The position numbers and the translations under genes were made by a program. A model generated the notes under the pieces. That model had not been told where the DNA came from, made no database searches, and was given only the letters and a program-made list of their open reading frames with translations. A stretch of DNA of 64,000 nt from Kaiparowitsia implicata GSE-PSE-MK54-09C (GTDB taxonomy: Bacteria; Cyanobacteriota; Cyanobacteriia; Elainellales; Elainellaceae), in the NCBI GenBank assembly GCA_019359435.1, contig JAHHHI010000055.1, forward strand, positions 248,001 through 312,000, given 5' to 3'. Positions 1 to 64,000 of the stretch are shown here, in pieces (the first letter of the stretch is position 1; each line of letters starts with the position of its first letter).

Positions 1-1266
1 AACCAGTACCCCAAGGTTAGCCATAGTTTTATTCGGCGTGAAATTGCGGCATTGGAAGCTCAGGGTATTCCGATCGCACGGTTTTCAATTCGGCCTTGCC
101 GAGAAGAACTAGTCGATGGGGAGGATCAGGCTGAAGCTGCAAAGACCCATGCCGTTTTAGATGCAGGAATTCCAGCTCTTTTATTCAGCGTTGCCATCGT
201 GGCGATCGCCCAGCCCCTGCAGATGGTTCGAGCGATAAAACTGGCTCTCCGGGTAGGGCGACGCTCTCAGCGAGGCGTGCTGCGGCATCTGTTCTATCTG
301 ATTGAAGCTTGCTATCTGCGGCGTGAATTTTCAGCGCGCGGTATTCGTCATGTCCACGCTCACTTTGGCACCAATTCCACGACTGTAGCCATGCTATGTC
401 GAACGCTAAGAGGCCCAACCTACAGCTTTACCGCCCATGGCCCTGAAGAGTTTGACATGCCCCTAACGCTCTCGTTGACTGACAAAATTGAGCAGGCTGC
501 GTTTGTTGTTGCGATTAGCTCTTTTGGCAAAAGCCAGCTATATCGCTGGTGCGATCGCTGTCATTGGTCAAAGATTCACATCGTCCGATGTGGTGTTGAC
601 GCTAAGTATCTAGGGACGACTCTCACCCCCGTTCCTGATACTCCCAATCTGGTCTGCATTGGTCGTCTATGTGAACAAAAGGGACATTTGCTGTTGCTAG
701 AGGCTGCTGCAAAGCTAGCTGCTCAGGGTGTTTTCTTCAGGTTATTGCTAGTCGGCGATGGCCCCCTTAGGGCAGATGTTGAAGCTTTGATTCAAGAACA
801 TCGCTTAGGTCAGCATGTGAACATCACCGGCTGGGCCAGTGGCTCACAAATCCAAGACTACTTGCTAAAGTCGCGTGCGATGGTATTGCCTAGCTTTGCC
901 GAGGGCTTACCCGTCGTCATTATGGAGGCGCTGGCCCTAGGGCGTCCTGTGATCAGCACCTATGTAGCGGGTATCCCAGAATTGGTTGAGCCAGGTAAAT
1001 GCGGCTGGCTAGTGCCACCGGGGTCTGTGGATGAGTTGGCGATCGCCATGCAGCAAGCTCTCACTACTCCCCAATCTCATTTGCAGAAGATGGGTGAGCA
1101 GGGACGGAAGCAAGCACTACAAAACCACAATATATCGAGTGAAGTGAAAACTCTTGCAGCGTTGTTTGCAAGTCAAATTCAAGCCAATATAACAGCACTG
1201 ATAACCCCTGCGATCGCTTTCAAAACGACTCAATCTCACGGGTCAGTTGAAGTGAAGAAAGTCTAG
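1..1266 (+). CDS. Glycosyltransferase family 4 (5'-truncated by window edge)
   Basis: The reading frame is open from base 1, so the true start lies upstream; about 421 residues are visible. The product looks like a retaining GT-B glycosyltransferase that moves a sugar from a nucleotide-sugar onto a growing surface polysaccharide at the cytoplasmic membrane face. Visible motifs are an N-domain AHFGTNST and FTAHGPEEFD, then the donor-binding GRLCEQKGH start of the C-domain, and the GT4 E-x7-E motif in FAEGLPVVIMEAL followed by a GIPEL stretch. It heads a same-strand cluster with a flippase 36 bp downstream. The acceptor and donor sugars cannot be told from sequence. The family call is firm; the biological role is inferred from the neighbours. 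Confidence 0.88.
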   Translation, partial: NQYPKVSHSFIRREIAALEAQGIPIARFSIRPCREELVDGEDQAEAAKTHAVLDAGIPALLFSVAIVAIAQPLQMVRAIKLALRVGRRSQRGVLRHLFYLIEACYLRREFSARGIRHVHAHFGTNSTTVAMLCRTLRGPTYSFTAHGPEEFDMPLTLSLTDKIEQAAFVVAISSFGKSQLYRWCDRCHWSKIHIVRCGVDAKYLGTTLTPVPDTPNLVCIGRLCEQKGHLLLLEAAAKLAAQGVFFRLLLVGDGPLRADVEALIQEHRLGQHVNITGWASGSQIQDYLLKSRAMVLPSFAEGLPVVIMEALALGRPVISTYVAGIPELVEPGKCGWLVPPGSVDELAIAMQQALTTPQSHLQKMGEQGRKQALQNHNISSEVKTLAALFASQIQANITALITPAIAFKTTQSHGSVEVKKV

Positions 1267-1302
1267 GTATCGCTAAAGCATTCTGCGTCAACAAGGTTAT
1301 TC

Positions 1303-2652
1303 ATGTCATCCACTACATCTCTTAATCGGCTAGCGGTCAACGGTACTATTTGGACCGTCATAGGATATGGACTCAGTCAAACTATTCGATTCGGTGGAAA
1401 CCTAGTTCTGACTAGACTACTGGCGCCCGAATTGTTTGGGCTCATGGCGCTAGCCAATGTTTTTGTGATTGGGTTACAGCTTTTCTCTGACGTTGGTATC
1501 GTACCCAGTATTATTCAAAACAAACACGGTGATGAGACACAATTCCTCAACACGGCCTGGACGATTCAGGTGATACGAGGGGTCGTTCTTTGGCTTGGCT
1601 GTTGCCTTATTGCCTATCCAGTCTCATTGTTTTATGAGGATGCCAGAATACTTTGGTTGCTACCTATTTTAGGCCTCTCATCAGTATTCAATGGATTCAA
1701 TTCAACTGCAATTGCTAGCATTAAACGGCGAGTAGATCTTGCAAGGAATGCAGGATTTGAAATATCTGTCCAGATTATTTCATTATCTGTTTTAATTATC
1801 TGGGCGTACTTTAGCCCGACTATCTATGCACTGGCCGGTAGTCATGCAGTTGGCGCATTGATTCGAACTGCCATGAGTTATGCCATCATCCCAGGCTATA
1901 AAAATTGGTTCGCTTGGAATAAAGACGCCTTGCGAGAACTCCTTTCATTTGGTCGATGGATTTTTCTATCGACGGCCATGACGTTTCTTGCCAGCCAAAC
2001 GGATCGCCTCATGCTCGGCAAACTTATTTCAATCGAAATGCTTGGAATTTATACCGTTGCTGCTACGTTAGCAGATATACCCAGGCAGGTAATTGGGATG
2101 CTGGGAAGTAATGTCATTTTCCCAATTGTCTCCCGTAGTGCAACAGCGCCGCGGCATGAACTAAGAGCCAAAATCTTAAAGAAGCGTTGGCTTTTGCTAA
2201 TGGCTGCACTAGTCATGCTCACGATTATGGTGTGTTTTGGCGATATTGTTATTCGCTTTCTCTACGATAGCCGCTATGGCCAAGCTGCTTGGATGTTTCC
2301 TGTAATTGCTCTTAGTCTTTGGCATACCGTGCTTTATAGCTCCATGAATCCCTGCTTAATGGGTATTGGTCGTCCAATTTATGGCGCAATTGGCAGCGCC
2401 ATAAAGTTTATTGTGCTTATAACAGGGCTACCCGTGAGCTATCAAATGTTTGGAGTTGCTGGAGTCATCGTTACAATCTCATACAGTGATTTGCCTGCCT
2501 ATCTTGTCACGACCTATGGCTTACAACGCGAAAAAATTGGCAACTTTTCTCAAGATGTAAAAGCAACTGGAATTTTCTTGTCCCTGTTAATAGCATCTCT
2601 GTTTATTAGATTCTCTCTAGGTCTGGGAACACCCTTAGACGGGCTTATGTAG
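1303..2652 (+). CDS. Wzx-like polysaccharide flippase (MOP superfamily)
   Basis: This 449-residue, strongly hydrophobic protein starts NRLAVNGTIWTVIGYGLSQ and has about a dozen apparent membrane segments, the pattern of polysaccharide exporters (RfbX/Wzx) of the MOP exporter superfamily. Such proteins flip undecaprenyl-diphosphate-linked repeat units from the cytoplasmic to the periplasmic leaflet. The N-terminal TRLLAPELFGLMALANVF region is typical of the family. The ATG at 1303 is preceded by a weak AAGG. It lies between a GT4 gene and a Wzy-like gene, the usual setting of a Wzx/Wzy-dependent pathway. The gene is AT-rich with no HIP1 octamer, unlike most of the window, so it may belong to an acquired variable block. 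Confidence 0.88.
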   Translation: MSSTTSLNRLAVNGTIWTVIGYGLSQTIRFGGNLVLTRLLAPELFGLMALANVFVIGLQLFSDVGIVPSIIQNKHGDETQFLNTAWTIQVIRGVVLWLGCCLIAYPVSLFYEDARILWLLPILGLSSVFNGFNSTAIASIKRRVDLARNAGFEISVQIISLSVLIIWAYFSPTIYALAGSHAVGALIRTAMSYAIIPGYKNWFAWNKDALRELLSFGRWIFLSTAMTFLASQTDRLMLGKLISIEMLGIYTVAATLADIPRQVIGMLGSNVIFPIVSRSATAPRHELRAKILKKRWLLLMAALVMLTIMVCFGDIVIRFLYDSRYGQAAWMFPVIALSLWHTVLYSSMNPCLMGIGRPIYGAIGSAIKFIVLITGLPVSYQMFGVAGVIVTISYSDLPAYLVTTYGLQREKIGNFSQDVKATGIFLSLLIASLFIRFSLGLGTPLDGLM

Positions 2653-2808
2653 TACTACTAAAATGTGATGGATAAGGCTAAAAATTTTGCAAGATTAAGA
2701 GGTTATTTCAAAAGTTAGATGAGTGAGTTTGTCTACCTCACTGTGCAACCTAGGTTGATCCTTTTAAACATTCTCTAAAAACATCCTTTGCGTAAGTAAA
2801 TTCTAATC

Positions 2809-4215
2809 ATGAGCCCTATTGTTTTCCTAGTAATGTTTGGCTGGATTCCAGCGGTGCTCTACCTTTTTTCTCGATTTCCCCCTCAAAAAGCAGTCGTAAT
2901 TAGCTTCGTGTTTGCCTGGTTATTCCTGCCAATGGCGGAAATAGTTTTACCCGGAATCCCAAACTATACAAAAATGTCGGCCACCTGTTATGGCGTTGTG
3001 TTGGCGACGTTTATCTTCGATAGCGATCGCTTCTCGACGTTTCAACCCAGATGGATTGATATTCCTATGACGCTGTGGTGCATAGCTCCACTCATTGCCT
3101 CAATTAGCAATAACTTAGGCCTATATGATGGCGTATCTGCGGTCTTGACTCAGAGTGTTTCGTGGGGACTTCCCTATTTCTTAGGGCGGCTGTATCTAGG
3201 CAATCTAAGTGGAGCAAAACACTTGGCGACTGCAGTTTTTGTAGGTGGTTTGGCCTATATGCCCTTATGCCTACTAGAAACAAGAATCAGCCCACAGTTA
3301 CATCGATTAGTGTATGGATATCACGCCTTTGCTGACTTTTCGCAAAGCATGCGATATGGCGGATATCGTCCAACTGTGTTTATGCAACATGGATTAGCTG
3401 TAGGTGTCTGGATGATGGCAGCTACTCTGGCCGGCATCTGGTTTTGGCATACAGGTGTAATCAAAAAAGTTGGCGGCTATAAGCTGAAGGTGTTAGTGCC
3501 AGCACTATTCATCACTTTTTTCTTGTGCAAATCTACTGGTGCATATATTCTTTTGCTTGTCGGTGTCTTAATATTATTTATGGCAAAGTACTTACGAACT
3601 CCCTTACTTCTAATCGTAATTATTGGCTTTATCTGTTTCTATTTAAATCTTGGCATTAGTGGTGTGATTACACCAGAGGTGCGTGAGGGAATTCGCATTC
3701 AGTTAACCCAAGTCCTCGATGAAGAACGCGCTGGCTCACTTGACTTTCGACTTGCTAATGAAGAAATCTTAAGTGAAAAGGCTAGGGAAAGAATGCTTTT
3801 TGGTTGGGGTGGATGGGGGCGCGCCCGCGTTTATAACGATGAAGGTGAAGATATCTCCGTTACAGATAGTTTGTGGATTATCGCTTACGGCAACTATGGT
3901 GTGTTTGGGTTAAGTAGCCTTACGGCATCTATGTTAGTACCTGCTGCACTTTTTGCATTTATGGCATATCCAGTGCGCCTATGGGCTCACCCTCAGGTTG
4001 CTTCTGCTGCAGTGCTTGTTGTTGTCGTGACGCTGTTTATGTTGGACTGCGTTCTAAATGCGATGCCTAATCCTGTGTTTACTCTAGCAAGCGGCTCTAT
4101 TTCTGGTCTTGTGGTTAACCCAACGCCATTGAAACGGCGCCAACCAAAGTCTCGGTGTCTCCATGCTCACACAGCATATCCAGTCAAAGCAGCCCAGGTG
4201 GCAATCTCAAAATAA
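2809..4215 (+). CDS. Wzy-like O-antigen/exopolysaccharide polymerase or ligase
   Basis: This 468-residue polytopic membrane protein has roughly ten hydrophobic segments and one long hydrophilic loop (about residues 285-355) rich in charged residues, containing FRLANEEIL and LFGWGGWGR. That layout (many membrane spans with one large periplasmic loop late in the protein) is typical of Wzy polymerases and WaaL-type ligases, which share little primary sequence. With a Wzx-like gene just upstream, a polymerase joining lipid-linked repeat units in the periplasm is most likely; a ligase is the alternative. The start is ATG at 2809 with no strong ribosome binding site. It contains a single HIP1 octamer (3023) and has AT-rich codons, as in the preceding gene. 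Confidence 0.75.
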   Translation: MSPIVFLVMFGWIPAVLYLFSRFPPQKAVVISFVFAWLFLPMAEIVLPGIPNYTKMSATCYGVVLATFIFDSDRFSTFQPRWIDIPMTLWCIAPLIASISNNLGLYDGVSAVLTQSVSWGLPYFLGRLYLGNLSGAKHLATAVFVGGLAYMPLCLLETRISPQLHRLVYGYHAFADFSQSMRYGGYRPTVFMQHGLAVGVWMMAATLAGIWFWHTGVIKKVGGYKLKVLVPALFITFFLCKSTGAYILLLVGVLILFMAKYLRTPLLLIVIIGFICFYLNLGISGVITPEVREGIRIQLTQVLDEERAGSLDFRLANEEILSEKARERMLFGWGGWGRARVYNDEGEDISVTDSLWIIAYGNYGVFGLSSLTASMLVPAALFAFMAYPVRLWAHPQVASAAVLVVVVTLFMLDCVLNAMPNPVFTLASGSISGLVVNPTPLKRRQPKSRCLHAHTAYPVKAAQVAISK

Positions 4216-4392
4216 ACTATGATGATTGGCGTATACCAATTCTTCCAGTTGCTCATATGTAATATCTTTGAAACGTGCTTTAGGAGAATGTCTCAAAGAT
4301 ATTTGTAGTTGCCAATTGGAGCAATGATAAGGTTCTAACTTATGAATGATTAAAGCATTAAAAGTTAGTGCGATCTCCTTTAAAAACTCCAT
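4207..4392 (-). CDS. Possible small hypothetical protein or remnant
   Basis: An open frame on the minus strand runs from an ATG at 4392 (or a TTG at 4431) to a stop inside the tail of the convergent polymerase gene, giving 61 or 74 residues. The translation (EFLKEIALTFNALIIHKLE then QLQISLRHSPKARFKDI) has a mixed, soluble, protein-like composition, which is why it is listed. There is no ribosome binding site and I recognise no family. It could be the tail of a lost gene or chance coding. Nothing around it supports expression. Confidence 0.25.
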   Translation of the reverse strand: MEFLKEIALTFNALIIHKLEPYHCSNWQLQISLRHSPKARFKDITYEQLEELVYANHHSLF

Positions 4393-4666
4393 AACTAAGT
4401 TTGCAGGAGAGGATTTGAGCAGTGGCGTCAAGTGTTTCTACCCGATACGTTCTTAGTTTTCATAAACGCTATCTCTAATCTGGCTATGTCGCTGTGATAG
4501 AGGCTGTGAGGAATGGCTAACGTAGAAGTATACTCCCGAGGCTAATGAATTTATCGATAGGAGTAATCGTATTTCGGGCATTCTAAAAGAGTCGGCATTC
4601 TGGATTCTCACAAGCTATTTAGGGCATCAGTTGATTGGTTTGGTTCAGAAACGGAGTCCAATATTC
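4393..4666. other. Intergenic stretch inside the polysaccharide cluster
   Basis: Low-GC sequence between the polymerase and the next glycosyltransferase. At 4514 there is a ten-codon frame beginning MANVEVYSR that stops at once; it resembles the start of a glutaredoxin but nothing follows. No hairpin or promoter is convincing. It may be scar sequence from past gene exchange. Confidence 0.4.
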
Positions 4667-5926
4667 ATGGTAGATTCTCCACGCATTATCTATATGGCCG
4701 GATTTGGAGAGGTTATGGGTACCTACCAATACTGGAGTAAGGGAGAAGATGATCCCTCTCAAGTATCTGTCACGTACTCCGGGCAGTTTTATGATGTGTG
4801 CCGAGCAATTGATGCTAAAGCCTTAGTCATCGCGTTCAATGAGAGAAAAATGCGATTTCATGATGAGGCATTCACTATTGAATACTGGCGTCTGCTAACG
4901 CCTTCGGTCTCTGCGCTCACATATCACCTGAATTTAGTTTGGAATAGCTTTCGCCTGATTTTCTCGGCTCTCAAATTTAGAGCCAGTGTGGTGGTCGTAG
5001 CTGATGGTACAGTTCATTGGTTTCTGATGGCTGTTCTTCCCTTGATTGGAATTCAAGTTATCCCTTCCTTGCATTGTGTGTTGTGGCGCAAATTTACACC
5101 ACTGACTCAACGCAAAAAGATCATTTTAGGACTAGGACGGCATTTGTTTTCTAAACAGTGTTTAGCAACGTTGGTTGTATCAGATGAAATTGCTGACCAA
5201 GTACAGGAATTTACTGGAGCCCAGCATCAGCCTATTCTTCGCTTTAGCCCAATTTATAGAAGGCAGCAGTTTCAAAGTATCCCTTCGCCTAATGATGTGC
5301 GATCGCCCTTTCGAGTTCTCTATGTAGGGCGTGTCGAAGCCAATAAGGGAGTATTTGACTTACTTGATATGGCCGGTATTTTGCGGGAGCGAGGTCGCAC
5401 AGACATTGTATTCGATCTGTGTGGTAAGGGGACAGCACTTACACAACTGCGAGAGGCGGCAGCACATGCAGGCCTTGAGGCATCGTTTCGATGTCATGGG
5501 CATTGCAATAAAGAAGTCATGCGGTCCATGTTTAGTCAATCACACGTGGTAATTGTGCCAACCAAGCCGGACTTTGTTGAGGGCTTCAATAAGGTGGTTG
5601 TAGAGGGAATTCTTTCTGCCCGGCCAGTCATTACGTCTGCTGTATGTCCTGCACTTTCCTATGTGAAGGAGGGCGTTGTTGAGGCGATCGCCGATGATAT
5701 CGAGTCTTACATTGACAGCATTTTGAAATTATGTGATCAGTTAGATTTCTATGCCGAAAAAGTTCGGAATTGTTATGCATTGCAGGATCAGTTCTATGAT
5801 GATTCAGCTAGCTGGGGCACGATACTAGCATCTATCCTCACAGAATTCAAAACTCAGTCGAGGTCTGCAATTAAACCTGCTGTAAAGGGATCAGGCAAGT
5901 ATGCCAGCTTGCAGTCGAGCAAGTAG
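4667..5926 (+). CDS. Glycosyltransferase family 4
   Basis: Predicted GT-B glycosyltransferase of about 419 residues from the ATG at 4667 (MVDSPRIIYMAGFGEVMGT); a TTG at 4631 would add twelve unconvincing residues. The C-terminal domain carries the donor-site start VLYVGRVEANKGV, then DLCGKGTAL, and an acidic pair in PTKPDFVEGFNKVVVEGIL that fits the E-x7-E motif of GT4. The N-domain is divergent, as expected where acceptor specificity lies. It is part of the same-strand polysaccharide cluster. Two HIP1 octamers occur late in the gene (5299, 5684). The sugar transferred is unknown. Confidence 0.82.
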   Translation: MVDSPRIIYMAGFGEVMGTYQYWSKGEDDPSQVSVTYSGQFYDVCRAIDAKALVIAFNERKMRFHDEAFTIEYWRLLTPSVSALTYHLNLVWNSFRLIFSALKFRASVVVVADGTVHWFLMAVLPLIGIQVIPSLHCVLWRKFTPLTQRKKIILGLGRHLFSKQCLATLVVSDEIADQVQEFTGAQHQPILRFSPIYRRQQFQSIPSPNDVRSPFRVLYVGRVEANKGVFDLLDMAGILRERGRTDIVFDLCGKGTALTQLREAAAHAGLEASFRCHGHCNKEVMRSMFSQSHVVIVPTKPDFVEGFNKVVVEGILSARPVITSAVCPALSYVKEGVVEAIADDIESYIDSILKLCDQLDFYAEKVRNCYALQDQFYDDSASWGTILASILTEFKTQSRSAIKPAVKGSGKYASLQSSK

Positions 5927-6075
5927 TAGCGCCATTGAGGGTATTTAGAAATTTCTTGGTTTTAAGCTGCTGAGCCCCACATTCCGTTTATTTAATTCGC
6001 CCTTCATCTTTGCGCATTAAAGAGAGTCATCTACCAACTCATGTAACTTTAAATGTATCTAGGACATTATTTGTC

Positions 6076-7065
6076 ATGTCTCATAGTCCTCAAACAACCT
6101 TTGTCTGCTGTGTAGAATCGGGTTGGTTAGAGCAGCAAACTATTCGAATGATTGAAAGCCTAAGACGATGGGGAGGTTGCTTTTCTGATGCACCCGTATA
6201 TGCGGTGACTCCACGGTTTGGGCCTCCGTTGGCACGTTCTACACATGCTGCTTTCGAACGGTTAGATGTTAACCCTCTTCGATTTCAGGCTAACAACCGC
6301 TACGCCTGGAAAAGCTTCTTGAATAAGCACTATGCTATAGCGGCAGTTGAAGAAATTTGCGGTACAACGTTTGTGGGTTGGTTAGACAGTGATTTGCTCA
6401 TTGTAGGTGAACCATCAGACCTTCAGCTTACAGATGAGGAAGATTTTGTCGCCTGTGCGCCAGATAAAAACATTGGCGTTAGCAGCTCTCATGATCCCTC
6501 TTATCCCTATTGGGCTGTAGCTTGTGAAACACTGGGGATGAATATTGAAGAATTCCCCTGGGTTATAACCCATCGAGAACAGGCTCGTATTCGCATGTAT
6601 TGGAATAGTGGAGTGTTTGTATATCGGCGATCAACAGGATTTGCAAAGCCACATCTAAACATGACATTGCAGTTAATGGACGCTCATTTAGCATCTAAAC
6701 ATGCTGGGGTATTTTTTACTCAGCATACATTAGGTATGGCGGTGCTAAATATGGGGTTGCGATGGCGGGCGCTGCCCCACTCTCATAATTATGGGTTGGG
6801 TAGCAAAACCTATGATCTGTGGAATGATCCTAGTAAAATTCAAGCCGCCAAAATTTTGCACTACCACGATGCAATGTGGCCCAATTTTTGGGAAACGTTG
6901 CTGGAGAGTCTAGCGCCTCAACATCCTTTAGTGGTTGACTGGCTAAGAGATCTGGGGCCTATTAGCAATCAATCTCCGATTCAATGGCGCTTGATGTCGA
7001 AAGCCTTACAAACGTTAAGGAAGCAAAAGTCAACGGATTATCAGAATTTGTGTCGGGTGGTTTAA
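6076..7065 (+). CDS. Putative GT-A-like glycosyltransferase of unknown family
   Basis: About 329 residues from the ATG at 6076 (MSHSPQTTFVCCVESGW); a TTG at 6010 would extend it by 22 residues. I do not recognise a named family. It has features of a nucleotide-sugar transferase: an N-terminal beta-strand start TTFVCCVESGWLEQQ, a GWLDSDLLIV segment that looks like a DxD metal/nucleotide-sugar motif, YWNSGVFVYRR, and a late LHYHDAMWPNFW. The gene sits inside the glycosyltransferase cluster, so a role in assembling or modifying the repeat unit is likely but inferred. It has no HIP1 octamer over about 1 kb, which fits foreign origin. A non-catalytic polysaccharide-modifying role cannot be excluded. 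Confidence 0.6.
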   Translation: MSHSPQTTFVCCVESGWLEQQTIRMIESLRRWGGCFSDAPVYAVTPRFGPPLARSTHAAFERLDVNPLRFQANNRYAWKSFLNKHYAIAAVEEICGTTFVGWLDSDLLIVGEPSDLQLTDEEDFVACAPDKNIGVSSSHDPSYPYWAVACETLGMNIEEFPWVITHREQARIRMYWNSGVFVYRRSTGFAKPHLNMTLQLMDAHLASKHAGVFFTQHTLGMAVLNMGLRWRALPHSHNYGLGSKTYDLWNDPSKIQAAKILHYHDAMWPNFWETLLESLAPQHPLVVDWLRDLGPISNQSPIQWRLMSKALQTLRKQKSTDYQNLCRVV

Positions 7066-7143
7066 TTTACGGGAACTGTAGAGGAAGGTTGATTTACAGG
7101 CTTCTTGTGCCAGCGTCAGATTGATCCATCTAAGAAACATCTT

Positions 7144-8154
7144 ATGGTTGACTCCGTTCAAACAACAACATCTTGTTCTCTGTTAGTAGTGGTTCTAAAC
7201 TACCGCACGCCAGAGTTAACAATTGACTGCTTGCGATCGCTCACCGACGAGGTTGCAGCTATCCCCAACATTCAAGTCGTCGTGACTGATAACGATTCGG
7301 GAGACGGCTCGGTCGAAAAAATCGAAGCGGCGATCGCCCATGAAAACTGGGGCAGTTGGGTCAAACTGATGCCTCTTGGGCACAATGGCGGCTTTGCTTA
7401 CGGCAATAACGCAGCCATTCGTCCGCTGTTGCTCAATGCAGCTTTGCCACCGTATGTGCTGCTGCTCAATCCAGATACGGTTGTGCGCCCCCAGGCCATT
7501 ATTACCCTCGTCAATTTTATGGAAGCAAACCCAAGGGTAGGGATTGCTGGCAGTCGCCTAGAAGATCCAGACGCGACGCCTCAATGCTCTGCTTTTCGCT
7601 TTCACACCCTGTTTAGTGAATTGGACGGTAGCTTACGGATTGGCCTCATCACGCAGCTACTCTCTCGATGGGTGGTTGCGCCACCCGTGATGGATACCCA
7701 TCATCAAACCGATTGGGTGGCGGGTGCCAGTATGATCATTCGCCGTGAAGTATTCGAGGCGGTTGGCCTGATGGATGAGGAATACTTCATGTATTACGAA
7801 GAAATGGACTATTGCTTACAAGCCAATCGCGCTGGATGGAACTGCTGGTATGTACCGACGAGTCACGTGGTGCATCTGGTCGGCCAAAGCTCTGGTGTGA
7901 CTGACACCAAACGCCCAGCCAAGCGCAGACCCCAGTACTGGTTCGACTCTCGGCGTCGATATTTTCTAAAGAACTATGGCTGGCTGTATACACTCCTCTG
8001 TGATGCAGTGTGGACCCTTGGATTTATCACATGGCGACTGCGGCGAATCATTCAGCGTAAGCCCGATTCCGATCCACCCCAAATGCTGCGCGACTTCTTG
8101 CGCAACAGTGTACTCATGCGGGGCGTCTTAGTTCGCCCTGCAAAATGCAGTTAG
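7144..8154 (+). CDS. Glycosyltransferase family 2, rhamnosyltransferase-like
   Basis: About 336 residues from the ATG at 7144 (MVDSVQTTTS); a TTG at 7105 is the upstream alternative. It shows the GT2 GT-A fold pattern: VVLNYRTPELTIDC at the N-terminus, VTDNDSGDGS, GHNGGFAYGNN, the NPD metal motif in LLLNPDTVV, WVAGASMIIRR, and MDEEYFMYYEEMDYC with the acidic catalytic-loop residues. This arrangement is typical of dTDP-rhamnosyl transferases of the WbbL kind, and the rmlABCD genes downstream would supply dTDP-L-rhamnose. Its stop overlaps the next open frame by ten bases. From this gene on HIP1 octamers become common again. Rhamnose specificity is inferred from context. Confidence 0.85.
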   Translation: MVDSVQTTTSCSLLVVVLNYRTPELTIDCLRSLTDEVAAIPNIQVVVTDNDSGDGSVEKIEAAIAHENWGSWVKLMPLGHNGGFAYGNNAAIRPLLLNAALPPYVLLLNPDTVVRPQAIITLVNFMEANPRVGIAGSRLEDPDATPQCSAFRFHTLFSELDGSLRIGLITQLLSRWVVAPPVMDTHHQTDWVAGASMIIRREVFEAVGLMDEEYFMYYEEMDYCLQANRAGWNCWYVPTSHVVHLVGQSSGVTDTKRPAKRRPQYWFDSRRRYFLKNYGWLYTLLCDAVWTLGFITWRLRRIIQRKPDSDPPQMLRDFLRNSVLMRGVLVRPAKCS

Positions 8155-8207
8155 CGGGTCTGCACGATTCAGAGGTATTTGCTCAACGCGCTTACAAGGA
8201 GAGACCG

Positions 8208-8765
8208 ATGGTCGCATCAGAACAGGCCACCCCATTGACATCACCCGTATCAGCAGACTCGCTCACCCTATGGCAACAAATTCAGGAAGATTGGGTTGCC
8301 CATGGGCACGATTGGACGAAGCCTGGATTTCGTGCCGTGGCTGTTCAGCGCTTTGGCGTATGGCGAATGACGATTCGACCTAAAGCCCTGCGGGCACCCT
8401 TCAGCATGCTGTATCGTGCGCTATATCGAAAGGTTCGCAATACGTATGGCATTGATCTGCCCTATACCGTTAAGCTGGGTCGCCGCGTGGTGATTGAGCA
8501 TCAGGGGGCCATCATCGTGCATGGGCATTGCACTCTAGGCGATGACTGCATCATTCGACAGGGGGTGACCCTGGGCAATCGTCACCTTGACCGTCCGCTG
8601 GAAGCGCCTCAACTGGGTGATCGGGTTAATGTCGGCGCGGGCGCCAAAATCTTGGGGGGCGTTACGCTGGGAGACGATGTGAACATTGGCGCGAATGCGG
8701 TCGTTCTTACTGATATCTCCGCTGGTAAAACTGCAGTCGGCATCCCGGCCAAAATTATTAATTAG
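8208..8765 (+). CDS. Serine-acetyltransferase-like hexapeptide O-acetyltransferase
   Basis: The 185-residue product from the ATG at 8208 is preceded by a good ribosome site (AAGGAGAG), so this start is preferred over the ATG at 8145, which overlaps the previous gene. The C-terminal half has left-handed beta-helix hexapeptide repeats (GHCTLGDDCIIRQGVTLG, LGDRVNVGAGAKILGGVTLG) and ends with the GIPAKII cap seen in CysE/EpsC-type enzymes. The likely reaction is acetyl transfer from acetyl-CoA to a hydroxyl. In a polysaccharide cluster this is probably O-acetylation of a sugar rather than cysteine synthesis. A second serine acetyltransferase elsewhere in the genome would be expected for cysteine. 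Confidence 0.78.
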   Translation: MVASEQATPLTSPVSADSLTLWQQIQEDWVAHGHDWTKPGFRAVAVQRFGVWRMTIRPKALRAPFSMLYRALYRKVRNTYGIDLPYTVKLGRRVVIEHQGAIIVHGHCTLGDDCIIRQGVTLGNRHLDRPLEAPQLGDRVNVGAGAKILGGVTLGDDVNIGANAVVLTDISAGKTAVGIPAKIIN

Positions 8766-8959
8766 AGGTTGCTAATTGATGGGTAGAGCGATCGCCTCAA
8801 TGAGCTCGCTCTAATCCCGTAAGTTACAGACTGCAACAATGCGGGCACTCTAAAAGCATAGTTGAAATCGCTACAGTGCCTGCGTTTCTGGCTCTGCGCA
8901 TGGGTGGTACGCCTTGTCATAGTACTGAGATCAATAGAATCTCGTTGAGAGAGACTGAA

Positions 8960-9505
8960 ATGAACGTAATTTCTACAGAAATTCCTGACGTATTAATTAT
9001 CGAGCCTCGCATCTTTGGTGATGATCGTGGTTTCTTTTTCGAGAGTTACAACCAGCAGGCATTTGCTGATAAAGCCGGAATTGAGGCGTCCTTTGTTCAA
9101 GATAACCATTCTCGGTCTTGCCGGAATGTGTTGCGAGGGCTGCATTACCAAATTCAACACGCCCAAGGAAAACTGGTGCGAGCCATCGTGGGTGAGGTGT
9201 ATGACGTAGCTGTGGATCTTCGCCAGTCATCACCGACTTTTGGTCAGTGGGTGGGATGCTACCTAAGTCAAGATAACAAGCGGCAACTGTGGGTTCCCAC
9301 AGGATTTGCCCACGGATTTCTGGTTATGTCGGAGGTGGCAGAGGTGCTTTATAAAACTACAGACTATTACGCCCCTCAGCATGAACGGTGTATCGTATGG
9401 AATGATTCGGATTTGGCGATCGCCTGGCCAACGCAAGAATCGCCGGTCTTATCGGCCAAAGACCAAATTGGCAAGACCTTGGGCACGGCGGAGGTCTTCT
9501 CATGA
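8960..9505 (+). CDS. rfbC: dTDP-4-dehydrorhamnose 3,5-epimerase
   Basis: RmlC converts dTDP-4-keto-6-deoxy-D-glucose to dTDP-4-keto-L-rhamnose. The 181-residue length from the ATG at 8960 is normal for the family; a longer frame from 8876 is unlikely because residues before MNVISTEIPDVLIIEPRIF match nothing expected. Hallmarks are RGFFFESYN, the catalytic His in RGLHYQ, a VYDVAVDLR strand, VPTGFAHGFLV, and the YKTTDYYAP segment with the conserved Tyr. A purine-rich GAGAGAGACTGAA precedes the ATG. Its stop overlaps the start of rfbD by four bases, which indicates translational coupling. Confidence 0.95.
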   Translation: MNVISTEIPDVLIIEPRIFGDDRGFFFESYNQQAFADKAGIEASFVQDNHSRSCRNVLRGLHYQIQHAQGKLVRAIVGEVYDVAVDLRQSSPTFGQWVGCYLSQDNKRQLWVPTGFAHGFLVMSEVAEVLYKTTDYYAPQHERCIVWNDSDLAIAWPTQESPVLSAKDQIGKTLGTAEVFS

Positions 9506-10479
9506 GCAAGATTTTGATCACGGGTGCCCAGGGGCAAGTCGGTCAAGAATTACAGCGATCGCTCTCAGCCATGGGAGATATCGTTGCAATGGGCCGAGAC
9601 AGCATGGACTTACTCCGTCCCGATAGCATTCGCCGTAGCATTCGCCAACACAAGCCCGACTTAATCGTAAATGCTGCAGCCTACACTGCTGTGGATAAAG
9701 CTGAGACAGAAGTAGAGATTGCCAATGCTGTGAATGGCACTGCCCCAACTATTATGGCCGAAGAAGCCTGCACCTTAGGCGCGAGTTTAATCCACATCTC
9801 TACTGATTATGTGTTTGACGGGCATAGCAATACGCCCTATTTAGAAGACCATTCCCCGACCCCCGTTGGCAGCTATGCCAAATCTAAATGGTTGGGCGAG
9901 ATTGGGGTGCAACAAGCCTTTAGCCAGGCGGCACTAACCAGTGCGTCTCGTTACATTATCCTTCGAACTGCATGGGTGTATGGCTGCTACGGCACGACCA
10001 ACTTTGTCAAGACTATGCTGCGGTTGGGGGCAGAGCGCGAAGAATTACGTGTGGTCGCCGATCAGGTTGGCACACCCACATGGGCCAAGGATTTAGCCAA
10101 TGTCGTGGGTGGGTTTACAGTACGCAGTCTGAATGCGGCTTGCCCCCTCTCTCTTAAGCTTGAAGGCGTGCAGCAGCATCCACCTCAGGGTATCTATCAC
10201 TACACCAACAGTGGTGTCGCAAGTTGGTATGACTTTGCGATCGCCATCTTTGAAGAGGCCCACGAGCTAGATATGCCGCTCAAAGTGCAGCGAGTCATTC
10301 CTATCACTACGGCAGAATATCCCACACCGGCCAAGCGGCCTGCCTATTCCGTGCTTTCGGGTAAGAAAACCGCTTGTGTTCTAGGAGAATATGCTCCCCA
10401 CTGGCGACAAAGTCTCAGACAAATGCTTGCAGAACTCTACTCCTACACCTATGAAAGCAATTATTCTATCGGGCGGTAA
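9502..10479 (+). CDS. rfbD: dTDP-4-dehydrorhamnose reductase
   Basis: RmlD performs the last step of dTDP-L-rhamnose synthesis, an NAD(P)H-dependent reduction of the 4-keto group. The 325-residue protein is an extended short-chain dehydrogenase: GAQGQVGQEL Rossmann glycine motif at residues 7-16, NAAAYTAVDKAE, STDYVFDG, and catalytic YAKSKWLGE (YxxxK). It overlaps rfbC upstream by four bases and rfbA downstream by 29 bases, so the three genes are one transcription and translation unit. It is slightly longer than typical RmlD, with an insertion around LSLKLEGVQQHPP before the GIYHYTNSG motif. The identification is firm. Confidence 0.95.
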   Translation: MSKILITGAQGQVGQELQRSLSAMGDIVAMGRDSMDLLRPDSIRRSIRQHKPDLIVNAAAYTAVDKAETEVEIANAVNGTAPTIMAEEACTLGASLIHISTDYVFDGHSNTPYLEDHSPTPVGSYAKSKWLGEIGVQQAFSQAALTSASRYIILRTAWVYGCYGTTNFVKTMLRLGAEREELRVVADQVGTPTWAKDLANVVGGFTVRSLNAACPLSLKLEGVQQHPPQGIYHYTNSGVASWYDFAIAIFEEAHELDMPLKVQRVIPITTAEYPTPAKRPAYSVLSGKKTACVLGEYAPHWRQSLRQMLAELYSYTYESNYSIGR

Positions 10480-11527
10480 AGGGACGCGCCTGCGTCCACT
10501 TACCTATACTGGGGCGAAGCAACTGGTGCCTGTCGCCAACAAGCCGATCCTCTGGTATGGGTTAGAGGCAATCGTCGCCGCTGGCATTTCAGAAATTGGC
10601 ATCATTATTAGCCCCGAAACCGGTGCAGAGGTGAAAGCTAAAACAGGTGACGGTAGCCAGTTTGGAGCCCAAATCACCTACATACAGCAAGATCAACCCG
10701 CAGGATTGGCTCATGCAGTGAAGATTGCACAGCCTTTCTTGCAGGATGCACCGTTCGTCATGTACCTCGGGGACAACCTGGTGCAAGGGTCGCTGAGTCC
10801 GTTGGTGGATCAGTTCAAGTCCAACACGCTAGACGCGCTAACGCTGCTGTGTGAAGTAGAGAACCCTACCGCCTTTGGGGTTGCTGAGGTAGACGAGACT
10901 GGGCGCATTTTGCGGCTGGTCGAAAAGCCTAAGGTGCCGCCTTCAAACCTAGCATTGGTTGGGGTGTATTTGTTTTCTAATGCGATTCATGAGGCGATCG
11001 CCCAAATTCAGCCGTCGCCCCGGGGTGAGCTAGAAATTACCGATGCCATTCAAAAGCTGATCGATCTAGAGCGCAAGGTCGAAGCCTATAAGCTGCAAGG
11101 CTGGTGGCTAGATACCGGAAAGAAAGATGATTTGTTAGAAGCCAACCGCATTATTCTCGATACATGCTTGCAGAGCCGGAATGAGGGTGACGTTGATGCA
11201 TCTAGTCAAATTATTGGACGCGTAGAAGTCGGTCAGGGATCCAAAATTATCAACAGCACAATTCGCGGCCCTGTTACCATTGGCGACAACTGCCATATTG
11301 AAAATTGCTTCGTTGGTCCCTATAGCAGCATCTCTCATGAGGTGAAGCTAATTGATGCTGATATTGAACATAGTGTGATTCTTAAGCAGGCACAGGTGAT
11401 CAATATTCATCATCGCATTGTTGATAGCGTGATTGGTCAGCGAGCGTTCTTAAAAGAAGCACCCCGTCGTCCCAAAGCGCTACGTTTTATGATTGGTGAC
11501 GATTGTCAGATTGAGCTGTCGTCTTGA
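10451..11527 (+). CDS. rfbA: Glucose-1-phosphate thymidylyltransferase, long form
   Basis: RmlA couples dTTP and glucose-1-phosphate to dTDP-glucose. The start is set at the ATG at 10451 (MKAIILSGGKGTRL), inside the end of rfbD. The N-terminal nucleotidyltransferase domain has GGKGTRLRPLT, KPILWYG and YLGDNLVQG. At 358 residues it exceeds the roughly 290 of classical RmlA because of a C-terminal left-handed beta-helix (from about residue 250: RVEVGQGSKI, GPVTIGDNCHIENC, GPYSSI). This long form is known from actinomycete StrD-type enzymes, archaea and cyanobacteria. The helix may alter oligomerisation or allosteric control by dTDP-rhamnose. Function as the first step of the rhamnose pathway is well supported by rfbB, rfbC and rfbD nearby. 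Confidence 0.93.
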   Translation: MKAIILSGGKGTRLRPLTYTGAKQLVPVANKPILWYGLEAIVAAGISEIGIIISPETGAEVKAKTGDGSQFGAQITYIQQDQPAGLAHAVKIAQPFLQDAPFVMYLGDNLVQGSLSPLVDQFKSNTLDALTLLCEVENPTAFGVAEVDETGRILRLVEKPKVPPSNLALVGVYLFSNAIHEAIAQIQPSPRGELEITDAIQKLIDLERKVEAYKLQGWWLDTGKKDDLLEANRIILDTCLQSRNEGDVDASSQIIGRVEVGQGSKIINSTIRGPVTIGDNCHIENCFVGPYSSISHEVKLIDADIEHSVILKQAQVINIHHRIVDSVIGQRAFLKEAPRRPKALRFMIGDDCQIELSS

Positions 11528-11580
11528 ATAATGCATGGATGGCTTAGGTATCCACGCTTGCATTCTTTCTGGTAACTTCT

Positions 11581-12879
11581 ATGCGCGTTTTATTGTTAGC
11601 CGACTGTTGCAATCCTGATTGGCCGTCGTTGCCGATTGTGGGGTATAAGTACGCCAAGGCGATCGCCAACTATGCCGATGTGGTGGTTGCCACGCAGATT
11701 CGCAATCAGCCTAATATCTCCCGCGATGGCCTGGGTAATGCTGAGGTGGTGTATCTCGATACGGAGGCGATCGCCGCACCCATCAGCCGACTGGCAAGCC
11801 TATTAAGAGGTGGCGCACAAAAGGCGTGGACCCTGCAAATGGCGATGGACTATCCCACCTATCTAGCCTTTGAGTGGTATGCCTGGCGCACGTTTAAGCC
11901 GCAGCTAGAACGAGGCGAATTTGACCTGGTGCATCGCATCACACCCATGACTCCAACGTTGCCTAGCCCAATGGCATCGTGGAGTCCGGTTCCGTTTGTG
12001 CTGGGGCCATTAAACGGCAACCTGCCTTGGCCAGCTGCCTTTACGGCCGAACTCAAGCGAGAACGCGAATGGCTGAGCAAGCTGCGTCAGTTTTATAAGG
12101 TGATGCCCTTTCACCAGTCTACCTATTCGCGGTCTAGCGCAATTCTTGCGGCCTTTGACCACACGATGGCCGATTTGCCTGAAGAGTCGTCGGCCAAGGT
12201 GATGAATGTGCCTGAGGTGGGGATTGACCCAGCCGTCTTCTCGCCAACGGTAAGACCCAAGCGCGATCGCCTGACTATTCTGTATGCGGGTCGACTGGTA
12301 CCCTACAAGTTACCCGAAGTGGTTATCCGCGCGATGATCAACAGCCCTCAACTCCAGCAGCATCGTCTGGTCATGGTGGGGGACGGCCCCGAGCGTCCTC
12401 GCTTGGAGCAATTGATCGCAGAGCATAACTTAGGTCACTGCGTCGATCTGCTGGGGCAAAAGCCCCAAGCCGAGGTCGGCCAACTGATGCGGGAGGCTGA
12501 TATTTTTGCGTTTCCCTCGATTCGAGAGCTGGGTGCCGGAGTTGTGGTAGAAGCAATGGCCTGTGGCATGGCCTGTGTGGTGGTGGATTATGGTGGCCCT
12601 GCCACGCTGATTCAGGGCGATCGCGGCGTTAAAGTCCCTTTGGGAACGTTTGATCAACTGGTCGATCGGTTTGTAGTGGAGCTGGAAGCGTTAGTGGGCA
12701 ACCCCGATCGGGTGCGCGAGTTGGGACAAACTGCCTACCACCATGCCATGACTTACTATTCCTGGGATGCCAAAGCGCGCAAAACGCTGGAACTGTATGA
12801 CTGGGTGCTGGGCAAAACGCCAACCAAGCCTGACTTTTGGGAACAACCCATACAATCGCAAGCATTTCAAGAGGTGTAA
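11581..12879 (+). CDS. Glycosyltransferase family 4
   Basis: This 432-residue GT-B enzyme begins [18 protein letters not shown] and carries the GT4 donor-site pattern: [44 protein letters not shown], and [19 protein letters not shown] with the paired acidic residues. It lies between rfbA and rfbB, so it interrupts the rhamnose genes and is probably cotranscribed with them. The N-domain [15 protein letters not shown] and [13 protein letters not shown] are features I associate with cyanobacterial polysaccharide GT4 proteins. Donor and acceptor are unknown. Confidence 0.85.
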
Positions 12880-12887
12880 TAACAGCT

Positions 12888-13982
12888 ATGCAAGTAGAAA
12901 CCAGTCGGTTGCCGCGCCACATTTTAATCACTGGAGGAGCGGGGTTCATTGGCTCTAACTTTGTGCATTACTGGTGTGAGCAATATCCGGGCGATCGGGT
13001 GGTGGTGCTGGATGCGCTGACCTATGCCGGAAACCGCGCCACGGTGGCACCTTTAGAAACGACGGCGAACCTGCGGTTTGTGCAGGGGGATATCTGCGAT
13101 CGCCCTCTGATTGACGCGCTGCTGCAAGAAGAGGCCATCGACACGGTTGCCCACTTGGCCGCTGAGTCCCACGTCGATCGCTCTATTCTCGGCCCTGGCG
13201 CGTTTGTGCAAACCAATATGGTGGGTACCTTCACCTTGTTGGAGTCTTTCCGTCAGCACTGGATGGCGCAAGGTAAGCCAGAGCATGTCCGCTTTTTGCA
13301 TGTTTCTACAGATGAAGTGTATGGCAGTTTAGGAGCCGATGACCCAAGCTTTAATGAAACAACGCCCTACGCGCCCAACAGCCCCTATTCTGCATCAAAG
13401 GCAGGAAGTGACCATCTGGCGCGGGCCTACTTTCACACCTACGGCATGCCTACGCTGATTACCAACTGCTCTAATAACTACGGGCCGTACCACTTTCCCG
13501 AAAAATTGATTCCGCTAATGTGCATCAACATCTTGCTGGGCAAGCCCCTGCCGGTGTATGGCGATGGGCAAAACGTGCGGGATTGGCTGTATGTCCGCGA
13601 CCACTGCCGCGCACTGGACTTGGTGATTCACAAGGCTATCCCTGGCGAAACCTACAACGTGGGCGGCAACAACGAAGCTAAAAACATCGATTTGGTGCAT
13701 CTATTGTGCGGTCTGATGGATGAGTTAGCACCCGAACTGCCCGTGCGTCCGGCAAACCAGTTGATTACGTTTGTGCAAGATCGCCCCGGGCATGATCGCC
13801 GCTATGCCATTGATGCGACGAAGATTCGCGCTGAGCTAGGGTGGACTCCGGCTGAAACGGTTGAATCTGGTTTGCGGAAGACGGTGCAGTGGTATTTGGA
13901 TAATCGCCAATGGTGGCAGCCATTGCTATCGCCGCAGTACCAGGCCTATTACGAGTCGGTGTATGCGGTCGCATCAAACTAA
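12888..13982 (+). CDS. rfbB: dTDP-glucose 4,6-dehydratase
   Basis: RmlB oxidises, dehydrates and re-reduces dTDP-glucose to dTDP-4-keto-6-deoxyglucose with tightly bound NAD. The start is the ATG at 12888 ([17 protein letters not shown]); an earlier frame start at 12837 lies inside the previous gene. Motifs are [20 protein letters not shown], the active-site STDEVYG, catalytic [25 protein letters not shown] and [13 protein letters not shown]. The 364-residue length is normal. With rfbC, rfbD and rfbA upstream the dTDP-L-rhamnose pathway is complete within 5 kb. Confidence 0.95.
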
Positions 13983-14030
13983 TGTCACCTAATGTCACTG
14001 TTGCAGGTTGGGGCGAGAGGAGAGATACGC

Positions 14031-15017
14031 GTGAATCAACTGGGATTAGTGGCGATTGGGCGCAATGAGGGCGATCGCCTGCGGCGCTGTTTGGAATCTG
14101 TCGTGGGGCAGGTTGCGCAGGTGGTGTATGTTGATTCTGGCTCAACTGATGGCAGTCAGGAATTGGCGCGATCGCTCGGTGTTGATGTGGTCGATCTGGA
14201 TCTTGCAGTTCCCTTTACGGCTGCTCGCGCTCGTAATGCGGGTATGGAGCGGCTGCTGCAATTGCATCCCCATCTCGAATTTGTGCAATTTGTAGACGGC
14301 GACTGCGAGGTCGTCGAGGGCTGGCTGGCTCTTGCACTGCATACCTTGCAGACTCATCCTGACTATGCGGTGGTGTGTGGTCGCCGCCGAGAGCGCTTTC
14401 CCCACCGCACGCTTTACAATCAACTGTGCGATATAGAGTGGAGTACGCCAGTGGGTGAAGCGCGGGCCTGCGGGGGTGATGCGTTGATGCGCGTCATGGC
14501 CTTTCGCGATGTAAACGGATTTAACCCATCGCTAATTGCAGGGGAAGAACCTGAGATGTGCGTACGGCTACGCCGCGCCGCTTGGAAAATCTACCGCCTG
14601 GATGCAGAAATGACGCTGCATGATGCCCAAATGACTCGGTTTAGCCAATGGTGGCAGCGATCGCTCCGAGCAGGGCATGCCTATGCTGAGGGTGCGTTCC
14701 TTCATGGCAACCCACCCGAACGGCATTGGGTTAAGGAGAGCCGCAGCATTTGGCTATGGGGGCTCGCGATGCCACTAGGAGCGATCGCCCTTGCCCCCGT
14801 TACCCAGGGGTTAAGCTTGCTGCTGCTGCTAGGCTATGCGCTACTGGGCTACCGCATCTATCGCTACATGCACCAGCAAGGCTATAAGTTCAAAGATGCA
14901 TCGCTGTATGCCCTGTTTTGTCTGATTGGCAAATTCCCCAATGCTCTAGGGCAGCTCACGTTTTATTGGAATAAGCGGCTGGGGCTGCGCAGTCAACTGA
15001 TTGAGTATAAGCAGTAA
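14031..15017 (+). CDS. Glycosyltransferase family 2 with C-terminal membrane segment
   Basis: About 328 residues from the GTG at 14031, chosen because GAGAGGAGAG lies just upstream and the protein then begins with the typical (V/M)NQLGLVAIGRNEGDRL; an ATG at 13992 is the alternative. GT2 hallmarks are VYVDSGSTDGS, the DxD-type FVDGDCEV, CGGDALMRV, and a GEEPEMCVRLRRAGW-like segment. Near the end (WLWGLAMPLGAIALAP and LSLLLLLGYALLGYRIYRY) one or two hydrophobic helices anchor it to the membrane. It is the last gene of the cluster. Its role is probably sugar addition or chain elongation. Confidence 0.85.
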   Translation: MNQLGLVAIGRNEGDRLRRCLESVVGQVAQVVYVDSGSTDGSQELARSLGVDVVDLDLAVPFTAARARNAGMERLLQLHPHLEFVQFVDGDCEVVEGWLALALHTLQTHPDYAVVCGRRRERFPHRTLYNQLCDIEWSTPVGEARACGGDALMRVMAFRDVNGFNPSLIAGEEPEMCVRLRRAAWKIYRLDAEMTLHDAQMTRFSQWWQRSLRAGHAYAEGAFLHGNPPERHWVKESRSIWLWGLAMPLGAIALAPVTQGLSLLLLLGYALLGYRIYRYMHQQGYKFKDASLYALFCLIGKFPNALGQLTFYWNKRLGLRSQLIEYKQ

Positions 15018-15065
15018 TATTGCTATTGCGAGAGCCCTAAGCATTATGACAATGGCAAAGTGCAA

Positions 15066-16247
15066 CTAGCGATCTCGATAGGTCGGTCGTTTTGCGTCAC
15101 TGTCAGATATCGCACCGTCAGCGATGGCTGATGGCACGTCGGGTGCTGTAGGTTCTACCTCTACAGGTAGGATGCGACATTGCTCAGCGGCAAAGGCGAG
15201 GCGCACGACCTGACCCAGTTGGTGGTGATCAGCGCGGTCAGTGGGCACGTCCACCTTGAGATAAAAGTCGCCAATGAGCAGGGAGAGACGCACAACAGAT
15301 CCCAGAAATAGGCGGCTCGCGATGAGACCGCTGAGCAGGTTAGCGTTGAGGGGCTGGGCTGATTCCTCATTGAGAATTTGGATGCTTTCGGGACGCACCA
15401 GCACAATGACAAGGGTGCCGTCAGGTAGGTCGGTTGGCTGCACCTGGAGCCATTCTTCTGGCCTGTCGTCCTGAGTTGAAGGGGCCTTGGGCTGCACCCG
15501 CACTCGCCCCTGATGCCACTGTCCCGGAATCTGGTTCATTGCGCCAATGAATGATGCCGTAAAGGGTGTGCTGGGGGTTAGGTAAATCTCTTCTGGGGTG
15601 CCAGCTTGCTCAATGTGCCCCTGTGACATGACCACGACGCGATCCGAAACGGAGAGGGCTTCTTCTTGGTCGTGGGTGACGAAGAGGGTGGTGATGTTGA
15701 GCTGTTGCTGAATGCGGCGGATCTCGTTGCGAAGCTGCACCCGAACACGAGCATCCAGTGCTGAGAGGGGTTCATCTAACAACAAAACGCGGGGTGCGAT
15801 CGCCAATGCCCGTGCCAGCGCAACTCGCTGCTGCTGTCCGCCCGAGAGCTGATGGGGAAAGCGATCGCCCATCTGTTCCAGCCCCACGAGCTCCAGCATG
15901 GTTTGAACACGCGATCGCTGCTGCGCGGTGGGCAGTTTCTTCAGCCGCAGCCCAAAGGCAATATTCTGCGCCGCCGTCATGTGAGGAAACAGGCTGTAGG
16001 ACTGAAACACCATGCCCATATCTCGACGGCTGGGGGGCAACCGGGTGATGTCGCGGCCTTCTAACAAGATGGCTCCCTGGGTCGGCTTCTCAAATCCGGC
16101 AATCATCCGCAGAATCGTGGTCTTGCCACAGCCCGATGGCCCCAATAACGCAATGAATTCCCCCGGTTCAATGTCGAGGCTAATGTCATGCACCGCCGTA
16201 ACGGTACCGTACGCTTTTTGCAGGTGATGAAGTTGCAGGTAAGACAT
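15066..16247 (-). CDS. ABC transporter ATP-binding protein, polyamine/iron (PotA/FbpC) type
   Basis: This 393-residue ATPase powers the importer encoded by the three genes upstream on this strand. It has Walker A GPSGCGKTT, a Q-loop in MVFQSYSLFPHMT, signature LSGGQQQR, Walker B VLLLDEPLSALD and the H-loop TLFVTHDQEEA. The C-terminal third (from about residue 250) is a TOBE-like domain, as in PotA, FbpC and MalK relatives. The C-terminal tail after QCRILPVE is low-complexity and divergent. The start is ATG at 16247. About 140 bp separates it from the permease gene. Substrate class is inferred from the operon; polyamine, ferric iron or a phosphonate-type ligand cannot be separated. Confidence 0.9.
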   Translation of the reverse strand: MSYLQLHHLQKAYGTVTAVHDISLDIEPGEFIALLGPSGCGKTTILRMIAGFEKPTQGAILLEGRDITRLPPSRRDMGMVFQSYSLFPHMTAAQNIAFGLRLKKLPTAQQRSRVQTMLELVGLEQMGDRFPHQLSGGQQQRVALARALAIAPRVLLLDEPLSALDARVRVQLRNEIRRIQQQLNITTLFVTHDQEEALSVSDRVVVMSQGHIEQAGTPEEIYLTPSTPFTASFIGAMNQIPGQWHQGRVRVQPKAPSTQDDRPEEWLQVQPTDLPDGTLVIVLVRPESIQILNEESAQPLNANLLSGLIASRLFLGSVVRLSLLIGDFYLKVDVPTDRADHHQLGQVVRLAFAAEQCRILPVEVEPTAPDVPSAIADGAISDSDAKRPTYRDR

Positions 16248-16385
16248 GGGGATGGGGATTAGAGGGCGAAAGTAAGGGAGGTCGAGGTTGGGGAGTCAGG
16301 CAGGAATCGGGGGTGCGGTTGTGGGAACTGTGGAGGACGCTAGTGTGACCTAGAACGTTGAAACAGTCCTCTCTATAGCGGCTAC

Positions 16386-17165
16386 CTAGCGTGGCCCAGA
16401 CAGATTTTGGGCGTTGCCACGACCGAGAAACTGAACTAGGGCGATCGCCCCCCACGTCAGCGCAAAGCTAATGATTGCCAGGGCAGAGGGTTCATAAATC
16501 CGGCTGCTGCTGAGCAGGTTCATGTAAGGCCCAAAGGCGGGCTGGGCCAGCAGAGCCGCAATGGTGAATTCGCCCATGACGATGGCAAAGGTGAGGAACG
16601 CGCCGTTGAGCAACGACACTCGCAGATTGGGAAAAATCACCCGAAAGATAATCGTCTGCCAGTTGGCACCCATGCTCTGGGCGGCCTCGGTAAGGGTGCG
16701 CACATCGATCGCCCGCATCCCCGTATCCACAGAGCGATACATATAGGGGAATGAGAGAATGATGTATGCTGCCGTGAGCAATACCCAGCCGCCCTGCCGT
16801 GAGTTGAGCAGCGTTGTGTTGTAGGTGCGAATCAGCCCAAAAACCAGCACCACGGCGGGCACCACGAACGGCATGAGCGTCATCAGCTCCACCACAAACC
16901 GCAGCCGAGGCATGCGGTAGTGCACCCAGTAGACGGTCGGTACGACCAAGAGCCAAGAAAGGGCGATCGCCACCAAGGCCACCATCATCGAAAACGTAAA
17001 GCTGTTGAGAAAGTTGGGATCATCAAACACATTGGAGTAGGCCAGAAACCCCAACGTATCCCGCTCCGCCTTGAGGGAAAAGATAAACGTCGCCACCAGC
17101 GGGATCACAAAATAGGCGCCGCCAATGGCGATCCACAGCCAAGGCCAAACTCGATTTTGAGTCAT
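16386..17165 (-). CDS. ABC transporter permease (PotC-like)
   Basis: Inner-membrane permease of about 259 residues, from the ATG at 17165 (MTQNRVWPWLWIAIGG), which overlaps the stop of the upstream permease as ATGA. It shows about six hydrophobic segments and the EAA loop (EAAQSMGANWQTIIFRVIFP, about residues 180-199) that contacts the ATPase. A longer frame from 17198 exists but would overlap further. The pairing of two distinct permeases with one ATPase is typical of polyamine and iron importers. It is the third gene of a four-gene operon. Confidence 0.9.
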   Translation of the reverse strand: MTQNRVWPWLWIAIGGAYFVIPLVATFIFSLKAERDTLGFLAYSNVFDDPNFLNSFTFSMMVALVAIALSWLLVVPTVYWVHYRMPRLRFVVELMTLMPFVVPAVVLVFGLIRTYNTTLLNSRQGGWVLLTAAYIILSFPYMYRSVDTGMRAIDVRTLTEAAQSMGANWQTIIFRVIFPNLRVSLLNGAFLTFAIVMGEFTIAALLAQPAFGPYMNLLSSSRIYEPSALAIISFALTWGAIALVQFLGRGNAQNLSGPR

Positions 17166-18061
17166 TGCAGCCACCTCGATACGCGCTGTTGCAACCATCC
17201 GTAAACCGCAATAGACAGTGCCATCACCACCACCATACCCAGCGCTAAAGCATTGCCCAAACCAGGATTTTGCAATGCATCCCCGCTAATCTGCGCCCCA
17301 ATTAGGATCGACACCAAGTTGATTTGACCACCGGTTAAGGCAAATGCCGTAGCCTGTGCCCCAAAGGCATTACCAAACATCAAAATTAGGGTGCCTAGAA
17401 TAGACGGTGCCAGGATGGGGAGACCCACATAGCGCCAATAGTCCCAAGTGGAGCCACCCAAATTTTCTGCGGCTTCGCGCCACTCGCGTTTGAGCCCATC
17501 AAACGCAGGCAACAGCATCAGCACCGCCAGAGGAATCTGGAAGTAGAGGTAGGTGAAGCTCAGCCCCCAAAAGGTGTAGATATTAAACCCTGACTGATAC
17601 AAGTCAAGGCCAATCCACTTGAGCCAGTCTGTGACCATGCCCAATCGCCCAAGTGTGGCAATAAAGGCAAAAGCCAAGGGCACCCCAGCAAAATTTGCCG
17701 CTACGCCCGAAAAGGACGATAGGGACGATCGCACCACTCGGGGCAGATTGCCCAGGGTAATGGCATAGGCCATCAGCCCCCCAATTAAGCAACCCAGTAG
17801 GGCCGTGAATAGGCTGAGGCGAATGCTAACGGCAAACGCCGACAGGATAAACGGCTGCGTTAGGTCGAAGATGTTTTGTAGGGTGGGGCTGCCGCTGCTG
17901 TCTTGAAAGCTGCGGATAAAGATTGAGGCGGCAGGGATAAACAGAAAGGCGATCGCAAACGCAAAAAATGGCGCTACCCCCAGCCAATCCCAAGACCAGG
18001 TAAAACGGCGGACAGGTGCACTCGGTGCTATTGGAAGACGAACGGGTTGAACGGAAGACAC
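17162..18061 (-). CDS. ABC transporter permease (PotB-like)
   Basis: First permease of the importer, with about six membrane spans (AFAIAFLFIPAASIFI, LPRVVRSSLSSFSGVAANFA, LGTLILMFGNAFGAQATAF) and the EAA-type loop EAAENLGGSTWDYWRYVGLP. The start is uncertain: the GTG at 18061 (VSSVQPVRLP) is chosen, while a TTG at 18088 would add nine residues; neither has a strong ribosome site. The stop overlaps the next gene as ATGA, so the two permeases are translationally coupled and probably form a heterodimer in the cytoplasmic membrane. Confidence 0.87.
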   Translation of the reverse strand: MSSVQPVRLPIAPSAPVRRFTWSWDWLGVAPFFAFAIAFLFIPAASIFIRSFQDSSGSPTLQNIFDLTQPFILSAFAVSIRLSLFTALLGCLIGGLMAYAITLGNLPRVVRSSLSSFSGVAANFAGVPLAFAFIATLGRLGMVTDWLKWIGLDLYQSGFNIYTFWGLSFTYLYFQIPLAVLMLLPAFDGLKREWREAAENLGGSTWDYWRYVGLPILAPSILGTLILMFGNAFGAQATAFALTGGQINLVSILIGAQISGDALQNPGLGNALALGMVVVMALSIAVYGWLQQRVSRWLQ

Positions 18062-18211
18062 AGGCGAGGTCCTACGCAATGAACACAAATCTGAGCGAGC
18101 AGCCGCAATCGCGGCAACTCCAACAACCCTTAGAGAATGACTGGGCGAATAATTGGACGAATAACTGAGTGGATAGACCCGCTATCCGCTCAGTCATTTG
18201 CATCTTCGGAG

Positions 18212-19417
18212 TTACTGCACGTCCGCACCCACCACTTGATCCCAGCCCTGAGTGATGATGTCAGACGCTGCTTTGATCTGCTCACCATTGGGGAATTGAG
18301 CTTGCGCATAGAGTTCGGGAGAGGGCAGCTTGCTCAGCAGGTCATTGGGCACTGCGTTCTTAGCCGTGAGGTCGTCAAATCGGGCAGGGCGAGAGTAGCC
18401 CTTCAGCCAAATCATTTGTCCCTCATCTGAGTAGAGATGCTCCATCCACAGACGAGCGGCATTGGGGCGGGGCGCATAGGCACTAATGGCTTGCACATAC
18501 ACGCCTGCCAGCAGCCCGGTTTTGGGCACCACCACCGCAATTTCAGGATTGCCGCCCGTGGAATCGCGATTGCCTAGCGCGTTGTAATCCCAGCGCAGGG
18601 CAATGGGGGTTTCGCCTTGGGCAATGGTGGCGGGTTGGGCGATGACGGGCAAAAAGTTTCCGGCTTCGTTTAACTGCTTAAAGAACTCTAGACCAGGCTC
18701 GGCATTGGTAAGGGAGCCGCCGTTGCCCAGTGCTGCGGCCCACACGGCATTGATCGCTTGCCCCGACTGACGCGGATCGCCTGCGAGCGCGACTTGACCA
18801 CGGTACTCGGGCCTTAGCAGGTCTGCCCAGTCTTCGGGCAGGGTTTGCACAATGTCGGTATTGACCTCAAATGTCATGACGCCGTAGTAGTCGCCATACC
18901 AAAACCCGTCAGCATCCTTGAGTGAGTCAGGAATAGAATCCCATGTGGCGACTTTGTAGGGCTGGAGTAAGCCTTCTAGTTTTGCCTCTTCCCCAAACTG
19001 GAACCCTACATCAAGTACATCGGGGTTTTGAGGGCCGCGGTTGTTTTTGTTCGCGCGAATGGCTTCGAGCTCTTCGGCAGAGCTGGCGTCGGGGTTTAGG
19101 TCATTCAGCCGGATAAAGGGATACTTCTGCAAAAAGCTGGACTTCATCTCTTTGTAGTTGGCCCAGGTATCGGGTAGGGCGATGACCGATAGCTCTCCTT
19201 CTGCTCTGGCGGCTTCGATGAGCGCATCCATGCCGCCTGCTTCGGCGGCGGAGATCGGGAGGCTGGCTGCTGCGCCCGATCCTTCAGCAGCGGGAGAAGC
19301 GGTTGGGGTGGATGTGCCCGATTGACTGGTGCAGGCGTTGAGGGCGATCGCCCCGAGACTAGCTGCCGTGCTCAGTCCTAGAAAATGGCGACGCGACAAA
19401 CGAGAGTAATACTTCAC
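18212..19417 (-). CDS. ABC transporter substrate-binding lipoprotein with Tat-type signal
   Basis: About 401 residues from the GTG at 19417, preceded by AGAGGC; a start at 19456 is possible but would bury the signal. The N-terminus has a twin-arginine pattern SRRHFLGLS, a hydrophobic core, and a lipobox ALNAC, so it is predicted to be exported folded by Tat and lipid-anchored. A Ser/Thr/Ala linker follows. The mature part resembles PotD/FbpA-type binding proteins (PDVLDVGFQFGEEAKLEGLL, FWYGDYYGVMTFEVNTDIV, ALRWDYNALGNRDS). It begins the operon followed by two permeases and the ATPase. Ligand unknown; iron or polyamine-like compounds are the main candidates. Confidence 0.88.
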   Translation of the reverse strand: MKYYSRLSRRHFLGLSTAASLGAIALNACTSQSGTSTPTASPAAEGSGAAASLPISAAEAGGMDALIEAARAEGELSVIALPDTWANYKEMKSSFLQKYPFIRLNDLNPDASSAEELEAIRANKNNRGPQNPDVLDVGFQFGEEAKLEGLLQPYKVATWDSIPDSLKDADGFWYGDYYGVMTFEVNTDIVQTLPEDWADLLRPEYRGQVALAGDPRQSGQAINAVWAAALGNGGSLTNAEPGLEFFKQLNEAGNFLPVIAQPATIAQGETPIALRWDYNALGNRDSTGGNPEIAVVVPKTGLLAGVYVQAISAYAPRPNAARLWMEHLYSDEGQMIWLKGYSRPARFDDLTAKNAVPNDLLSKLPSPELYAQAQFPNGEQIKAASDIITQGWDQVVGADVQ

Positions 19418-19800
19418 AGGGATGCCTCTAAAAATTGATAAAAACTGGGACTGCATGAACGGTCAACAAAGCCCACATCGGACCGCGCCACACTCTAGGC
19501 GCTCTCGATCGCTTCATGCCGACGCCGTGGCAGCACACAGCCGTCATCCATACGCTGATGCAGGCTGCCCGCTCAGGTCGCCACAGGCGGCAACAGATTG
19601 GAACGACAGAGCATTAGCGCATCCAGCGTCCATGGTTCAGTACACCACTGGAAGATTAAAAACTAGTTTGCCTTTCGGTAAAGAGAAAATTAAGCGAACA
19701 AAAAACAATCTGAAGGTGTTGGTTTTACCTGAGCCTCTAACGCTGGGAGAATGCCGAGGACAGGACGGTGCAACGAAATAAAAGGTCTGACCCTTAAGTG

Positions 19801-19841
19801 GTTCAGGGTAAGCTCAAGCTCTCTTAACCCGAACTGACGTT
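19801..19841 (-). repeat. 48-bp palindromic element, copy A (diverged)
   Basis: The right part, CTCTTAACCCGAACTGACGTT without its first base, is identical to copy D at 57221. The left part (TTCAGGGTAAGCTCAAGCT) has lost the outermost bases and some of the stem. Orientation is given relative to copy B at 36766. Confidence 0.7.
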
Positions 19842-19940
19842 CTTTCTGGAAATGGGTGCAGGTGGACTGTTTTGTGCGCTGGCTTGTTTGAGTGCGGCTT
19901 GTTCATGGCCGGAGCCTGCACACGCGGGACACACCAAATA

Positions 19941-19982
19941 CTAAGGGATTTGAAGCGGCGAATGCTGCCTCAAATCCCTTAG
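19941..19982. terminator. Perfect 13-bp hairpin, possible terminator of the PrsW gene
   Basis: Arms CTAAGGGATTTGA (19941-19953) and TCAAATCCCTTAG (19970-19982) are exact complements. The loop can pair further to give an approximately 18-bp stem with a GAAT tetraloop. It lies 42 bp beyond the stop of the minus-strand PrsW gene, but there is no long T run, so a terminator or an mRNA 3' stabiliser are both possible. Confidence 0.55.
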
Positions 19983-20024
19983 GTTTGCTGGAAGGAAAGG
20001 GTTGGGAGGGTCGGGGCGATCGCC

Positions 20025-21251
20025 CTAAACAGGTGCGCCCAACTCTACGCGCAAGCTGGCGATCTCCTCCCGCCAGCTTGCAACCAAAGCATCACTATCA
20101 GGATTTTCTCCGCGCTGGCGCACATGATATTTACGAAACGCCAGTTCATTTTGAGCATTCACCAACGCTTCGGATAGGCGACGCTGGGCCTTGCCGATGC
20201 GTCGCGACTGAAAAATGCCATCCCGCTGAATCCGCTCATATTCCTCTGGGGTCACCCATGTGCCCACCTCATCTCGCAGCTCAGCCCGAATAATGGTGCG
20301 CTCCCACACGCCGCTGCGCCACAACAGCACCAGCACTAGCACCAAAAACGGAAGGAACACAATCAAATCCATCACGCTGCGCTGCACAAAGGCCTCTATA
20401 AATGAGGGATTTGGCGGTGGCCCTGTCTCGGAGCGATCGCCCTCATTTCCGAGAACCAGAGTCAGCACCAAGGGCAACACGTTGTAGATGGCATGGGCCG
20501 CCATTGCCAGCAGCCAGCCTACCAACGGCGCAGCTATCCGCACCCAGGTTCGAGAGGTTTGCAACGCCAGCCCCAAAAACAATCCCAAAATGCCGCTAAA
20601 CAGCACGTGGCCCGACATGCCAAACAGGGAATACCGCCCACCTAGCTGCAACCCCCAAGGGGCAAAGCCAAAGGCCGCATAGTTCTGCGCTACATATAGC
20701 GCTGATTCTATGCAGGTGAACCCCAGCCCCACCAGCGCTCCGTAAATGAACCCATCGCGCATGTTGTCAAACTCGGCCCGCAGCAGCAGCAGCAGCGCCA
20801 AAATGCCTAATCCCTTTAGGGTTTCTTCCACAATTGGCCCAGCCAGGGGTGCACCGATGAGAAACGCCGCCTCAGATCCCAGTCTGTCTTGAATGGCAGG
20901 GGTTGTAGCAATCCAATTGCCGAGGCTTTGAATGATGATTGTATTGAGCGGAGCCGACAGCCCGGTGGCAATTAGTCCGCCCCAGAGAATGGCGGTCATC
21001 ACTGCAATCGGCGATTCGCGTTCCCGGCGATCGAGATACCAGAGAATGGCGAGCGGCATTAGGCTGAGCAGTGCCGAGAGCAGCAGCGCCTGAAAAAACA
21101 CCCCAACCGCGTTGGGCTCAAAGCTGCCGACTACGCCCAGTAGATTCGCGACTGCGATGACCAACGCCAACGCCAGCACTCCTAGAATCAGCAGAGAAGG
21201 CAGGTTGCGTTGAAGCACTGAACCCATTAAGAGGCGATCGCGCTGACTCAT
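20025..21251 (-). CDS. PrsW-family intramembrane metalloprotease
   Basis: This 408-residue polytopic membrane protein carries the PrsW/CPBP-related motif EETLK (E142, E143, K146), a second motif region with DGFIYGALVGLGFTCIESALY, and later His residues in FGMSGHVLFSGILG and MAAHAIYNVLPL, which together fit the putative metal site of peptidase family M82. In Bacillus PrsW cleaves an anti-sigma factor at site 1; in cyanobacteria the substrate is unknown. The hydrophilic C-terminal about 100 residues (from about 310) are charged and probably cytoplasmic. The ATG at 21251 follows a short gap after the epimerase gene on the same strand. Confidence 0.85.
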   Translation of the reverse strand: MSQRDRLLMGSVLQRNLPSLLILGVLALALVIAVANLLGVVGSFEPNAVGVFFQALLLSALLSLMPLAILWYLDRRERESPIAVMTAILWGGLIATGLSAPLNTIIIQSLGNWIATTPAIQDRLGSEAAFLIGAPLAGPIVEETLKGLGILALLLLLRAEFDNMRDGFIYGALVGLGFTCIESALYVAQNYAAFGFAPWGLQLGGRYSLFGMSGHVLFSGILGLFLGLALQTSRTWVRIAAPLVGWLLAMAAHAIYNVLPLVLTLVLGNEGDRSETGPPPNPSFIEAFVQRSVMDLIVFLPFLVLVLVLLWRSGVWERTIIRAELRDEVGTWVTPEEYERIQRDGIFQSRRIGKAQRRLSEALVNAQNELAFRKYHVRQRGENPDSDALVASWREEIASLRVELGAPV

Positions 21252-21287
21252 AGGAAATTAGGAGCAAAATTATGGGGTGCCAGTATT

Positions 21288-22382
21288 TTATACCGGGGTT
21301 GGAGATTGGGCGTCAGAGATTGGCGGGTGAAGGTTAGAAAGCGTGACGCTGACGCCAAGACCGGGTTTATCGGGGGGAATGAGGCGACCCTCGTGTAGAG
21401 TCGCTCCTGTAAAGGGGTCATCCCTAAGGTTTAGGTGACTGTCGAGGTCGAGGTGAGTGGCATAGGGGGCGAGATGGGCGGCGGCGGTGTTGGCTAGGGC
21501 GCTGTCGGAGTAGCAGCCAAACATAATTTGCAGCCCGTGCGCCTGGGCTGTGTGGATCATTCGTAGGGCTTCGCTGAGCCCGCCCGATTTCATCAGCTTA
21601 ATGTTGATGCCGTGGACGCGATCGCTCAATTTGGGTATATCTCGCCGATCGAAGCAGCTTTCATCGACAAACAGCGGCAGGGGAGAAACCCGGTAAAGCG
21701 CTGGTAGATCCGCTTCTTGCCCCTCGGGCAGGGGTTGCTCTAGATAGGTAACGCCGCGCTCCGCTAGCCAATGGGTCATGGCGATCGCGCCGTCCAACGT
21801 CCAGCCGCCGTTGGCATCGACGCTGACCTTGGCACCCGCAGGAACCGCCTGCATCACCGCTTCAAACATGGCGCGGTCGGCCTCTAGCCCTGCCGGACTG
21901 CCGAGCTTGATTTTTACAGCCTTGATAGCGGCTACAGTGAGCCACTGCTCTAGGCGATGCCGCGCGGCCTCAGGCGTGTTGATCCCCACCGTTACAGAGG
22001 TTGGCACAATGCGGCTGCACTCTAGTCCCCATAGCTTCCACAGCGGTTGCCCTAGGGCGCGACCCAGCCAGTCATGCAGCGCCATATCGAGCGCAGAGCG
22101 GGCCGCAGACAGCACCGCATGCTGCTCACAGCACTGTTCGATTGCTTGGCGGTCAAAGGGGGTATACGCCTGCAGGTGAGGAATCACCGACTGGAGCGAT
22201 TGGGCGATCGCCTCAGTCGTTTGCATAATGCCCCGTACCGCAAATGGCGAGGCCTCGCCCCAGCCTTCGATGCCGTCGTGCTCTAGCCGCAGCCACAGGT
22301 TCGTGCTTTGGGCGGTCGTGCCTCGGCTGATGGTGAGAGGCACCTGTTTGTGGACAACAAAAGGCTCAACCCAAATATGCAT
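21288..22382 (-). CDS. Enolase-superfamily dipeptide epimerase (L-Ala-D/L-Glu type)
   Basis: The 364-residue length and motifs match the muconate-lactonizing subgroup of the enolase superfamily. The capping domain is N-terminal (MHIWVEPFVVHKQVPLTISRG). The barrel carries the KxK pair in AVKIKLGSP, the metal ligands in SVDANGGW, YLEQPLPEG and VDESC, and the catalytic-lysine segment NIKLMKSGG. Known members with these features epimerise Ala-Glu or related dipeptides in murein peptide recycling; others are o-succinylbenzoate synthases, which normally lack the KxK pattern in this form. Substrate is inferred. It lies just downstream of tRNA-His on the same strand and 36 bp before the PrsW gene. 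Confidence 0.82.
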   Translation of the reverse strand: MHIWVEPFVVHKQVPLTISRGTTAQSTNLWLRLEHDGIEGWGEASPFAVRGIMQTTEAIAQSLQSVIPHLQAYTPFDRQAIEQCCEQHAVLSAARSALDMALHDWLGRALGQPLWKLWGLECSRIVPTSVTVGINTPEAARHRLEQWLTVAAIKAVKIKLGSPAGLEADRAMFEAVMQAVPAGAKVSVDANGGWTLDGAIAMTHWLAERGVTYLEQPLPEGQEADLPALYRVSPLPLFVDESCFDRRDIPKLSDRVHGINIKLMKSGGLSEALRMIHTAQAHGLQIMFGCYSDSALANTAAAHLAPYATHLDLDSHLNLRDDPFTGATLHEGRLIPPDKPGLGVSVTLSNLHPPISDAQSPTPV

Positions 22383-22576
22383 GGCGCAATGTGATGATGG
22401 ATACCTGATTTACTATACTCAGTCCATCCGCTAGTTAGCCTAACGTTGCTAAATCAAGGAGAGTTTAATCGCGTTGTTTCAGCTTTGCGCCGCAGGGCTG
22501 GAATAACGAAGACCCATTCTTTCCCCAACGCGGACAGAACAGTTTTATCCATTGCCTACTTGCTTGGCATAAGAAG

Positions 22577-22650
22577 GGCGAACGATGGGACTCGAACCCA
22601 CGAATGGCGGGACCACAACCCGCTGCCTTAACCTCTTGGCTACGCTCGCC
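22577..22650 (-). tRNA. tRNA-His (GTG anticodon)
   Basis: Read on the minus strand the 74 bases fold as a cloverleaf. The acceptor arms GGCGAGCG and CGTTCGCC form eight pairs including the extra G(-1):C73 pair characteristic of histidine tRNA. The anticodon stem-loop is GCGGG-TTGTGGT-CCCGC with anticodon GTG, and the T-arm has GTGGGTTCGAGTCCCAT. The D-arm carries AAGAGGTTAAGGC. The CCA end is not encoded; the bases after C73 are CTT. Confidence 0.97.
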
Positions 22651-22785
22651 ACGCTGTCTATCAGCATTTGATATTGTAACATCGGTATGTGGCGCATATC
22701 AAGAGCCGCGTATAGGCGGGCGATCGCCCCACTCATTTCTAAATCTTCATTTCCAAATCTTTGTCGTTTCTCTTTGTAGTGCCCC

Positions 22786-23043
22786 ATGCCCGACCCCATC
22801 ATGTATCAAGAAGATGCCTACGTGGTGCTAGAGAGTGGGCACTCTGAGCAAATTCTGACCCCAGACGAACTGCTGACGAAGCTCATCCAGATTTTGGCAG
22901 AGCACCCCGATGTGCGATCGCCCGAGCTGATGCGGTTTTCAGACCCGACAGAGCAAGCGCGGCATCTGATGGAAACCACCTGCGAGCTGGCCGTGAGTCC
23001 TGGGGCTTATCTGCAATGGTATGTGGTGCGGCTAGAGAAATAG
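22786..23043 (+). CDS. CRR7-family protein (chlororespiratory reduction 7)
   Basis: This 85-residue soluble protein matches the cyanobacterial/plant CRR7 family as I know it: start MYQEDAYVVLE, a QILTPDELLTKLIQIL helix, and a C-terminus YLQWYVVRLEK. In Arabidopsis CRR7 is needed for accumulation of the chloroplast NDH complex, so the cyanobacterial protein is thought to be linked to NDH-1, although its role there is less clear. The first ATG at 22786 gives MPDPIMYQED; a start at 22801 (MYQED) is also possible. It is a single gene between tRNA-His and the convergent accA. Confidence 0.85.
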   Translation: MPDPIMYQEDAYVVLESGHSEQILTPDELLTKLIQILAEHPDVRSPELMRFSDPTEQARHLMETTCELAVSPGAYLQWYVVRLEK

Positions 23044-23091
23044 CTGTCCCTTGGGGTGCTTACTGTAGCCGTCCGTTATGGGTAGCCCTGC

Positions 23092-24072
23092 TTAGGCTGA
23101 TACTTCTGAGAACATGCCGATTTTGCGAAACTTGTCATAGCGCATTTGCTTGAGCTGAGGGCCTGTAAGCTGATCCAGCGTTTCCAAATTCTTGAGGATA
23201 GCGGCCTTGAGCGTCGCGGCAGTGGCTAGAGGGTCGGAATGTGCCCCGCCAATGGGCTCGGGCAAAATTTCATCCAAGATGCCCAGTCGCTTTAGATCGG
23301 CTGCGGTAATCTTGAGCGCCTCTGCCGCCTGGGGTGACTTCGCGGCATCCTTCCACAAAATCGCAGCGCAGGCCTCGGGGCTAGCCACGGTATAGACCGA
23401 ATGCTCAAACATCATCAGGCGATCGCCCACGCCAATGCCCAGCGCTCCGCCCGAGCCGCCTTCCCCAATCACTGTTGAAAGGATGGGCACCTCTAATCGA
23501 AACATTTCTCGCAGGTTATAGGCGATCGCCTCCCCCTGCCCCAGCCGCTCGGCCTCTACTCCGGCATAGGCACCGGGCGTGTCAGTAAAGGTGATGATGG
23601 GCATGCCAAACCGATTGGCGTGATTCATCAGCCGCATGGCCTTGCGATAGCCACCCGGCGAGGCCATGCCAAAATTGCGCGCCACATTATCCTTGGTATC
23701 GCGGCCTTTCTGATGCCCCAGCATCACAACGGGACGGCCCCCCAGCCGCGCTACACCGCCCACCAATGCCTTATCGTCAATGCCCGTGGCGCGATCGCCA
23801 TGCAGCTCAATCCACTCGTCCGTCATCGCCTGAATATAATCCAACGTGCTAGGCCGACGGGGATGGCGGGCCACCTGAAGCTGCTGCGCTGGGGTCAAAT
23901 TCTGAAAAATATCTTGACGTAGCTGCGCCGCCCGCGCTTCTAGCTTCTGGATCTCATCGGAGACATCCACCTCGTTTTCATCTGCCAGGTCGCGAATCTG
24001 CACGATGCGCAATTCTAGCTCAGTCAGAGGACGCTCAAAGTCCAACAGAGGGCGGCGTTCGGGCTTAGACAT
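23092..24072 (-). CDS. accA: Acetyl-CoA carboxylase carboxyltransferase subunit alpha
   Basis: AccA joins AccD to form the carboxyltransferase that makes malonyl-CoA for fatty-acid synthesis. The 326-residue protein starts at the ATG at 24072 ([16 protein letters not shown]). Family hallmarks are [17 protein letters not shown], the glycine-rich [32 protein letters not shown], the oxyanion region [15 protein letters not shown], and [17 protein letters not shown] longer frame to 24117 lacks similarity to the usual N-terminus. As in other cyanobacteria it is not next to accD. Confidence 0.96.
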
Positions 24073-24359
24073 AGGACGGTTAGCTAACCAGACGAAACAG
24101 TAGTGCGACCAGCGCAACAGATCAGCGCTGAGACCAGCCGATGCTCACAAGCGGTCATCACCAGCGCAGCATCCCCGATCTTAGCGTGAACAGGGTGCCA
24201 GCAACGGGCGATTTCTCCTGCCACGGCAGTTCGGAGAATGCCTAAAGCTATGCGGCTCCGCATGGTTTGACCCTGGTTCAGCCTCGCTGCACGGGACTGG
24301 AACAACGCTGTTGAACTCACATCCCTCAAGGGCTGATCGAGGATTCCGTTAGGTATCGT

Positions 24360-24746
24360 TTAGTCGTCGCCTTGCCCCATGCGGCGACCCAATTCATACA
24401 CCCCGGCTCCCATGCAGGCCAAGATCCCGACGCTGATGGCCCAGTTGTATCCCAGCCCCACCTCAACCCAGTGATTGACCAACGCCCCGACGGCTACAAA
24501 CGGCACGACGCTAAAGAGGGAGGCGTAAAAGGTGTTTTGAGCATTGCGGGCGGCCTGCGTCCGGTCGTATTCTGCTTGGGAGGTGTAGAGCGATCGCTCT
24601 GCCCCGTTGAACCACTGCACGAGCTGCTCAATCAGCCAGTCACCTACCGAAGAAAAGCTAAGGTATAGCGCCAGCGACCACAGCCCTACCGATGCGATCG
24701 CCCCAGGGTTAATGGCAATAGAAAAGGGCAGCAAGTCTTGCAGCAT
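24360..24746 (-). CDS. Conserved-looking small membrane protein, function unknown
   Basis: About 128 residues from the ATG at 24746 (MLQDLLPFSIAINPGAIASVG); the frame stays open to 24887 but the first 47 codons are Arg/His-rich and improbable. Three hydrophobic stretches are visible: SVGLWSLALYLSF, NTFYASLFSVVPFVAVGALV and AISVGILACMGAGVYELG, separated by an amphipathic charged segment (RSLYTSQAEYDRTQAARNAQ). No catalytic motif is visible and I do not recognise the family. It is monocistronic, between accA (same strand) and the divergent ABC ATPase. Confidence 0.65.
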   Translation of the reverse strand: MLQDLLPFSIAINPGAIASVGLWSLALYLSFSSVGDWLIEQLVQWFNGAERSLYTSQAEYDRTQAARNAQNTFYASLFSVVPFVAVGALVNHWVEVGLGYNWAISVGILACMGAGVYELGRRMGQGDD

Positions 24747-25131
24747 GGTGCGGCGTCCTAAAAGGATGCAGCGGATGAATCGCAGCGGCAAGCCATCCGC
24801 AAATTGCGCCAGGTTAGAGCCGTGATGCGCGTCTCCAAACCTTAACGACCGAATAGTTTTTATTGTATCTGATTGTAACGTTGCCATCCTTAGTTCAGAC
24901 CTTGCGCAGTCGTGCGCGACCCAAATCAGCCTGGATAGCTAAGCGTGTCATTCTCAGCGCAGCGCCCGACGCTGCGTCACAATAGACGTAGCTCGCTCAA
25001 AATCCCGACTTCAAGACCACTACGTCTGGCTCAAGGACATGAGCCTGACTGAATTCATCCAAGTTCGTTTAAATAGGTTCGTTCAATCAATTCGTCCAGT
25101 TCATCTTCAATCAATCCTGGGGCAAATCATC
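24747..25131. other. Divergent intergenic region
   Basis: It separates a minus-strand membrane protein gene from a plus-strand ABC ATPase and must contain both promoters. An AT-rich patch (24850-24880, TTTTTATTGTATCTGATTG) is the most promoter-like part. Open frames reaching into this region are treated as non-coding. No repeat or hairpin was seen. Confidence 0.4.
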
Positions 25132-26085
25132 ATGTCGGTTCTTGCGGTGAACCACCTGCAAAAGCACTATCGAGAAAAGGGGAAAACCATTGCAGCCGTG
25201 CAGGATGTGTCTTTAAACCTAAACATGGGCGAGGTGCTGGCGTTTTTGGGGCCAAATGGTGCAGGCAAAACCACCACCATTAAAATGATTGCGGGGCTGA
25301 TTCGCCCAGATGCAGGCCAGGTCAGCATTGTGGGACGCAATCCCCACCGCGATTCTGCTGCCCTGCGACAGCTTGGAGCGGTGCTAGAAGGCAACCGCAA
25401 CCTTTATTGGCGGCTGACAGCGGCAGAAAATCTGGAATATTTTGGTGTATTGCGCGGCATATCGCGGCGGCTGGCGCGACAGCGGGGGCAGCACCTGCTA
25501 GAGCGGTTTGGGCTGATGGATAAGCGCAACACGGTGGTGCAAAAGCTGTCGCGGGGGATGCAGCAAAAGTTGGCGATCGCCGTTTCCCTGGTTCACGACC
25601 CCCAATTGCTGTTGCTAGACGAACCCACCCTAGGGCTGGATGTGGAAGCGACCCAAACCGTGAAGCAGCTCATCCGGGAGATTGCCGCTGAGGGTCGGGC
25701 CATTTTGCTCACCACGCACCAGCTGGATATTGCCGAGGAACTGAGCGATCGCGTCGCCATTATTCAGCGGGGGGTGTTGGTTGCGCAGGAATCTACCGCT
25801 GATCTGATCCGTCAGTTTGCAGGCACCGCCTACATTCTGGAGCTGGAGTTGCCGCTAGAGGGCGATCGCCGCACCAAGCTCGAAGCAATGGGCGTTGATT
25901 TAGGGACAGATCTGGGCGATCGCACCCTGGTTCTTCACGATGCGACGCTGCTTTACCCCGTGCTCGACATCCTCAAACCCTTGCCCCTGTTGCGGATTGA
26001 GAAAGAGCAAGCCACCCTGACTGAGGTATTTTTGCGGCTGGTGAATCCGGGGAAAGAGCCGATGAAAGAGGGCGATCGCCCCTAG
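25132..26085 (+). CDS. ABC-2 type transporter ATP-binding protein (CcmA/DrrA-like), orphan
   Basis: About 317 residues from the ATG at 25132 (MSVLAVNHLQKHYREKG); an ATG at 25039 would add 31 atypical residues. Walker A is GPNGAGKTTT, the signature is LSRGMQQKLAIA, Walker B is LLLLDEPTLGLD, and the switch His is in ILLTTHQLDIAEEL. The C-terminal about 90 residues form the small regulatory tail seen in export ATPases of the ABC-2 group. No permease gene is adjacent: glgX follows convergently 26 bp away. The partner permease must be elsewhere, so the substrate (lipid, polysaccharide or drug) cannot be inferred. Confidence 0.9.
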   Translation: MSVLAVNHLQKHYREKGKTIAAVQDVSLNLNMGEVLAFLGPNGAGKTTTIKMIAGLIRPDAGQVSIVGRNPHRDSAALRQLGAVLEGNRNLYWRLTAAENLEYFGVLRGISRRLARQRGQHLLERFGLMDKRNTVVQKLSRGMQQKLAIAVSLVHDPQLLLLDEPTLGLDVEATQTVKQLIREIAAEGRAILLTTHQLDIAEELSDRVAIIQRGVLVAQESTADLIRQFAGTAYILELELPLEGDRRTKLEAMGVDLGTDLGDRTLVLHDATLLYPVLDILKPLPLLRIEKEQATLTEVFLRLVNPGKEPMKEGDRP

Positions 26086-26111
26086 GCCTGTGCCTGAATG
26101 CAGCCCGACGG

Positions 26112-28205
26112 CTACTTGCGATATAAAATCACGCTCGAGCGACCGGGCACGCGGTAGATGCCATCCGTCACTATGGGCGCGGTGTCTAACTCGCAAAAAT
26201 CATCAGGACTCGGCAGCGACGTGTCCACAATGCGCCGCCATTGATGATCGGTATGCATTAGCGGCGGCAGCTCAAACGGCAGCAGCTCCCAATAGGCATT
26301 GATAATGACATAGAGGTGTTCTTGAGCGGCAGGATGATTCAGCTCAAAGGCCAGCGCGTGGGATTTAGACCCCCAGTCGGGCTTATGGCGCTTGGTGCCA
26401 TGCCACACAATATTGGGCTGTCGGCTGTCGGGTTCCACATCCAACAATTCCTCTCGCTCCATCAGCGCCAGCGACTTCGATTTGCTGATTAGCATCTGCA
26501 CAAACCGCAGCAGCTCAGCCTGCGACTCGACCCTCGACCAGTCAAACCAGCTCAGCTCATTGTCTTGGCAGTAGGCGTTATTGTTGCCCTGCTGGGTGCG
26601 CCGCACCTCATCTCCCATCAAAATCATCGGTGTGCCCTGAGACAAAAACAGCACCGTAAAGAAGTTTTTGATTTGCTTTAGCCGCAGCGCCTCAATCTCA
26701 GGATCGTCGGTGGGGCCTTCTACGCCGCAGTTCCAGCTATGGTTGTGGTTGCCGCCATCGCGGTTCGCTTCCCCATTGGCCAGGTTGTGCTTCTCGTTGT
26801 ATGACACTAGATCGTTCATCGTAAACCCATCATGGCAGGTGACGAAGTTGATGCTGCGGTTGGGGTCGCGTTCAGGATGGGAGAAAATGTCGGGACTGCC
26901 GAGAATGCGCTGGGCGGCGGTGCCAATGGTATTGGGTTCGCTTTTGATAAAGCGGCGCATGTCGTCGCGGTAGGGGCCGTTCCATTCGGCAAAGCGATCG
27001 CCCACAAAGCTGCCCACCTGGTATAGCCCGCCTGCATCCCAGGCTTCGGCAATGATCTTGGCCTTGGCCAGAATGGGGTCTGCCTCAATTGACCACAGCA
27101 CGGGTGGCCGCTCTAGCACTCGCCCCGAATGGTCGCGCGATAGGGCAGACGCCAAGTCAAACCGAAAGCCATCCACATGCATTTCGGCTACCCAGTAGCG
27201 CAGGCTGTCGATCACCAGGTTGCGCGTCACGGGATGGTTGGCATTGACGGTGTTGCCACAGCCGCTGTAGTTGCTATAGAACGTTTTGTTCGTCTCTAGC
27301 ATGTAGTAGGCGTCGTTCCACAGGCCGCGATAGCTGAGGGTGGGGCCGGTGTCGCTGCCCTCGGCTGTGTGGTTAAACACCACGTCCAAAATTACCTCAA
27401 TTCCTGCTTGGTGTAGCGCCTTCACCATGTCGCGAAACTCGCGCACGGGGCCTAGCGGGTCTTTGCAAGAGCTATAGGCGCGGTGAGGCGAGAAAAATGA
27501 GAGCGTACTGTAGCCCCAGTAGTTTTTGCGGTCGGGGGGGGCGTCGTCTTCGTCAAACTCGTGGATGGGCAGCAGCTCTACGGCGGTAATGCCCAATTGT
27601 TTAAGGTAAGGGATTTTTTCAATGACGCCCGCATAGGTGCCGCGTTTGTGGGGCGCAACACCAGAGTTGGGATTGCGGGTGAAGCCGCCCACATGCATTT
27701 CATAGATCACGGAGCTAGCTAGGGCCGTTCCTAAGGGGCGATCGCCCTCCCAGTCATAGCTGCCAGGCTTCATGCCCTGAACGACCTGGGTGCTGGGTGC
27801 TACCACCACCGCCCGCAACGCCGTCGCGCAGTTGTCATATTCCAAAAGCCCTGCTGCCTGCCGGTCATAGTTCTGCCAGCCCACGACCGCGTGGGCATAG
27901 GGGTCGAGCAACACCTTAGAGGCATCAAATCGAAACCCGGCTTCGGGCCAATATTTGCCATGGGCGCGATAGGCATACACCTGCCCTTCGCCCACATCGG
28001 GCACCAGCACATGCCAGTAGTACGCGGTTTTATTGAGTTTGGGATCGAGACAAATCACCCGTGCGGGTTTGGGATCCTCAGGGCCATCAAACAACAATAA
28101 GTCGATGGCCTCTGCATCTTTAGAAGCGATACAGAAATTTACCCCGGTTTGCAGCACTGTCGCACCTAGCGGATAGCTCAAACCAGGCAATATGTTAGCA
28201 GTCAT
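26112..28205 (-). CDS. glgX: Glycogen debranching enzyme (isoamylase type)
   Basis: GlgX hydrolyses alpha-1,6 branches of limit glycogen during storage breakdown in the dark. The 697-residue protein begins at the ATG at 28205 (MTANILPGLSYPLGATV). It has an N-terminal CBM48-like domain (VNFCIASKDAEAIDLLLF) and a GH13 barrel with conserved regions DVVFNHTAEG, GFRFDLASAL (nucleophile Asp), IAEAWDAGG (acid Glu) and FVTCHDGFTM. The loop WNCGVEGPTDDP and MGDEVRRTQQGNNNAYCQDN are typical of bacterial GlgX/TreX. No other glycogen gene is in the window. Confidence 0.95.
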   Translation of the reverse strand: MTANILPGLSYPLGATVLQTGVNFCIASKDAEAIDLLLFDGPEDPKPARVICLDPKLNKTAYYWHVLVPDVGEGQVYAYRAHGKYWPEAGFRFDASKVLLDPYAHAVVGWQNYDRQAAGLLEYDNCATALRAVVVAPSTQVVQGMKPGSYDWEGDRPLGTALASSVIYEMHVGGFTRNPNSGVAPHKRGTYAGVIEKIPYLKQLGITAVELLPIHEFDEDDAPPDRKNYWGYSTLSFFSPHRAYSSCKDPLGPVREFRDMVKALHQAGIEVILDVVFNHTAEGSDTGPTLSYRGLWNDAYYMLETNKTFYSNYSGCGNTVNANHPVTRNLVIDSLRYWVAEMHVDGFRFDLASALSRDHSGRVLERPPVLWSIEADPILAKAKIIAEAWDAGGLYQVGSFVGDRFAEWNGPYRDDMRRFIKSEPNTIGTAAQRILGSPDIFSHPERDPNRSINFVTCHDGFTMNDLVSYNEKHNLANGEANRDGGNHNHSWNCGVEGPTDDPEIEALRLKQIKNFFTVLFLSQGTPMILMGDEVRRTQQGNNNAYCQDNELSWFDWSRVESQAELLRFVQMLISKSKSLALMEREELLDVEPDSRQPNIVWHGTKRHKPDWGSKSHALAFELNHPAAQEHLYVIINAYWELLPFELPPLMHTDHQWRRIVDTSLPSPDDFCELDTAPIVTDGIYRVPGRSSVILYRK

Positions 28206-28495
28206 AATCCCCTGATATATGGGTTCACAGATATCTTGCACCGCACCTTAATAAAGGCCCTTGTGCTCGCCAGACAATCGCCTAGACAAGGCCTGCCTTG
28301 GTTGTCAGACGGGATGCAGCGCATGATGCGAGTTCACTTACTATAGCAACCGCTGTATTCGCACCCACATTTGCACCCACGACAGCGAGCGCGTGGGTGC
28401 ATCGGCTGACTGGGCTCTGCTTTAGGTGGGCTGAGGTGGCGTCATGCACAGCGTTGCGTCGCCACCGTCAACGGAACACGCTAAGACCAGAGCGT

Positions 28496-29239
28496 CTATG
28501 GAGCCAGCAGCGCCTTCTTGGCTCGGTTTTTTAGATACCATTCGCTGATTGCGGGCAGCACCGTTTCAACCAGCGGAAACGCCAAATCGCAAAACGCCTG
28601 AATTTCTGCCTGAGCATCCTTTTTCCACCGCAGATCCATAATGTGGAAAAACGATCGCGCATTGGTCGACACGACAAAATGCTGGCGCGTGTCAAAGGGA
28701 ATCAAGCCGCGCGCGTGCTCCTCCGACAGTCCGTATTTTTCTACATCTTCTTGATACTGCTGGGCCGCCTCTAGACAGCGCTGCTGGTGGTGGCGTCGTC
28801 GTTCTTCGGTGTAGTCGTAGGGATCTCCTTGGCGATCGCCATACTTCCCCACTGGCCGCAAATAAAACACCTCGTCCACCGTGCGCTTCCCGGTTGCCAC
28901 ATCAATAATGCGGTGCCCCGAATAGCGAAAGCTCTGCACATCAAACGACACCCCGACTCGATGCGTGCGAAGTTGCTGCATCATCGAGTGGGGAAAGTAT
29001 CCCGCTGCAAACACCAATCCCACATGCTCAATGCAGCCCCAGTGCCCGCGATTGCCCTCTAGCAGCCGTTTTACCACAATGCTTCCGGCCTTTTCTTCTG
29101 TAATCGTCTCTAGTGTCTGGGCCCACTCTGCGCCGACATAGTCTTCAGAATAATCAGTATGGAGAGCCGCATACATGACCCGGTTGGGGTTGGGTGTATG
29201 GCTCAGCAGGTCTACCTGAAACAGCGGGTCGTGCAGCAT
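28496..29239 (-). CDS. thyX: FAD-dependent thymidylate synthase
   Basis: ThyX makes dTMP from dUMP using methylene-tetrahydrofolate, FAD and NADPH. The 247-residue protein carries the signature region RTHRVGVSFDVQSFRYSG (residues 91-108), a form of the ThyX motif, and upstream HWGCIEHVGLVFAAGYFPHSM. Downstream LIPFDTRQHFVVSTNARSFFHIMDLR provides the other substrate-binding residues. The length fits the cyanobacterial form. The start ATG at 29239 is clear. Whether this genome also has thyA cannot be seen here. Confidence 0.93.
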   Translation of the reverse strand: MLHDPLFQVDLLSHTPNPNRVMYAALHTDYSEDYVGAEWAQTLETITEEKAGSIVVKRLLEGNRGHWGCIEHVGLVFAAGYFPHSMMQQLRTHRVGVSFDVQSFRYSGHRIIDVATGKRTVDEVFYLRPVGKYGDRQGDPYDYTEERRRHHQQRCLEAAQQYQEDVEKYGLSEEHARGLIPFDTRQHFVVSTNARSFFHIMDLRWKKDAQAEIQAFCDLAFPLVETVLPAISEWYLKNRAKKALLAP

Positions 29240-29699
29240 AGTTAAAGAACAGGTGGGAGGATCGCGCCAATGTGGTTCACGGTACTATCCAGCTTACGAG
29301 CAAGAGAACCCGGCGAGATTAAAATTTAATCTTTTTTCCTATCCCTGGAGGATTGGATTGAGATTGCATCGGCCTTGCCGCTATCTGTAGCACCATCCAC
29401 CACGATAGCCCGCTGCCTTGCTGTCAGTTCGGCAAATTCTTAAATCGTGCTGTCTGCATCGCGGACAGTATGGGTTAGCGCTGTTTCAGGGACTCGAATG
29501 AGGCTGAATCCTAGCAGTTGCTAGGTCACGCTAAAAGGGAGTGGTTTATATAGAAATGACGCGTGAAACAAGCGCAGCCTGCCCCAGCCTCACGACCTGA
29601 ATTTCCCTACCTAATCGCGAGTGTGATGTTTAGCGCTGGGCTATGTCATCACCAGACCTCGATGTGGGCATTGGGATGGGGGAGATGATTGGATCTGAG
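29240..29699. other. Gene-free stretch between thyX and a small hypothetical gene
   Basis: No credible gene. A 17-bp palindrome AGATTAAAATTTAATCT followed by a T run lies near 29316-29338; on the plus strand it has the form of an AT-rich terminator but no plus-strand gene precedes it, so it may be an operator or promoter element of thyX. The rest shows no repeat. Confidence 0.4.
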
Positions 29700-30008
29700 T
29701 CATGAGTTGGCGATCGTCAGAAACTCCACTTGGGGAATCAACGGATCGTTGACGACACCTACCCCGCCAAAGCCCCAGCGCTTCAGCATCCCCTTAAGTT
29801 GGGTTGCCGCCATCGACTCTACTACAAACTCATCCGAGACTTGAGCGGCATGGGTGTTGAGATAGCTTAGGGCGTCGGCATGTTCATTAAAAAGCAGCAG
29901 AAATGCTGTGGGTTCTGATTCTGAAGCGCTGGCAGGGGGGCGCGGTCGCGCCACTAGATATTGACCGTCTTGGCGCGATCGCACTAAATAATACACCTGC
30001 GAAATCAT
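29700..30008 (-). CDS. Small hypothetical protein
   Basis: The 102-residue protein starts MISQVYYLVRSRQDGQYLVARPR and looks like a compact soluble alpha/beta domain: an initial beta strand with repeated Tyr-Leu-Val, an acidic/Ser linker, then LLLFNEHADALSYLNTHAA and QLKGMLKRWGFGGVGVVNDP. The pattern recalls small cyanobacterial proteins of unknown function, but I cannot name the family. It is monocistronic. The composition and clean ATG support it as real. Confidence 0.6.
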   Translation of the reverse strand: MISQVYYLVRSRQDGQYLVARPRPPASASESEPTAFLLLFNEHADALSYLNTHAAQVSDEFVVESMAATQLKGMLKRWGFGGVGVVNDPLIPQVEFLTIANS

Positions 30009-30284
30009 AGCCCCGTAACCTCGAACGTTGAACCGATAGGAATAAGTGAAGGGTAGCGCTAAACGCTCGCAAAACTAGAAAAAGACTCCGTAAAGTCTTG
30101 ATCGCGGCATGTAATTATCGGTTGCTGCTTAGCGTAGAACTTGCTCATCCAACAGAACCCTGTGAGCATCCCAGGCTCTGCCAGACGCATCGCGCCCGAT
30201 CGTCGAGCGAGCGGTAACGCCCTCATCGGTGCGATACGATGCATATACCGCGTGACTGCGTTGCAGGGTTAGCGAGGCCAAAGT

Positions 30285-31187
30285 ATGGATATACAGGAGC
30301 GCTGTCGGGGCTGTTTGCTGGGGTTGGCAGCAGGCGATGCTGTCGGCACCACGGTCGAATTTAAACCGCGCGGGTCGTTTCCACCCATGACGGATATGGT
30401 GGGTGGTGGGCCGTTTGACCTGGCGCTGGGGCAATGGACGGACGACACCTCGATGGCGTTGTGTTTGGCGACGAGTTTGATCGAACAGTGCACCTTTGAT
30501 GCGGTTGATCAAATGGAGCGCTACTGCCGCTGGCGAGACGATGGCTATCTCAGCAGCACGGGCCACTGCTTTGACATTGGCGGTACTGTGAGTCAGGCGC
30601 TCCGCCATTACAAGGCGACGGGCGATCCCTTTAGCGGGCCTACTGATCCCTATTCGGCAGGGAACGGTTGCTTGATGCGGCTGGCTCCCATTCCGCTGTT
30701 CTATTTTCCAGATGGCGATCGCACCCGCCATTTTGCTGGAGAGAGTGCCCGCACGACCCACGGCGCAACGGAGTGCATAGAAGCCAGCCGCTTGTTTGGG
30801 GAGATGATCCACCGGGCCTTATCGGGGGTAGCCAAGGCCGAGGTGCTGTTTGGGCCAGTTGCCGATGACCTGACCGCGCCAAAGGTTCGGGCGATCGCCC
30901 AAGGTGATTACCGCAACAAACCTGTCCACGATATCTACGGAACGGGCTATGTGGTGAACAGTTTAGAAGCGGCTCTCTGGTGCTTCTGGCACACCCAGAG
31001 CTTTGGCGAAGCCATTCTCGCGGCGGCCAACCTTGGCGACGATGCCGACACCACTGCCGCTATCTGCGGGCAGGTGGCAGGCGCATACTACGGAGAGTCG
31101 GGCATTCCCCAATCCTGGAGAGACGCCCTGACGATGCAGGCCGAGATTGCAATGCTGGCCGATCAGCTCTACGCCGCCAGTGGCTGA
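30285..31187 (+). CDS. ADP-ribosylglycohydrolase family protein (DraG/ARH-like)
   Basis: The 300-residue protein starts MDIQERCRGCLLGLAAGDAVG and has the family metal-binding motifs: GQWTDDTSMAL near residue 50 (Thr-Asp-Asp) and GDDADTTAAICGQVAGAYYG near residues 251-270 (Asp-Asp-x-Asp). These coordinate two Mg2+ ions in enzymes that remove ADP-ribose from arginine, serine or DNA, or hydrolyse related N- and O-glycosides. The true substrate is unknown; DraG itself acts on nitrogenase reductase, which is not present here. It is followed 69 bp later by a CCG-domain gene on the same strand. Confidence 0.9.
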   Translation: MDIQERCRGCLLGLAAGDAVGTTVEFKPRGSFPPMTDMVGGGPFDLALGQWTDDTSMALCLATSLIEQCTFDAVDQMERYCRWRDDGYLSSTGHCFDIGGTVSQALRHYKATGDPFSGPTDPYSAGNGCLMRLAPIPLFYFPDGDRTRHFAGESARTTHGATECIEASRLFGEMIHRALSGVAKAEVLFGPVADDLTAPKVRAIAQGDYRNKPVHDIYGTGYVVNSLEAALWCFWHTQSFGEAILAAANLGDDADTTAAICGQVAGAYYGESGIPQSWRDALTMQAEIAMLADQLYAASG

Positions 31188-31256
31188 TCTCCGGTAGCCA
31201 TCGCGCTAATTTCAGCCTGACTTTTGCTTCGAGTTCTTTTCACGATTAAATCTCTC

Positions 31257-32168
31257 ATGACTCTCAAATACGCCTATTTCCCCGGCTGCGTTGCTCAGGG
31301 TGCCTGCCGCGAACTGTATCAATCCACTGCGGCGCTCACTCAGGCCCTGGGCATTGAGCTGGTAGAGCTGAAAAAGGCCTCGTGCTGCGGGTCAGGCACG
31401 TTTAAAGAAGATTCGCAACTTTTGGAAGATGCCGTGAATGCGCGCAATATTGCGTTGGCAGAGTCGCTGCAACTGCCGCTGCTGACCCATTGCAGCACCT
31501 GCCAGGGGGTGATTGGGCGAGTGAATGATCGCCTGAAGCAGGCCGAGACTCAGAATCCGGCCTATTTCAACCAGGTGAATGGTCTGCTCAAGCAAGAAGG
31601 CTGTTCGCCCTATCGAGGCACCACGGAGGTGCGGCATCTGCTGTGGGCACTGGTGGGTGATTTTGGCCTAGAGGCGCTGGCAGAGCGGGTGACACAGCGC
31701 CTTAGCGGGTTGAAGTGCGCCGCGTTCTATGGCTGCTACCTGCTCCGGGCGCAAGACCACCTGCCCTATGACGACCCCCACGATCCACAGTCGATGGAAA
31801 ATGTGTTTCGCACGGTAGGCGCAACGCCGGTGTACTATCGCGGGCGGACTCAGTGCTGCGGCTGGCCGCTGGCGAGCTACGCTACAGAGCAGTCGTTTCA
31901 AATGGCGGGTGGGCATATTCAAGAGGCGATCGCCGCTGGCGCGGATTGCATCGTCACGCCCTGTCCGCTATGCCACCTCAACCTCGACTCGCGCCAGCCC
32001 GAGGTGGAAGCAGTCGTCGGGCGATCGCTCAAACTCCCCATCCTGCATCTACCCCAACTCGTTGCCCTAGCGCTAGGCATCAGCCCTCAGCAACTAGGGC
32101 TAGATCGTCATGTGGTTTCCACCCAGCCCGTGCTTAGAAAATTGGGCTTGCTGACCCCCTCTCCATAG
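31257..32168 (+). CDS. CCG-domain protein, heterodisulfide reductase subunit B / SdhE-like
   Basis: About 303 residues from the ATG at 31257 (MTLKYAYFPGCVAQGACREL). Two cysteine-rich CCG domains are visible: FPGCVAQ with KKASCCGSGTF and THCSTCQGV, and then FYGCYLLR with TQCCGWPLASYATE and TPCPLCHLNLDSRQ. Such proteins bind an unusual non-cubane Fe-S cluster in HdrB and serve as the membrane-anchor-like subunit SdhE of some succinate dehydrogenases. In cyanobacteria a protein of this type is proposed as a succinate dehydrogenase partner. No sdhA or sdhB is nearby, so the role is inferred. Confidence 0.85.
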   Translation: MTLKYAYFPGCVAQGACRELYQSTAALTQALGIELVELKKASCCGSGTFKEDSQLLEDAVNARNIALAESLQLPLLTHCSTCQGVIGRVNDRLKQAETQNPAYFNQVNGLLKQEGCSPYRGTTEVRHLLWALVGDFGLEALAERVTQRLSGLKCAAFYGCYLLRAQDHLPYDDPHDPQSMENVFRTVGATPVYYRGRTQCCGWPLASYATEQSFQMAGGHIQEAIAAGADCIVTPCPLCHLNLDSRQPEVEAVVGRSLKLPILHLPQLVALALGISPQQLGLDRHVVSTQPVLRKLGLLTPSP

Positions 32169-32275
32169 TTTGTCGGCTGGGAACGTAAACATTTATACAG
32201 CTCACATCAAATCCTTATCTTTCGTCAGTAATCTGCGTGCTGTACTTCAATGCTTAACGAAGCTGGGCATCAGTT

Positions 32276-33049
32276 ATGAAGCTCTCAACACGCTTGATAG
32301 CCGAGTTTATCGGCACCTTTTGGTTGGTGTTTGGTGGGTGCGGGAGTGCAGTATTTGCAGCCGTCTTTCCCTACGGAGCGGCGGATGCAAACCCACTGGG
32401 AATTTCGTTAGTGGGCGTCTCCCTTGCGTTTGGGTTGACCGTGCTGACTGGGGCTTATGCCCTAGGGCATATTTCGGGAGGACACTTCAACCCCGCTGTG
32501 TCCTTTGGGTTGGCGACCGCAAAGCGCTTTCCTTGGTCAGATGTATTGCCCTATATCGTGGCTCAGGTTTTGGGCGGGCTGCTGGCCGGAGGCTTCATCT
32601 TTCTGATTGCGAGTGGTCGAGCCGGGTTTGAGCTTAGCGGCTCTAATCCCCTAGCGACAAACGGCTATGGCATTCACTCACCCGGAGGATATGGGCTGCT
32701 GGCTGCGCTGCTGGCCGAAGTGTTGCTGACGTTTATCTTTTTGCTGGTGATTTTGGGGGCGACCGATCGCCGCGCCCCGGCAGGCTTTGCCCCGTTGGCG
32801 ATTGGCTTTGCGCTGACGTTGATTCACTTGATCAGCATCCCCATCACCAATACATCGGTGAACCCCGCTCGAAGCACCGGGGTGGCGCTGTTTGCAGGGC
32901 AGGCTAGCCTGGTGGGTCAGCTTTGGCTATTCTGGCTGGCTCCGATTGTGGGTGCCGTGTTAGCGGGGTTCGTCTATCTCTCTGTCTTTGAGAGAGCTGT
33001 TCCTCCCCAAGCTCAAGCGGTTGAGCCGATTCAGGCGACGGTTCCCTAG
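32276..33049 (+). CDS. aqpZ: Aquaporin Z-like water channel
   Basis: The 257-residue channel has six predicted membrane helices and both half-helix signatures: [11 protein letters not shown] (first NPA) and SVNPARSTG (second NPA). The N-terminus [21 protein letters not shown] is typical of AqpZ. Selectivity-filter-like residues (Phe in the first helix, His in [11 protein letters not shown], Arg after the second NPA) fit a water channel rather than a glycerol facilitator. It is monocistronic and followed by a strong intrinsic terminator. In cyanobacteria AqpZ supports osmotic volume changes. Confidence 0.95.
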
Positions 33050-33111
33050 GCATAACTAGCAGGATCGCGTCCAAGACTTGCTGTTGCAATTCACTCTCAT
33101 AGAAACGAGAT

Positions 33112-33140
33112 AAAGCCCGCACAATAGGCGGGCTTTTTTT
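33112..33140 (+). terminator. Intrinsic terminator after aqpZ
   Basis: Perfect 9-bp stem AAAGCCCGC / GCGGGCTTT with a 7-base loop followed by seven T residues, 62 bp after the aqpZ stop. Confidence 0.9.
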
Positions 33141-33260
33141 ATATCTCCTCACTGGCGACCCAACGGCCTGTCTCTTGTACCCCGATGGCTATCCGCTAGG
33201 CAGGGCTGCTATTCTGAGTGGAGCGATCGCCCCGGTCGCATCTAGAAGGGTGTTTTAGAT

Positions 33261-34733
33261 ATGGCAGAGCGGCTTCAGAACTATATTAACGGTGCCTGGT
33301 GTGAGGCCTCTACCGCAGACTATTTGGACGTGGTGAACCCCGCGACCACGGAGGTGCTGGCCCAGGTGCCACTGTCGCCTGCTGCCGACATCGCCGCCGC
33401 TGCTGAGGCCGCGGCCACCGCATTCAAAACCTGGCGACGAGTGCCCGTGGGCGATCGCATTCAGTATCTGTTCACCCTAAAAGGGCTGATGACCGATCAT
33501 CTGGATGAGCTGGCGCGCACCATTACGCTAGAGTGCGGTAAAACCGTGGCCGAAGCCAAAGCCGAGATGCAGCGGGCGATCGAGAATGTGGAAGTAGCCT
33601 GTAGTGCGCCGCTGATGCTGCAAGGCGATGTGTCAGAAGATATTGCGCGGGGCATTGATGAGCTGATGATTCGGCAGCCATTGGGGGTGTGTGCGGCGAT
33701 CGCCCCCTTCAACTTTCCGGGCATGATTCCCTTCTGGTTTTTGCCCTATGCGATCGCTTGTGGCAATACCTATATCCTCAAACCCTCCGAAAAAGTGCCC
33801 CTCACCCTGCGGCTGGTGATGCAGTTGATCGAGCAAACGGGCCTGCCGCCGGGGGTGGTCAACCTCGTCAACGGCGCAAAAGACGCCGTGGATGCCATTT
33901 TGGATCATTCCGCGATTCGCGCCGTGAGCTTTGTGGGGTCTAGCCCCGTGGCGAAGTATGTGTATGGGCGGGCGGCGGCAAACGGCAAACGAGTGCAGTG
34001 TCAGGGCGGAGCCAAAAATCCCATCATTGTGCTGCCCGATGCCGATGTGGCGATGACCACCCGCATTACGATGGATAGCGCCTTTGGCTGTGCCGGGCAG
34101 CGCTGTTTGGCGGCGTCGCTGATGGTGACAGTGGGCAAGGCAAAAGAGCCCTTTACTGAGGCGATCGCCGAAGCCGCCAAGGCACGGGTGGTGGGCTTTG
34201 GTCTAGAAGACGGTGTGCAGATGGGGCCGGTGATCAATGATCAAAGCCGCGATCGCATCCACGACTTGATTGCCCAGGGCATCGAAGAAGGCGCTAAGCC
34301 GTTGGTGGATGGGCGCAACCCCAGCGTGTCTGGCTATGAGCGCGGCAGCTTTGTGCGTCCCACTCTGCTGCAGGATGTGCGCCCCGACAGTCGCATTGCC
34401 CAAACGGAGGTGTTTGGCCCGGTGCTAGGGATGCTGCATGTGGACACCATTGATGAGGCGATCGCCCTAGTGAATGGCGGGCAATGGGGCAACATGGCCT
34501 GCCTGTTTACTAGCAGCGGTGCCGCTGCTCGCCAGTTTCGCTATGAGGCCGAGGCGGGCAACATTGGCATCAACATTGGCGTAGCAGCTCCCATGGCCTT
34601 CTTTCCCTTTAGTGGATGGAAGGAGAGCTTTTTTGGCGATCTGCACGGACAAGGCCGCCATGCGTTTGAGTTCTTCACCCAGACCAAAGTCGTCGTGGAG
34701 CGATGGTTCCCCGACTGGTCGCGCCAGTTCTAG
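33261..34733 (+). CDS. mmsA: CoA-acylating methylmalonate-semialdehyde dehydrogenase
   Basis: This 490-residue aldehyde dehydrogenase matches the MmsA subgroup, which converts malonate or methylmalonate semialdehyde to acetyl- or propionyl-CoA with NAD and CoA in valine or inositol breakdown. Markers are [13 protein letters not shown], the NAD-binding [10 protein letters not shown], and the catalytic Cys in [11 protein letters not shown]. The C-terminus [18 protein letters not shown] and [14 protein letters not shown] are family-typical. No other valine-catabolic gene is near. Its TAG stop codon lies inside the CTAG that begins a 75-bp dispersed element (34730-34804). Confidence 0.92.
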
Positions 34734-34804
34734 CCTGTTGGTTGGTCGGGCGTAGCAACGCGGATGAAATCAGGATTGGAGCCAGAATGGGTGACACGCG
34801 CTAG
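34730..34804 (+). repeat. CTAG-ended 75-bp dispersed element, copy 1
   Basis: It begins CTAGCCTG, contains GGTCGGGCGTAGCAACGC (34744-34761), and ends GTGACACGCGCTAG. A second copy with the same ends lies at 54149-54224. The inner parts GGGCGTGGCA and TGACACGCCC (in copy 2) are near inverted complements, so each copy can fold as a hairpin. The mmsA stop codon is within it. Confidence 0.65.
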
Positions 34805-34846
34805 CGATCGCCCATCACGCAGCGTTCTATGGCCTACCGTGAGTTC

Positions 34847-34968
34847 ATATCAATTCCGAAACTTTGGGCTACAAATGGGGGGCAAGGGGGCTTCGCCCCC
34901 TTGTGGGAAACGCAGTTTCCCACCCCCCTCCTCAAACAATCCGTCGTTCTGGTTGAGAGAATTGATAT
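34847..34968. repeat. Nested inverted-repeat element with three-way-junction core
   Basis: Outer 10-bp inverted repeats ATATCAATTC (34847-34856) and GAATTGATAT (34959-34968) enclose a G6/C6 stem (34877-34882 with 34923-34928). Inside that are two abutting perfect hairpins, CAAGGGGGC-TTC-GCCCCCTTG (34883-34903) and TGGGAAAC-GCA-GTTTCCCA (34904-34922), leaving no unpaired base at the junction. Confidence 0.75.
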
Positions 34969-35012
34969 TAGTTGCGTTGCGTTAGCCCTGATCTGCGGCG
35001 GCTGAAGCAACA

Positions 35013-35069
35013 TACCCCTGTTCTGCCCGCGTCGCAGGCAGAACGGGGGTATGGCGTTGAACTGACGTT
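35013..35069. repeat. Palindrome P4 with adjoining half copy of the 48-bp element (copy F)
   Basis: P4 (35013-35051) has 15-base arms TACCCCTGTTCTGCC and GGCAGAACGGGGGTA with one mismatch around a CGCGTCGCA core. Eight bases further on lies GAACTGACGTT (35059-35069), the outer end of the 48-bp element. The matching left end is not recognisable. Confidence 0.6.
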
Positions 35070-35077
35070 CTGCAAGA

Positions 35078-35326
35078 TTAGTCGCTGCAGACGTAAACTG
35101 CTTGGCCATCCGCCTCAACGCGCCGACAGCGACGATTCATGCCGCGTGCACCCACCAGTTGGCTAAAGGCTTCCCCGTCAATGTTGGCGAGTTCAACCGC
35201 TTTGCCAAACGGCAGCATTTCTTGGGCATAAAGGGCGATCGCCAGCTCCTTGAGCAACTCCGGTTCAACTCGACTTTCGGGCAACCGGATTGACTGTATT
35301 ACCGCATCTGGAATGGTCAACTGCAT
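35078..35326 (-). CDS. UPF0175 family small protein (antitoxin-like)
   Basis: About 82 residues from the ATG at 35326 (MQLTIPDAVIQSIRLPESRVE), or three more from a GTG at 35335. The first 65 residues match UPF0175 as I know it: IPDAVIQSIRLPE, ELLKELAIALYAQEMLPFGKAVELANIDGEAF split over two helices, and a QLVGARGM helix-turn. UPF0175 proteins are usually paired with a DUF3368 PIN-domain toxin. None is adjacent here. The C-terminus (NRRCRRVEADGQAVYVCSD) departs from the usual acidic tail and may be altered by the repeat-rich sequence downstream. Confidence 0.75.
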   Translation of the reverse strand: MQLTIPDAVIQSIRLPESRVEPELLKELAIALYAQEMLPFGKAVELANIDGEAFSQLVGARGMNRRCRRVEADGQAVYVCSD

Positions 35327-35455
35327 AACGGGCACCTCACATCAACGCAAGCGCAAGTAATAGACACGTTCATTCAATAGTTCCGCATTCCGATTCTGAT
35401 TCAGTGGATTTGTAACGCAAACTTAACAAATGCGAGTTCGAGCGACCCGATGTCA

Positions 35456-35935
35456 CTAGGGACACGATTCTCCCACAGGCCGCAGGCGCGTCGCCTTTAG
35501 GTTGAACTCCCCCAGCCCGCCGCCCCCAAAGGCGGTGACGCGCAAGATATATTCGCCGGTTTCGGGAATGCGGGTAAACAGTTGAGAATTAGTAGTGCCA
35601 TCGGGGCCGTCGTCGTTTTGTCCGATGGTGGTGCCGCTGCGGGTCATCAAGGTGATGATGGTGTCGAACTGATCAGACGCGAGGTCAATCACCACTTGCT
35701 CGCCAGCCTCAAGGCTAACCACATAGTCGCGAGCAAACCCCCCATCTCCGGTGGGAATATCGGCCTCGGTGAGGCTGTCGGTTGCTTCATAGCTGGGCGG
35801 CATGGGGACGGGGATGTAGATGGGCGATCGCTGCGCTTGGGCTGGCAACGTCCACAAACTGGCGGCCAGAGACACCGCTGGAAGCAGCGGCCACAAACCG
35901 AAGCGCGAGCACATAAACTGAGGCAACTGAGGCAT
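35456..35935 (-). CDS. Secreted PPC-domain (pre-peptidase C-terminal) protein
   Basis: This 159-residue protein has a signal peptide (hydrophobic LWPLLPAVSLAASLW, cleavage after PAQAQ) and a single bacterial pre-peptidase C-terminal domain: DYVVSLEAGEQVVIDLASDQFDTIITL, GTTIGQNDDG, and GEYILRVTAFGGGGLGEFNL. PPC domains are beta-sandwiches usually attached to secreted proteases; free-standing copies are common in cyanobacteria and have no known activity. It is expected in the periplasm or outside the cell. A Cys near the end (GESCP) is unpaired. Confidence 0.85.
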   Translation of the reverse strand: MPQLPQFMCSRFGLWPLLPAVSLAASLWTLPAQAQRSPIYIPVPMPPSYEATDSLTEADIPTGDGGFARDYVVSLEAGEQVVIDLASDQFDTIITLMTRSGTTIGQNDDGPDGTTNSQLFTRIPETGEYILRVTAFGGGGLGEFNLKATRLRPVGESCP

Positions 35936-36341
35936 AAATGTCTAATTCCGTCGGCAGAGTAGAATTCCGTTTATTATGCCCCACCAAGAGAAGGTTCTTG
36001 CGCCTTTAGCAAGGAGCCTGGGCAACCCTCCCCGGCTGCTTGCGAGGCGGCTGAGCGTATCCCTGATCCCTATGGGTGGCCTATGGGTGGATATTAGGGC
36101 GATCGCCCTAATATTGAGAAGATCCACTGCTGTCATTGCTTTGGCGCACTATATCCCCAGATCCGGGCAGGCAGTTGGCAGGCTGAGGAAAACTACGTTG
36201 CGTCATTTTCCAGTGTAGAACTGGGCCGAGTCATGGGCAAAACAAAGACACGGCAATGAACAAGGCAGGGCAATTCAATGATTTCCCTTGACGATCTGGC
36301 CCTGCTCCCTACAATGAAGGTGTCGAGTAAAGATTTGTAAA
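35936..36341. other. Intergenic region upstream of the HLIP gene, with palindrome
   Basis: No gene is credible. It contains an 11-bp tandem duplication CCTATGGGTGG (36069-36090), directly followed by a perfect 24-bp palindrome (36091-36114) centred on a HIP1 octamer, with flanks ATATTAGG and CCTAATAT. The promoter of the HLIP gene must lie in the last 200 bp; I could not place a convincing RpaB (HLR1) site. Confidence 0.55.
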
Positions 36342-36518
36342 ATGACTTCAACGCCTCCTCAACCTACGACTACGCCCAACATCGATCGCCCTAAGTTCGG
36401 CTTTAATGACTATGCAGAACGGCTTAACGGTCGCGCTGCCATGATGGGGTTTGTGATTACGCTCGCAATCGAATATGTTACAGGCCAAGGGTTGCTGTCT
36501 TGGCTAGGGCTGTATTAA
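36342..36518 (+). CDS. High-light-inducible protein (HLIP/Scp)
   Basis: A 58-residue protein with one chlorophyll-a/b-binding-like helix. After a Thr/Pro-rich N-terminus comes PKFGFNDYAERLNGRAAMMG, which includes the HLIP core ERLNGRAAMMGF (residues 26-37) with the Glu-Asn-Arg residues that pair and ligate chlorophyll, followed by a hydrophobic helix and the tail GLLSWLGLY. HLIPs sit in the thylakoid membrane, bind chlorophyll and carotenoid, and protect photosystem II assembly under high light or stress. The ATG at 36342 is preceded by AAAGATTTGTAAA, a poor ribosome site. Too short for a standard 60-residue ORF cutoff. Confidence 0.95.
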   Translation: MTSTPPQPTTTPNIDRPKFGFNDYAERLNGRAAMMGFVITLAIEYVTGQGLLSWLGLY

Positions 36519-36681
36519 AGGGGTTTGCGATAGCAAATCGCCTTTGTAGGGATGTCCCTCAAGACTGAACATCAACCAGTCAGCAATCCAGACAGTGTAA
36601 ATGCTTGGTAACATCTGCAGCGATGACGGTTAAGTTAGCACCTAGCCGTTCTATCCTGCCTGCATAGATAATCTGTTTAAT

Positions 36682-36718
36682 AGCGAGAGGCATGCTCCCC
36701 GAGAGCATGCCTCTCGCT
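36682..36718. repeat. Perfect 16-bp hairpin
   Basis: AGCGAGAGGCATGCTC, five-base loop CCCGA, then the exact complement GAGCATGCCTCTCGCT. There is no T run, so it is not a clear terminator of the HLIP gene 164 bp upstream. Confidence 0.85.
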
Positions 36719-36765
36719 GTTGATGGAGCATAGGATGGCATCCAACAATGTTGCTGATGGTATTT

Positions 36766-36889
36766 AACGTCAGTTCGGGTTAAGAGGGTTTTGGGGCATC
36801 GCGCGACGCGCGATGCCCCAAAACCCTTAATGTGCCGTGCGCGTCGCGCACGGCACATTAAGGGTTTGAGCTTATCCCGAACTCAGGTT
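36766..36889 (+). repeat. 48-bp palindromic element, copy B, expanded by two internal palindromes
   Basis: Ends AACGTCAGTTCGGGTTAAG and CTTATCCCGAACTCAGGTT form an imperfect inverted repeat and match copies C and D. The centre is expanded to 124 bp by two perfect 41-bp palindromes, 36786-36826 (centre A at 36806) and 36824-36864 (centre T at 36844), which share the bases CCC. Their cores are CGCGCGACGCGCG and GCGCGTCGCGC. Confidence 0.85.
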
Positions 36890-36914
36890 ATTTAGGAGGT
36901 GATAAAGACTTACA

Positions 36915-36948
36915 AGGCCAACATTAGCGGGTGGGCTAATGTTGGCCT
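36915..36948. repeat. Perfect 14-bp hairpin
   Basis: AGGCCAACATTAGC, six-base loop GGGTGG, then GCTAATGTTGGCCT. It follows copy B by 25 bp. Confidence 0.85.
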
Positions 36949-37171
36949 GAATCGCAGAGGCGGGTTAAGGAATTTGTCGATGATTAGAATGGATGACATC
37001 GACGGCATTAACGGTTGCTCGTTCGCGCTCAAGAGTTGGCGGCGCGATTCATTGAGTAGGGCGATCGCTCAAACATATCACCCCCCAAACTCAACCTATT
37101 TCGCCATGAATTCAACGAACAGGGAGAGCAACACACCGATGTGGCGTCATGTTTTAAGGTCGCGTTGCAAC

Positions 37172-37220
37172 GAATGATGGTGTAAAGCAAGGGCACAACT
37201 CTCGCTTTACACCATCATTC
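37172..37220. repeat. Perfect 17-bp hairpin
   Basis: GAATGATGGTGTAAAGC (37172-37188), a 15-base loop, then GCTTTACACCATCATTC (37204-37220). No T run follows. Confidence 0.85.
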
Positions 37221-37397
37221 CCCACCTAGTCCTACCCGATCGTTCCCTGTTCTTGGATTTGAAATCGTAGAACGTACTAGGGGAGGTGGCACAGTAAAAA
37301 ACTGTTGAAGACTAAAATACGCAATGATGAATTGCTGCTCTTCTGTTTTTTCACTGGGCTGAGAGCAGAATTACGCCACAGTGTTGAATGTCAAATC

Positions 37398-37925
37398 ATG
37401 AAAAAATTAGTTCGTAAAACAGTTTTAGCGACTTGCTTAATGGCCCCGCTGGTCGCTTTGGCTGCCTGCTCCCAGCCTCAAGTCCCAACAGCAGAATCTG
37501 ATAACTCTTCGGCTGAGGCGGCAGCAGAGAGTCCAGACGCAACGGTAGCTCAGACCCCAGACGGGGATGGAATGACCAGCGAAGCAGGGCAAAGTTTCAC
37601 GCCTTTATTTAGCCATATTTGGCGGGTTGACGACGCCACCAATGAATCTGCACCGGGAAGCATTTTCATCTTTGTGGCGAATGGCACGCTGCTGCAAACC
37701 TCATGTGTCGAAACCTACGGCATCTATGGATGGTCGGTTGACAAAGATGCGCCGAACCGTCTCAATGTGGAAGAAAATGGGCAATTGGCCTACACTGCCG
37801 ATATTCGAGAGCTGACCAACGAAACCCTAGAACTTGAGTTGAACCTGGTACTCAGCAATGAAATCAAGGAAATGACTCTTTCAGCGGTGGAAGAGGAATT
37901 TGTGTGTCCTGATTTGCCAAGATGA
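37398..37925 (+). CDS. Putative lipoprotein of unknown function
   Basis: About 175 residues from the ATG at 37398 (MKKLVRKTVLATCLMAPLV); a frame from 37305 adds an implausible N-terminus. The lipobox ALAAC gives a lipid-anchored mature protein beginning CSQPQVP, followed by an acidic Ser/Ala linker to about residue 55. The globular part begins GQSFTPLFSHIWRVDD and continues IFIFVANGTLLQTSC, VETYGIYGWSV and VEENGQLAYTADIREL. This strand-rich pattern recalls small beta-barrel lipoproteins of the META/lipocalin kind, but I cannot assign a family. Two Cys in the mature domain (in LQTSC and EFVCPDL) might form a disulfide. Confidence 0.75.
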   Translation: MKKLVRKTVLATCLMAPLVALAACSQPQVPTAESDNSSAEAAAESPDATVAQTPDGDGMTSEAGQSFTPLFSHIWRVDDATNESAPGSIFIFVANGTLLQTSCVETYGIYGWSVDKDAPNRLNVEENGQLAYTADIRELTNETLELELNLVLSNEIKEMTLSAVEEEFVCPDLPR

Positions 37926-38049
37926 GCAAGGCTAATAGCAGGTGTGATCAGTCATCTCTAGGGTTTTGTGGGCGTTGCTAAATCCTGGTATGAACCCACT
38001 CGATCTGCCCTCACCCTAGCCCTCGCCTAAAGAGCTACATTTTACAGAT

Positions 38050-38097
38050 AACGCCAGTTCGGGTTAAGCGGGCTTTGGCTTATCCCGAACTCGGGTT
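38050..38097 (+). repeat. 48-bp palindromic element, copy C
   Basis: AACGCCAGTTCGGGTTAAG at the left and CTTATCCCGAACTCGGGTT at the right, with a short GC-rich centre. It is the same length as copy D and differs from it at a few positions. Confidence 0.85.
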
Positions 38098-38126
38098 ACA
38101 TAAGTACTGAAACCCTTACTGCTCGA

Positions 38127-38191
38127 CTTGACCCTCATCCCCCAACTCCTTCCCGTTCTGGGAGAGGAGCATTGAGGGGGTGAGGGTCAAG
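38127..38191. repeat. CCCTCATCCCC-type inverted repeat
   Basis: Outer arms CTTGACCCTCATCCCCC and GGGGGTGAGGGTCAAG are near-exact complements, enclosing a smaller CTCCT/AGGAG stem around CCCGTTCTGGGAG. Repeats of this kind are widespread between cyanobacterial genes. Confidence 0.8.
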
Positions 38192-38428
38192 CTGTGTATA
38201 AGCAGTAGCCTAAAGAGCGAAGGGACAGAATTTCCGGTGGGTGAATCCCGCTTTTATATCCCTGATCCTAAGTCTGTCTCCCAGAACGAACTATCCATTA
38301 GGTAGATCTTGCGGAAACCCTCATTCCTACGTTCAAAAACGGGAAAGTTGGGCGACTGTGGCGATACCGTAGGGGCAACGGTTGTTTGCTTAATGCAGAG
38401 CCGTTCTTTTTGAGAACTGGCCTAGGCG

Positions 38429-39439
38429 CTAGTCCGTCAACTCTTTGATTAGCGAGTCGTCGATGAGCGACGTGGCATCAACGGGGGCAGAGATTTTGCC
38501 CAAGTCGAAGAGGGTTTCGGAGGCTGATTCTAGGCTGGTCAGCAGGTAGAGCGAGCTATCGGGATTAAACGGCTCAGCCCGATTGCCTTCAATGTCAAAG
38601 GGTTTGATGCCGGCCAACTGCTCGGGGATTTCGTCAGGTGCGACACCCAAGTTTTGAGCGCTGATTTCAGCCGCCGCCTCGGGGTTGGCCGCGGCAAACT
38701 CTAGTGCGGCGTCGATCGCCCGCAGATAGGCTAGGATATCCTCCCGGCGAGACTCAATCACTTCGGCGCGGGTTGCCAGCACGATGGGCACCACGTTCGT
38801 ATCCTTAGTCGTGAAGAGGATTTCAGTTTCACCATCGGCGGTGGCGGCGCTGAGCCAGGGTTCATAGGTGGTGGCGGCATCGACTTGCCCAGCGGCGATC
38901 GCCGCTACAGCATCACTGGCGGAGAGGGGCAGCACCTCCACATCATCTTCGGTCAGCCCACCCTGCTTTAGATATTCACCCAGAAAAATGATGGCGTAGG
39001 GTGCATCTTCGCGGGCTACGCGCTTGCCCCGCATGTCTTCGGGGCTAGCGATGCCGCGCCCAATCACGCCATCGGCCCCATCCGAATAGTCAGACACCAT
39101 AATAATTTTGAGGGAAGGAGCTTGGCTCACCAGCGTGAGCAGGTCAGGGCCGCCGATCCAGGCTAAATCGACTCGCCCGGCGGCGAGGGCGGTGTTGGTG
39201 TCGGTCGCCACCTGAAAAAGCTCTTCTTCAACCGAAATGCCCTCTGGGGTAAATAAGTCTTGGGCTTGAGCAATGTAGTGCCCTTGAAATCCAATCCAGG
39301 GTTGCACGGCAACGACCAGAGGGGTATCGGCGGCAGCACCGCCAAGTTGCCGGGGGCTGCACGCGGCTATAGCTATCGACACGAAGCACCCGGAGAGAAA
39401 CCAGGCTATGAGTTTAATGAGCGATCGCCGATTCATCAT
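38429..39439 (-). CDS. NitT/TauT-type ABC substrate-binding lipoprotein
   Basis: The 336-residue protein has a lipoprotein signal ending IAIAAC, followed by the NMT1/SsuA-like fold: VAVQPWIGFQGHYIAQAQDLF, EELFQVATDTNTALAAGRVD, DLAWIGGPDLLTLV, MRGKRVAREDAPYAIIFLGE and AATTYEPWLSAATADG. The start codons ATG-ATG at 39439 follow a strong GGAGAAGGG. Family members bind nitrate, taurine, sulfonates, thiamine precursors, bicarbonate or guanidine. It is the last of three minus-strand genes after a ureohydrolase and a metallo-hydrolase. The matching ATPase and permease are at 42528 and 43523 on the other strand. The ligand is inferred to be a guanidino compound. Confidence 0.88.
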   Translation of the reverse strand: MMNRRSLIKLIAWFLSGCFVSIAIAACSPRQLGGAAADTPLVVAVQPWIGFQGHYIAQAQDLFTPEGISVEEELFQVATDTNTALAAGRVDLAWIGGPDLLTLVSQAPSLKIIMVSDYSDGADGVIGRGIASPEDMRGKRVAREDAPYAIIFLGEYLKQGGLTEDDVEVLPLSASDAVAAIAAGQVDAATTYEPWLSAATADGETEILFTTKDTNVVPIVLATRAEVIESRREDILAYLRAIDAALEFAAANPEAAAEISAQNLGVAPDEIPEQLAGIKPFDIEGNRAEPFNPDSSLYLLTSLESASETLFDLGKISAPVDATSLIDDSLIKELTD

Positions 39440-39537
39440 CCCTTCTCCAAAATTGGGTCAATTGATTACGGTTGAGTCACGGGTGTGAGCTTTTACACTG
39501 CAACGGGCTCAATCTCTGGGGGAGTGCCACCGCGGCG

Positions 39538-40338
39538 TTAGGACGGGAGCGAGAATTCTCCCATCCGGGCGCGAGACAGGTCAGATGGGCAGCCGGGTCG
39601 GCGCTTAGCCTCCAGATATTCGAGGATGATTTCGCCATAGCGCTGTCGGCTCACAATGGAATAGTGCCCTGGATAGACCGTCTCTATCGCGAGCTGACGC
39701 AATCGCTCGAAGGTGGCGCAGTAGGTTGGCACATGGCTGCAATGTAGCTGATCGAGCAGTTCGCCATCGTAAATGACATCGCCGGAAAATAGCTCCTGCG
39801 CTTGAGGGTCGTAAAGCGCGATGCAGCCCGGCGAGTGCCCCGGCAGGTGCATTACTTCAAAGGCGCGATCGCCCAAATCCAGCACATCCCCTTCGTTCAA
39901 AATCTGAGTGGGTTCTGCGGCGCGCAGGGTATAGCGCTCTACGGCGAAGCCCTCATAGGGCAGGCAGGCAAACTGGTCTTGCGCCACCCAACCCTGGTCG
40001 GGCGTGCAGAGCGCTTCGTAGTCATCCCCGGTGCGCAACGCAGAGGCTTCGGCGGCGTGAATGGCGCGATGGTCGAACTCGTGCATGCCTCCGGCGTGAT
40101 CAAAGTGAACATGGGAGGCGATCGCCAGCAATGGTTTATCGATCAACCCCGCAATATGCTGCCGCAGGCTAGAAACCCCCAGCCCGGTATCAATCAGCAA
40201 ATCTTGGTCGCGCCCTTTAATGAGCCAGAGGTTGGCCCGGTTAAACCAGTAGTAGTGGGGTTCGGTAATTAGATAGAGGCGATCGCTAATGCGCTCAGTC
40301 GAAAACCAGCGATCACACACAGAGATAGACTGCGGCAT
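39538..40338 (-). CDS. Metallo-beta-lactamase-fold hydrolase
   Basis: The 266-residue protein has the dinuclear-metal motif HVHFDH (H76, H78, D80, H81), a second His in LPGHSPGC, the bridging Asp in LFSGDVIYDGE and the last His in YPGHYSIV, so all MBL ligands are present. The fold covers glyoxalase II, lactonases, ring-opening amidohydrolases and others, so the reaction is open. It begins 14 bp after the ureohydrolase stop, which strongly suggests cotranscription and a shared pathway, perhaps acting on the product of guanidino hydrolysis or on a lactam. Substrate unknown. Confidence 0.85.
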   Translation of the reverse strand: MPQSISVCDRWFSTERISDRLYLITEPHYYWFNRANLWLIKGRDQDLLIDTGLGVSSLRQHIAGLIDKPLLAIASHVHFDHAGGMHEFDHRAIHAAEASALRTGDDYEALCTPDQGWVAQDQFACLPYEGFAVERYTLRAAEPTQILNEGDVLDLGDRAFEVMHLPGHSPGCIALYDPQAQELFSGDVIYDGELLDQLHCSHVPTYCATFERLRQLAIETVYPGHYSIVSRQRYGEIILEYLEAKRRPGCPSDLSRARMGEFSLPS

Positions 40339-40352
40339 TGTGCGTCACCCTC

Positions 40353-41342
40353 CTAAACCAAACTAATGTGATGGGGGGCGATCGCCAGCGCTGCTTCAGG
40401 GTGCTGCCGTCGCCATGCCACCATGGATAGAAACTCGTAACCCACTTGGGCCGCCAGTTGGGCCGTAATCTGTGCCGAGTCATGGGCGGGCAGCACTTCT
40501 ACCACATCTGCCCCAACCCAATCCAGCCCCGCACAGGCGCGTAGATAGGCCAAGCCTTGGGCGCTCGTAGGCCCACCGACTTCGGGGGTGCCGGTTCCGG
40601 GTGCAAAGGCCGGATCAAAAAAGTCCACATCAAAGGATAGGAACACCTTGGCAGTGCCCACGCGATCGCGCACCAGTTGCCCGAGCTCATCTGGGGTATA
40701 GGTCAGCAGTTCTGTCGTAGACAGCGCCAAAAACCCCAACTGCTGCGAGAGCTGCACATCGTCTTCATCGTAGACCGGCCCGCGCATTCCCAGTTGAATC
40801 GAGTGGTCGGGCCGCAGCAAGCCCTCTTCTAAAGCGCGCCGAAAGGGCGTGCCGTGGGTATATTTTTGACCAAAGTAGCTGTCCCACAGGTCACAATGGG
40901 CATCAAAATGCACCAGCGCCAGCGGCCCATGCACCGCTGCCAGCGCTCGCAGTTCCCCCAGGGTAATGCTGTGATCGCCGCCAATGCTAAGGGGAATAAT
41001 GCCCGCTTCTGCCAGCGGCTGCAGCGTGCGGGCGATCGCCCCATAGCTCTCATGAATGAACCCCGGCACTACGGGCGCATCGCCATAGTCAATGCACGAC
41101 AGCGTTTCAAACACATTGACCTTAAGTTCGCGGTTGTAGGGGCGCAGAATGGCCGAGGCGCTGCGAACCGCCTCTGGCCCAAACCGTGCCCCCACCTTAT
41201 AGGTAACGCCCGTATCGAACGGCAACCCAACGACGGCCACATCCACCTCTTCGGCCGTTTGCACATAAGGCAACCGAGCAAAGGTGCGAATGCCGCTGAA
41301 CCGGGGTGACTCCAACGAATTAGCAGGTTGATATCGAGGCAC
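40353..41342 (-). CDS. speB: Agmatinase-family ureohydrolase
   Basis: The 329-residue enzyme (GTG start at 41342 after GGTGAG) has all six dinuclear-metal ligands of the arginase/agmatinase superfamily: H124 in GGDHS, D147, H149 and D151 in FDAHCDLWD, and D238 and D240 in SFDVDFFDP, followed by PGTGTPEVGG. The family cleaves a guanidinium group to urea plus an amine: agmatine, guanidinobutyrate, guanidinopropionate, or guanidine itself in the Ni-dependent cyanobacterial enzyme. The symbol reflects family, not proven substrate. Linkage to a NitT/TauT importer and an AsnC-type regulator argues for catabolism of an imported guanidino compound rather than polyamine synthesis. Confidence 0.9.
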   Translation of the reverse strand: MPRYQPANSLESPRFSGIRTFARLPYVQTAEEVDVAVVGLPFDTGVTYKVGARFGPEAVRSASAILRPYNRELKVNVFETLSCIDYGDAPVVPGFIHESYGAIARTLQPLAEAGIIPLSIGGDHSITLGELRALAAVHGPLALVHFDAHCDLWDSYFGQKYTHGTPFRRALEEGLLRPDHSIQLGMRGPVYDEDDVQLSQQLGFLALSTTELLTYTPDELGQLVRDRVGTAKVFLSFDVDFFDPAFAPGTGTPEVGGPTSAQGLAYLRACAGLDWVGADVVEVLPAHDSAQITAQLAAQVGYEFLSMVAWRRQHPEAALAIAPHHISLV

Positions 41343-41410
41343 AATCTCACCCGTCTAAAGGACGCAACGCCAAACTAAGATGACCCTACCACAGTAAAGA
41401 GAAGCGCAAA

Positions 41411-41450
41411 TTCAAAAAGTTTCTGATGCTACAAAATTAAACTTGTTGAA
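41411..41450. promoter_or_regulatory. Candidate operator of the Lrp/AsnC regulator
   Basis: TTCAAAAAGTTT (41411-41422) and AAACTTGTTGAA (41439-41450) are inverted complements with one mismatch, 16 bases apart. They lie in the AT-rich centre of the divergent promoter region between the ureohydrolase and regulator genes. Lrp/AsnC proteins commonly bind such palindromes. This is inferred from position and symmetry only. Confidence 0.5.
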
Positions 41451-41515
41451 TTTTGCTGCTGTTTTCGCAAATAATAGGGGATATTTATTGAGGATTCACG
41501 AAGAGAGGAAACGCG

Positions 41516-41989
41516 GTGGCAGGCACACAGGTATCGGACGAGGTGGCGATTGATGACATTGATCAATCCCTGATTAATCTGTTGCGAGAAGACGGGCGCA
41601 TGGCCTTTACGGATATGGCCAAGCAGCTTTCTATCCCAGAATCGACGGTGCGCTATCGGGTGCAGCGGCTCTTGCAGGCCGATGTGATTCAAATTCACGC
41701 TCGGCTCAACCCCAAAAAATTCGCCATGCCCCACATTGTCACCATGCGGTTTAATGTAGAGCGATCGCACATCGACGCAGTGGCAGAAGCGCTGGCGCAG
41801 TTGTCTGAGGTGCAATTTGTGGCGATCGTCACCGGGCATTACAACATTATTATGGATGCCTGCTTTGGCACCCACGAAGACCTGCTGCGCCTGTTTGAAA
41901 CCATCCATGCTATTCCGGGCATCATTCACTATGACTCGTGCACGGCTCTCAAACTGCTCAAATCTGAGTATCAATACACGGTGGGATAG
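41516..41989 (+). CDS. Lrp/AsnC family transcriptional regulator
   Basis: The 157-residue protein starts at a GTG preceded by AGAGAGG. An N-terminal winged helix-turn-helix (about 13-62: IDDIDQSLINLLREDGR, FTDMAKQLSIPESTVRYRVQRL) precedes the RAM ligand-binding domain (IVTMRFNVERSHIDAVAEAL, VAIVTGHYNIIMDACF, HEDLLRLFETIHAIPGI). It is divergent from the ureohydrolase operon and upstream of the ATPase and permease. Members sense amino acids or related small molecules. Here it probably controls both arms of the locus in response to the imported substrate or its product. Confidence 0.93.
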   Translation: MAGTQVSDEVAIDDIDQSLINLLREDGRMAFTDMAKQLSIPESTVRYRVQRLLQADVIQIHARLNPKKFAMPHIVTMRFNVERSHIDAVAEALAQLSEVQFVAIVTGHYNIIMDACFGTHEDLLRLFETIHAIPGIIHYDSCTALKLLKSEYQYTVG

Positions 41990-42527
41990 TTTTGGGTAGT
42001 GGGATTCATACCCTGAATATCCCCCACGCCACTATCCACAGTAGGAGAGTCCTGCATTGAAGAAGAGGGCGATCAGCCCCACGATGCTTCTCGCAATGCT
42101 GCCCACGAGACTTGAGGGTTGACCCGCAATTCCCAAGACGCGGCATAACGTGCGTCAGGCCCGTCTGTTTTTAGCGTGCTCTTAATGAATTCGGGATGGT
42201 TCAAGACAATGTTCATCAGAGCGTAAACAACGAGTGATAAACCTGTGTATCGGGCAAGGCATCACCCCATGATTTCGTAACAGACACAACATTCAACCCC
42301 GAGTCTATCCGCTTAGCTAAACTAAACCGCTCGGCGGATTACGGGAATGCTGAATCTATGGATTCGCTCATGGCATTGGGTGCTGGTCTGCTGGCGGAAT
42401 GCCTCTACCGAAGTCAACGCAACCATGAGAAGCCGCCTGACCCATCTTGAATTTAGCTAAGCTCTTGGTTTGATACTGGATCGTCTAAGCCTGCCCCGTT
42501 TGCGAATGCACCCGTTGAGAATGCATC
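41990..42527. other. Intergenic region with possible small minus-strand frames
   Basis: Over 500 bp between the regulator and the ATPase gene. I looked for the guanidine-I riboswitch core (GGGTTCCG-like) and did not find it. Two short minus-strand frames joined by a TGATG stop-start are described separately. A plus-strand frame ending at about 42450 (ESMDSLMALGAGLLAE) has no proper start. Confidence 0.45.
42073..42216 (-). CDS. Possible small protein or gene remnant
   Basis: A 47-codon frame starts MNIVLNHPEFIKSTLKTDG and ends NPQVSWAALREASWG. Its ATG overlaps the stop of another short open frame upstream on the same strand (ending DTQVYHSLFTL), as TGATG. Both translations look protein-like, so this may be a coupled pair of small genes or the frameshifted tail of a decayed gene. 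No family is recognised and no ribosome site is strong. Confidence 0.3.
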   Translation of the reverse strand: MNIVLNHPEFIKSTLKTDGPDARYAASWELRVNPQVSWAALREASWG

Positions 42528-43355
42528 ATGCCTCAGCCTGATTCAGCGCCATTGAGTTTTATGCCATCGGCTTCTGAGCCGCTTTCTGCAGTGCATCCAC
42601 CCAAACTAGCGGTGCAGGCTGTGGGCAAAACCTATGTCACCCGAGGCAAGCCGCTGGTGGTGCTAGACGAGATTAGCTTTGAGCTAGCCGCGCGGGAGTT
42701 TGTGTGCCTCGTGGGCGCATCGGGCTGTGGCAAATCGACGCTGTTGAATATTGTGGCCGGGCTGGTGCCGCCCACCACGGGTGAAGTGCAGGTGGATGGG
42801 ATGGCGGTGCTGGGGCCAGGGGCTGACCGGGGGATGGTGTTTCAAGGCTATACGCTTTATCCCTGGCTGACGGTGGCGCAGAATATCGCCTTTGGGATGC
42901 AGTTGCGGAAGCTGCCCAAGGCTGAGCAGCGCGATCGCACGGCCTATTATCTCAACGTGGTGGGGCTGACGGCGTTTGCTCAGGCCTATCCCAAACAGCT
43001 CTCGGGCGGAATGAAGCAGCGGGTGGCGATCGCCCGCGCTCTTGCCAATGAACCCGAAGTGCTCTTGATGGACGAACCCTTTGGCGCGCTCGACGCCCAA
43101 ACCAAAGAGCAAATGCAGCAGTTTTTGCTAAACCTGTGGGCGCAAACCCACACCACCGTATTGATGATCACCCACGACGTGGAAGAGGCCATTTTTCTGT
43201 CGCAACGGGTGTATGTGATGGGTAGCCATCCGGGTCGGCTGACGCACCAGGTGTCTGTGCCGTTGCCCGCTGCCCGCGATCTCGACATCAAGCTATCGCC
43301 CGACTTTATCGCCGTTAAACGGGAGGTGCTGCATGCCCTGCGCCAAGAGCATTAG
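42528..43355 (+). CDS. NitT/TauT-type ABC transporter ATP-binding protein
   Basis: The 275-residue ATPase has Walker A GASGCGKSTL, Q-loop VFQGYTLYPWLTV, signature LSGGMKQRVAIA, Walker B VLLMDEPFGALD and the His switch TVLMITHDVEEA, with the C-terminal YVMGSHPGRL typical of SsuB/TauB/NrtD relatives. A permease of the same class follows. With the lipoprotein at 38429 this makes a complete importer split over two divergent units around the AsnC-type regulator. Substrate is inferred from the ureohydrolase. Confidence 0.92.
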   Translation: MPQPDSAPLSFMPSASEPLSAVHPPKLAVQAVGKTYVTRGKPLVVLDEISFELAAREFVCLVGASGCGKSTLLNIVAGLVPPTTGEVQVDGMAVLGPGADRGMVFQGYTLYPWLTVAQNIAFGMQLRKLPKAEQRDRTAYYLNVVGLTAFAQAYPKQLSGGMKQRVAIARALANEPEVLLMDEPFGALDAQTKEQMQQFLLNLWAQTHTTVLMITHDVEEAIFLSQRVYVMGSHPGRLTHQVSVPLPAARDLDIKLSPDFIAVKREVLHALRQEH

Positions 43356-43477
43356 GGCTAATTGAGTATCAGCTAGCCCATGTAGATCTCTGTAAAGCAA
43401 TTGATGTTGAAGAGGATGTTTGAAGATGCTGGGGTGGAAGATGCGTTGCCTTTTGCAGAACGCGATAATGCAGTTTG

Positions 43478-43520
43478 TTGGTCTTTTTAGAGCATTGATT
43501 GGTCTTTTTTGGAGCATTGA
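43478..43520 (+). repeat. Tandem duplication just before the permease gene
   Basis: Two copies of TTGGTCTTTTTAGAGCATTGA (21 and 22 bases, one with an extra T and a G/A change) abut at 43478-43498 and 43499-43520. The second supplies the GGAGCATTGAGG leader of the permease. Confidence 0.8.
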
Positions 43521-43522
43521 GG

Positions 43523-44380
43523 ATGATTCAGCCTAGCCTGTCGCAATCGGCGATCGCCCCATCTACCCCGCGCCGCTATCTCAAGCCCTCGGTCTTTTGG
43601 AGCATTCGTCAAGGGTTTCCCCGCTGGCTGTCGCTGCTGCTGATTGGGGTGTCGCTGGCGATTCCGCTCGTGCTGTGGTCGGTGGTGAGCTATGGCGGAT
43701 GGGTGCCGCCGCTGTTTTTGCCGACGCCCACGCGGGTGCTGCAGGCGGGTTGGCAAATGCTAACGCGTGAGAATCTGCTGTGGGATGTGTGGGTGAGCTG
43801 CGGTCGGGTGGCGGGGGGCTTTGCCTTGGCGGCGATCGTGGGGGTGGCGATGGGCATTGCAATGGGCACCTTCCACAGTATGGAGAGCGTGTTTGCGCCG
43901 ATTGTGGGCACGGTGCGCTATATGCCGGTGATGTCGTTTGTGCCGCTAATTGTGATCTGGGTGGGCATTGGCGAAGATGCAAAGGTGCTAATTATTTTTT
44001 TGGGTGTGGTGCTCTATAACGCTGTGATGGTGGCGGATGCGGTGAAGTTCATCCCCAATGACATGATCAATGTGGCCTATACGCTGGGGGGCGATCGCCG
44101 CGATGTGCTATTTCGGGTGATTTTGCCGGCTACGTTCCCCAGCATTCTCGATACCCTGCGGGTGAATGTGTCGGGCGCGTGGAACTATTTGGTGATTGCT
44201 GAACTAGTGGCCGCCAAGAGTGGGCTGGGGTTCAAGATCATCCAATCGCAGCGCTATCTGCAAACCGACAAGGTGCTGTTTTGCATTGCGCTGATTGGGC
44301 TAATTGGGCTGCTGATCGACTATGGGCTAAAGGCGCTGTCGCGAGCGCTCACGCCCTGGGCCGACCAAACGCGACAGTAG
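43523..44380 (+). CDS. NitT/TauT-type ABC transporter permease
   Basis: About 285 residues from the ATG at 43523 (MIQPSLSQSAIAPSTPRRY). It has about six membrane segments and the EAA-type loop AYTLGGDRRDVLFRVILPAT contacting the ATPase, with the family-typical VGTVRYMPVMSFVPLIVIWVG split over one helix. The upstream leader is a 21-bp tandem duplication. Class membership (SsuC/TauC/NrtB) is firm; the imported ligand is inferred from the locus. Confidence 0.9.
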   Translation: MIQPSLSQSAIAPSTPRRYLKPSVFWSIRQGFPRWLSLLLIGVSLAIPLVLWSVVSYGGWVPPLFLPTPTRVLQAGWQMLTRENLLWDVWVSCGRVAGGFALAAIVGVAMGIAMGTFHSMESVFAPIVGTVRYMPVMSFVPLIVIWVGIGEDAKVLIIFLGVVLYNAVMVADAVKFIPNDMINVAYTLGGDRRDVLFRVILPATFPSILDTLRVNVSGAWNYLVIAELVAAKSGLGFKIIQSQRYLQTDKVLFCIALIGLIGLLIDYGLKALSRALTPWADQTRQ

Positions 44381-44387
44381 CGTGCAT

Positions 44388-45233
44388 TTAGGGTTTGCGA
44401 AGGGGGCGGCGGCGAGTCAAAATGCCTTGCCGAGGGCTAAACAACAGCGCCAGCATAAAAAACGCAAAGGAGGTGAGGGCGATCGCCGGGCCTGAGGGCA
44501 CATCCAAGTAGTAGCTAATATACATGCCGCCTAGCGAAGAAATCACCCCCAATAAGGCCCCGAGCAGCATCATGCGATGTAGTTGCTTAACCAGCAAGTA
44601 GGCGGTTGTGGCTGGCCCCACCAGCAGCGCAATTACCAGCACCACGCCTACCGTCTGCATTCCCACAATGATGGTCATGGTGATGGCCGCCATCATGCCG
44701 TAGTAGATGGTGTGCACCGGCAAACCAGCCGCTTCGGCAGCGGCAGGGTCAAAGGTATAGAACAGCAATTCTTTATAAAACAGCTTGACCAGCAGCAGCA
44801 GCAGCAGTGTCACCCAGAGCGATCGCCCCACATCAGCCCGAGACACGCTGAGGATATCGCCAAACAAAATCGCCATGAGATCAAGGCGACTGCCCAGTAC
44901 TCGCAGCAGCAGCACTCCCAGCGAAAAGAACGACGAAAACGTGAGCGCCATGGCGGCATCGACCTTAACGCGGGTTTGGGTGCGAATCCACGCGATCAAA
45001 ACCGTGCTGAAAATGCCCGACACAAACGAACCCAGCAAAATATTGAAGCGAAGAAAGTTGGCGATCGCCAACCCCGGCAGCACCGCATGGGCAATCACAT
45101 CCCCCAACAACGCCATGCGCTGCACGATCAGATAGCTGCCCACAATGGGACACAGAACGCCCACCAGAAGACCCACGGCTAGCGCATTCCGCATGAATTG
45201 ATAACCGAGAGGTTCGAGCAGCCAGTCCAACAT
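44388..45233 (-). CDS. znuB: Zinc/manganese ABC transporter permease (ABC-3 family)
   Basis: The 281-residue protein has about eight hydrophobic segments and family motifs QFMRNALAVGLLVG, YLIVQRMALLGDVIAHAVLPG and GMQTVGVVLVIALLVGPATT. It forms the membrane channel for divalent metal uptake with the ATPase at 45398 and the binding protein at 46218. Zinc is favoured over manganese because of the His-rich binding protein and the Zur-box-like site in the divergent promoter. It is the second gene of the minus-strand unit, 164 bp after the ATPase. Confidence 0.88.
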   Translation of the reverse strand: MLDWLLEPLGYQFMRNALAVGLLVGVLCPIVGSYLIVQRMALLGDVIAHAVLPGLAIANFLRFNILLGSFVSGIFSTVLIAWIRTQTRVKVDAAMALTFSSFFSLGVLLLRVLGSRLDLMAILFGDILSVSRADVGRSLWVTLLLLLLVKLFYKELLFYTFDPAAAEAAGLPVHTIYYGMMAAITMTIIVGMQTVGVVLVIALLVGPATTAYLLVKQLHRMMLLGALLGVISSLGGMYISYYLDVPSGPAIALTSFAFFMLALLFSPRQGILTRRRPLRKP

Positions 45234-45288
45234 AATGCAGAGTTAGTGCAGGGTCTTGCAAACGCAGGCAAATAGTCAGACTGAGAGA

Positions 45289-45381
45289 TTACTGTCCAAC
45301 TTCGAGGGTCAAAATCCCAAATGGAACTGGGCTTTGCAGGCGCAGTTCAGCCTCGTGCCCACAGTCATTGCTGACCAGCAT
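45289..45381 (-). CDS. Possible very small protein between znuC and znuB
   Basis: A 30-codon frame MLVSNDCGHEAELRLQ... ending FGILTLEVGQ fills the unusually long gap between the two transporter genes. The frame stays open upstream into the end of the ATPase gene (…ADFYDGT before the ATG), so the start is uncertain. The translation is balanced and contains CGH, but no family is recognised and no ribosome site is visible. It may be chance. Confidence 0.25.
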   Translation of the reverse strand: MLVSNDCGHEAELRLQSPVPFGILTLEVGQ

Positions 45382-45397
45382 CGTTCCATCATAAAAA

Positions 45398-46141
45398 TCA
45401 GCAGAAAAACGGCATTTCAGCAGGCCGCTCGCTGGGCTGCAAATTTTCGCCATAGGCTCGCTGAATATTATCCAGCGTCATCACCTGTTGCGGGTCGCCA
45501 TCGGCCACTAACCGCTGATTGAGCAGCAGCAGTCGATCATAGCGATTGAGCGCCTGCCCCCACTCGTGGCTGCACACGAGCACAGTTTTATCGTGGGCTT
45601 TGAGTTCGGCGAGCAGGTCAAGAATCACCGCCTCGGTGGTTTTATCGATGGCGTTGAAGGGTTCATCAAAAAAGAAAAGGTCAGCGTCTTGGGCGATCGC
45701 CCGGGCCAAAAATACCCGCTGCTGCTGCCCCCCCGAGAGTTCACCAATCTGGCGATCGCGCAGATCCCAAACGCCGAGCCGCTGCATGGCCGCCTCGACC
45801 GCCTGGCGCGACCGGGGATTGGGCGATCGCAGCCAGCCCGTCCTCACCGTCCGCGCCATCATCACCACATTCCACGCCGTCACCGGATAATCCCAGTCAA
45901 TTTGCGATCGCTGCGGCACATAGGCAACCCGCTGCCGCTGGTGAACGAGCGGACGCTCCTCAAACAACACCTGACCGGCATGCATCGCGACCAACCCCAG
46001 CAGCGCCTTAAGCAGGGTGCTTTTGCCAGCGCCATTCGGGCCAATCAGCCCCACCAGTTCCCCAGCATGAATCGCTAGGGAAACGCTGTTGAGCGCCTCT
46101 GTCCCCCGGTAATTGACAGATAGGTTGTGAACCTTTAGCAT
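45398..46141 (-). CDS. znuC: Zinc/manganese ABC transporter ATP-binding protein
   Basis: About 247 residues from the ATG at 46141 (MLKVHNLSVNYRGTEAL). Walker A is GPNGAGKSTLL, the signature is LSGGQQQRVFLARA, Walker B is LFFFDEPFNAID and the switch His is in VLVCSHEWGQAL. VPQRSQIDWDYPVTAWNVVMM is the Q-loop region typical of metal-type (ZnuC/MntA) ATPases. It is the first gene of the minus-strand unit and shares a 76-bp promoter region with the divergent binding-protein gene. Confidence 0.9.
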   Translation of the reverse strand: MLKVHNLSVNYRGTEALNSVSLAIHAGELVGLIGPNGAGKSTLLKALLGLVAMHAGQVLFEERPLVHQRQRVAYVPQRSQIDWDYPVTAWNVVMMARTVRTGWLRSPNPRSRQAVEAAMQRLGVWDLRDRQIGELSGGQQQRVFLARAIAQDADLFFFDEPFNAIDKTTEAVILDLLAELKAHDKTVLVCSHEWGQALNRYDRLLLLNQRLVADGDPQQVMTLDNIQRAYGENLQPSERPAEMPFFC

Positions 46142-46158
46142 AGCAACCTGGATAGAAA

Positions 46159-46173
46159 TGATAACCGTTCTCA
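46159..46173. promoter_or_regulatory. Zur-box-like operator
   Basis: TGATAACCGTTCTCA is an imperfect 7-1-7 palindrome of the Fur/Zur type, with A/T flanks. It lies between the divergent znuC and znuA starts, where a zinc repressor would control both. The match to the TGATAAT-N-ATTATCA form is partial; regulation is inferred. Confidence 0.65.
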
Positions 46174-46217
46174 ATATCTATCACAATAAACGAGTATATC
46201 AGAGAGGTTCCTCCGCC

Positions 46218-47423
46218 ATGCAGTTTCACCTGTCACGCCAACGCTTTTGGCAAAGTGCCTTTATGGCGATCGCCCTAGGGTTAGCCGCGTGCAGCCCCTC
46301 GCCCCAGTCCCAAACCCCGACCAATGCCGCCGATGACATGGCCACCGCCGATGCCCCCAGCGTTGTCGCGACGTCTGCGCTGCTGTGCGACTTGGCAACC
46401 CAAATTGCACAAGATGCGATTAACCTCACCTGCTTGGTTGAGCCTGGCGTCGATCCGCATGTGTATCAGCCAACGCCCACCGATCGACGGGCGATCGAAG
46501 ACGCACAGCTCGTGCTCTATTTCGGGTATAACTACGAATCTGGATTGGAGCAAATGATCGCCGCCACTGAAAATGACGCTCCCAAAATTGCTGTGTCTGA
46601 AGTCGCGGTGCCCAATCCGCTGATGGGAGACCCCCACGATCACGATCATGTCCATGATGACGACCACGGCCAAAGCCATGCCGACGATCATGGACATGAC
46701 GGTGATCACGCGGATGACCACGGCCATAGCCATGGCGCTGATGACAACGATCATGCGGAGGAGGATGGTCATAATCATGCGTCTGATGACCATGACCATG
46801 GCGGTGATCATGCGCATGACGACGATCACGGCCATAGCGCTGCCTCGAGTGAGCTAGAGCCTGACCCCCATGTGTGGCAAGATCCACAGAATGGGGCGCG
46901 CATGGTCACTGTGATTGGCAATGAAATTGCCGCCCTAGTGCCTGATCAGGCGGATGTCATTACGGAACGAGGAGAGGCGATCGCCGCTGACTTAACCCAG
47001 CTTGACGACTGGATCCGCCAGCAAGTGGCGACTATTCCCGCTAACTCGCGCAAGTTGGTGACGCCCCACGACTCGTTCCAATACTTTGCTGATGCCTATG
47101 ATGTGGAAGTCGCTGGCACCATCGAAGGCTTGAGCACTGAGGCCCAACCCTCGGCCACTCGTATGGCAGAACTGGTGGACTTGGTAAAAGAGGCAAATGT
47201 GCCTGCTGTGTTTAGCGAGCAAACCACCAATAAGCAGTTAATTGAAGCGCTGGCGGAAGATGCTGGTGTAGAGGTGGCCGATCGCCCGCTGTTTGCTGAA
47301 GGGCCAGGGGATGCGAGTTCTCCTGCGCCGACCTACCAGGCCATGTTTGTGAGCAATACCTGCACCATTGTGAATGCCCTGGGTGGCACCTGTAATGAAG
47401 GGTCTGCGCCTGTAGGTTCGTGA
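46218..47423 (+). CDS. znuA: Zinc ABC transporter substrate-binding lipoprotein with long His/Asp loop
   Basis: About 401 residues from the ATG at 46218. The signal ends in lipobox GLAAC, anchoring it in the membrane. It is a cluster A-I metal-binding protein: first His in EPGVDPHVYQPTPTD, then DPHVWQDPQNG, VTPHDSFQYFADAY and a late acidic site. Between about residues 139 and 209 there is a loop with 21 His and many Asp in DDHGH-like units, typical of ZnuA but at the long end. The loop may capture Zn2+ and pass it to the high-affinity site. The last third, EQTTNKQLIEALAEDAGV, is family-typical. Confidence 0.93.
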   Translation: MQFHLSRQRFWQSAFMAIALGLAACSPSPQSQTPTNAADDMATADAPSVVATSALLCDLATQIAQDAINLTCLVEPGVDPHVYQPTPTDRRAIEDAQLVLYFGYNYESGLEQMIAATENDAPKIAVSEVAVPNPLMGDPHDHDHVHDDDHGQSHADDHGHDGDHADDHGHSHGADDNDHAEEDGHNHASDDHDHGGDHAHDDDHGHSAASSELEPDPHVWQDPQNGARMVTVIGNEIAALVPDQADVITERGEAIAADLTQLDDWIRQQVATIPANSRKLVTPHDSFQYFADAYDVEVAGTIEGLSTEAQPSATRMAELVDLVKEANVPAVFSEQTTNKQLIEALAEDAGVEVADRPLFAEGPGDASSPAPTYQAMFVSNTCTIVNALGGTCNEGSAPVGS

Positions 47424-47779
47424 GGGTTTGAGGCTTAGAGGCTGGGGCTCTTCAAGCCTGGGACTCAGAGACTGGGGCTCAGAGTTGAGGCTCGACCGTC
47501 TGCGCTAACCGCTAACTCTATAGCGAACGTCAGTTCGGCTAATTCCTAAACCCGTGCTGCTCGCGTCGCGAGCAGCACGGGTGGGCTGGCTTTTAATTCA
47601 GATTTTAATTCAGACAAGTTGCTGACCTATTTTTGTTGTCTATGTAACAGTTCCTGTCGAACCTGTGCTTTGAGCTACCACTTCCTGCCTTAATAAAGGG
47701 CTATATAGCGAATAGCTCCGTGTAAATGCTGAGACTCGACCCAGTCGCTACTCATTGCCATTATGGTTAGGGGGAATCT
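47424..47779. other. Intergenic region with half element and palindrome
   Basis: Between znuA and the GltS-type gene. It contains an irregular repeat of GAGACTGGGGCTCA-like units (about 47444-47490), a half copy of the 48-bp element (47526-47538) and palindrome P3. No gene. Confidence 0.55.
47526..47581 (+). repeat. Half 48-bp element (copy E) with palindrome P3
   Basis: AACGTCAGTTCGG (47526-47538) is the left end of the 48-bp element. It is followed by P3 (47551-47581), a perfect 31-bp palindrome with arms CCCGTGCTGCTCGCG and CGCGAGCAGCACGGG around a central T. Confidence 0.75.
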
Positions 47780-49225
47780 GTGTTTAACTTACGAACTGCT
47801 CTATTTGCCTTCGTGCTGCTGGCGCTGCTGTTGCTAGTAGGGCGATTCCTTAAGCATAAAATTCGATTATTTCAACGACTATATTTGCCTGCGTCGATTT
47901 TGGCAGGCGCAGTAGGGCTATTGCTGGGGCCTCAGGTGCTCGGGGCGATCGCCACAGCCATTGCCGGAGAAGACACGCTGTTAGCAGGTGGGGTGTTCAC
48001 CGAGGACATCCGCACGGTATGGTCGCAAGCGCCGGGGGTGTTCATCAATATTGTGTTTGCGGGGTTGTTTCTAGGCGAGACTATTCCGCCCCCGCGGGAT
48101 ATTTGGCGACGGGCTGCTCCGCAGGTGGTGTTTGGTCAAACCCTGGCTTGGGGACAATATGTTGTCGGTATTTTGGCGACGCTGCTGGTGTTGGGGCCGC
48201 TGTTTGGGGTCAACCCCATCGCTGCTTGCCTCATCGAAATTGGGTTTGAAGGCGGACATGGTACCGCGGGCGGCATGGCCGAAACGCTCACGGAGCTGGG
48301 CTATGCCGATGGCGGTGACTTGGCAATAGGCTTGGCAACGGTGGGGATTGTGTCGGGTATTATCCTTGGGACGGCGCTGGCTGATTGGGGACGGCGGAAG
48401 GGCCATGTGGGGATGATGAATCGAGCGGTGATTGAACCCGAAGAAATCCCAGATTTGAATGTGATGGCAGAAACACCAGAGATTCGGCGGCAGCGGGCGC
48501 GCTTGCTGCGCAATCTGCTGATCGATCCGCTGTCAATCAATTTCGCCATTGTCGGGATGGCGATCGCCATTGGTTGGCTGATTTTATCAGCGCTGCAATG
48601 GATAGAATCTGTCACTTGGGGCGGTGAGGGCGGCTTTGCTGTGCTGCAGTTTGTGCCGCTGTTCCCCATGGCGCTGATTGGGGGCATTATCACCCAGTCC
48701 ATCTTGAATCGGCTGGGGCTGAGCGCGTTGATCATTCGCTCGATGGTGCAAAATATTGCGGGTGTGGCGCTGGATGTCGTAGTGGCGGCGGCGATCGCCT
48801 CCATCTCACTTCAGGTCATTGGGGGCAACCTGGCCGTGTTCCTGATCCTGAGCGTGGTCGGCATCTTGTGGAATGTGCTGATCTTCCTCTGGTGGGCTCC
48901 GCGCATCTTTCCGACCTCGTGGTTTGAAAAAGGGCTGGGCGATTTCGGCCAGTCAATGGGCGTGACCGCCACAGGCATTTTGCTGCTGCGGATGGTAGAC
49001 CCTGACAATAGCACGGGAGCCTTTGAAGGCTTTGCCTATAAGCAGCTGTTCTTTGAACCAATCGTGGGTGGGGGCTTATTTACCGCTGCTGCGCCTGCAT
49101 TGGTAGTGCGTCTGGGGCTGATGCCTGTGTTGGCCATTACCGGCGGTCTGTTGATTTTTTGGATAGCGGCAGGCTTTTTCCTCATTCGGCAAGATCGCCA
49201 GCGCCCCACCGCAACGCCGGTATGA
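47780..49225 (+). CDS. gltS: GltS-type sodium/glutamate symporter
   Basis: The 481-residue membrane protein starts at a GTG preceded by AGGGGGAATCT. It has about ten to twelve hydrophobic segments and the glycine-rich re-entrant motif IGFEGGHGTAGGMAETL (around residue 155), with a second GDFGQSMGVTATGILLLRM near residue 390, as in Na+-coupled glutamate carriers of the ESS/GltS family. In Synechocystis a GltS protein carries out glutamate uptake; substrate here is by analogy. It is longer than the E. coli protein, with a hydrophilic middle loop (EPEEIPDLNVMAETPEI). A strong terminator follows. Confidence 0.85.
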   Translation: MFNLRTALFAFVLLALLLLVGRFLKHKIRLFQRLYLPASILAGAVGLLLGPQVLGAIATAIAGEDTLLAGGVFTEDIRTVWSQAPGVFINIVFAGLFLGETIPPPRDIWRRAAPQVVFGQTLAWGQYVVGILATLLVLGPLFGVNPIAACLIEIGFEGGHGTAGGMAETLTELGYADGGDLAIGLATVGIVSGIILGTALADWGRRKGHVGMMNRAVIEPEEIPDLNVMAETPEIRRQRARLLRNLLIDPLSINFAIVGMAIAIGWLILSALQWIESVTWGGEGGFAVLQFVPLFPMALIGGIITQSILNRLGLSALIIRSMVQNIAGVALDVVVAAAIASISLQVIGGNLAVFLILSVVGILWNVLIFLWWAPRIFPTSWFEKGLGDFGQSMGVTATGILLLRMVDPDNSTGAFEGFAYKQLFFEPIVGGGLFTAAAPALVVRLGLMPVLAITGGLLIFWIAAGFFLIRQDRQRPTATPV

Positions 49226-49290
49226 TGCGAGGGCGATCGCCTGATATCGACTCCAAAGCCAAAGATCGACTCCAAAGATAGTCATACAAA

Positions 49291-49323
49291 GAAAGGGATG
49301 CGGCATCATGCCGCATCCCTTTC
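49291..49323 (+). terminator. Intrinsic terminator after the GltS-type gene
   Basis: A perfect 15-bp stem GAAAGGGATGCGGCA / TGCCGCATCCCTTTC with a three-base loop, followed by CTTTT. It can also serve the convergent alpha/beta hydrolase gene. Confidence 0.85.
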
Positions 49324-49383
49324 CTTTTGCGGATGCTCTAGACTCGAAACCCTGTTGAGAGACGAGGGTTTTGGGGCTAGTCG

Positions 49384-50328
49384 CTAGTGAGTCTGCTCAG
49401 GCGAGGTCACGTGCTGCTGCATCCACTCACGGATGAGCGCATTGACTTGACCGGGCACTTCGTCGTGGGGGCAGTGCCCAGCGTGCAGATAGTGCTCGGT
49501 TAGGCTGGGGTAATGTTTGCGATACAGCGCACCGCCTTGGCGAGGCCGCATCCAGGGGTCTTGTTCTCCCCACAGCATGAGCAGCGGACACTGCACCTGA
49601 TTTAGCAATAGGTCATTCTTTTCGCCTTGGGGCGCTTTGAAGACAGCCGCAAACACCTGGGCTGCGCCGGGGTCGAGTGCAGGACGGTGAATGTCGTCTA
49701 CCAGTTGCTCTGTGATCGCAGAATGGTCTAGATAAACCTTTTTCAGGGTTTTGCGGATGGTGGATTTTTGCCGGAGGTAGTTAAACAGCAGGAGGCTGGG
49801 CAAGGGCTGCAACAGGAGCGATCGCGCCACGGTTCCCACCCAGTTCCGCACGGTGTTGGTTTGCGGACGCGCAGGCACTTCCGTAAACGGCCCGGCAGGA
49901 TTTAGCAAGATTAGGCCGTTGGCTGACTGGGGATATTGAGCGGCTACCGCTAGCACAACATAACCGCCAATGGAATTGCCCGCCAGCACCACGGGCTGCC
50001 CGATGACTTCGGTAATAAAGTCTTGTAATTGATCTCGCCACAGCAGTCCGCTGTAGTCCCAATTGGGCTTGGCCGAGCGCCCAAACCCAAGCAGGTCAAT
50101 GGCCCACACCTCAAACTCGGTCTGGAGTTCTGCAATGTTTTTCCGCCAGTGATCGGTGGATGCGCCAAAGCCATGCACCAGCAGTAGGGGGGGCTTTTGG
50201 GGTTGAGCAGGGCCTGCCTTGACGTAATAAATAGATTGCCCACGCCATTGCCAGGTTGTGCCGAGAGAAGGAGCGATCGCCGTTTGCATAGCTTTAACCG
50301 AGAACGATGAATCTGGCCTGTTGGCCAT
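49384..50328 (-). CDS. Alpha/beta-hydrolase fold protein
   Basis: The 314-residue protein has the alpha/beta hydrolase signature: oxyanion loop LLLVHGFGASTDHWRKN, nucleophile elbow LAGNSIGGYV (GxSxG), an acidic residue in MLWGEQDPWMRP and the catalytic His in HAGHCPHDEVPGQV. The ATG at 50328 gives 14 residues before a second ATG at 50289 (MQTAIAPSLGTTWQWRG), which may be the true start. Close-looking cyanobacterial and plastid proteins include pheophytinase-like and haloalkane-dehalogenase-like hydrolases; substrate unknown. It is monocistronic. Confidence 0.85.
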   Translation of the reverse strand: MANRPDSSFSVKAMQTAIAPSLGTTWQWRGQSIYYVKAGPAQPQKPPLLLVHGFGASTDHWRKNIAELQTEFEVWAIDLLGFGRSAKPNWDYSGLLWRDQLQDFITEVIGQPVVLAGNSIGGYVVLAVAAQYPQSANGLILLNPAGPFTEVPARPQTNTVRNWVGTVARSLLLQPLPSLLLFNYLRQKSTIRKTLKKVYLDHSAITEQLVDDIHRPALDPGAAQVFAAVFKAPQGEKNDLLLNQVQCPLLMLWGEQDPWMRPRQGGALYRKHYPSLTEHYLHAGHCPHDEVPGQVNALIREWMQQHVTSPEQTH

Positions 50329-50568
50329 GATGATAACAGTCGTTACACAAAGTTGCGTTCATTGGGTATGCCTTGTGTGAAATATTAACGATTGTTAACT
50401 TATTCCTGTATCCTAGCGCATTTATTCCAGCCGTTAATGCCGTAAAAACCGGCTTGAGCTGTGAATTCTCTATGTTGCGCAAGGCCACAAAAAGGGTGGA
50501 ATTCCTAGGCGGTGGCTAGGTTTCAGCTAGGCTTGTGCAAGCTTGTCCGGGTGTTTGGGTGGGCGCGC

Positions 50569-51405
50569 TCAACGGCTTGACGAGGAGGAGGGTGACGAGG
50601 GGGCAGACCGTCGCCAACGCTGGCTCAGGTTGTATAAAGTGTTTTGGCGTTGAAAGCTCCACAGCTTTAGCCGAAACCCAGGCACATGTTTGGCAATTAG
50701 CTCATCTAGCAGGTGATCCACGTAGTCGTATAGCTCCACGTCATAGGGGTTAAGGTCGCGGATGAGCTGCTGCGTTTCTTGTGGAATATCGCTGGCAGCG
50801 GGACGATCTAGCGTGACGTTTTGCTTAACATAGACTGGAGCCGACCAGCCCAGGATGGCCTGCATGAGGATTAGTGTGTCATCAAATCGCTCCGTGGTGC
50901 CAACGGCAACGAAATGCTGGCGCAGGTTGGCGATTGCCTGCTGCAAGTCGGCGGCGGTGGGCTGGTTCATGTCTTGCACGTTGATACCGGCGATCGCCAG
51001 AGTTTGAAAATTCTGAATTTCCTTGGCCATGCCGTCTTGCAAAAACTGATGCAGCGTCAGCCGTTGTTCTACCACTTGACGATGCTGGGGGTGGTCGGGC
51101 GATCGCGCCACATAGTAAAAATGTGAAATCGCCCGATCGACTGGATCGCGCAGCATGGTGATGTAGCGCGAGGGGCCAGGCAAATACTGGTGCAGCCCAA
51201 AACAAAAGTGGCCGCGAACAATTTTTGACTCTCGGGCTTCGTCGGCTTCGTCGAGTTGGCTAAATTCTGCTAAGCTGCGCTTGCCCCAGCCGTACTTATA
51301 AAAGTAGAAATGGCGGTCGGCATATTGACGAGTCAGAATTTTGCTGAGCGTGGTTCCCCCCGATTTGGGGATATGCAAAAACAGTAATCGGTCGGGCGTG
51401 GTCAC
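50569..51405 (-). CDS. Sulfotransferase family protein
   Basis: The 278-residue protein has a PAPS-binding 5'-phosphosulfate loop LFLHIPKSGGTTLSKIL and a 3'-phosphate motif MLRDPVDRAISHFYY, as in Golgi-type heparan-sulfate sulfotransferases and their bacterial relatives. It would transfer sulfate from PAPS to a sugar or other hydroxyl, possibly on an exopolysaccharide, many of which are sulfated in cyanobacteria. The GTG start at 51405 is two bases after the pheT stop, with AGGAG inside the end of pheT, so the two genes are translationally coupled. Acceptor unknown. Confidence 0.85.
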   Translation of the reverse strand: MTTPDRLLFLHIPKSGGTTLSKILTRQYADRHFYFYKYGWGKRSLAEFSQLDEADEARESKIVRGHFCFGLHQYLPGPSRYITMLRDPVDRAISHFYYVARSPDHPQHRQVVEQRLTLHQFLQDGMAKEIQNFQTLAIAGINVQDMNQPTAADLQQAIANLRQHFVAVGTTERFDDTLILMQAILGWSAPVYVKQNVTLDRPAASDIPQETQQLIRDLNPYDVELYDYVDHLLDELIAKHVPGFRLKLWSFQRQNTLYNLSQRWRRSAPSSPSSSSSR

Positions 51406-51407
51406 GG

Positions 51408-53867
51408 TTAACTCCTGAGGCTCACCTGGAATTTCTCTTCCAGTGCTTCACGCACCTTTTGGTGGACGGGTTCGACATCCTCGTCGGTCAAGGTGCGATC
51501 GCCCGCTCGATACACCAGTCGAAATGCCAAACTGCGTTTGCCATCGGGCACGCCCTGCCCACGGTAGTCATCAAATAGCTCAACGGAATCAAGCAGCGCC
51601 CCCGCCGACTTGCGCATAACCCGCTCAATTTCAGTGACGGAATACGTCAGGGGTGCAAAGAAAGCCAAGTCGCGATCGGTAGCAGGATACGTAGAATAGA
51701 CCTGAAAGCGAGACGTTTTGAGGTCTTCGGGCGATTGGCTGGTGAGCAGCAGCTCAACGTTGAGCGTGAAGGCGTAGACCTCATCCGGCAGTCCTTTTTC
51801 TTGCCGGAGCTGGGGATGGAGTTGACCGAAGGTTCCCAGGCGATCGCCCCGCAGCCAAAGCGACGCCGTTCGCCCTGGATGCAGCAACGGGTTGCGGCGG
51901 TCGGGCTGGTATTCTACCTCCAGCCCGAGTCGCTGAAATACGCTGTCTAGCATACCCTTGGCTTCGTACCAGGTCATAGGCTGTTCGCGTCCGCTTTGCA
52001 CCCAGCGTCCCTTATAGGGGTCTCCTCCCATAATTCCCGCGAGCTGATCTACCTCAAATAGACCCACCTCGTCACGCCAGAACACGCGCCCCAGCTCGTA
52101 AGCATTGAGCGAACCATTGCCCTGCTCTAGATTGTATTGAAAGGCCTGAATCAGGTCGGGCAGTAAGTCTGTCCGCAACGCGGAGTATTCTGCAAATAGT
52201 GGATTGGCCAGTGTGACCTGCTCATCTCCCGTGGGCTTGCCGACCGAATAATGCACCACTTCGGTTAAGCCCACAGCGCGCAGGGCCGCATGCACCTGCC
52301 GGGTCACCTCTTGATCAGGGGGCAAAAAGCCGGGTTCGCTTTCCTTCGGCAACGTGTCGATGAATTTGTTATACCCGTAGAGCCGTGCGACCTCTTCAAT
52401 CAGGTCAATTTCCCGCTCCAAATCTCGCAGACGGTACGGGGGCACCGATACAGTCCAGACATCGCCTTCAGGCGTAGTGAGAGAGAGCGTGCAGCCCAGT
52501 GCTGTTAGGGTTCGCTCCACATCATCTGCTGTCAATTCGCCAATCGCTGTGTCGTCATCAGAATCATTCAGCTCCACCAAACCTAGGATCGTGTTGACCC
52601 GCGATAGCCGCAGTTGAATAGTGCGCTCAGTCAGGGTTTGGCGAGTTTCGGCGATCGCCTGACTGGTTACAGTCCCGCTTGCCAGTTCCGTAATCAGCTG
52701 AATGGCGCGGCGATTAGCCAAGGCCAACTCGGCTGGGTTCACACCCCGCTCATAGCGCGCCGAGGCTTCTGTACGCAGCCCTTGCGATCGCGCCGAGCGT
52801 CGAATCGCAACCGAGTCAAACAGCGCCGCTTCTAACAGCAAGTTGGTCGTGCCATCGTGCACTTCACTCGCTTTACCCCCCATCACCCCGGCTAGCGCCA
52901 CGGGTTTGTCGTTAGCAGTGATCAGTAACGTTTGCTCTGTCAGGGTGCGCTGCTGACTATCTAACGTGATCAAAGTTTCTTTGGCGCTCGCAAACCGCAC
53001 CCCCACCGTCAGGTCTGGGCTATCAGCCGGCAGCTGCGCCACTTGGTGCAGGCGATCGCGATCAAATGCGTGCAGCGGTTGTCCCCACTCCAGCAGCACG
53101 TAGTTCGTCACATCCACCACGGTATTAATAGAGCGCGTTCCCGCGGCCTGTAATCGTCGTTGCAACCACTCGGGCGATCGCCCTACTGTCACCTGCTCAA
53201 TCACAGTTCCAATATAGAGAGGGCAGGCCGCCGCAGCAGACACCTGAAGCGCTAATCCCTCAGCTTGAGTTGCGGTCACCTCTGGGATTTCGGGCAGTGT
53301 TAGGGGCGATCCGGTAATAGCCGCCACCTCGCGTGCAATGCCTACCATGCTCAGCGCATCAGCCCGGTTTGCCGTAGAGGTTAAATCTAAAATGACATCA
53401 TCTAGACCCAATAAGGGGCGCACATCGCTACCCACCGCCAACGACGCGTGTGGAAAAATATGAATTCCGTCTGATTCCTTTGCTAGTCCCAACTCAGCCA
53501 AGGAGCAGATCATTCCTTCCGAAGGCACATCGCGCAGTTTGCGAGGGCGAATTTTCAAATCCACCGTCGGCAAGTATGTTCCTACTGTCGCCACAGGAAC
53601 ATAAATATCGGCACGCACATTGGCAGCTCCGCACACAATAGTCGAGGGCTGCTCTGCCCCAATATCGACGGTGCACACACTCAACTTGTCAGCATTAGGA
53701 TGAGGCTGCCGATCAAGCACCCGCCCCACCACCACGCCATCGGCCCAGGTTCGTCGGTCTTCAATATCTTCTACCTCAAACCCTGCCATAGTGAGGGCTT
53801 CGGCTAGCCCCTCCGCAGGCATTGAACAATCCACAAGTTCTCGCAACCAGTTCAGAGAAATTCGCAT
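51408..53867 (-). CDS. pheT: Phenylalanine-tRNA ligase beta subunit
   Basis: The 819-residue subunit pairs with PheS to charge tRNA-Phe. It starts [17 protein letters not shown]. Domains in order: an EMAP-II-like tRNA-binding domain (about 40-150, [13 protein letters not shown]), the B3/B4 editing domain (about 200-390, [22 protein letters not shown]), the B5 domain (about 400-500), the catalytic-like core ([12 protein letters not shown] onward), and the C-terminal FDX-ACB anticodon-binding domain ([20 protein letters not shown]). Length is normal. pheS is not adjacent, as usual in cyanobacteria. Confidence 0.97.
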
Positions 53868-54148
53868 TGCTGCTCTAGCGTAGATGGTGATGGGTGGTAA
53901 GCGTCATCGCGGTAAAAGCGACCCGATGGGTACAGCCAAACCCGTTGGATAGAACCTCTGCGCTGCATGAGGCTTGTCTTACCCACAGTTTGACCGATTC
54001 TTGAATCAAGGCTTGCATTGCCCTAGGTTAAAGGTCTATGACGAGACCAAGAATAGCCTTGCCTATTCTATCGCTCAGATGTGACTAGAAAACCATTCGG
54101 GTCAACCATTGGAAAGGCTCCCATAGCTGTGATGCCCCTCCACAGCCC

Positions 54149-54224
54149 CTAGCCTGGTTTTTGGGTCGGGCGTGGCAACGCTCATAGCATAAGGCGTTTG
54201 GTTGGAATTGATGACACGCCCTAG
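54149..54224 (+). repeat. CTAG-ended 76-bp dispersed element, copy 2
   Basis: Begins CTAGCCTG, contains GGTCGGGCGTGGCAACGC (54174-54191), and ends GATGACACGCCCTAG. Same ends and inner blocks as copy 1 at 34730. Confidence 0.65.
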
Positions 54225-54497
54225 AGCAGGATTGTTTTTGTGATGGTCGACGCTCCGTGAGATTCCCCTCAAGCAACTGCGGTACGTTCCTAGATAGGAA
54301 AAGATTAAGAGATCGGGTATAAACCATGGGGAACACTAACAGAATCCACATGAGGTTTGGTTCAGGCGGGTAGAGCGCTAGCCATACCAGTTCTCCAATC
54401 CTCTAAGTTGGATAGGGCTACATTTCTTTGATGTGCCCTCTTAGAAGATGCACAGAAAAGGTTTGAGGTTGCTGCTCAAAACGGTAGCATTAGCCCA

Positions 54498-54542
54498 TTA
54501 CGTTCATGCAACCTTTGCTCTATCAAGGTTCCATGAACGTAA
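54498..54542. repeat. Hairpin with 18-base arms
   Basis: TTACGTTCATGCAACCTT (54498-54515), a nine-base loop, and AAGGTTCCATGAACGTAA (54525-54542), with one mismatch. No T run follows. Confidence 0.8.
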
Positions 54543-54660
54543 ACAGGTTCTACTGTGATGGGACGATAGTTGTTGCTATAACTGGTATCACAGTGACCCT
54601 AAGTTCAAGGCTGACCTAGTTGCATAGAGTCGAAAGGCATCTCTGCCACTGGTTAGCTTG

Positions 54661-54702
54661 AGGCAGGAACTCAGAGACAGGAACTCAGAGGCAGGAACTC
54701 AT
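54661..54702. repeat. Three 14-bp tandem units
   Basis: GAGGCAGGAACTCA, GAGACAGGAACTCA, GAGGCAGGAACTCA in direct succession. Related irregular units occur near 47450. Confidence 0.85.
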
Positions 54703-55188
54703 TTGCTGCAAGGCCAGGGGTATATGTGTGTGAAATTTGCTGCTTAGCCCTTCATGAGGCGGTATTAGCCCTACAACCAACCTGAGAAATAATTGTTCAA
54801 GCAATATTTTCGGGTTTGCCGGATGACGCTAGAACAAAGAACTATGGGCACTGCCTGCCTTTATATTTGTTTTTCGACTCTATTTGGTGGCGTTTGTTGG
54901 TGCGGCGACTATCAATGATGGGGCAATGATGGGGGACACCCTGTGTCTTTTTGGGAGCAAACCCAGTAGGATCAGATGCACTTAGAAGTCCTGGATACAC
55001 CCCAGTCCCGTGCTTTTATGGCCATTTACGTAGCCTTTAGGTCAATCTCGCGCCATCTTTAGCAACTCTTTAAGAGATTTCCCGCAAGAACAGCGCTTCA
55101 TCTTCAAGTGGTTAGAACGATAATGGGGGTATAGGGTGTTGAATATGTTCTCAGCACGTCCGGCGGTCCACTTAGCGAGTGAAGCCGA

Positions 55189-56814
55189 ATGAGTTATTGC
55201 TTGAATCCTGATTGTTCCCAGCCCGAAAACCTGATAGAAACTGAAAACTGTCAGAGTTGTGGTGCGTCGTTGCTATTGCGCGATCGCTACCGAGTGCTGC
55301 AACAGCTAGGGCATGGTGGCTTTGGGGCAACGTTTCTTGCCAAAGATGAGCAACTACCGGGTTGCCCTCCTTGTGTCATCAAGCAGCTTCGGCCAGTTGC
55401 GACCTCGCCTCACGTCTTGCAAATGGCGCGTGAGCTATTTAAACGGGAAGCAAAAACCCTAGGTAAAATTGGTAACCATCCTCAGGTTCCGCGACTGCTG
55501 GACTATTTTGAAGACAGCAAAGAATTTTATTTGGTTCAAGAATATATCAGCGGCTTTACGTTGCAGCAAGAAGTAAAGCAAAGCGGCCCTTTTTCTGAGG
55601 CTGGGGTGAAGCAATTTTTGAGTGAAGTATTGCCTATGCTGCAATATATTCATTCAAGCCAAGTGATTCATCGCGATATCAAGCCTGCAAACTTGATCCG
55701 GCGGTCGCAAGATAAAAAGCTGGTGCTGATTGATTTTGGCGCGGTTAAAGATCAGGTGAATCCGGCGCGGGCGGGTGCGTCTGACCAAACTGCGCTGACA
55801 GCCTATGCCATTGGCACACCTGGCTATGCGCCGCCAGAGCAGATGGCAATGCGTCCGGTCTATGCCAGCGATGTCTATGCTCTAGGTGTTACCAGTATCT
55901 ATTTGCTGACAGGCAAATCGCCGAAAGACTTAGACTATGATCCCACGACTGGGGAAATGCTATGGCAGCAGCATATTCATATTAGTGAGCATTTTGCTGG
56001 CGTCTTAAAGAAGATGCTGGATGTGTCGGTGCGGCACCGGTTTCAGACGGCGGGTGAGGTCTTACGTGCACTGGATCTAGAGCCCTACCTCGACAGCTTG
56101 GCGCAGAGCATGATGCGCCCTACCAAGTCAGCGCCAGCCCCCGTGGCAGACTATGCCATGCCTACGGGTGACTTGAGCGGCAATCTGTTTCCGTCATCGC
56201 CAACTGCGCGGATGGCGGCTGCGATTCGCGCTCGGCAGGCTAAAGCTGGAATGGATTCCAACAGTATGACGGCAGGCTCTACGCGAGGGTATGGCAGCCG
56301 ACGCTCAACCACAACGGTGATCAGCAGTGGCGATCGCACGCAAGGGTCTAGCGGCACGCCTAGCGGGCCACCTAGCGTAATCCCCAAGCTCAACGCCGAT
56401 GAGCTGGAATCTGCCTATGCTAAGGGCAAGCGTGACTTTACCTTCCATGACTTGAGCCGGGTTCAGCTGCCTAAGGCAACGTTGAGCAATGCCAACTTTC
56501 ACCAGTCGAAGCTGCACCATGTCAATCTACAGGGCGCAAATCTGTTCAACGCCGACTTTGGGCGGGCTAGCCTGAGCCATGCGGTGCTCAAAAACGCCAA
56601 TCTAGCCCGCACCTATATGAGCCATGCCGATTTGCAAGGGGCAGATCTGCGGGGTGCAGACCTCAGCTATGCCTATTTGAGCAATGCTAACCTGCGGGGT
56701 GCTAATCTCTGCGGCGCTGATTTGACAGGGGCAAAAGTGAATGATGATCAGCTAGGTCAGGCGAAGACCAACTGGGCGACGGTTCACCCCAACGGCAAGC
56801 GTGGCTTGTGGTAG
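55189..56814 (+). CDS. SpkB-like serine/threonine kinase with pentapeptide repeats
   Basis: The 541-residue protein has an N-terminal zinc-ribbon-like C4 motif (C4, C9, C21, C24), then a Hanks-type kinase domain (about 34-300): glycine loop LGHGGFGATF, Lys65, HRDIKPAN (161-168), DFG (182-184) and GTPGYAPPEQ. A Ser/Thr/Pro-rich linker (about 300-400) leads to at least eight pentapeptide repeats (about 430-525: LQGANLFNADF, LQGADLRGADL, LRGANLCGADL), which form a right-handed quadrilateral helix. This architecture is that of cyanobacterial SpkB, linked to motility and oxidative-stress signalling. It is followed 24 bp later by a DUF3493 gene. Confidence 0.92.
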   Translation: MSYCLNPDCSQPENLIETENCQSCGASLLLRDRYRVLQQLGHGGFGATFLAKDEQLPGCPPCVIKQLRPVATSPHVLQMARELFKREAKTLGKIGNHPQVPRLLDYFEDSKEFYLVQEYISGFTLQQEVKQSGPFSEAGVKQFLSEVLPMLQYIHSSQVIHRDIKPANLIRRSQDKKLVLIDFGAVKDQVNPARAGASDQTALTAYAIGTPGYAPPEQMAMRPVYASDVYALGVTSIYLLTGKSPKDLDYDPTTGEMLWQQHIHISEHFAGVLKKMLDVSVRHRFQTAGEVLRALDLEPYLDSLAQSMMRPTKSAPAPVADYAMPTGDLSGNLFPSSPTARMAAAIRARQAKAGMDSNSMTAGSTRGYGSRRSTTTVISSGDRTQGSSGTPSGPPSVIPKLNADELESAYAKGKRDFTFHDLSRVQLPKATLSNANFHQSKLHHVNLQGANLFNADFGRASLSHAVLKNANLARTYMSHADLQGADLRGADLSYAYLSNANLRGANLCGADLTGAKVNDDQLGQAKTNWATVHPNGKRGLW

Positions 56815-56838
56815 CGCGGTGTGTGGTAGGGTGTTGGC

Positions 56839-57138
56839 ATGACTGAGCCAGCGCCTAAATCCAAACCCCGCCAAGGTCGTGCTTCTAAGCTTGAGCCTGA
56901 AAAATATGCCCGCTTGATGGCAGAAGCCAAAGCGCCGTACCGAGGGCTGCGAATTTTTATCTACATTGTCTTTGGTTCGTCTGGCTTTATCGGCGGTGTG
57001 GTGTTTCTAGCCCAGGTGCTCGCCGGACGGGATGTGGCTCAAGCGCTGCCTAACTTGGCGCTTCAGGCTGGTGTTGTTGCGCTGATGATTGGGCTGTATC
57101 GACTCGAAAAGAAGGTTGAAAAGCGCGATCGCCCTTAG
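56839..57138 (+). CDS. DUF3493 / LPA1-Rep27-type small membrane protein
   Basis: The 99-residue protein has a basic N-terminus (PKSKPRQGRASKLEPEKYARL), the motif AEAKAPYRGLRIFIYIVFG and two membrane helices (IFIYIVFGSSGFIGGVVFLAQVL, split over about 44-66, and LALQAGVVALMIGLYRLE). This is the DUF3493 domain found in low-PSII-accumulation 1/Rep27, which aids photosystem II assembly or repair in plants and algae. A thylakoid location is inferred. It probably shares a transcript with the upstream kinase gene. Confidence 0.85.
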   Translation: MTEPAPKSKPRQGRASKLEPEKYARLMAEAKAPYRGLRIFIYIVFGSSGFIGGVVFLAQVLAGRDVAQALPNLALQAGVVALMIGLYRLEKKVEKRDRP

Positions 57139-57220
57139 GCAACTCACCCACTAGGCTCAACGAGCAACCGTATCGGACACGGTTGGCTCTCAATTGGTTG
57201 GTTCTCAACTCGCTGGATAA

Positions 57221-57268
57221 AACCTGAGTTCGGGATAAGCTCAAACCCTCTTAACCCGAACTGACGTT
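57221..57268 (-). repeat. 48-bp palindromic element, copy D
   Basis: AACCTGAGTTCGGGATAAG at the left and CTTAACCCGAACTGACGTT at the right, joined by CTCAAACCCT. It is the reverse complement of the copy B ends with no internal expansion, and best shows the basic unit. Confidence 0.9.
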
Positions 57269-57409
57269 GCTTAGGATCTGTTTCGGAGCGAACGTTTCCT
57301 CCTGAAGCGAGCAACCGTAAAGTACGCCAATGCCCCTGCAAAAAGATCTGCGGATTGATGCGGAACCTTCTTTGCCAGACCTTTTTGTCGGTGATGATGT
57401 GGGACTTTC

Positions 57410-59767
57410 TTATACGGATAGTGCTTGCAGGGCTTCTAAAGAAATGTGGGCAAAGTATCGTTGTTGAAACTGCTCTTCTTGAATGGCTTGGAGGAACTGC
57501 TGAACGGCGTCTGATGCGGTAGGGCTTGGCTCTGAGGCGGGGTTGGGTAGAGTGAGAGTAATCTTAGAGCCCATTATCTGGCAGTGAAACCCCAATTGCT
57601 CTAGGCTATGAAGCCCCAACCGCAAGGTGCGATCGCCCACGTGGAGCAGGTCACAGAGTTGTTCTCGATTGACGGATTGGCCGGTGCGGCTGAGGTATTT
57701 TGCTAGTCCTATGAATCGCTGCCAGATGTGAACGGGGGGTTCCAAAACGGGTGGAGGATAGGCGATCGCCAGAGATTTTGCCTCGGCCTGTGCTTGGTGA
57801 AGCCAGTGACGCAGCTCATCCCAACTGCGAGGACAGTGGTTGAGGGTGAGGACGTCTGCTGGCTCGGTTGCAGACGCGGGAGGGGAGCTAGTGCGCCAAT
57901 CTAGCAACCCGCTCGCTTCGGGTGTGGAGAGTTGGAGGGCCTGGGCCGGACGCACCGCCAGCAGTCGAATTTCGTAGTGGGGCTGTTGATTGCGAGCTGG
58001 GTTGCTGTAGCTGTTGAAGTCAAGTTCGGCGATCGCATCACAGCGCCCGGTCGGCAGTTCGTCTTTATAGTGCCCCCACCAAACGCCAGAAAAGCTAGCA
58101 CCCGTGTCATCCCGCACAACAAACTCAGTTTTAATGTAGCGAACCTTGTGGTTCCGTAAGTCCTTAATGTTGGCATTCCAAGGGCTCTCAAACCAGCAGT
58201 TTTGCAGCAGCAGCCGTGGGGTGGGGTTGCCCATGCCGCAGGGCTCTAGCAGTTTGAGTTCATCAAACAGGGGCTTGCCCAGGTCAGCGATGGTGACGGT
58301 GAGATCGGCGGCAGGAGAAGCGCTCTGCTCGACGGCGTGCTGCTGTCGCAGTTGGCGGTTGATCGCGGCGGTGAACAAGTCCAGATTCTCAACCGGCAGG
58401 CTCAGCCCGGCAGCAAAGGGGTGGCCCCCAAACCGATGGAGCAGGTGCGCGTGAGCGGCCACGAGTTGATAGAGGTCAATGCCCTGGGGCGATCGCGCCG
58501 ATCCTCTCGCAAAACGGTGGCACACCTCACCAGACTGTGTCGCAGGAGTATCCGCATCCACGGCTGGATCTACCGCTAGCAGAATCGTGGGACGGCCATA
58601 CTCTTGGGCGATCTGCCCTGCTACCAAACCCAAAACGCCAGGCTCCCACTGTTCATCCGCGAGCACAATGACGCGAGTGGTGGACATATCCAGGTTGGCT
58701 AAGCGAGTCGCAACCTGCTGGGCCACATCCCGCTGGAGGGCTTTGCGGCGGGTATTGGCGAGTTCGGTTTCTTCGGCAAGCTGGGCGCAACGCGCGGCAT
58801 CTTGGCTGGTCAGCAATTCTACCCCAAAATGGGCGTCGCCGTGGATGCGGCTGATGGCATTGATGCGGGGGCCAATGCCGAAGGAAATGTCGGTGGGGCG
58901 ATCGCCATTGCGACGACAGAGTTCCAACAGCTTTGCCACACCGGGCCGCGGCGGGGGATGCCGCAAGTTCTTCTGTAGCTGAGTGATGCCTTGCTGCGCC
59001 AAATAGCGGCAGTCGCCTCGCAGTTCTACTAAGTCGGCGACTAGCCCAATGGCCACCAGATCTAGCAGTCGCTCTAGCGGCTGGGTCGGTACGTCTGGCA
59101 GCGCTGCATACAAGGCCTCTACCAGTTTATAGGCTACAGCCACGCCCGACAGCGTTGCCAGGGGATGATGGGCAGGCAGAGCGCGAGGATTAATGATAGC
59201 GGTCACAGGGGGGCGATCGCTCGGGAGCGTGTGGTGATCCGTCACGATTACATCGAGCCCGAGCGATTGCGCATAGGCGAGCTCTGTTAGATTGGTGCTG
59301 CCCGTGTCGCAGGTCACGACAACGCGGTAGCCCGCTTCGTGAAGTGCCGCCAGCCCTGCACAATGCAGGCCGTGGGACTCCGTCAGTCGATTGGGAATCA
59401 CATAGGTGAGCCGGGTATCTTGCGGGAAAAACTGCCCCAGTCCATCCCAGAGAACCGCTGTGGCCGTTAGCCCATCTGCGTCAAAGTCGCCCCAAATGGC
59501 GATCGCTTCTCCCTGCTGCCATGCTGTGCGCAGCCGCGCCACCGCCTGCGTCATTTCCTCACCGAACGCAAGGGGGCTGGTAGGCATATACTGTGCTGGA
59601 TCGAGGAATGGGGCCAGAGCGTCTGTCTGGCGCACACCCCGCTGCCATAGCAGTTGCGCGGCCCACTGCCCAGATGACTCAGGGACATAGGCCTGCACCG
59701 CTGCCACAAACGACTCCGGGATCGCGGGCAAGGGTGGCTCCTGCCAGTGGAGTGCAGCATTGCTCAC
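57410..59767 (-). CDS. recJ: Single-stranded-DNA-specific exonuclease
   Basis: RecJ degrades single-stranded DNA 5' to 3' in recombination and mismatch repair. The 785-residue protein carries the DHH-superfamily motifs WGDFDADGLTAT, VTDHHTLP (catalytic DHH) and SGVAVAYKLVEAL, and a DHHA1 domain with RFGGHPFAAGLSL and GMGNPTPRLLLQNC. The C-terminal about 190 residues form an extra region seen in cyanobacterial RecJ. Its ATG overlaps the stop of the upstream histidine kinase gene by four bases, so it is likely translationally coupled to it. Confidence 0.95.
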   Translation of the reverse strand: MSNAALHWQEPPLPAIPESFVAAVQAYVPESSGQWAAQLLWQRGVRQTDALAPFLDPAQYMPTSPLAFGEEMTQAVARLRTAWQQGEAIAIWGDFDADGLTATAVLWDGLGQFFPQDTRLTYVIPNRLTESHGLHCAGLAALHEAGYRVVVTCDTGSTNLTELAYAQSLGLDVIVTDHHTLPSDRPPVTAIINPRALPAHHPLATLSGVAVAYKLVEALYAALPDVPTQPLERLLDLVAIGLVADLVELRGDCRYLAQQGITQLQKNLRHPPPRPGVAKLLELCRRNGDRPTDISFGIGPRINAISRIHGDAHFGVELLTSQDAARCAQLAEETELANTRRKALQRDVAQQVATRLANLDMSTTRVIVLADEQWEPGVLGLVAGQIAQEYGRPTILLAVDPAVDADTPATQSGEVCHRFARGSARSPQGIDLYQLVAAHAHLLHRFGGHPFAAGLSLPVENLDLFTAAINRQLRQQHAVEQSASPAADLTVTIADLGKPLFDELKLLEPCGMGNPTPRLLLQNCWFESPWNANIKDLRNHKVRYIKTEFVVRDDTGASFSGVWWGHYKDELPTGRCDAIAELDFNSYSNPARNQQPHYEIRLLAVRPAQALQLSTPEASGLLDWRTSSPPASATEPADVLTLNHCPRSWDELRHWLHQAQAEAKSLAIAYPPPVLEPPVHIWQRFIGLAKYLSRTGQSVNREQLCDLLHVGDRTLRLGLHSLEQLGFHCQIMGSKITLTLPNPASEPSPTASDAVQQFLQAIQEEQFQQRYFAHISLEALQALSV

Positions 59768-61599
59768 TGCTTATCCCGGTCATCGGGCTGGTCATCGGGC
59801 TGGTCATCGGGCGCGTTGGGCGTCTCACTGCCCTCTGGGGCAAGATGCCCCGATGCTTCAATCTCGGTTGAGGGTTCAGATGGCTCAGATGGCTCTATCC
59901 CATTGCTCGCAGCAGAGGGTGGCGACTCTACCGCAACGGTACTAAATGGCTCTAAATTGAGATGGCGCAGCAGGGGCAACTGCACCGTAAATGTAGTGCC
60001 GCGATCTTCCTGGCTGACGAAGGAAATATCGCCCCCATGCTCAAGCACACACTGTCGCACAATCGCCAGCCCCAGCCCTGTGCCGCGAATCGTGTGAACA
60101 TTGCTAGCACGGTGGAATAGCTCAAACAGCATCGGCTGATCATCCAGGGGAATGCCAATGCCCGCGTCCCGAATCACCAAAGTGGCGGTGCGATCGGCAC
60201 AGGTGAGGGAAAACTCCACCGTGCTCCCGGTGGGCGAATATTTAATGGCGTTGGAGAGCAGATTCGTCAAAATTGAGCGCATGAGCTTGGGGTCAAAGTA
60301 GCCTTCGGCATCGTCACCCTGATGCACAAACGCCACCCGATGCGTATGCCCAACCCCCAGGCGCACTTCATCCACCACATCTCGACAAAATGCCCGCAGA
60401 TCTAGCAAGACTGGCTTGAAGTCCAACTTTTTGGCTTCGGCTTTACCAATCATCAGCACATCTTCGATCAGCTGGTTCATCGTTTCGATGGCGATTCGGC
60501 TACGTTGAAAGTAGTGCTGCTGCTTTTCTTCAGATGCTACATGGCCATAGCGATCCAGCAGTTCTATTGAGGTGCGAATTACGGTCAGCGGGGTTCGCAA
60601 CTCGTGAGACACCATCGCAATAAATCGTGATTTGAGTTCGTTTAGCTCTCGCTCTTCTTCGAGCGCCAGCCGCATTTGGTCTTCGGTGCGCTTGCCCTCT
60701 CGGATGAGCTGCTCGCGCACGCGAATGCTTTGCACCATGCCCCGAAACACCTGAGACAGACTCGTCATTTCATCGGGGAAGTAGCCCCGGCTGATGGCAA
60801 ATTGCCCCAGGCTATAGTCGCCTGTGGCTATCTGATCGGCTGCATGGGTTAGCTCTCGCAACTGGCGCGTAAGCATGCCAGACAGAATGTAGATCAGCCC
60901 AAATAAAATGCTGTAGGCAAGCGCGCTAGCAATTAACACCCGCTGCCGAATGGTGGACTGAATCTGCCGCACGTAGCTTGCTTCGATGTCTAGCCCCAGA
61001 CCAAATACCAGACCATTGCCCTGGTTGGGCAGAGGCACAAATGCAGAAACCCAGGTGCCCCATTCATCTTCATAAATGCCGAATTCTTCTAACGTAGACC
61101 CGCTGGCAATCCTTCGGAGCGCACTTCCAGATTCAGTGGTTTCTAAAAACTGCGCTGCTTTTTCAGGATTGTAGGCTGACCAAATATCGACTAGGTAGAC
61201 CGTGATAGGCTCGTTGGGTTGCACCTGTTGGGCGATCGCCCGCTGGTGGTATCGGGCGTCTCCTGTTGCATAGGTATAGAGCCAAGCGCGGGGTTCTATA
61301 CTGTGCACCATCTGAAACCAGTCCATCACGGCTAAGTAACGCGGATCATTGGAGAAGCCGTCGGCATTCGGCTGCCCGGTTTCATAGAGCGCTTGCAGCA
61401 GTTCAGGATCGAGCCCTGCCAACGCGCCGTAGAGCGTGGCCTGCATGTCGGCTCGCAGGCGGGTCAGCACTTTGTCTGTGGTGAAGCTGTAGAACCAATA
61501 GAACGCGCCCGCAAACACCACCCCAAACACGACGCTGAACCCTACCAGTAGCTTCGTGCGCAGGCTGACAGGCCGCTGCCACCGAGACAACGCAAGCAT
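59764..61599 (-). CDS. Membrane sensor histidine kinase (HAMP-HisKA-HATPase), orphan
   Basis: About 611 residues from the ATG at 61599 after a GGA; a TTG at 61641 is the alternative. A first membrane helix (LLVGFSVVFGVVFAGAFYWF) and a second near residue 230 (ALAYSILFGLIYILSG) flank an external sensing region of about 180 residues. HAMP, a short coiled coil and the H-box MVSHELRTPLTVI follow at about residue 330, then the N-box LLSNAIKYSPTG, GIGIPLDDQPML and GTGLGLAIVRQ. The tail is low-complexity and acidic with DDQP units. No response regulator is adjacent. It overlaps recJ by four bases. Confidence 0.92.
   Translation of the reverse strand: MLALSRWQRPVSLRTKLLVGFSVVFGVVFAGAFYWFYSFTTDKVLTRLRADMQATLYGALAGLDPELLQALYETGQPNADGFSNDPRYLAVMDWFQMVHSIEPRAWLYTYATGDARYHQRAIAQQVQPNEPITVYLVDIWSAYNPEKAAQFLETTESGSALRRIASGSTLEEFGIYEDEWGTWVSAFVPLPNQGNGLVFGLGLDIEASYVRQIQSTIRQRVLIASALAYSILFGLIYILSGMLTRQLRELTHAADQIATGDYSLGQFAISRGYFPDEMTSLSQVFRGMVQSIRVREQLIREGKRTEDQMRLALEEERELNELKSRFIAMVSHELRTPLTVIRTSIELLDRYGHVASEEKQQHYFQRSRIAIETMNQLIEDVLMIGKAEAKKLDFKPVLLDLRAFCRDVVDEVRLGVGHTHRVAFVHQGDDAEGYFDPKLMRSILTNLLSNAIKYSPTGSTVEFSLTCADRTATLVIRDAGIGIPLDDQPMLFELFHRASNVHTIRGTGLGLAIVRQCVLEHGGDISFVSQEDRGTTFTVQLPLLRHLNLEPFSTVAVESPPSAASNGIEPSEPSEPSTEIEASGHLAPEGSETPNAPDDQPDDQPDDRDKQ
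59778..59813 (-). repeat. Three 12-bp tandem units in the kinase tail
   Basis: GGTCATCGGGCT, GGTCATCGGGCT, GGTCATCGGGCG on the plus strand, encoding DDQP-type units at the end of the kinase. Copy number could vary between strains without a frameshift. Confidence 0.85.
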
Positions 61600-62255
61600 T
61601 AGTCCGGATACATAGCGATGATTAGAAACCCGTCTTAGCAAACTTACCTCTGGGGGGTGCAGTGAGCTGAAATAGAGATGGCCAATGCGCTAGACGTTAT
61701 CCTAATCAACCCTCAACACTAGGAATCTTGAATCTCAGGATCTTGCTTCCGCTTGTCGTGAGGGGTTGGTGCGGCGATACAGCAGCTTGCATCGCCGCTG
61801 CATTTGATTAGAGTTTATGAGAATGAGAAGGGTTGAGCTGCACAGCGCTAGAGACCCAAGGTCTGCATAAGTATGCAGCTCTGGCGCAGAAGCGATGGGC
61901 GGCTATCCTAATTCCTCTACAGGGGTGCGCTCATTCCGTCAGTGTAGGTTGGCAAGTATTTGAACCCGATGACTAGGAATGGGCGATCGCACCCTCTTGA
62001 TCGACAGTAACCGCAGGCAGAGGCATGCCGAGTCAATAGCGTACTTCACTTTACTGGATTGAGCTGATATGAGGAACCAACCCCGCACCCCTGTTGGTCT
62101 TGCGATCGAGAGGATCGCTCAAGATATTCAGCCTGCACAGAGCCCTAGCGGAATGCACCCTTGCCTCACTGCCATTCTGCCCTAGAATTGCGGGCGATCG
62201 CCCTATTGTGACCAATCTGGAATGTTAGCGCACTGTTATCTGGCCGAGGTATTCA
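61600..62255. other. Gene-free stretch upstream of the kinase gene
   Basis: No gene recognised. A small palindrome CTGCATA-AG-TATGCAG lies at 61864-61879 and could be a regulator site. Two HIP1 octamers occur. The kinase promoter should be near the 61650-61750 end. Confidence 0.45.
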
Positions 62256-62288
62256 CAAAAATCAAGCCCAGCCTGCCAAAGGCTGGGC
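62256..62288 (-). terminator. Intrinsic terminator of the GT4 gene
   Basis: On the minus strand GCCCAGCCT-TTGGC-AGGCTGGGC is followed by TTGATTTTTG, 13 bp after the stop of the glycosyltransferase gene. Confidence 0.85.
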
Positions 62289-62300
62289 AGCCCATCAACC

Positions 62301-63488
62301 CTACCAGAGCACCTGTTGGCGTTCTTGAATTACCCGTTGATAAATAGCGTCGGTTTGCTGCGCCAGATGTGCCCAGCTAAAGCGATCGCCCAATTCTTGA
62401 TAGGCTTGGTCTACCAAGCGCTTTGCCAAATACGGATGTTGCAACACCATCAAAATGCCTGCTGCAAGAGAGCCGGAATTATTTGCTAAGGTCACAATCC
62501 CAGTTTTGCCATGGCGCACCACTTCAGGAATGCCGCCTGCATTGGAGACGACAACGGGAACGCGAGCTGCAAAGCTTTCGAGCACCACAATGCCAAACGG
62601 CTCATAAAGGCTGGGAAACACAGCACAATCGGCAATGGTTTGAAACTGATCCAGATCCTCCTCAGACATGAAGCCCGTGAAGTGGCAGTGATCCCAAATT
62701 CCTAATTCCCAAGCCTGCCGCTTGAGTGACTCAGACTGACCACTGCCGATGATCACCACCTTAACCTGACCATTCAGTTCTTGAATAATGGTGGGCGTGG
62801 CATCTAGCAACACCTGCACGCCCTTTTCATAGGTCATGCGGCCGACGTAGTACACAATGCGCTGGTTGTCTGCGGCAAAGCGGCGACGAAACTGGCGGTG
62901 GTCGGCCTGGTGCAGCGTGGGTTTTTTGCCCGATCGAATGCCGTTAAATACCACGTCTACCTTGTCCCATGGGGTGCAAAGCGCCCGCTCTACTTCGCGA
63001 CGCATGTAGTCAGAACACACAATCACCCGCCAAGATTCATGCGCGAGGTATTTCTCTTTTTGGTGAATGTAGTGGTGAATTGGGTTGTGTAAGCCGTTGT
63101 GCCGGCCAAATTCAGTCGCGTGGATGGTGGTGACTAAGGGCACTTTGAAGGTGTGCTTAAGGGCGATCGCCGCATCGCCTACCAGCCAGTCATGGGCATG
63201 GATCAGATCAAAAGGTGCCTCTTCAAGCAAAAGCTTGCCGCCTTGCCGCCCCATGCTCTCATTCATATTGCCTACCCAGTGAAAGAAATCCTGGCTGGCA
63301 CCCACGGGCACTCGATGGACTCGAATATTATCGACCACCTCGTAATGGGGCGCTTGGCCAAATTCCACCGTCAGCAGGTGCACCTCGTGCCCCGCCTGAG
63401 CCACTTCTGGATAGAGTTCGGCAACATGGCGAGCGATTCCACCCACAATGCGGGGTGGGAACTCCCACGCTAACACCAGGATTTTCAT
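62301..63488 (-). CDS. Glycosyltransferase family 4 (glycogen-synthase-like)
   Basis: About 395 residues from the ATG at 63488 (MKILVLAWEFPPRIVGGIARH). The N-domain shows the GT5-like PPRIVGGIARHV loop and DLIHAHDWLVGDAAIALK; the C-domain shows YYVGRMTYEKGVQVLL, VIIGSGQSESLK, and the E-x7-E motif in FPSLYEPFGIVVLESFAARVPVV, split across the motif. The HATEFGRHNGLHNPIHHYIH segment is typical of a GT4 group related to actinobacterial alpha-glucan/maltose-1-phosphate synthases (GlgM-like). A role in glucan or glycoconjugate synthesis is possible; specificity is unknown. Monocistronic with its own terminator. Confidence 0.85.
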   Translation of the reverse strand: MKILVLAWEFPPRIVGGIARHVAELYPEVAQAGHEVHLLTVEFGQAPHYEVVDNIRVHRVPVGASQDFFHWVGNMNESMGRQGGKLLLEEAPFDLIHAHDWLVGDAAIALKHTFKVPLVTTIHATEFGRHNGLHNPIHHYIHQKEKYLAHESWRVIVCSDYMRREVERALCTPWDKVDVVFNGIRSGKKPTLHQADHRQFRRRFAADNQRIVYYVGRMTYEKGVQVLLDATPTIIQELNGQVKVVIIGSGQSESLKRQAWELGIWDHCHFTGFMSEEDLDQFQTIADCAVFPSLYEPFGIVVLESFAARVPVVVSNAGGIPEVVRHGKTGIVTLANNSGSLAAGILMVLQHPYLAKRLVDQAYQELGDRFSWAHLAQQTDAIYQRVIQERQQVLW

Positions 63489-64000
63489 ACAGTTGCAACC
63501 TGCCAAACGCTAGGTTTCACCAATTCTACAAGGCTAGGGCTGGCATCGCTGGGCTCAAGGAGGGGTGGCGAAGGGAATCTACTAACAGGGCTGATGGGAA
63601 AGGCATCTGCCTGATGCTGTGAGCCCGTGCTGCCTCAAGCCGCCAGTGTACTCAGAGAGATAGGGATCGAGCCAGAAACAAAGGCCGGAATCAGTGCGAA
63701 ATTTGCCGTGCTGCTGCAATTCGCGATTAGAATTTACGTAATGCAATGATGGGCGATCGCGGTAGGCTAAACAAGGGTTGGGGCGACTCCACCCAGTAGC
63801 ATCAGTCCTATCTTATCTATTCCCTCGCTGATTTAACGGATTGCTTAACGCGTGTCAATCGCCCATGGGGCTTCATCTGCAGGGCGATCGCCCGCAATGA
63901 GTCTAGTATCTGTAGGATCTAGTTTTCACAGATTCTTCATCTCTATGAATTTTCTGTAGTTACAATTATTTTGCATCTCAGTTTCGCGACCGCGCATTCC
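63489..64000. other. Gene-free end of window
   Basis: Upstream of the glycosyltransferase gene. No gene or repeat recognised. The last 100 bp are AT-rich (TTCTTCATCTCTATGAATTTTC) and may be promoter sequence of a gene beyond the edge. Confidence 0.4.

Follow-up and report, generated by a model that had tools for sequence, protein, structure and literature searches.

The six genes at positions 38429-44380 of the window, by which we mean the whole 64-kb stretch of DNA analysed here, raise the question of which compound an importer, a ureohydrolase and a metallo-beta-lactamase-fold enzyme might handle together, and of how such a set relates to the guanidine locus of Synechocystis. All six open reading frames are intact and lie, in position, strand and spacing, as the original prediction had described them. 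On the reverse strand, a ureohydrolase gene (UH1; 40353-41342, 329 aa, GTG start; PF00491, 283 bits) is followed after a gap of 14 bp by the gene of a metallo-beta-lactamase-fold (MBL) hydrolase (39538-40338, 266 aa; PF00753) and, in third place, by that of a NitT/TauT-type (NMT1/SsuA) substrate-binding lipoprotein (SBP; 38429-39439; PF09084/PF13379). On the forward strand, an Lrp/AsnC-family regulator (41516-41989, 157 aa, GTG start; PF13404 and PF01037) is followed by the importer ATPase (42528-43355; PF00005) and permease (43523-44380; PF00528). The two groups diverge from a promoter region of 173 bp (41343-41515), and inspection of the intergenic stretches by eye brought out no obvious shared AsnC operator.

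The genome that contains the window measures 6.7 Mb, and its named relatives in the collections are mostly Leptolyngbya-like. A genome of the same family, G005, repeats the order AsnC / UH1-MBL-SBP, again with AsnC divergent from UH1, with identities to the window proteins of 75% for AsnC, 82% for UH1, 81% for MBL and 58% for SBP, and in a further genome, G011, UH1 accompanies the importer; ureohydrolase, MBL and transporter thus co-occur elsewhere, a recurrence on which the original prediction had staked itself. The gene set is not a chance grouping, since in many cyanobacteria the genes for SBP, ATPase, permease and MBL are again found together.

Class of the ureohydrolase

The alignment retains all six metal ligands of UH1 (H124, D147, H149, D151, D238 and D240, in the H, DxHxD, DxD pattern), as had been claimed. 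Its nearest solved structures are the guanidinobutyrase GbuA (3nio) and the guanidinopropionase GpuA (3nip) of Pseudomonas aeruginosa, which share these ligands and are 43-44% identical to it. R67 of UH1 aligns with R72 of GbuA, a residue proposed to cap the substrate carboxylate, which it can reach across the subunit interface (PMC9772407). The SpeB and GdmH rows carry Ala, Thr or Glu at this position. Y156, in turn, is of the GpuA type, as it aligns with Y157 of GpuA and stands where GbuA has Met; according to Lee et al. in 2011, this position reportedly sorts guanidinopropionase from guanidinobutyrase substrates. Unlike the Pseudomonas enzymes, UH1 is set among an importer, an MBL enzyme and an AsnC regulator, and its activity is a predicted one.

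In the phylogeny, which had been proposed as a check, the UH1 proteins of four genomes (that of the window, G005, G008 and G011) form a clade (100/100) whose sister is an enzyme encoded on a Rubrobacter plasmid (98/99). The two together lie near GbuA and GpuA, yet as a separate clade, the deep forks being unsupported. UH1 falls outside the E. coli/Burkholderia SpeB clade and also outside the GdmH rows, which form a clade of their own (100/100); its identity to Synechocystis GdmH (7esr) is 31%. Judged by its sequence, UH1 is neither an agmatinase nor a Ni-dependent guanidine hydrolase, and clade and residues together point to an enzyme of the guanidino-acid hydrolase type, predicted to release urea. 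Agmatine, which the original prediction had listed among the substrates, is disfavoured by the position outside the SpeB clade and by the carboxylate-capping arginine.

The nearest relative outside the UH1 clade, that of Rubrobacter radiotolerans (NZ_CP007515; 55-57% identity), is encoded in an operon with a methylmalonate-semialdehyde dehydrogenase, an alanine dehydrogenase, an amino-acid permease and an aminotransferase of the aspartate-aminotransferase family (class III / omega-amino acid type). These genes would provide beta-alanine breakdown, the steps expected after hydrolysis of 3-guanidinopropionate. In contrast to the window locus, the operon includes PucR regulators and has neither an MBL gene nor an ABC importer.

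The importer and MBL module

An NMT1/SsuA binding protein with a lipobox-like IAAC, a TauB/NrtD-type ATPase and a TauC/SsuC-type permease place the importer in the NitT/TauT family. The SBP scores just under the cut-off of TIGR01728, and the best NCBIfam matches of the ATPase (SaoA/TauB/NrtD) and of the permease (TauC/SaoP) are likewise under theirs; with every substrate-specific equivalog below its cut-off, the profiles therefore assign no ligand. The MBL enzyme carries the motif HVHFDH at residue 76 (the HxHxDH set), and residues H76, H78, D80, H81, H168, D187 and H225 are invariant in 19 orthologues. Orthologues with 66-80% identity, separated by a clean gap from other MBL proteins, occur in 20 of 60 relatives. 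Comparison with NCBIfam reached no specific subfamily, and an AlphaFold2 model (mean pLDDT 61.5) was too poor for a fold search.

Of 36 MBL loci drawn from GTDB, 19 have importer genes no more than 8 kb away, 18 have them directly adjacent and one has UH1; the importer-MBL loci of cyanobacteria are usually without a ureohydrolase. Other partners recur, namely type III glutamine synthetase-like ligases, Rieske oxygenases, biuret-hydrolase-like isochorismatases, desaturase-like proteins and creatininase-family proteins. Importer and MBL therefore constitute the core of the locus, and the ureohydrolase is an enzyme that can be exchanged for others on this conserved module. Orthologues of the ATPase (63-77% identical) stand beside MBL or UH genes in other genomes, and those of the permease (65-77%) lie within the same clusters. 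In loci L063, L065, L071 and L080 the gene of a desaturase-like membrane protein adjoins the importer-MBL genes, and no guanidine riboswitch was found there.

In several relatives this module is headed by a guanidine-I riboswitch. In L040, L041 and L053 the riboswitch precedes an ATPase-SBP-MBL operon; in L050 it is followed by GdmH, two small genes, ATPase, SBP and MBL; and in L054 an MBL pair diverges from a riboswitch accompanied by two urea-amidolyase-associated proteins and a urea/guanidine carboxylase. Against a background of about 56 matches in 60 genomes, 4 of 10 SBP orthologues have a riboswitch within 10 kb where 0.03 would be expected, a count that comes from few, partly related genomes and in which two of the four riboswitches are oppositely oriented. 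Gene order shows the origin of importer and MBL in a module which, in relatives, stands under guanidine-I riboswitches, beside a guanidine hydrolase or a guanidine carboxylase. This tie, together with the placement of UH1 among guanidino-acid hydrolases, supports the original prediction of a locus for uptake and breakdown of guanidino compounds. No prior report linking the MBL enzyme to guanidine metabolism or riboswitches was met in the open-licence literature. The riboswitch-led operons of L040 (7387-13771), L041 (7701-14424) and L053 also encode a type III glutamine synthetase-like ligase besides importer and MBL, and some of them a creatininase-family protein and an isochorismatase too.

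The Synechocystis locus (GdmH sll1077, HypA/HypB, importer sll1080-1082 and a guanidine-I riboswitch; PMC8390497, Funck 2022) likewise joins an enzyme of the ureohydrolase superfamily to an SsuA/NrtD-type importer, and the same riboswitch is carried in relatives by operons orthologous to the importer genes of the window. The window locus, however, has its ureohydrolase in a different clade, adds MBL and AsnC, and has neither riboswitch nor nickel chaperones, so that its description as related but distinct holds. Rfam searches at gathering and permissive thresholds found no guanidine riboswitch in the window, and a remnant in the divergent promoter was rejected even at the permissive threshold. 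HypA/HypB-like genes are missing from 35000-48000, as originally noted; the accompanying idea that MBL and AsnC had taken their place fails, since L040 and L050 hold MBL and importer together with GdmH and HypA/HypB-like genes, and the window genome keeps its own hydrolase-HypA-HypB locus elsewhere. There (L025, on C103), the gene of a ureohydrolase that matches Synechocystis GdmH with 806 bits is preceded by a guanidine-I riboswitch and followed by the HypA/HypB-like genes.

Ureohydrolases beside creatininases

A second subfamily, UH2, is 45-47% identical to UH1 and nearer to actinobacterial enzymes. In five genomes its gene directly follows that of a true creatininase (about 365 bits in TIGR04448, whose cut-off is 235), and in all four cases looked at a relative of the window AsnC (49-53% identity) lies upstream of the pair. 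Such AsnC-creatininase-ureohydrolase triplets are conserved in Leptolyngbya-like genomes lacking an M24 creatinase, at L093 7444-10360, L094 7407-10381, L096 7473-10332 and L097 4879-7604, and represent a candidate pathway from creatinine to sarcosine and urea. In L093 (1358-7028), L096 and L097 they are accompanied by a polyamine-type ABC importer and by amidohydrolases of the TRZ/ATZ-8-oxoguanine deaminase type, of which L093 has two.

Among 36 genomes of the family, nine carry a creatininase, ten a UH and six both (p=0.006), the pairs always lying within about 3.2 kb of each other. One of them involves UH1: in G011 it stands by the importer ATPase, another SBP and a true creatininase, all within 3.2 kb. 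The M24 creatinase, whose query finds its own kind in control plasmids, was not found in the creatininase-UH genomes searched, which comprised all except G010. The creatininase and M24 creatinase pathway likewise turns a guanidino acid into urea and an amino acid, but here a ureohydrolase occupies the place of the M24 enzyme. The same pairing extends to an alphaproteobacterium, as on a plasmid of Rhizobium sp. CIAT894 (L131 8022-9752) the gene immediately after a creatininase encodes a GpuA-like ureohydrolase, whereas Microvirga and Paracoccus plasmids have a creatininase with an M24 creatinase instead. No earlier link of creatininase with a guanidine riboswitch or with a ureohydrolase was met in the open-licence literature.

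Creatininase yields creatine, which is isomeric with 3-guanidinopropionate. For UH2, hydrolysis of creatine by a ureohydrolase-fold enzyme is a hypothesis to be taken seriously; for UH1 it is a possibility. Since the window genome has no true creatininase, the wider statement of a small guanidino acid is kept for UH1. The creatininase-family gene that this genome does carry (C81) was rejected as a creatininase, being MftE-like and scoring 113.8 bits against the cut-off of 235.

Proposed function and its alternatives

We consider the locus to be probably a nitrogen-scavenging system, in which a guanidine-uptake module has been re-aimed at a small guanidino acid, a compound rich in nitrogen and of the creatine kind, that would be split into urea and an amino acid. 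The NitT/TauT importer would bring in the compound, with 3-guanidinopropionate, creatine or guanidinoacetate as the most likely substrates, and the dinuclear, probably Mn-dependent UH1 would cleave its guanidino group. The urea would pass to urease, whose alpha gene is present elsewhere in the genome, and the divergent AsnC regulator probably senses substrate or product. The MBL enzyme, which looks like an intact hydrolase, may open or trim a cyclic or acylated guanidino compound. The reading is favoured by the position of UH1 next to the enzyme of the Rubrobacter beta-alanine operon, by R67 and Y156, by the riboswitch links of importer and MBL and their proximity in 19 of 36 loci, by the creatininase beside UH2, by the urease and by the separate GdmH-HypA-HypB-riboswitch locus. 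It also draws on the SBP tree, which unites the proteins of the four UH1 genomes and of G023 in a subclade (94/99) without riboswitch, distinct from the SBPs that are riboswitch-linked. It is chiefly because of this separate subclade, and of the window being without a riboswitch, that the importer looks as if it had been turned to a new ligand instead of continuing to carry free guanidine. Counting against this reading, UH1 adjoins MBL in two genomes only (that of the window and G005), stands apart from both importer and MBL in G008 and is not by MBL in G011, and G023 has an SBP of the subclade without UH1.

Importer and MBL could alternatively take up free guanidine and feed the distant GdmH, with UH1 as a neighbour acting on a separate substrate. 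No NitT/TauT importer adjoins the GdmH locus of the window genome, and the window importer could therefore still serve guanidine; the riboswitch-controlled orthologous operons, flanked by GdmH and HypA/HypB-sized genes in L040 and L050, argue in the same direction. We nevertheless regard this as improbable, in view of the riboswitch missing even at the permissive threshold, the SBP subclade common to all four UH1 genomes, the co-directional UH1, MBL and SBP genes with their 14-bp gap, and the importer ATPase beside UH1 in G011. Far less credible is that UH1 is an agmatinase or arginase of polyamine or arginine metabolism whose position here is incidental: it does pass the agmatinase model TIGR01230, at 213 bits against a cut-off of 174, but GdmH passes as well, with 175.7 bits, so that the model does not discriminate. 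Besides UH1 and GdmH, the third ureohydrolase of the genome is a separate SpeB-like enzyme (L026, on C83; 297 bits), and tree and R67 put UH1 with the guanidino-acid hydrolases.

Overlapping with the small guanidino acid reading is the proposal that UH1 is itself a creatine amidinohydrolase, a stand-in for M24 creatinase that would yield sarcosine and urea from creatine obtained by ABC import. The creatininases next to UH2 and near UH1 and the importer in G011, their co-occurrence in six of 36 genomes, the M24 creatinase not found there by a search whose positive control worked, and the alphaproteobacterial pair all speak for it. We hold it to be unlikely for the window enzyme, as its genome has the MftE-like protein only, UH1 and UH2 have diverged to 43-46% identity, and in G005 the two occupy separate loci, which suggests different substrates; in addition, classical ureohydrolase substrates present a secondary, not N-methylated, guanidine nitrogen. 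Similarly doubtful is the broader combination in which the UH group would be a second, non-homologous creatinase converting creatine to sarcosine and urea and the MBL enzyme, at the same time, a new hydrolase of guanidino assimilation used with guanidine hydrolase, guanidine carboxylase or UH.

The small guanidino acid reading points to a route by which cyanobacteria would draw nitrogen from guanidino acids, in addition to the pathway for free guanidine. Two surprises emerge, both testable: MBL is tied to guanidine genes, and creatininases are paired with ureohydrolases. The former draws attention to a family of MBL-fold enzymes that keep company with guanidine genes under riboswitch control and to which the literature searched assigns no role. 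The latter suggests that, beside a creatininase, the part of creatinase may fall to a ureohydrolase; were this demonstrated, it would bring both a new enzyme of creatine breakdown and a testable meaning for many genes annotated 'agmatinase'.

Elsewhere in the window, a methylmalonate-semialdehyde dehydrogenase (33261-34733) was considered as a beta-alanine partner and set aside as uninformative, since 28 of 36 relatives have it. The permease is immediately followed by a zinc-importer-like ABC set (44388-47423), encoded on mixed strands, whose binding protein is rich in His and Asp. A complete ABC importer of the polyamine/iron type (binding protein, two permeases and ATPase) occupies 15066-19456, and an HdrB/SdhE-like protein, of the CoB-CoM heterodisulfide reductase subunit B type, is encoded in this cyanobacterium at 31224-32168.
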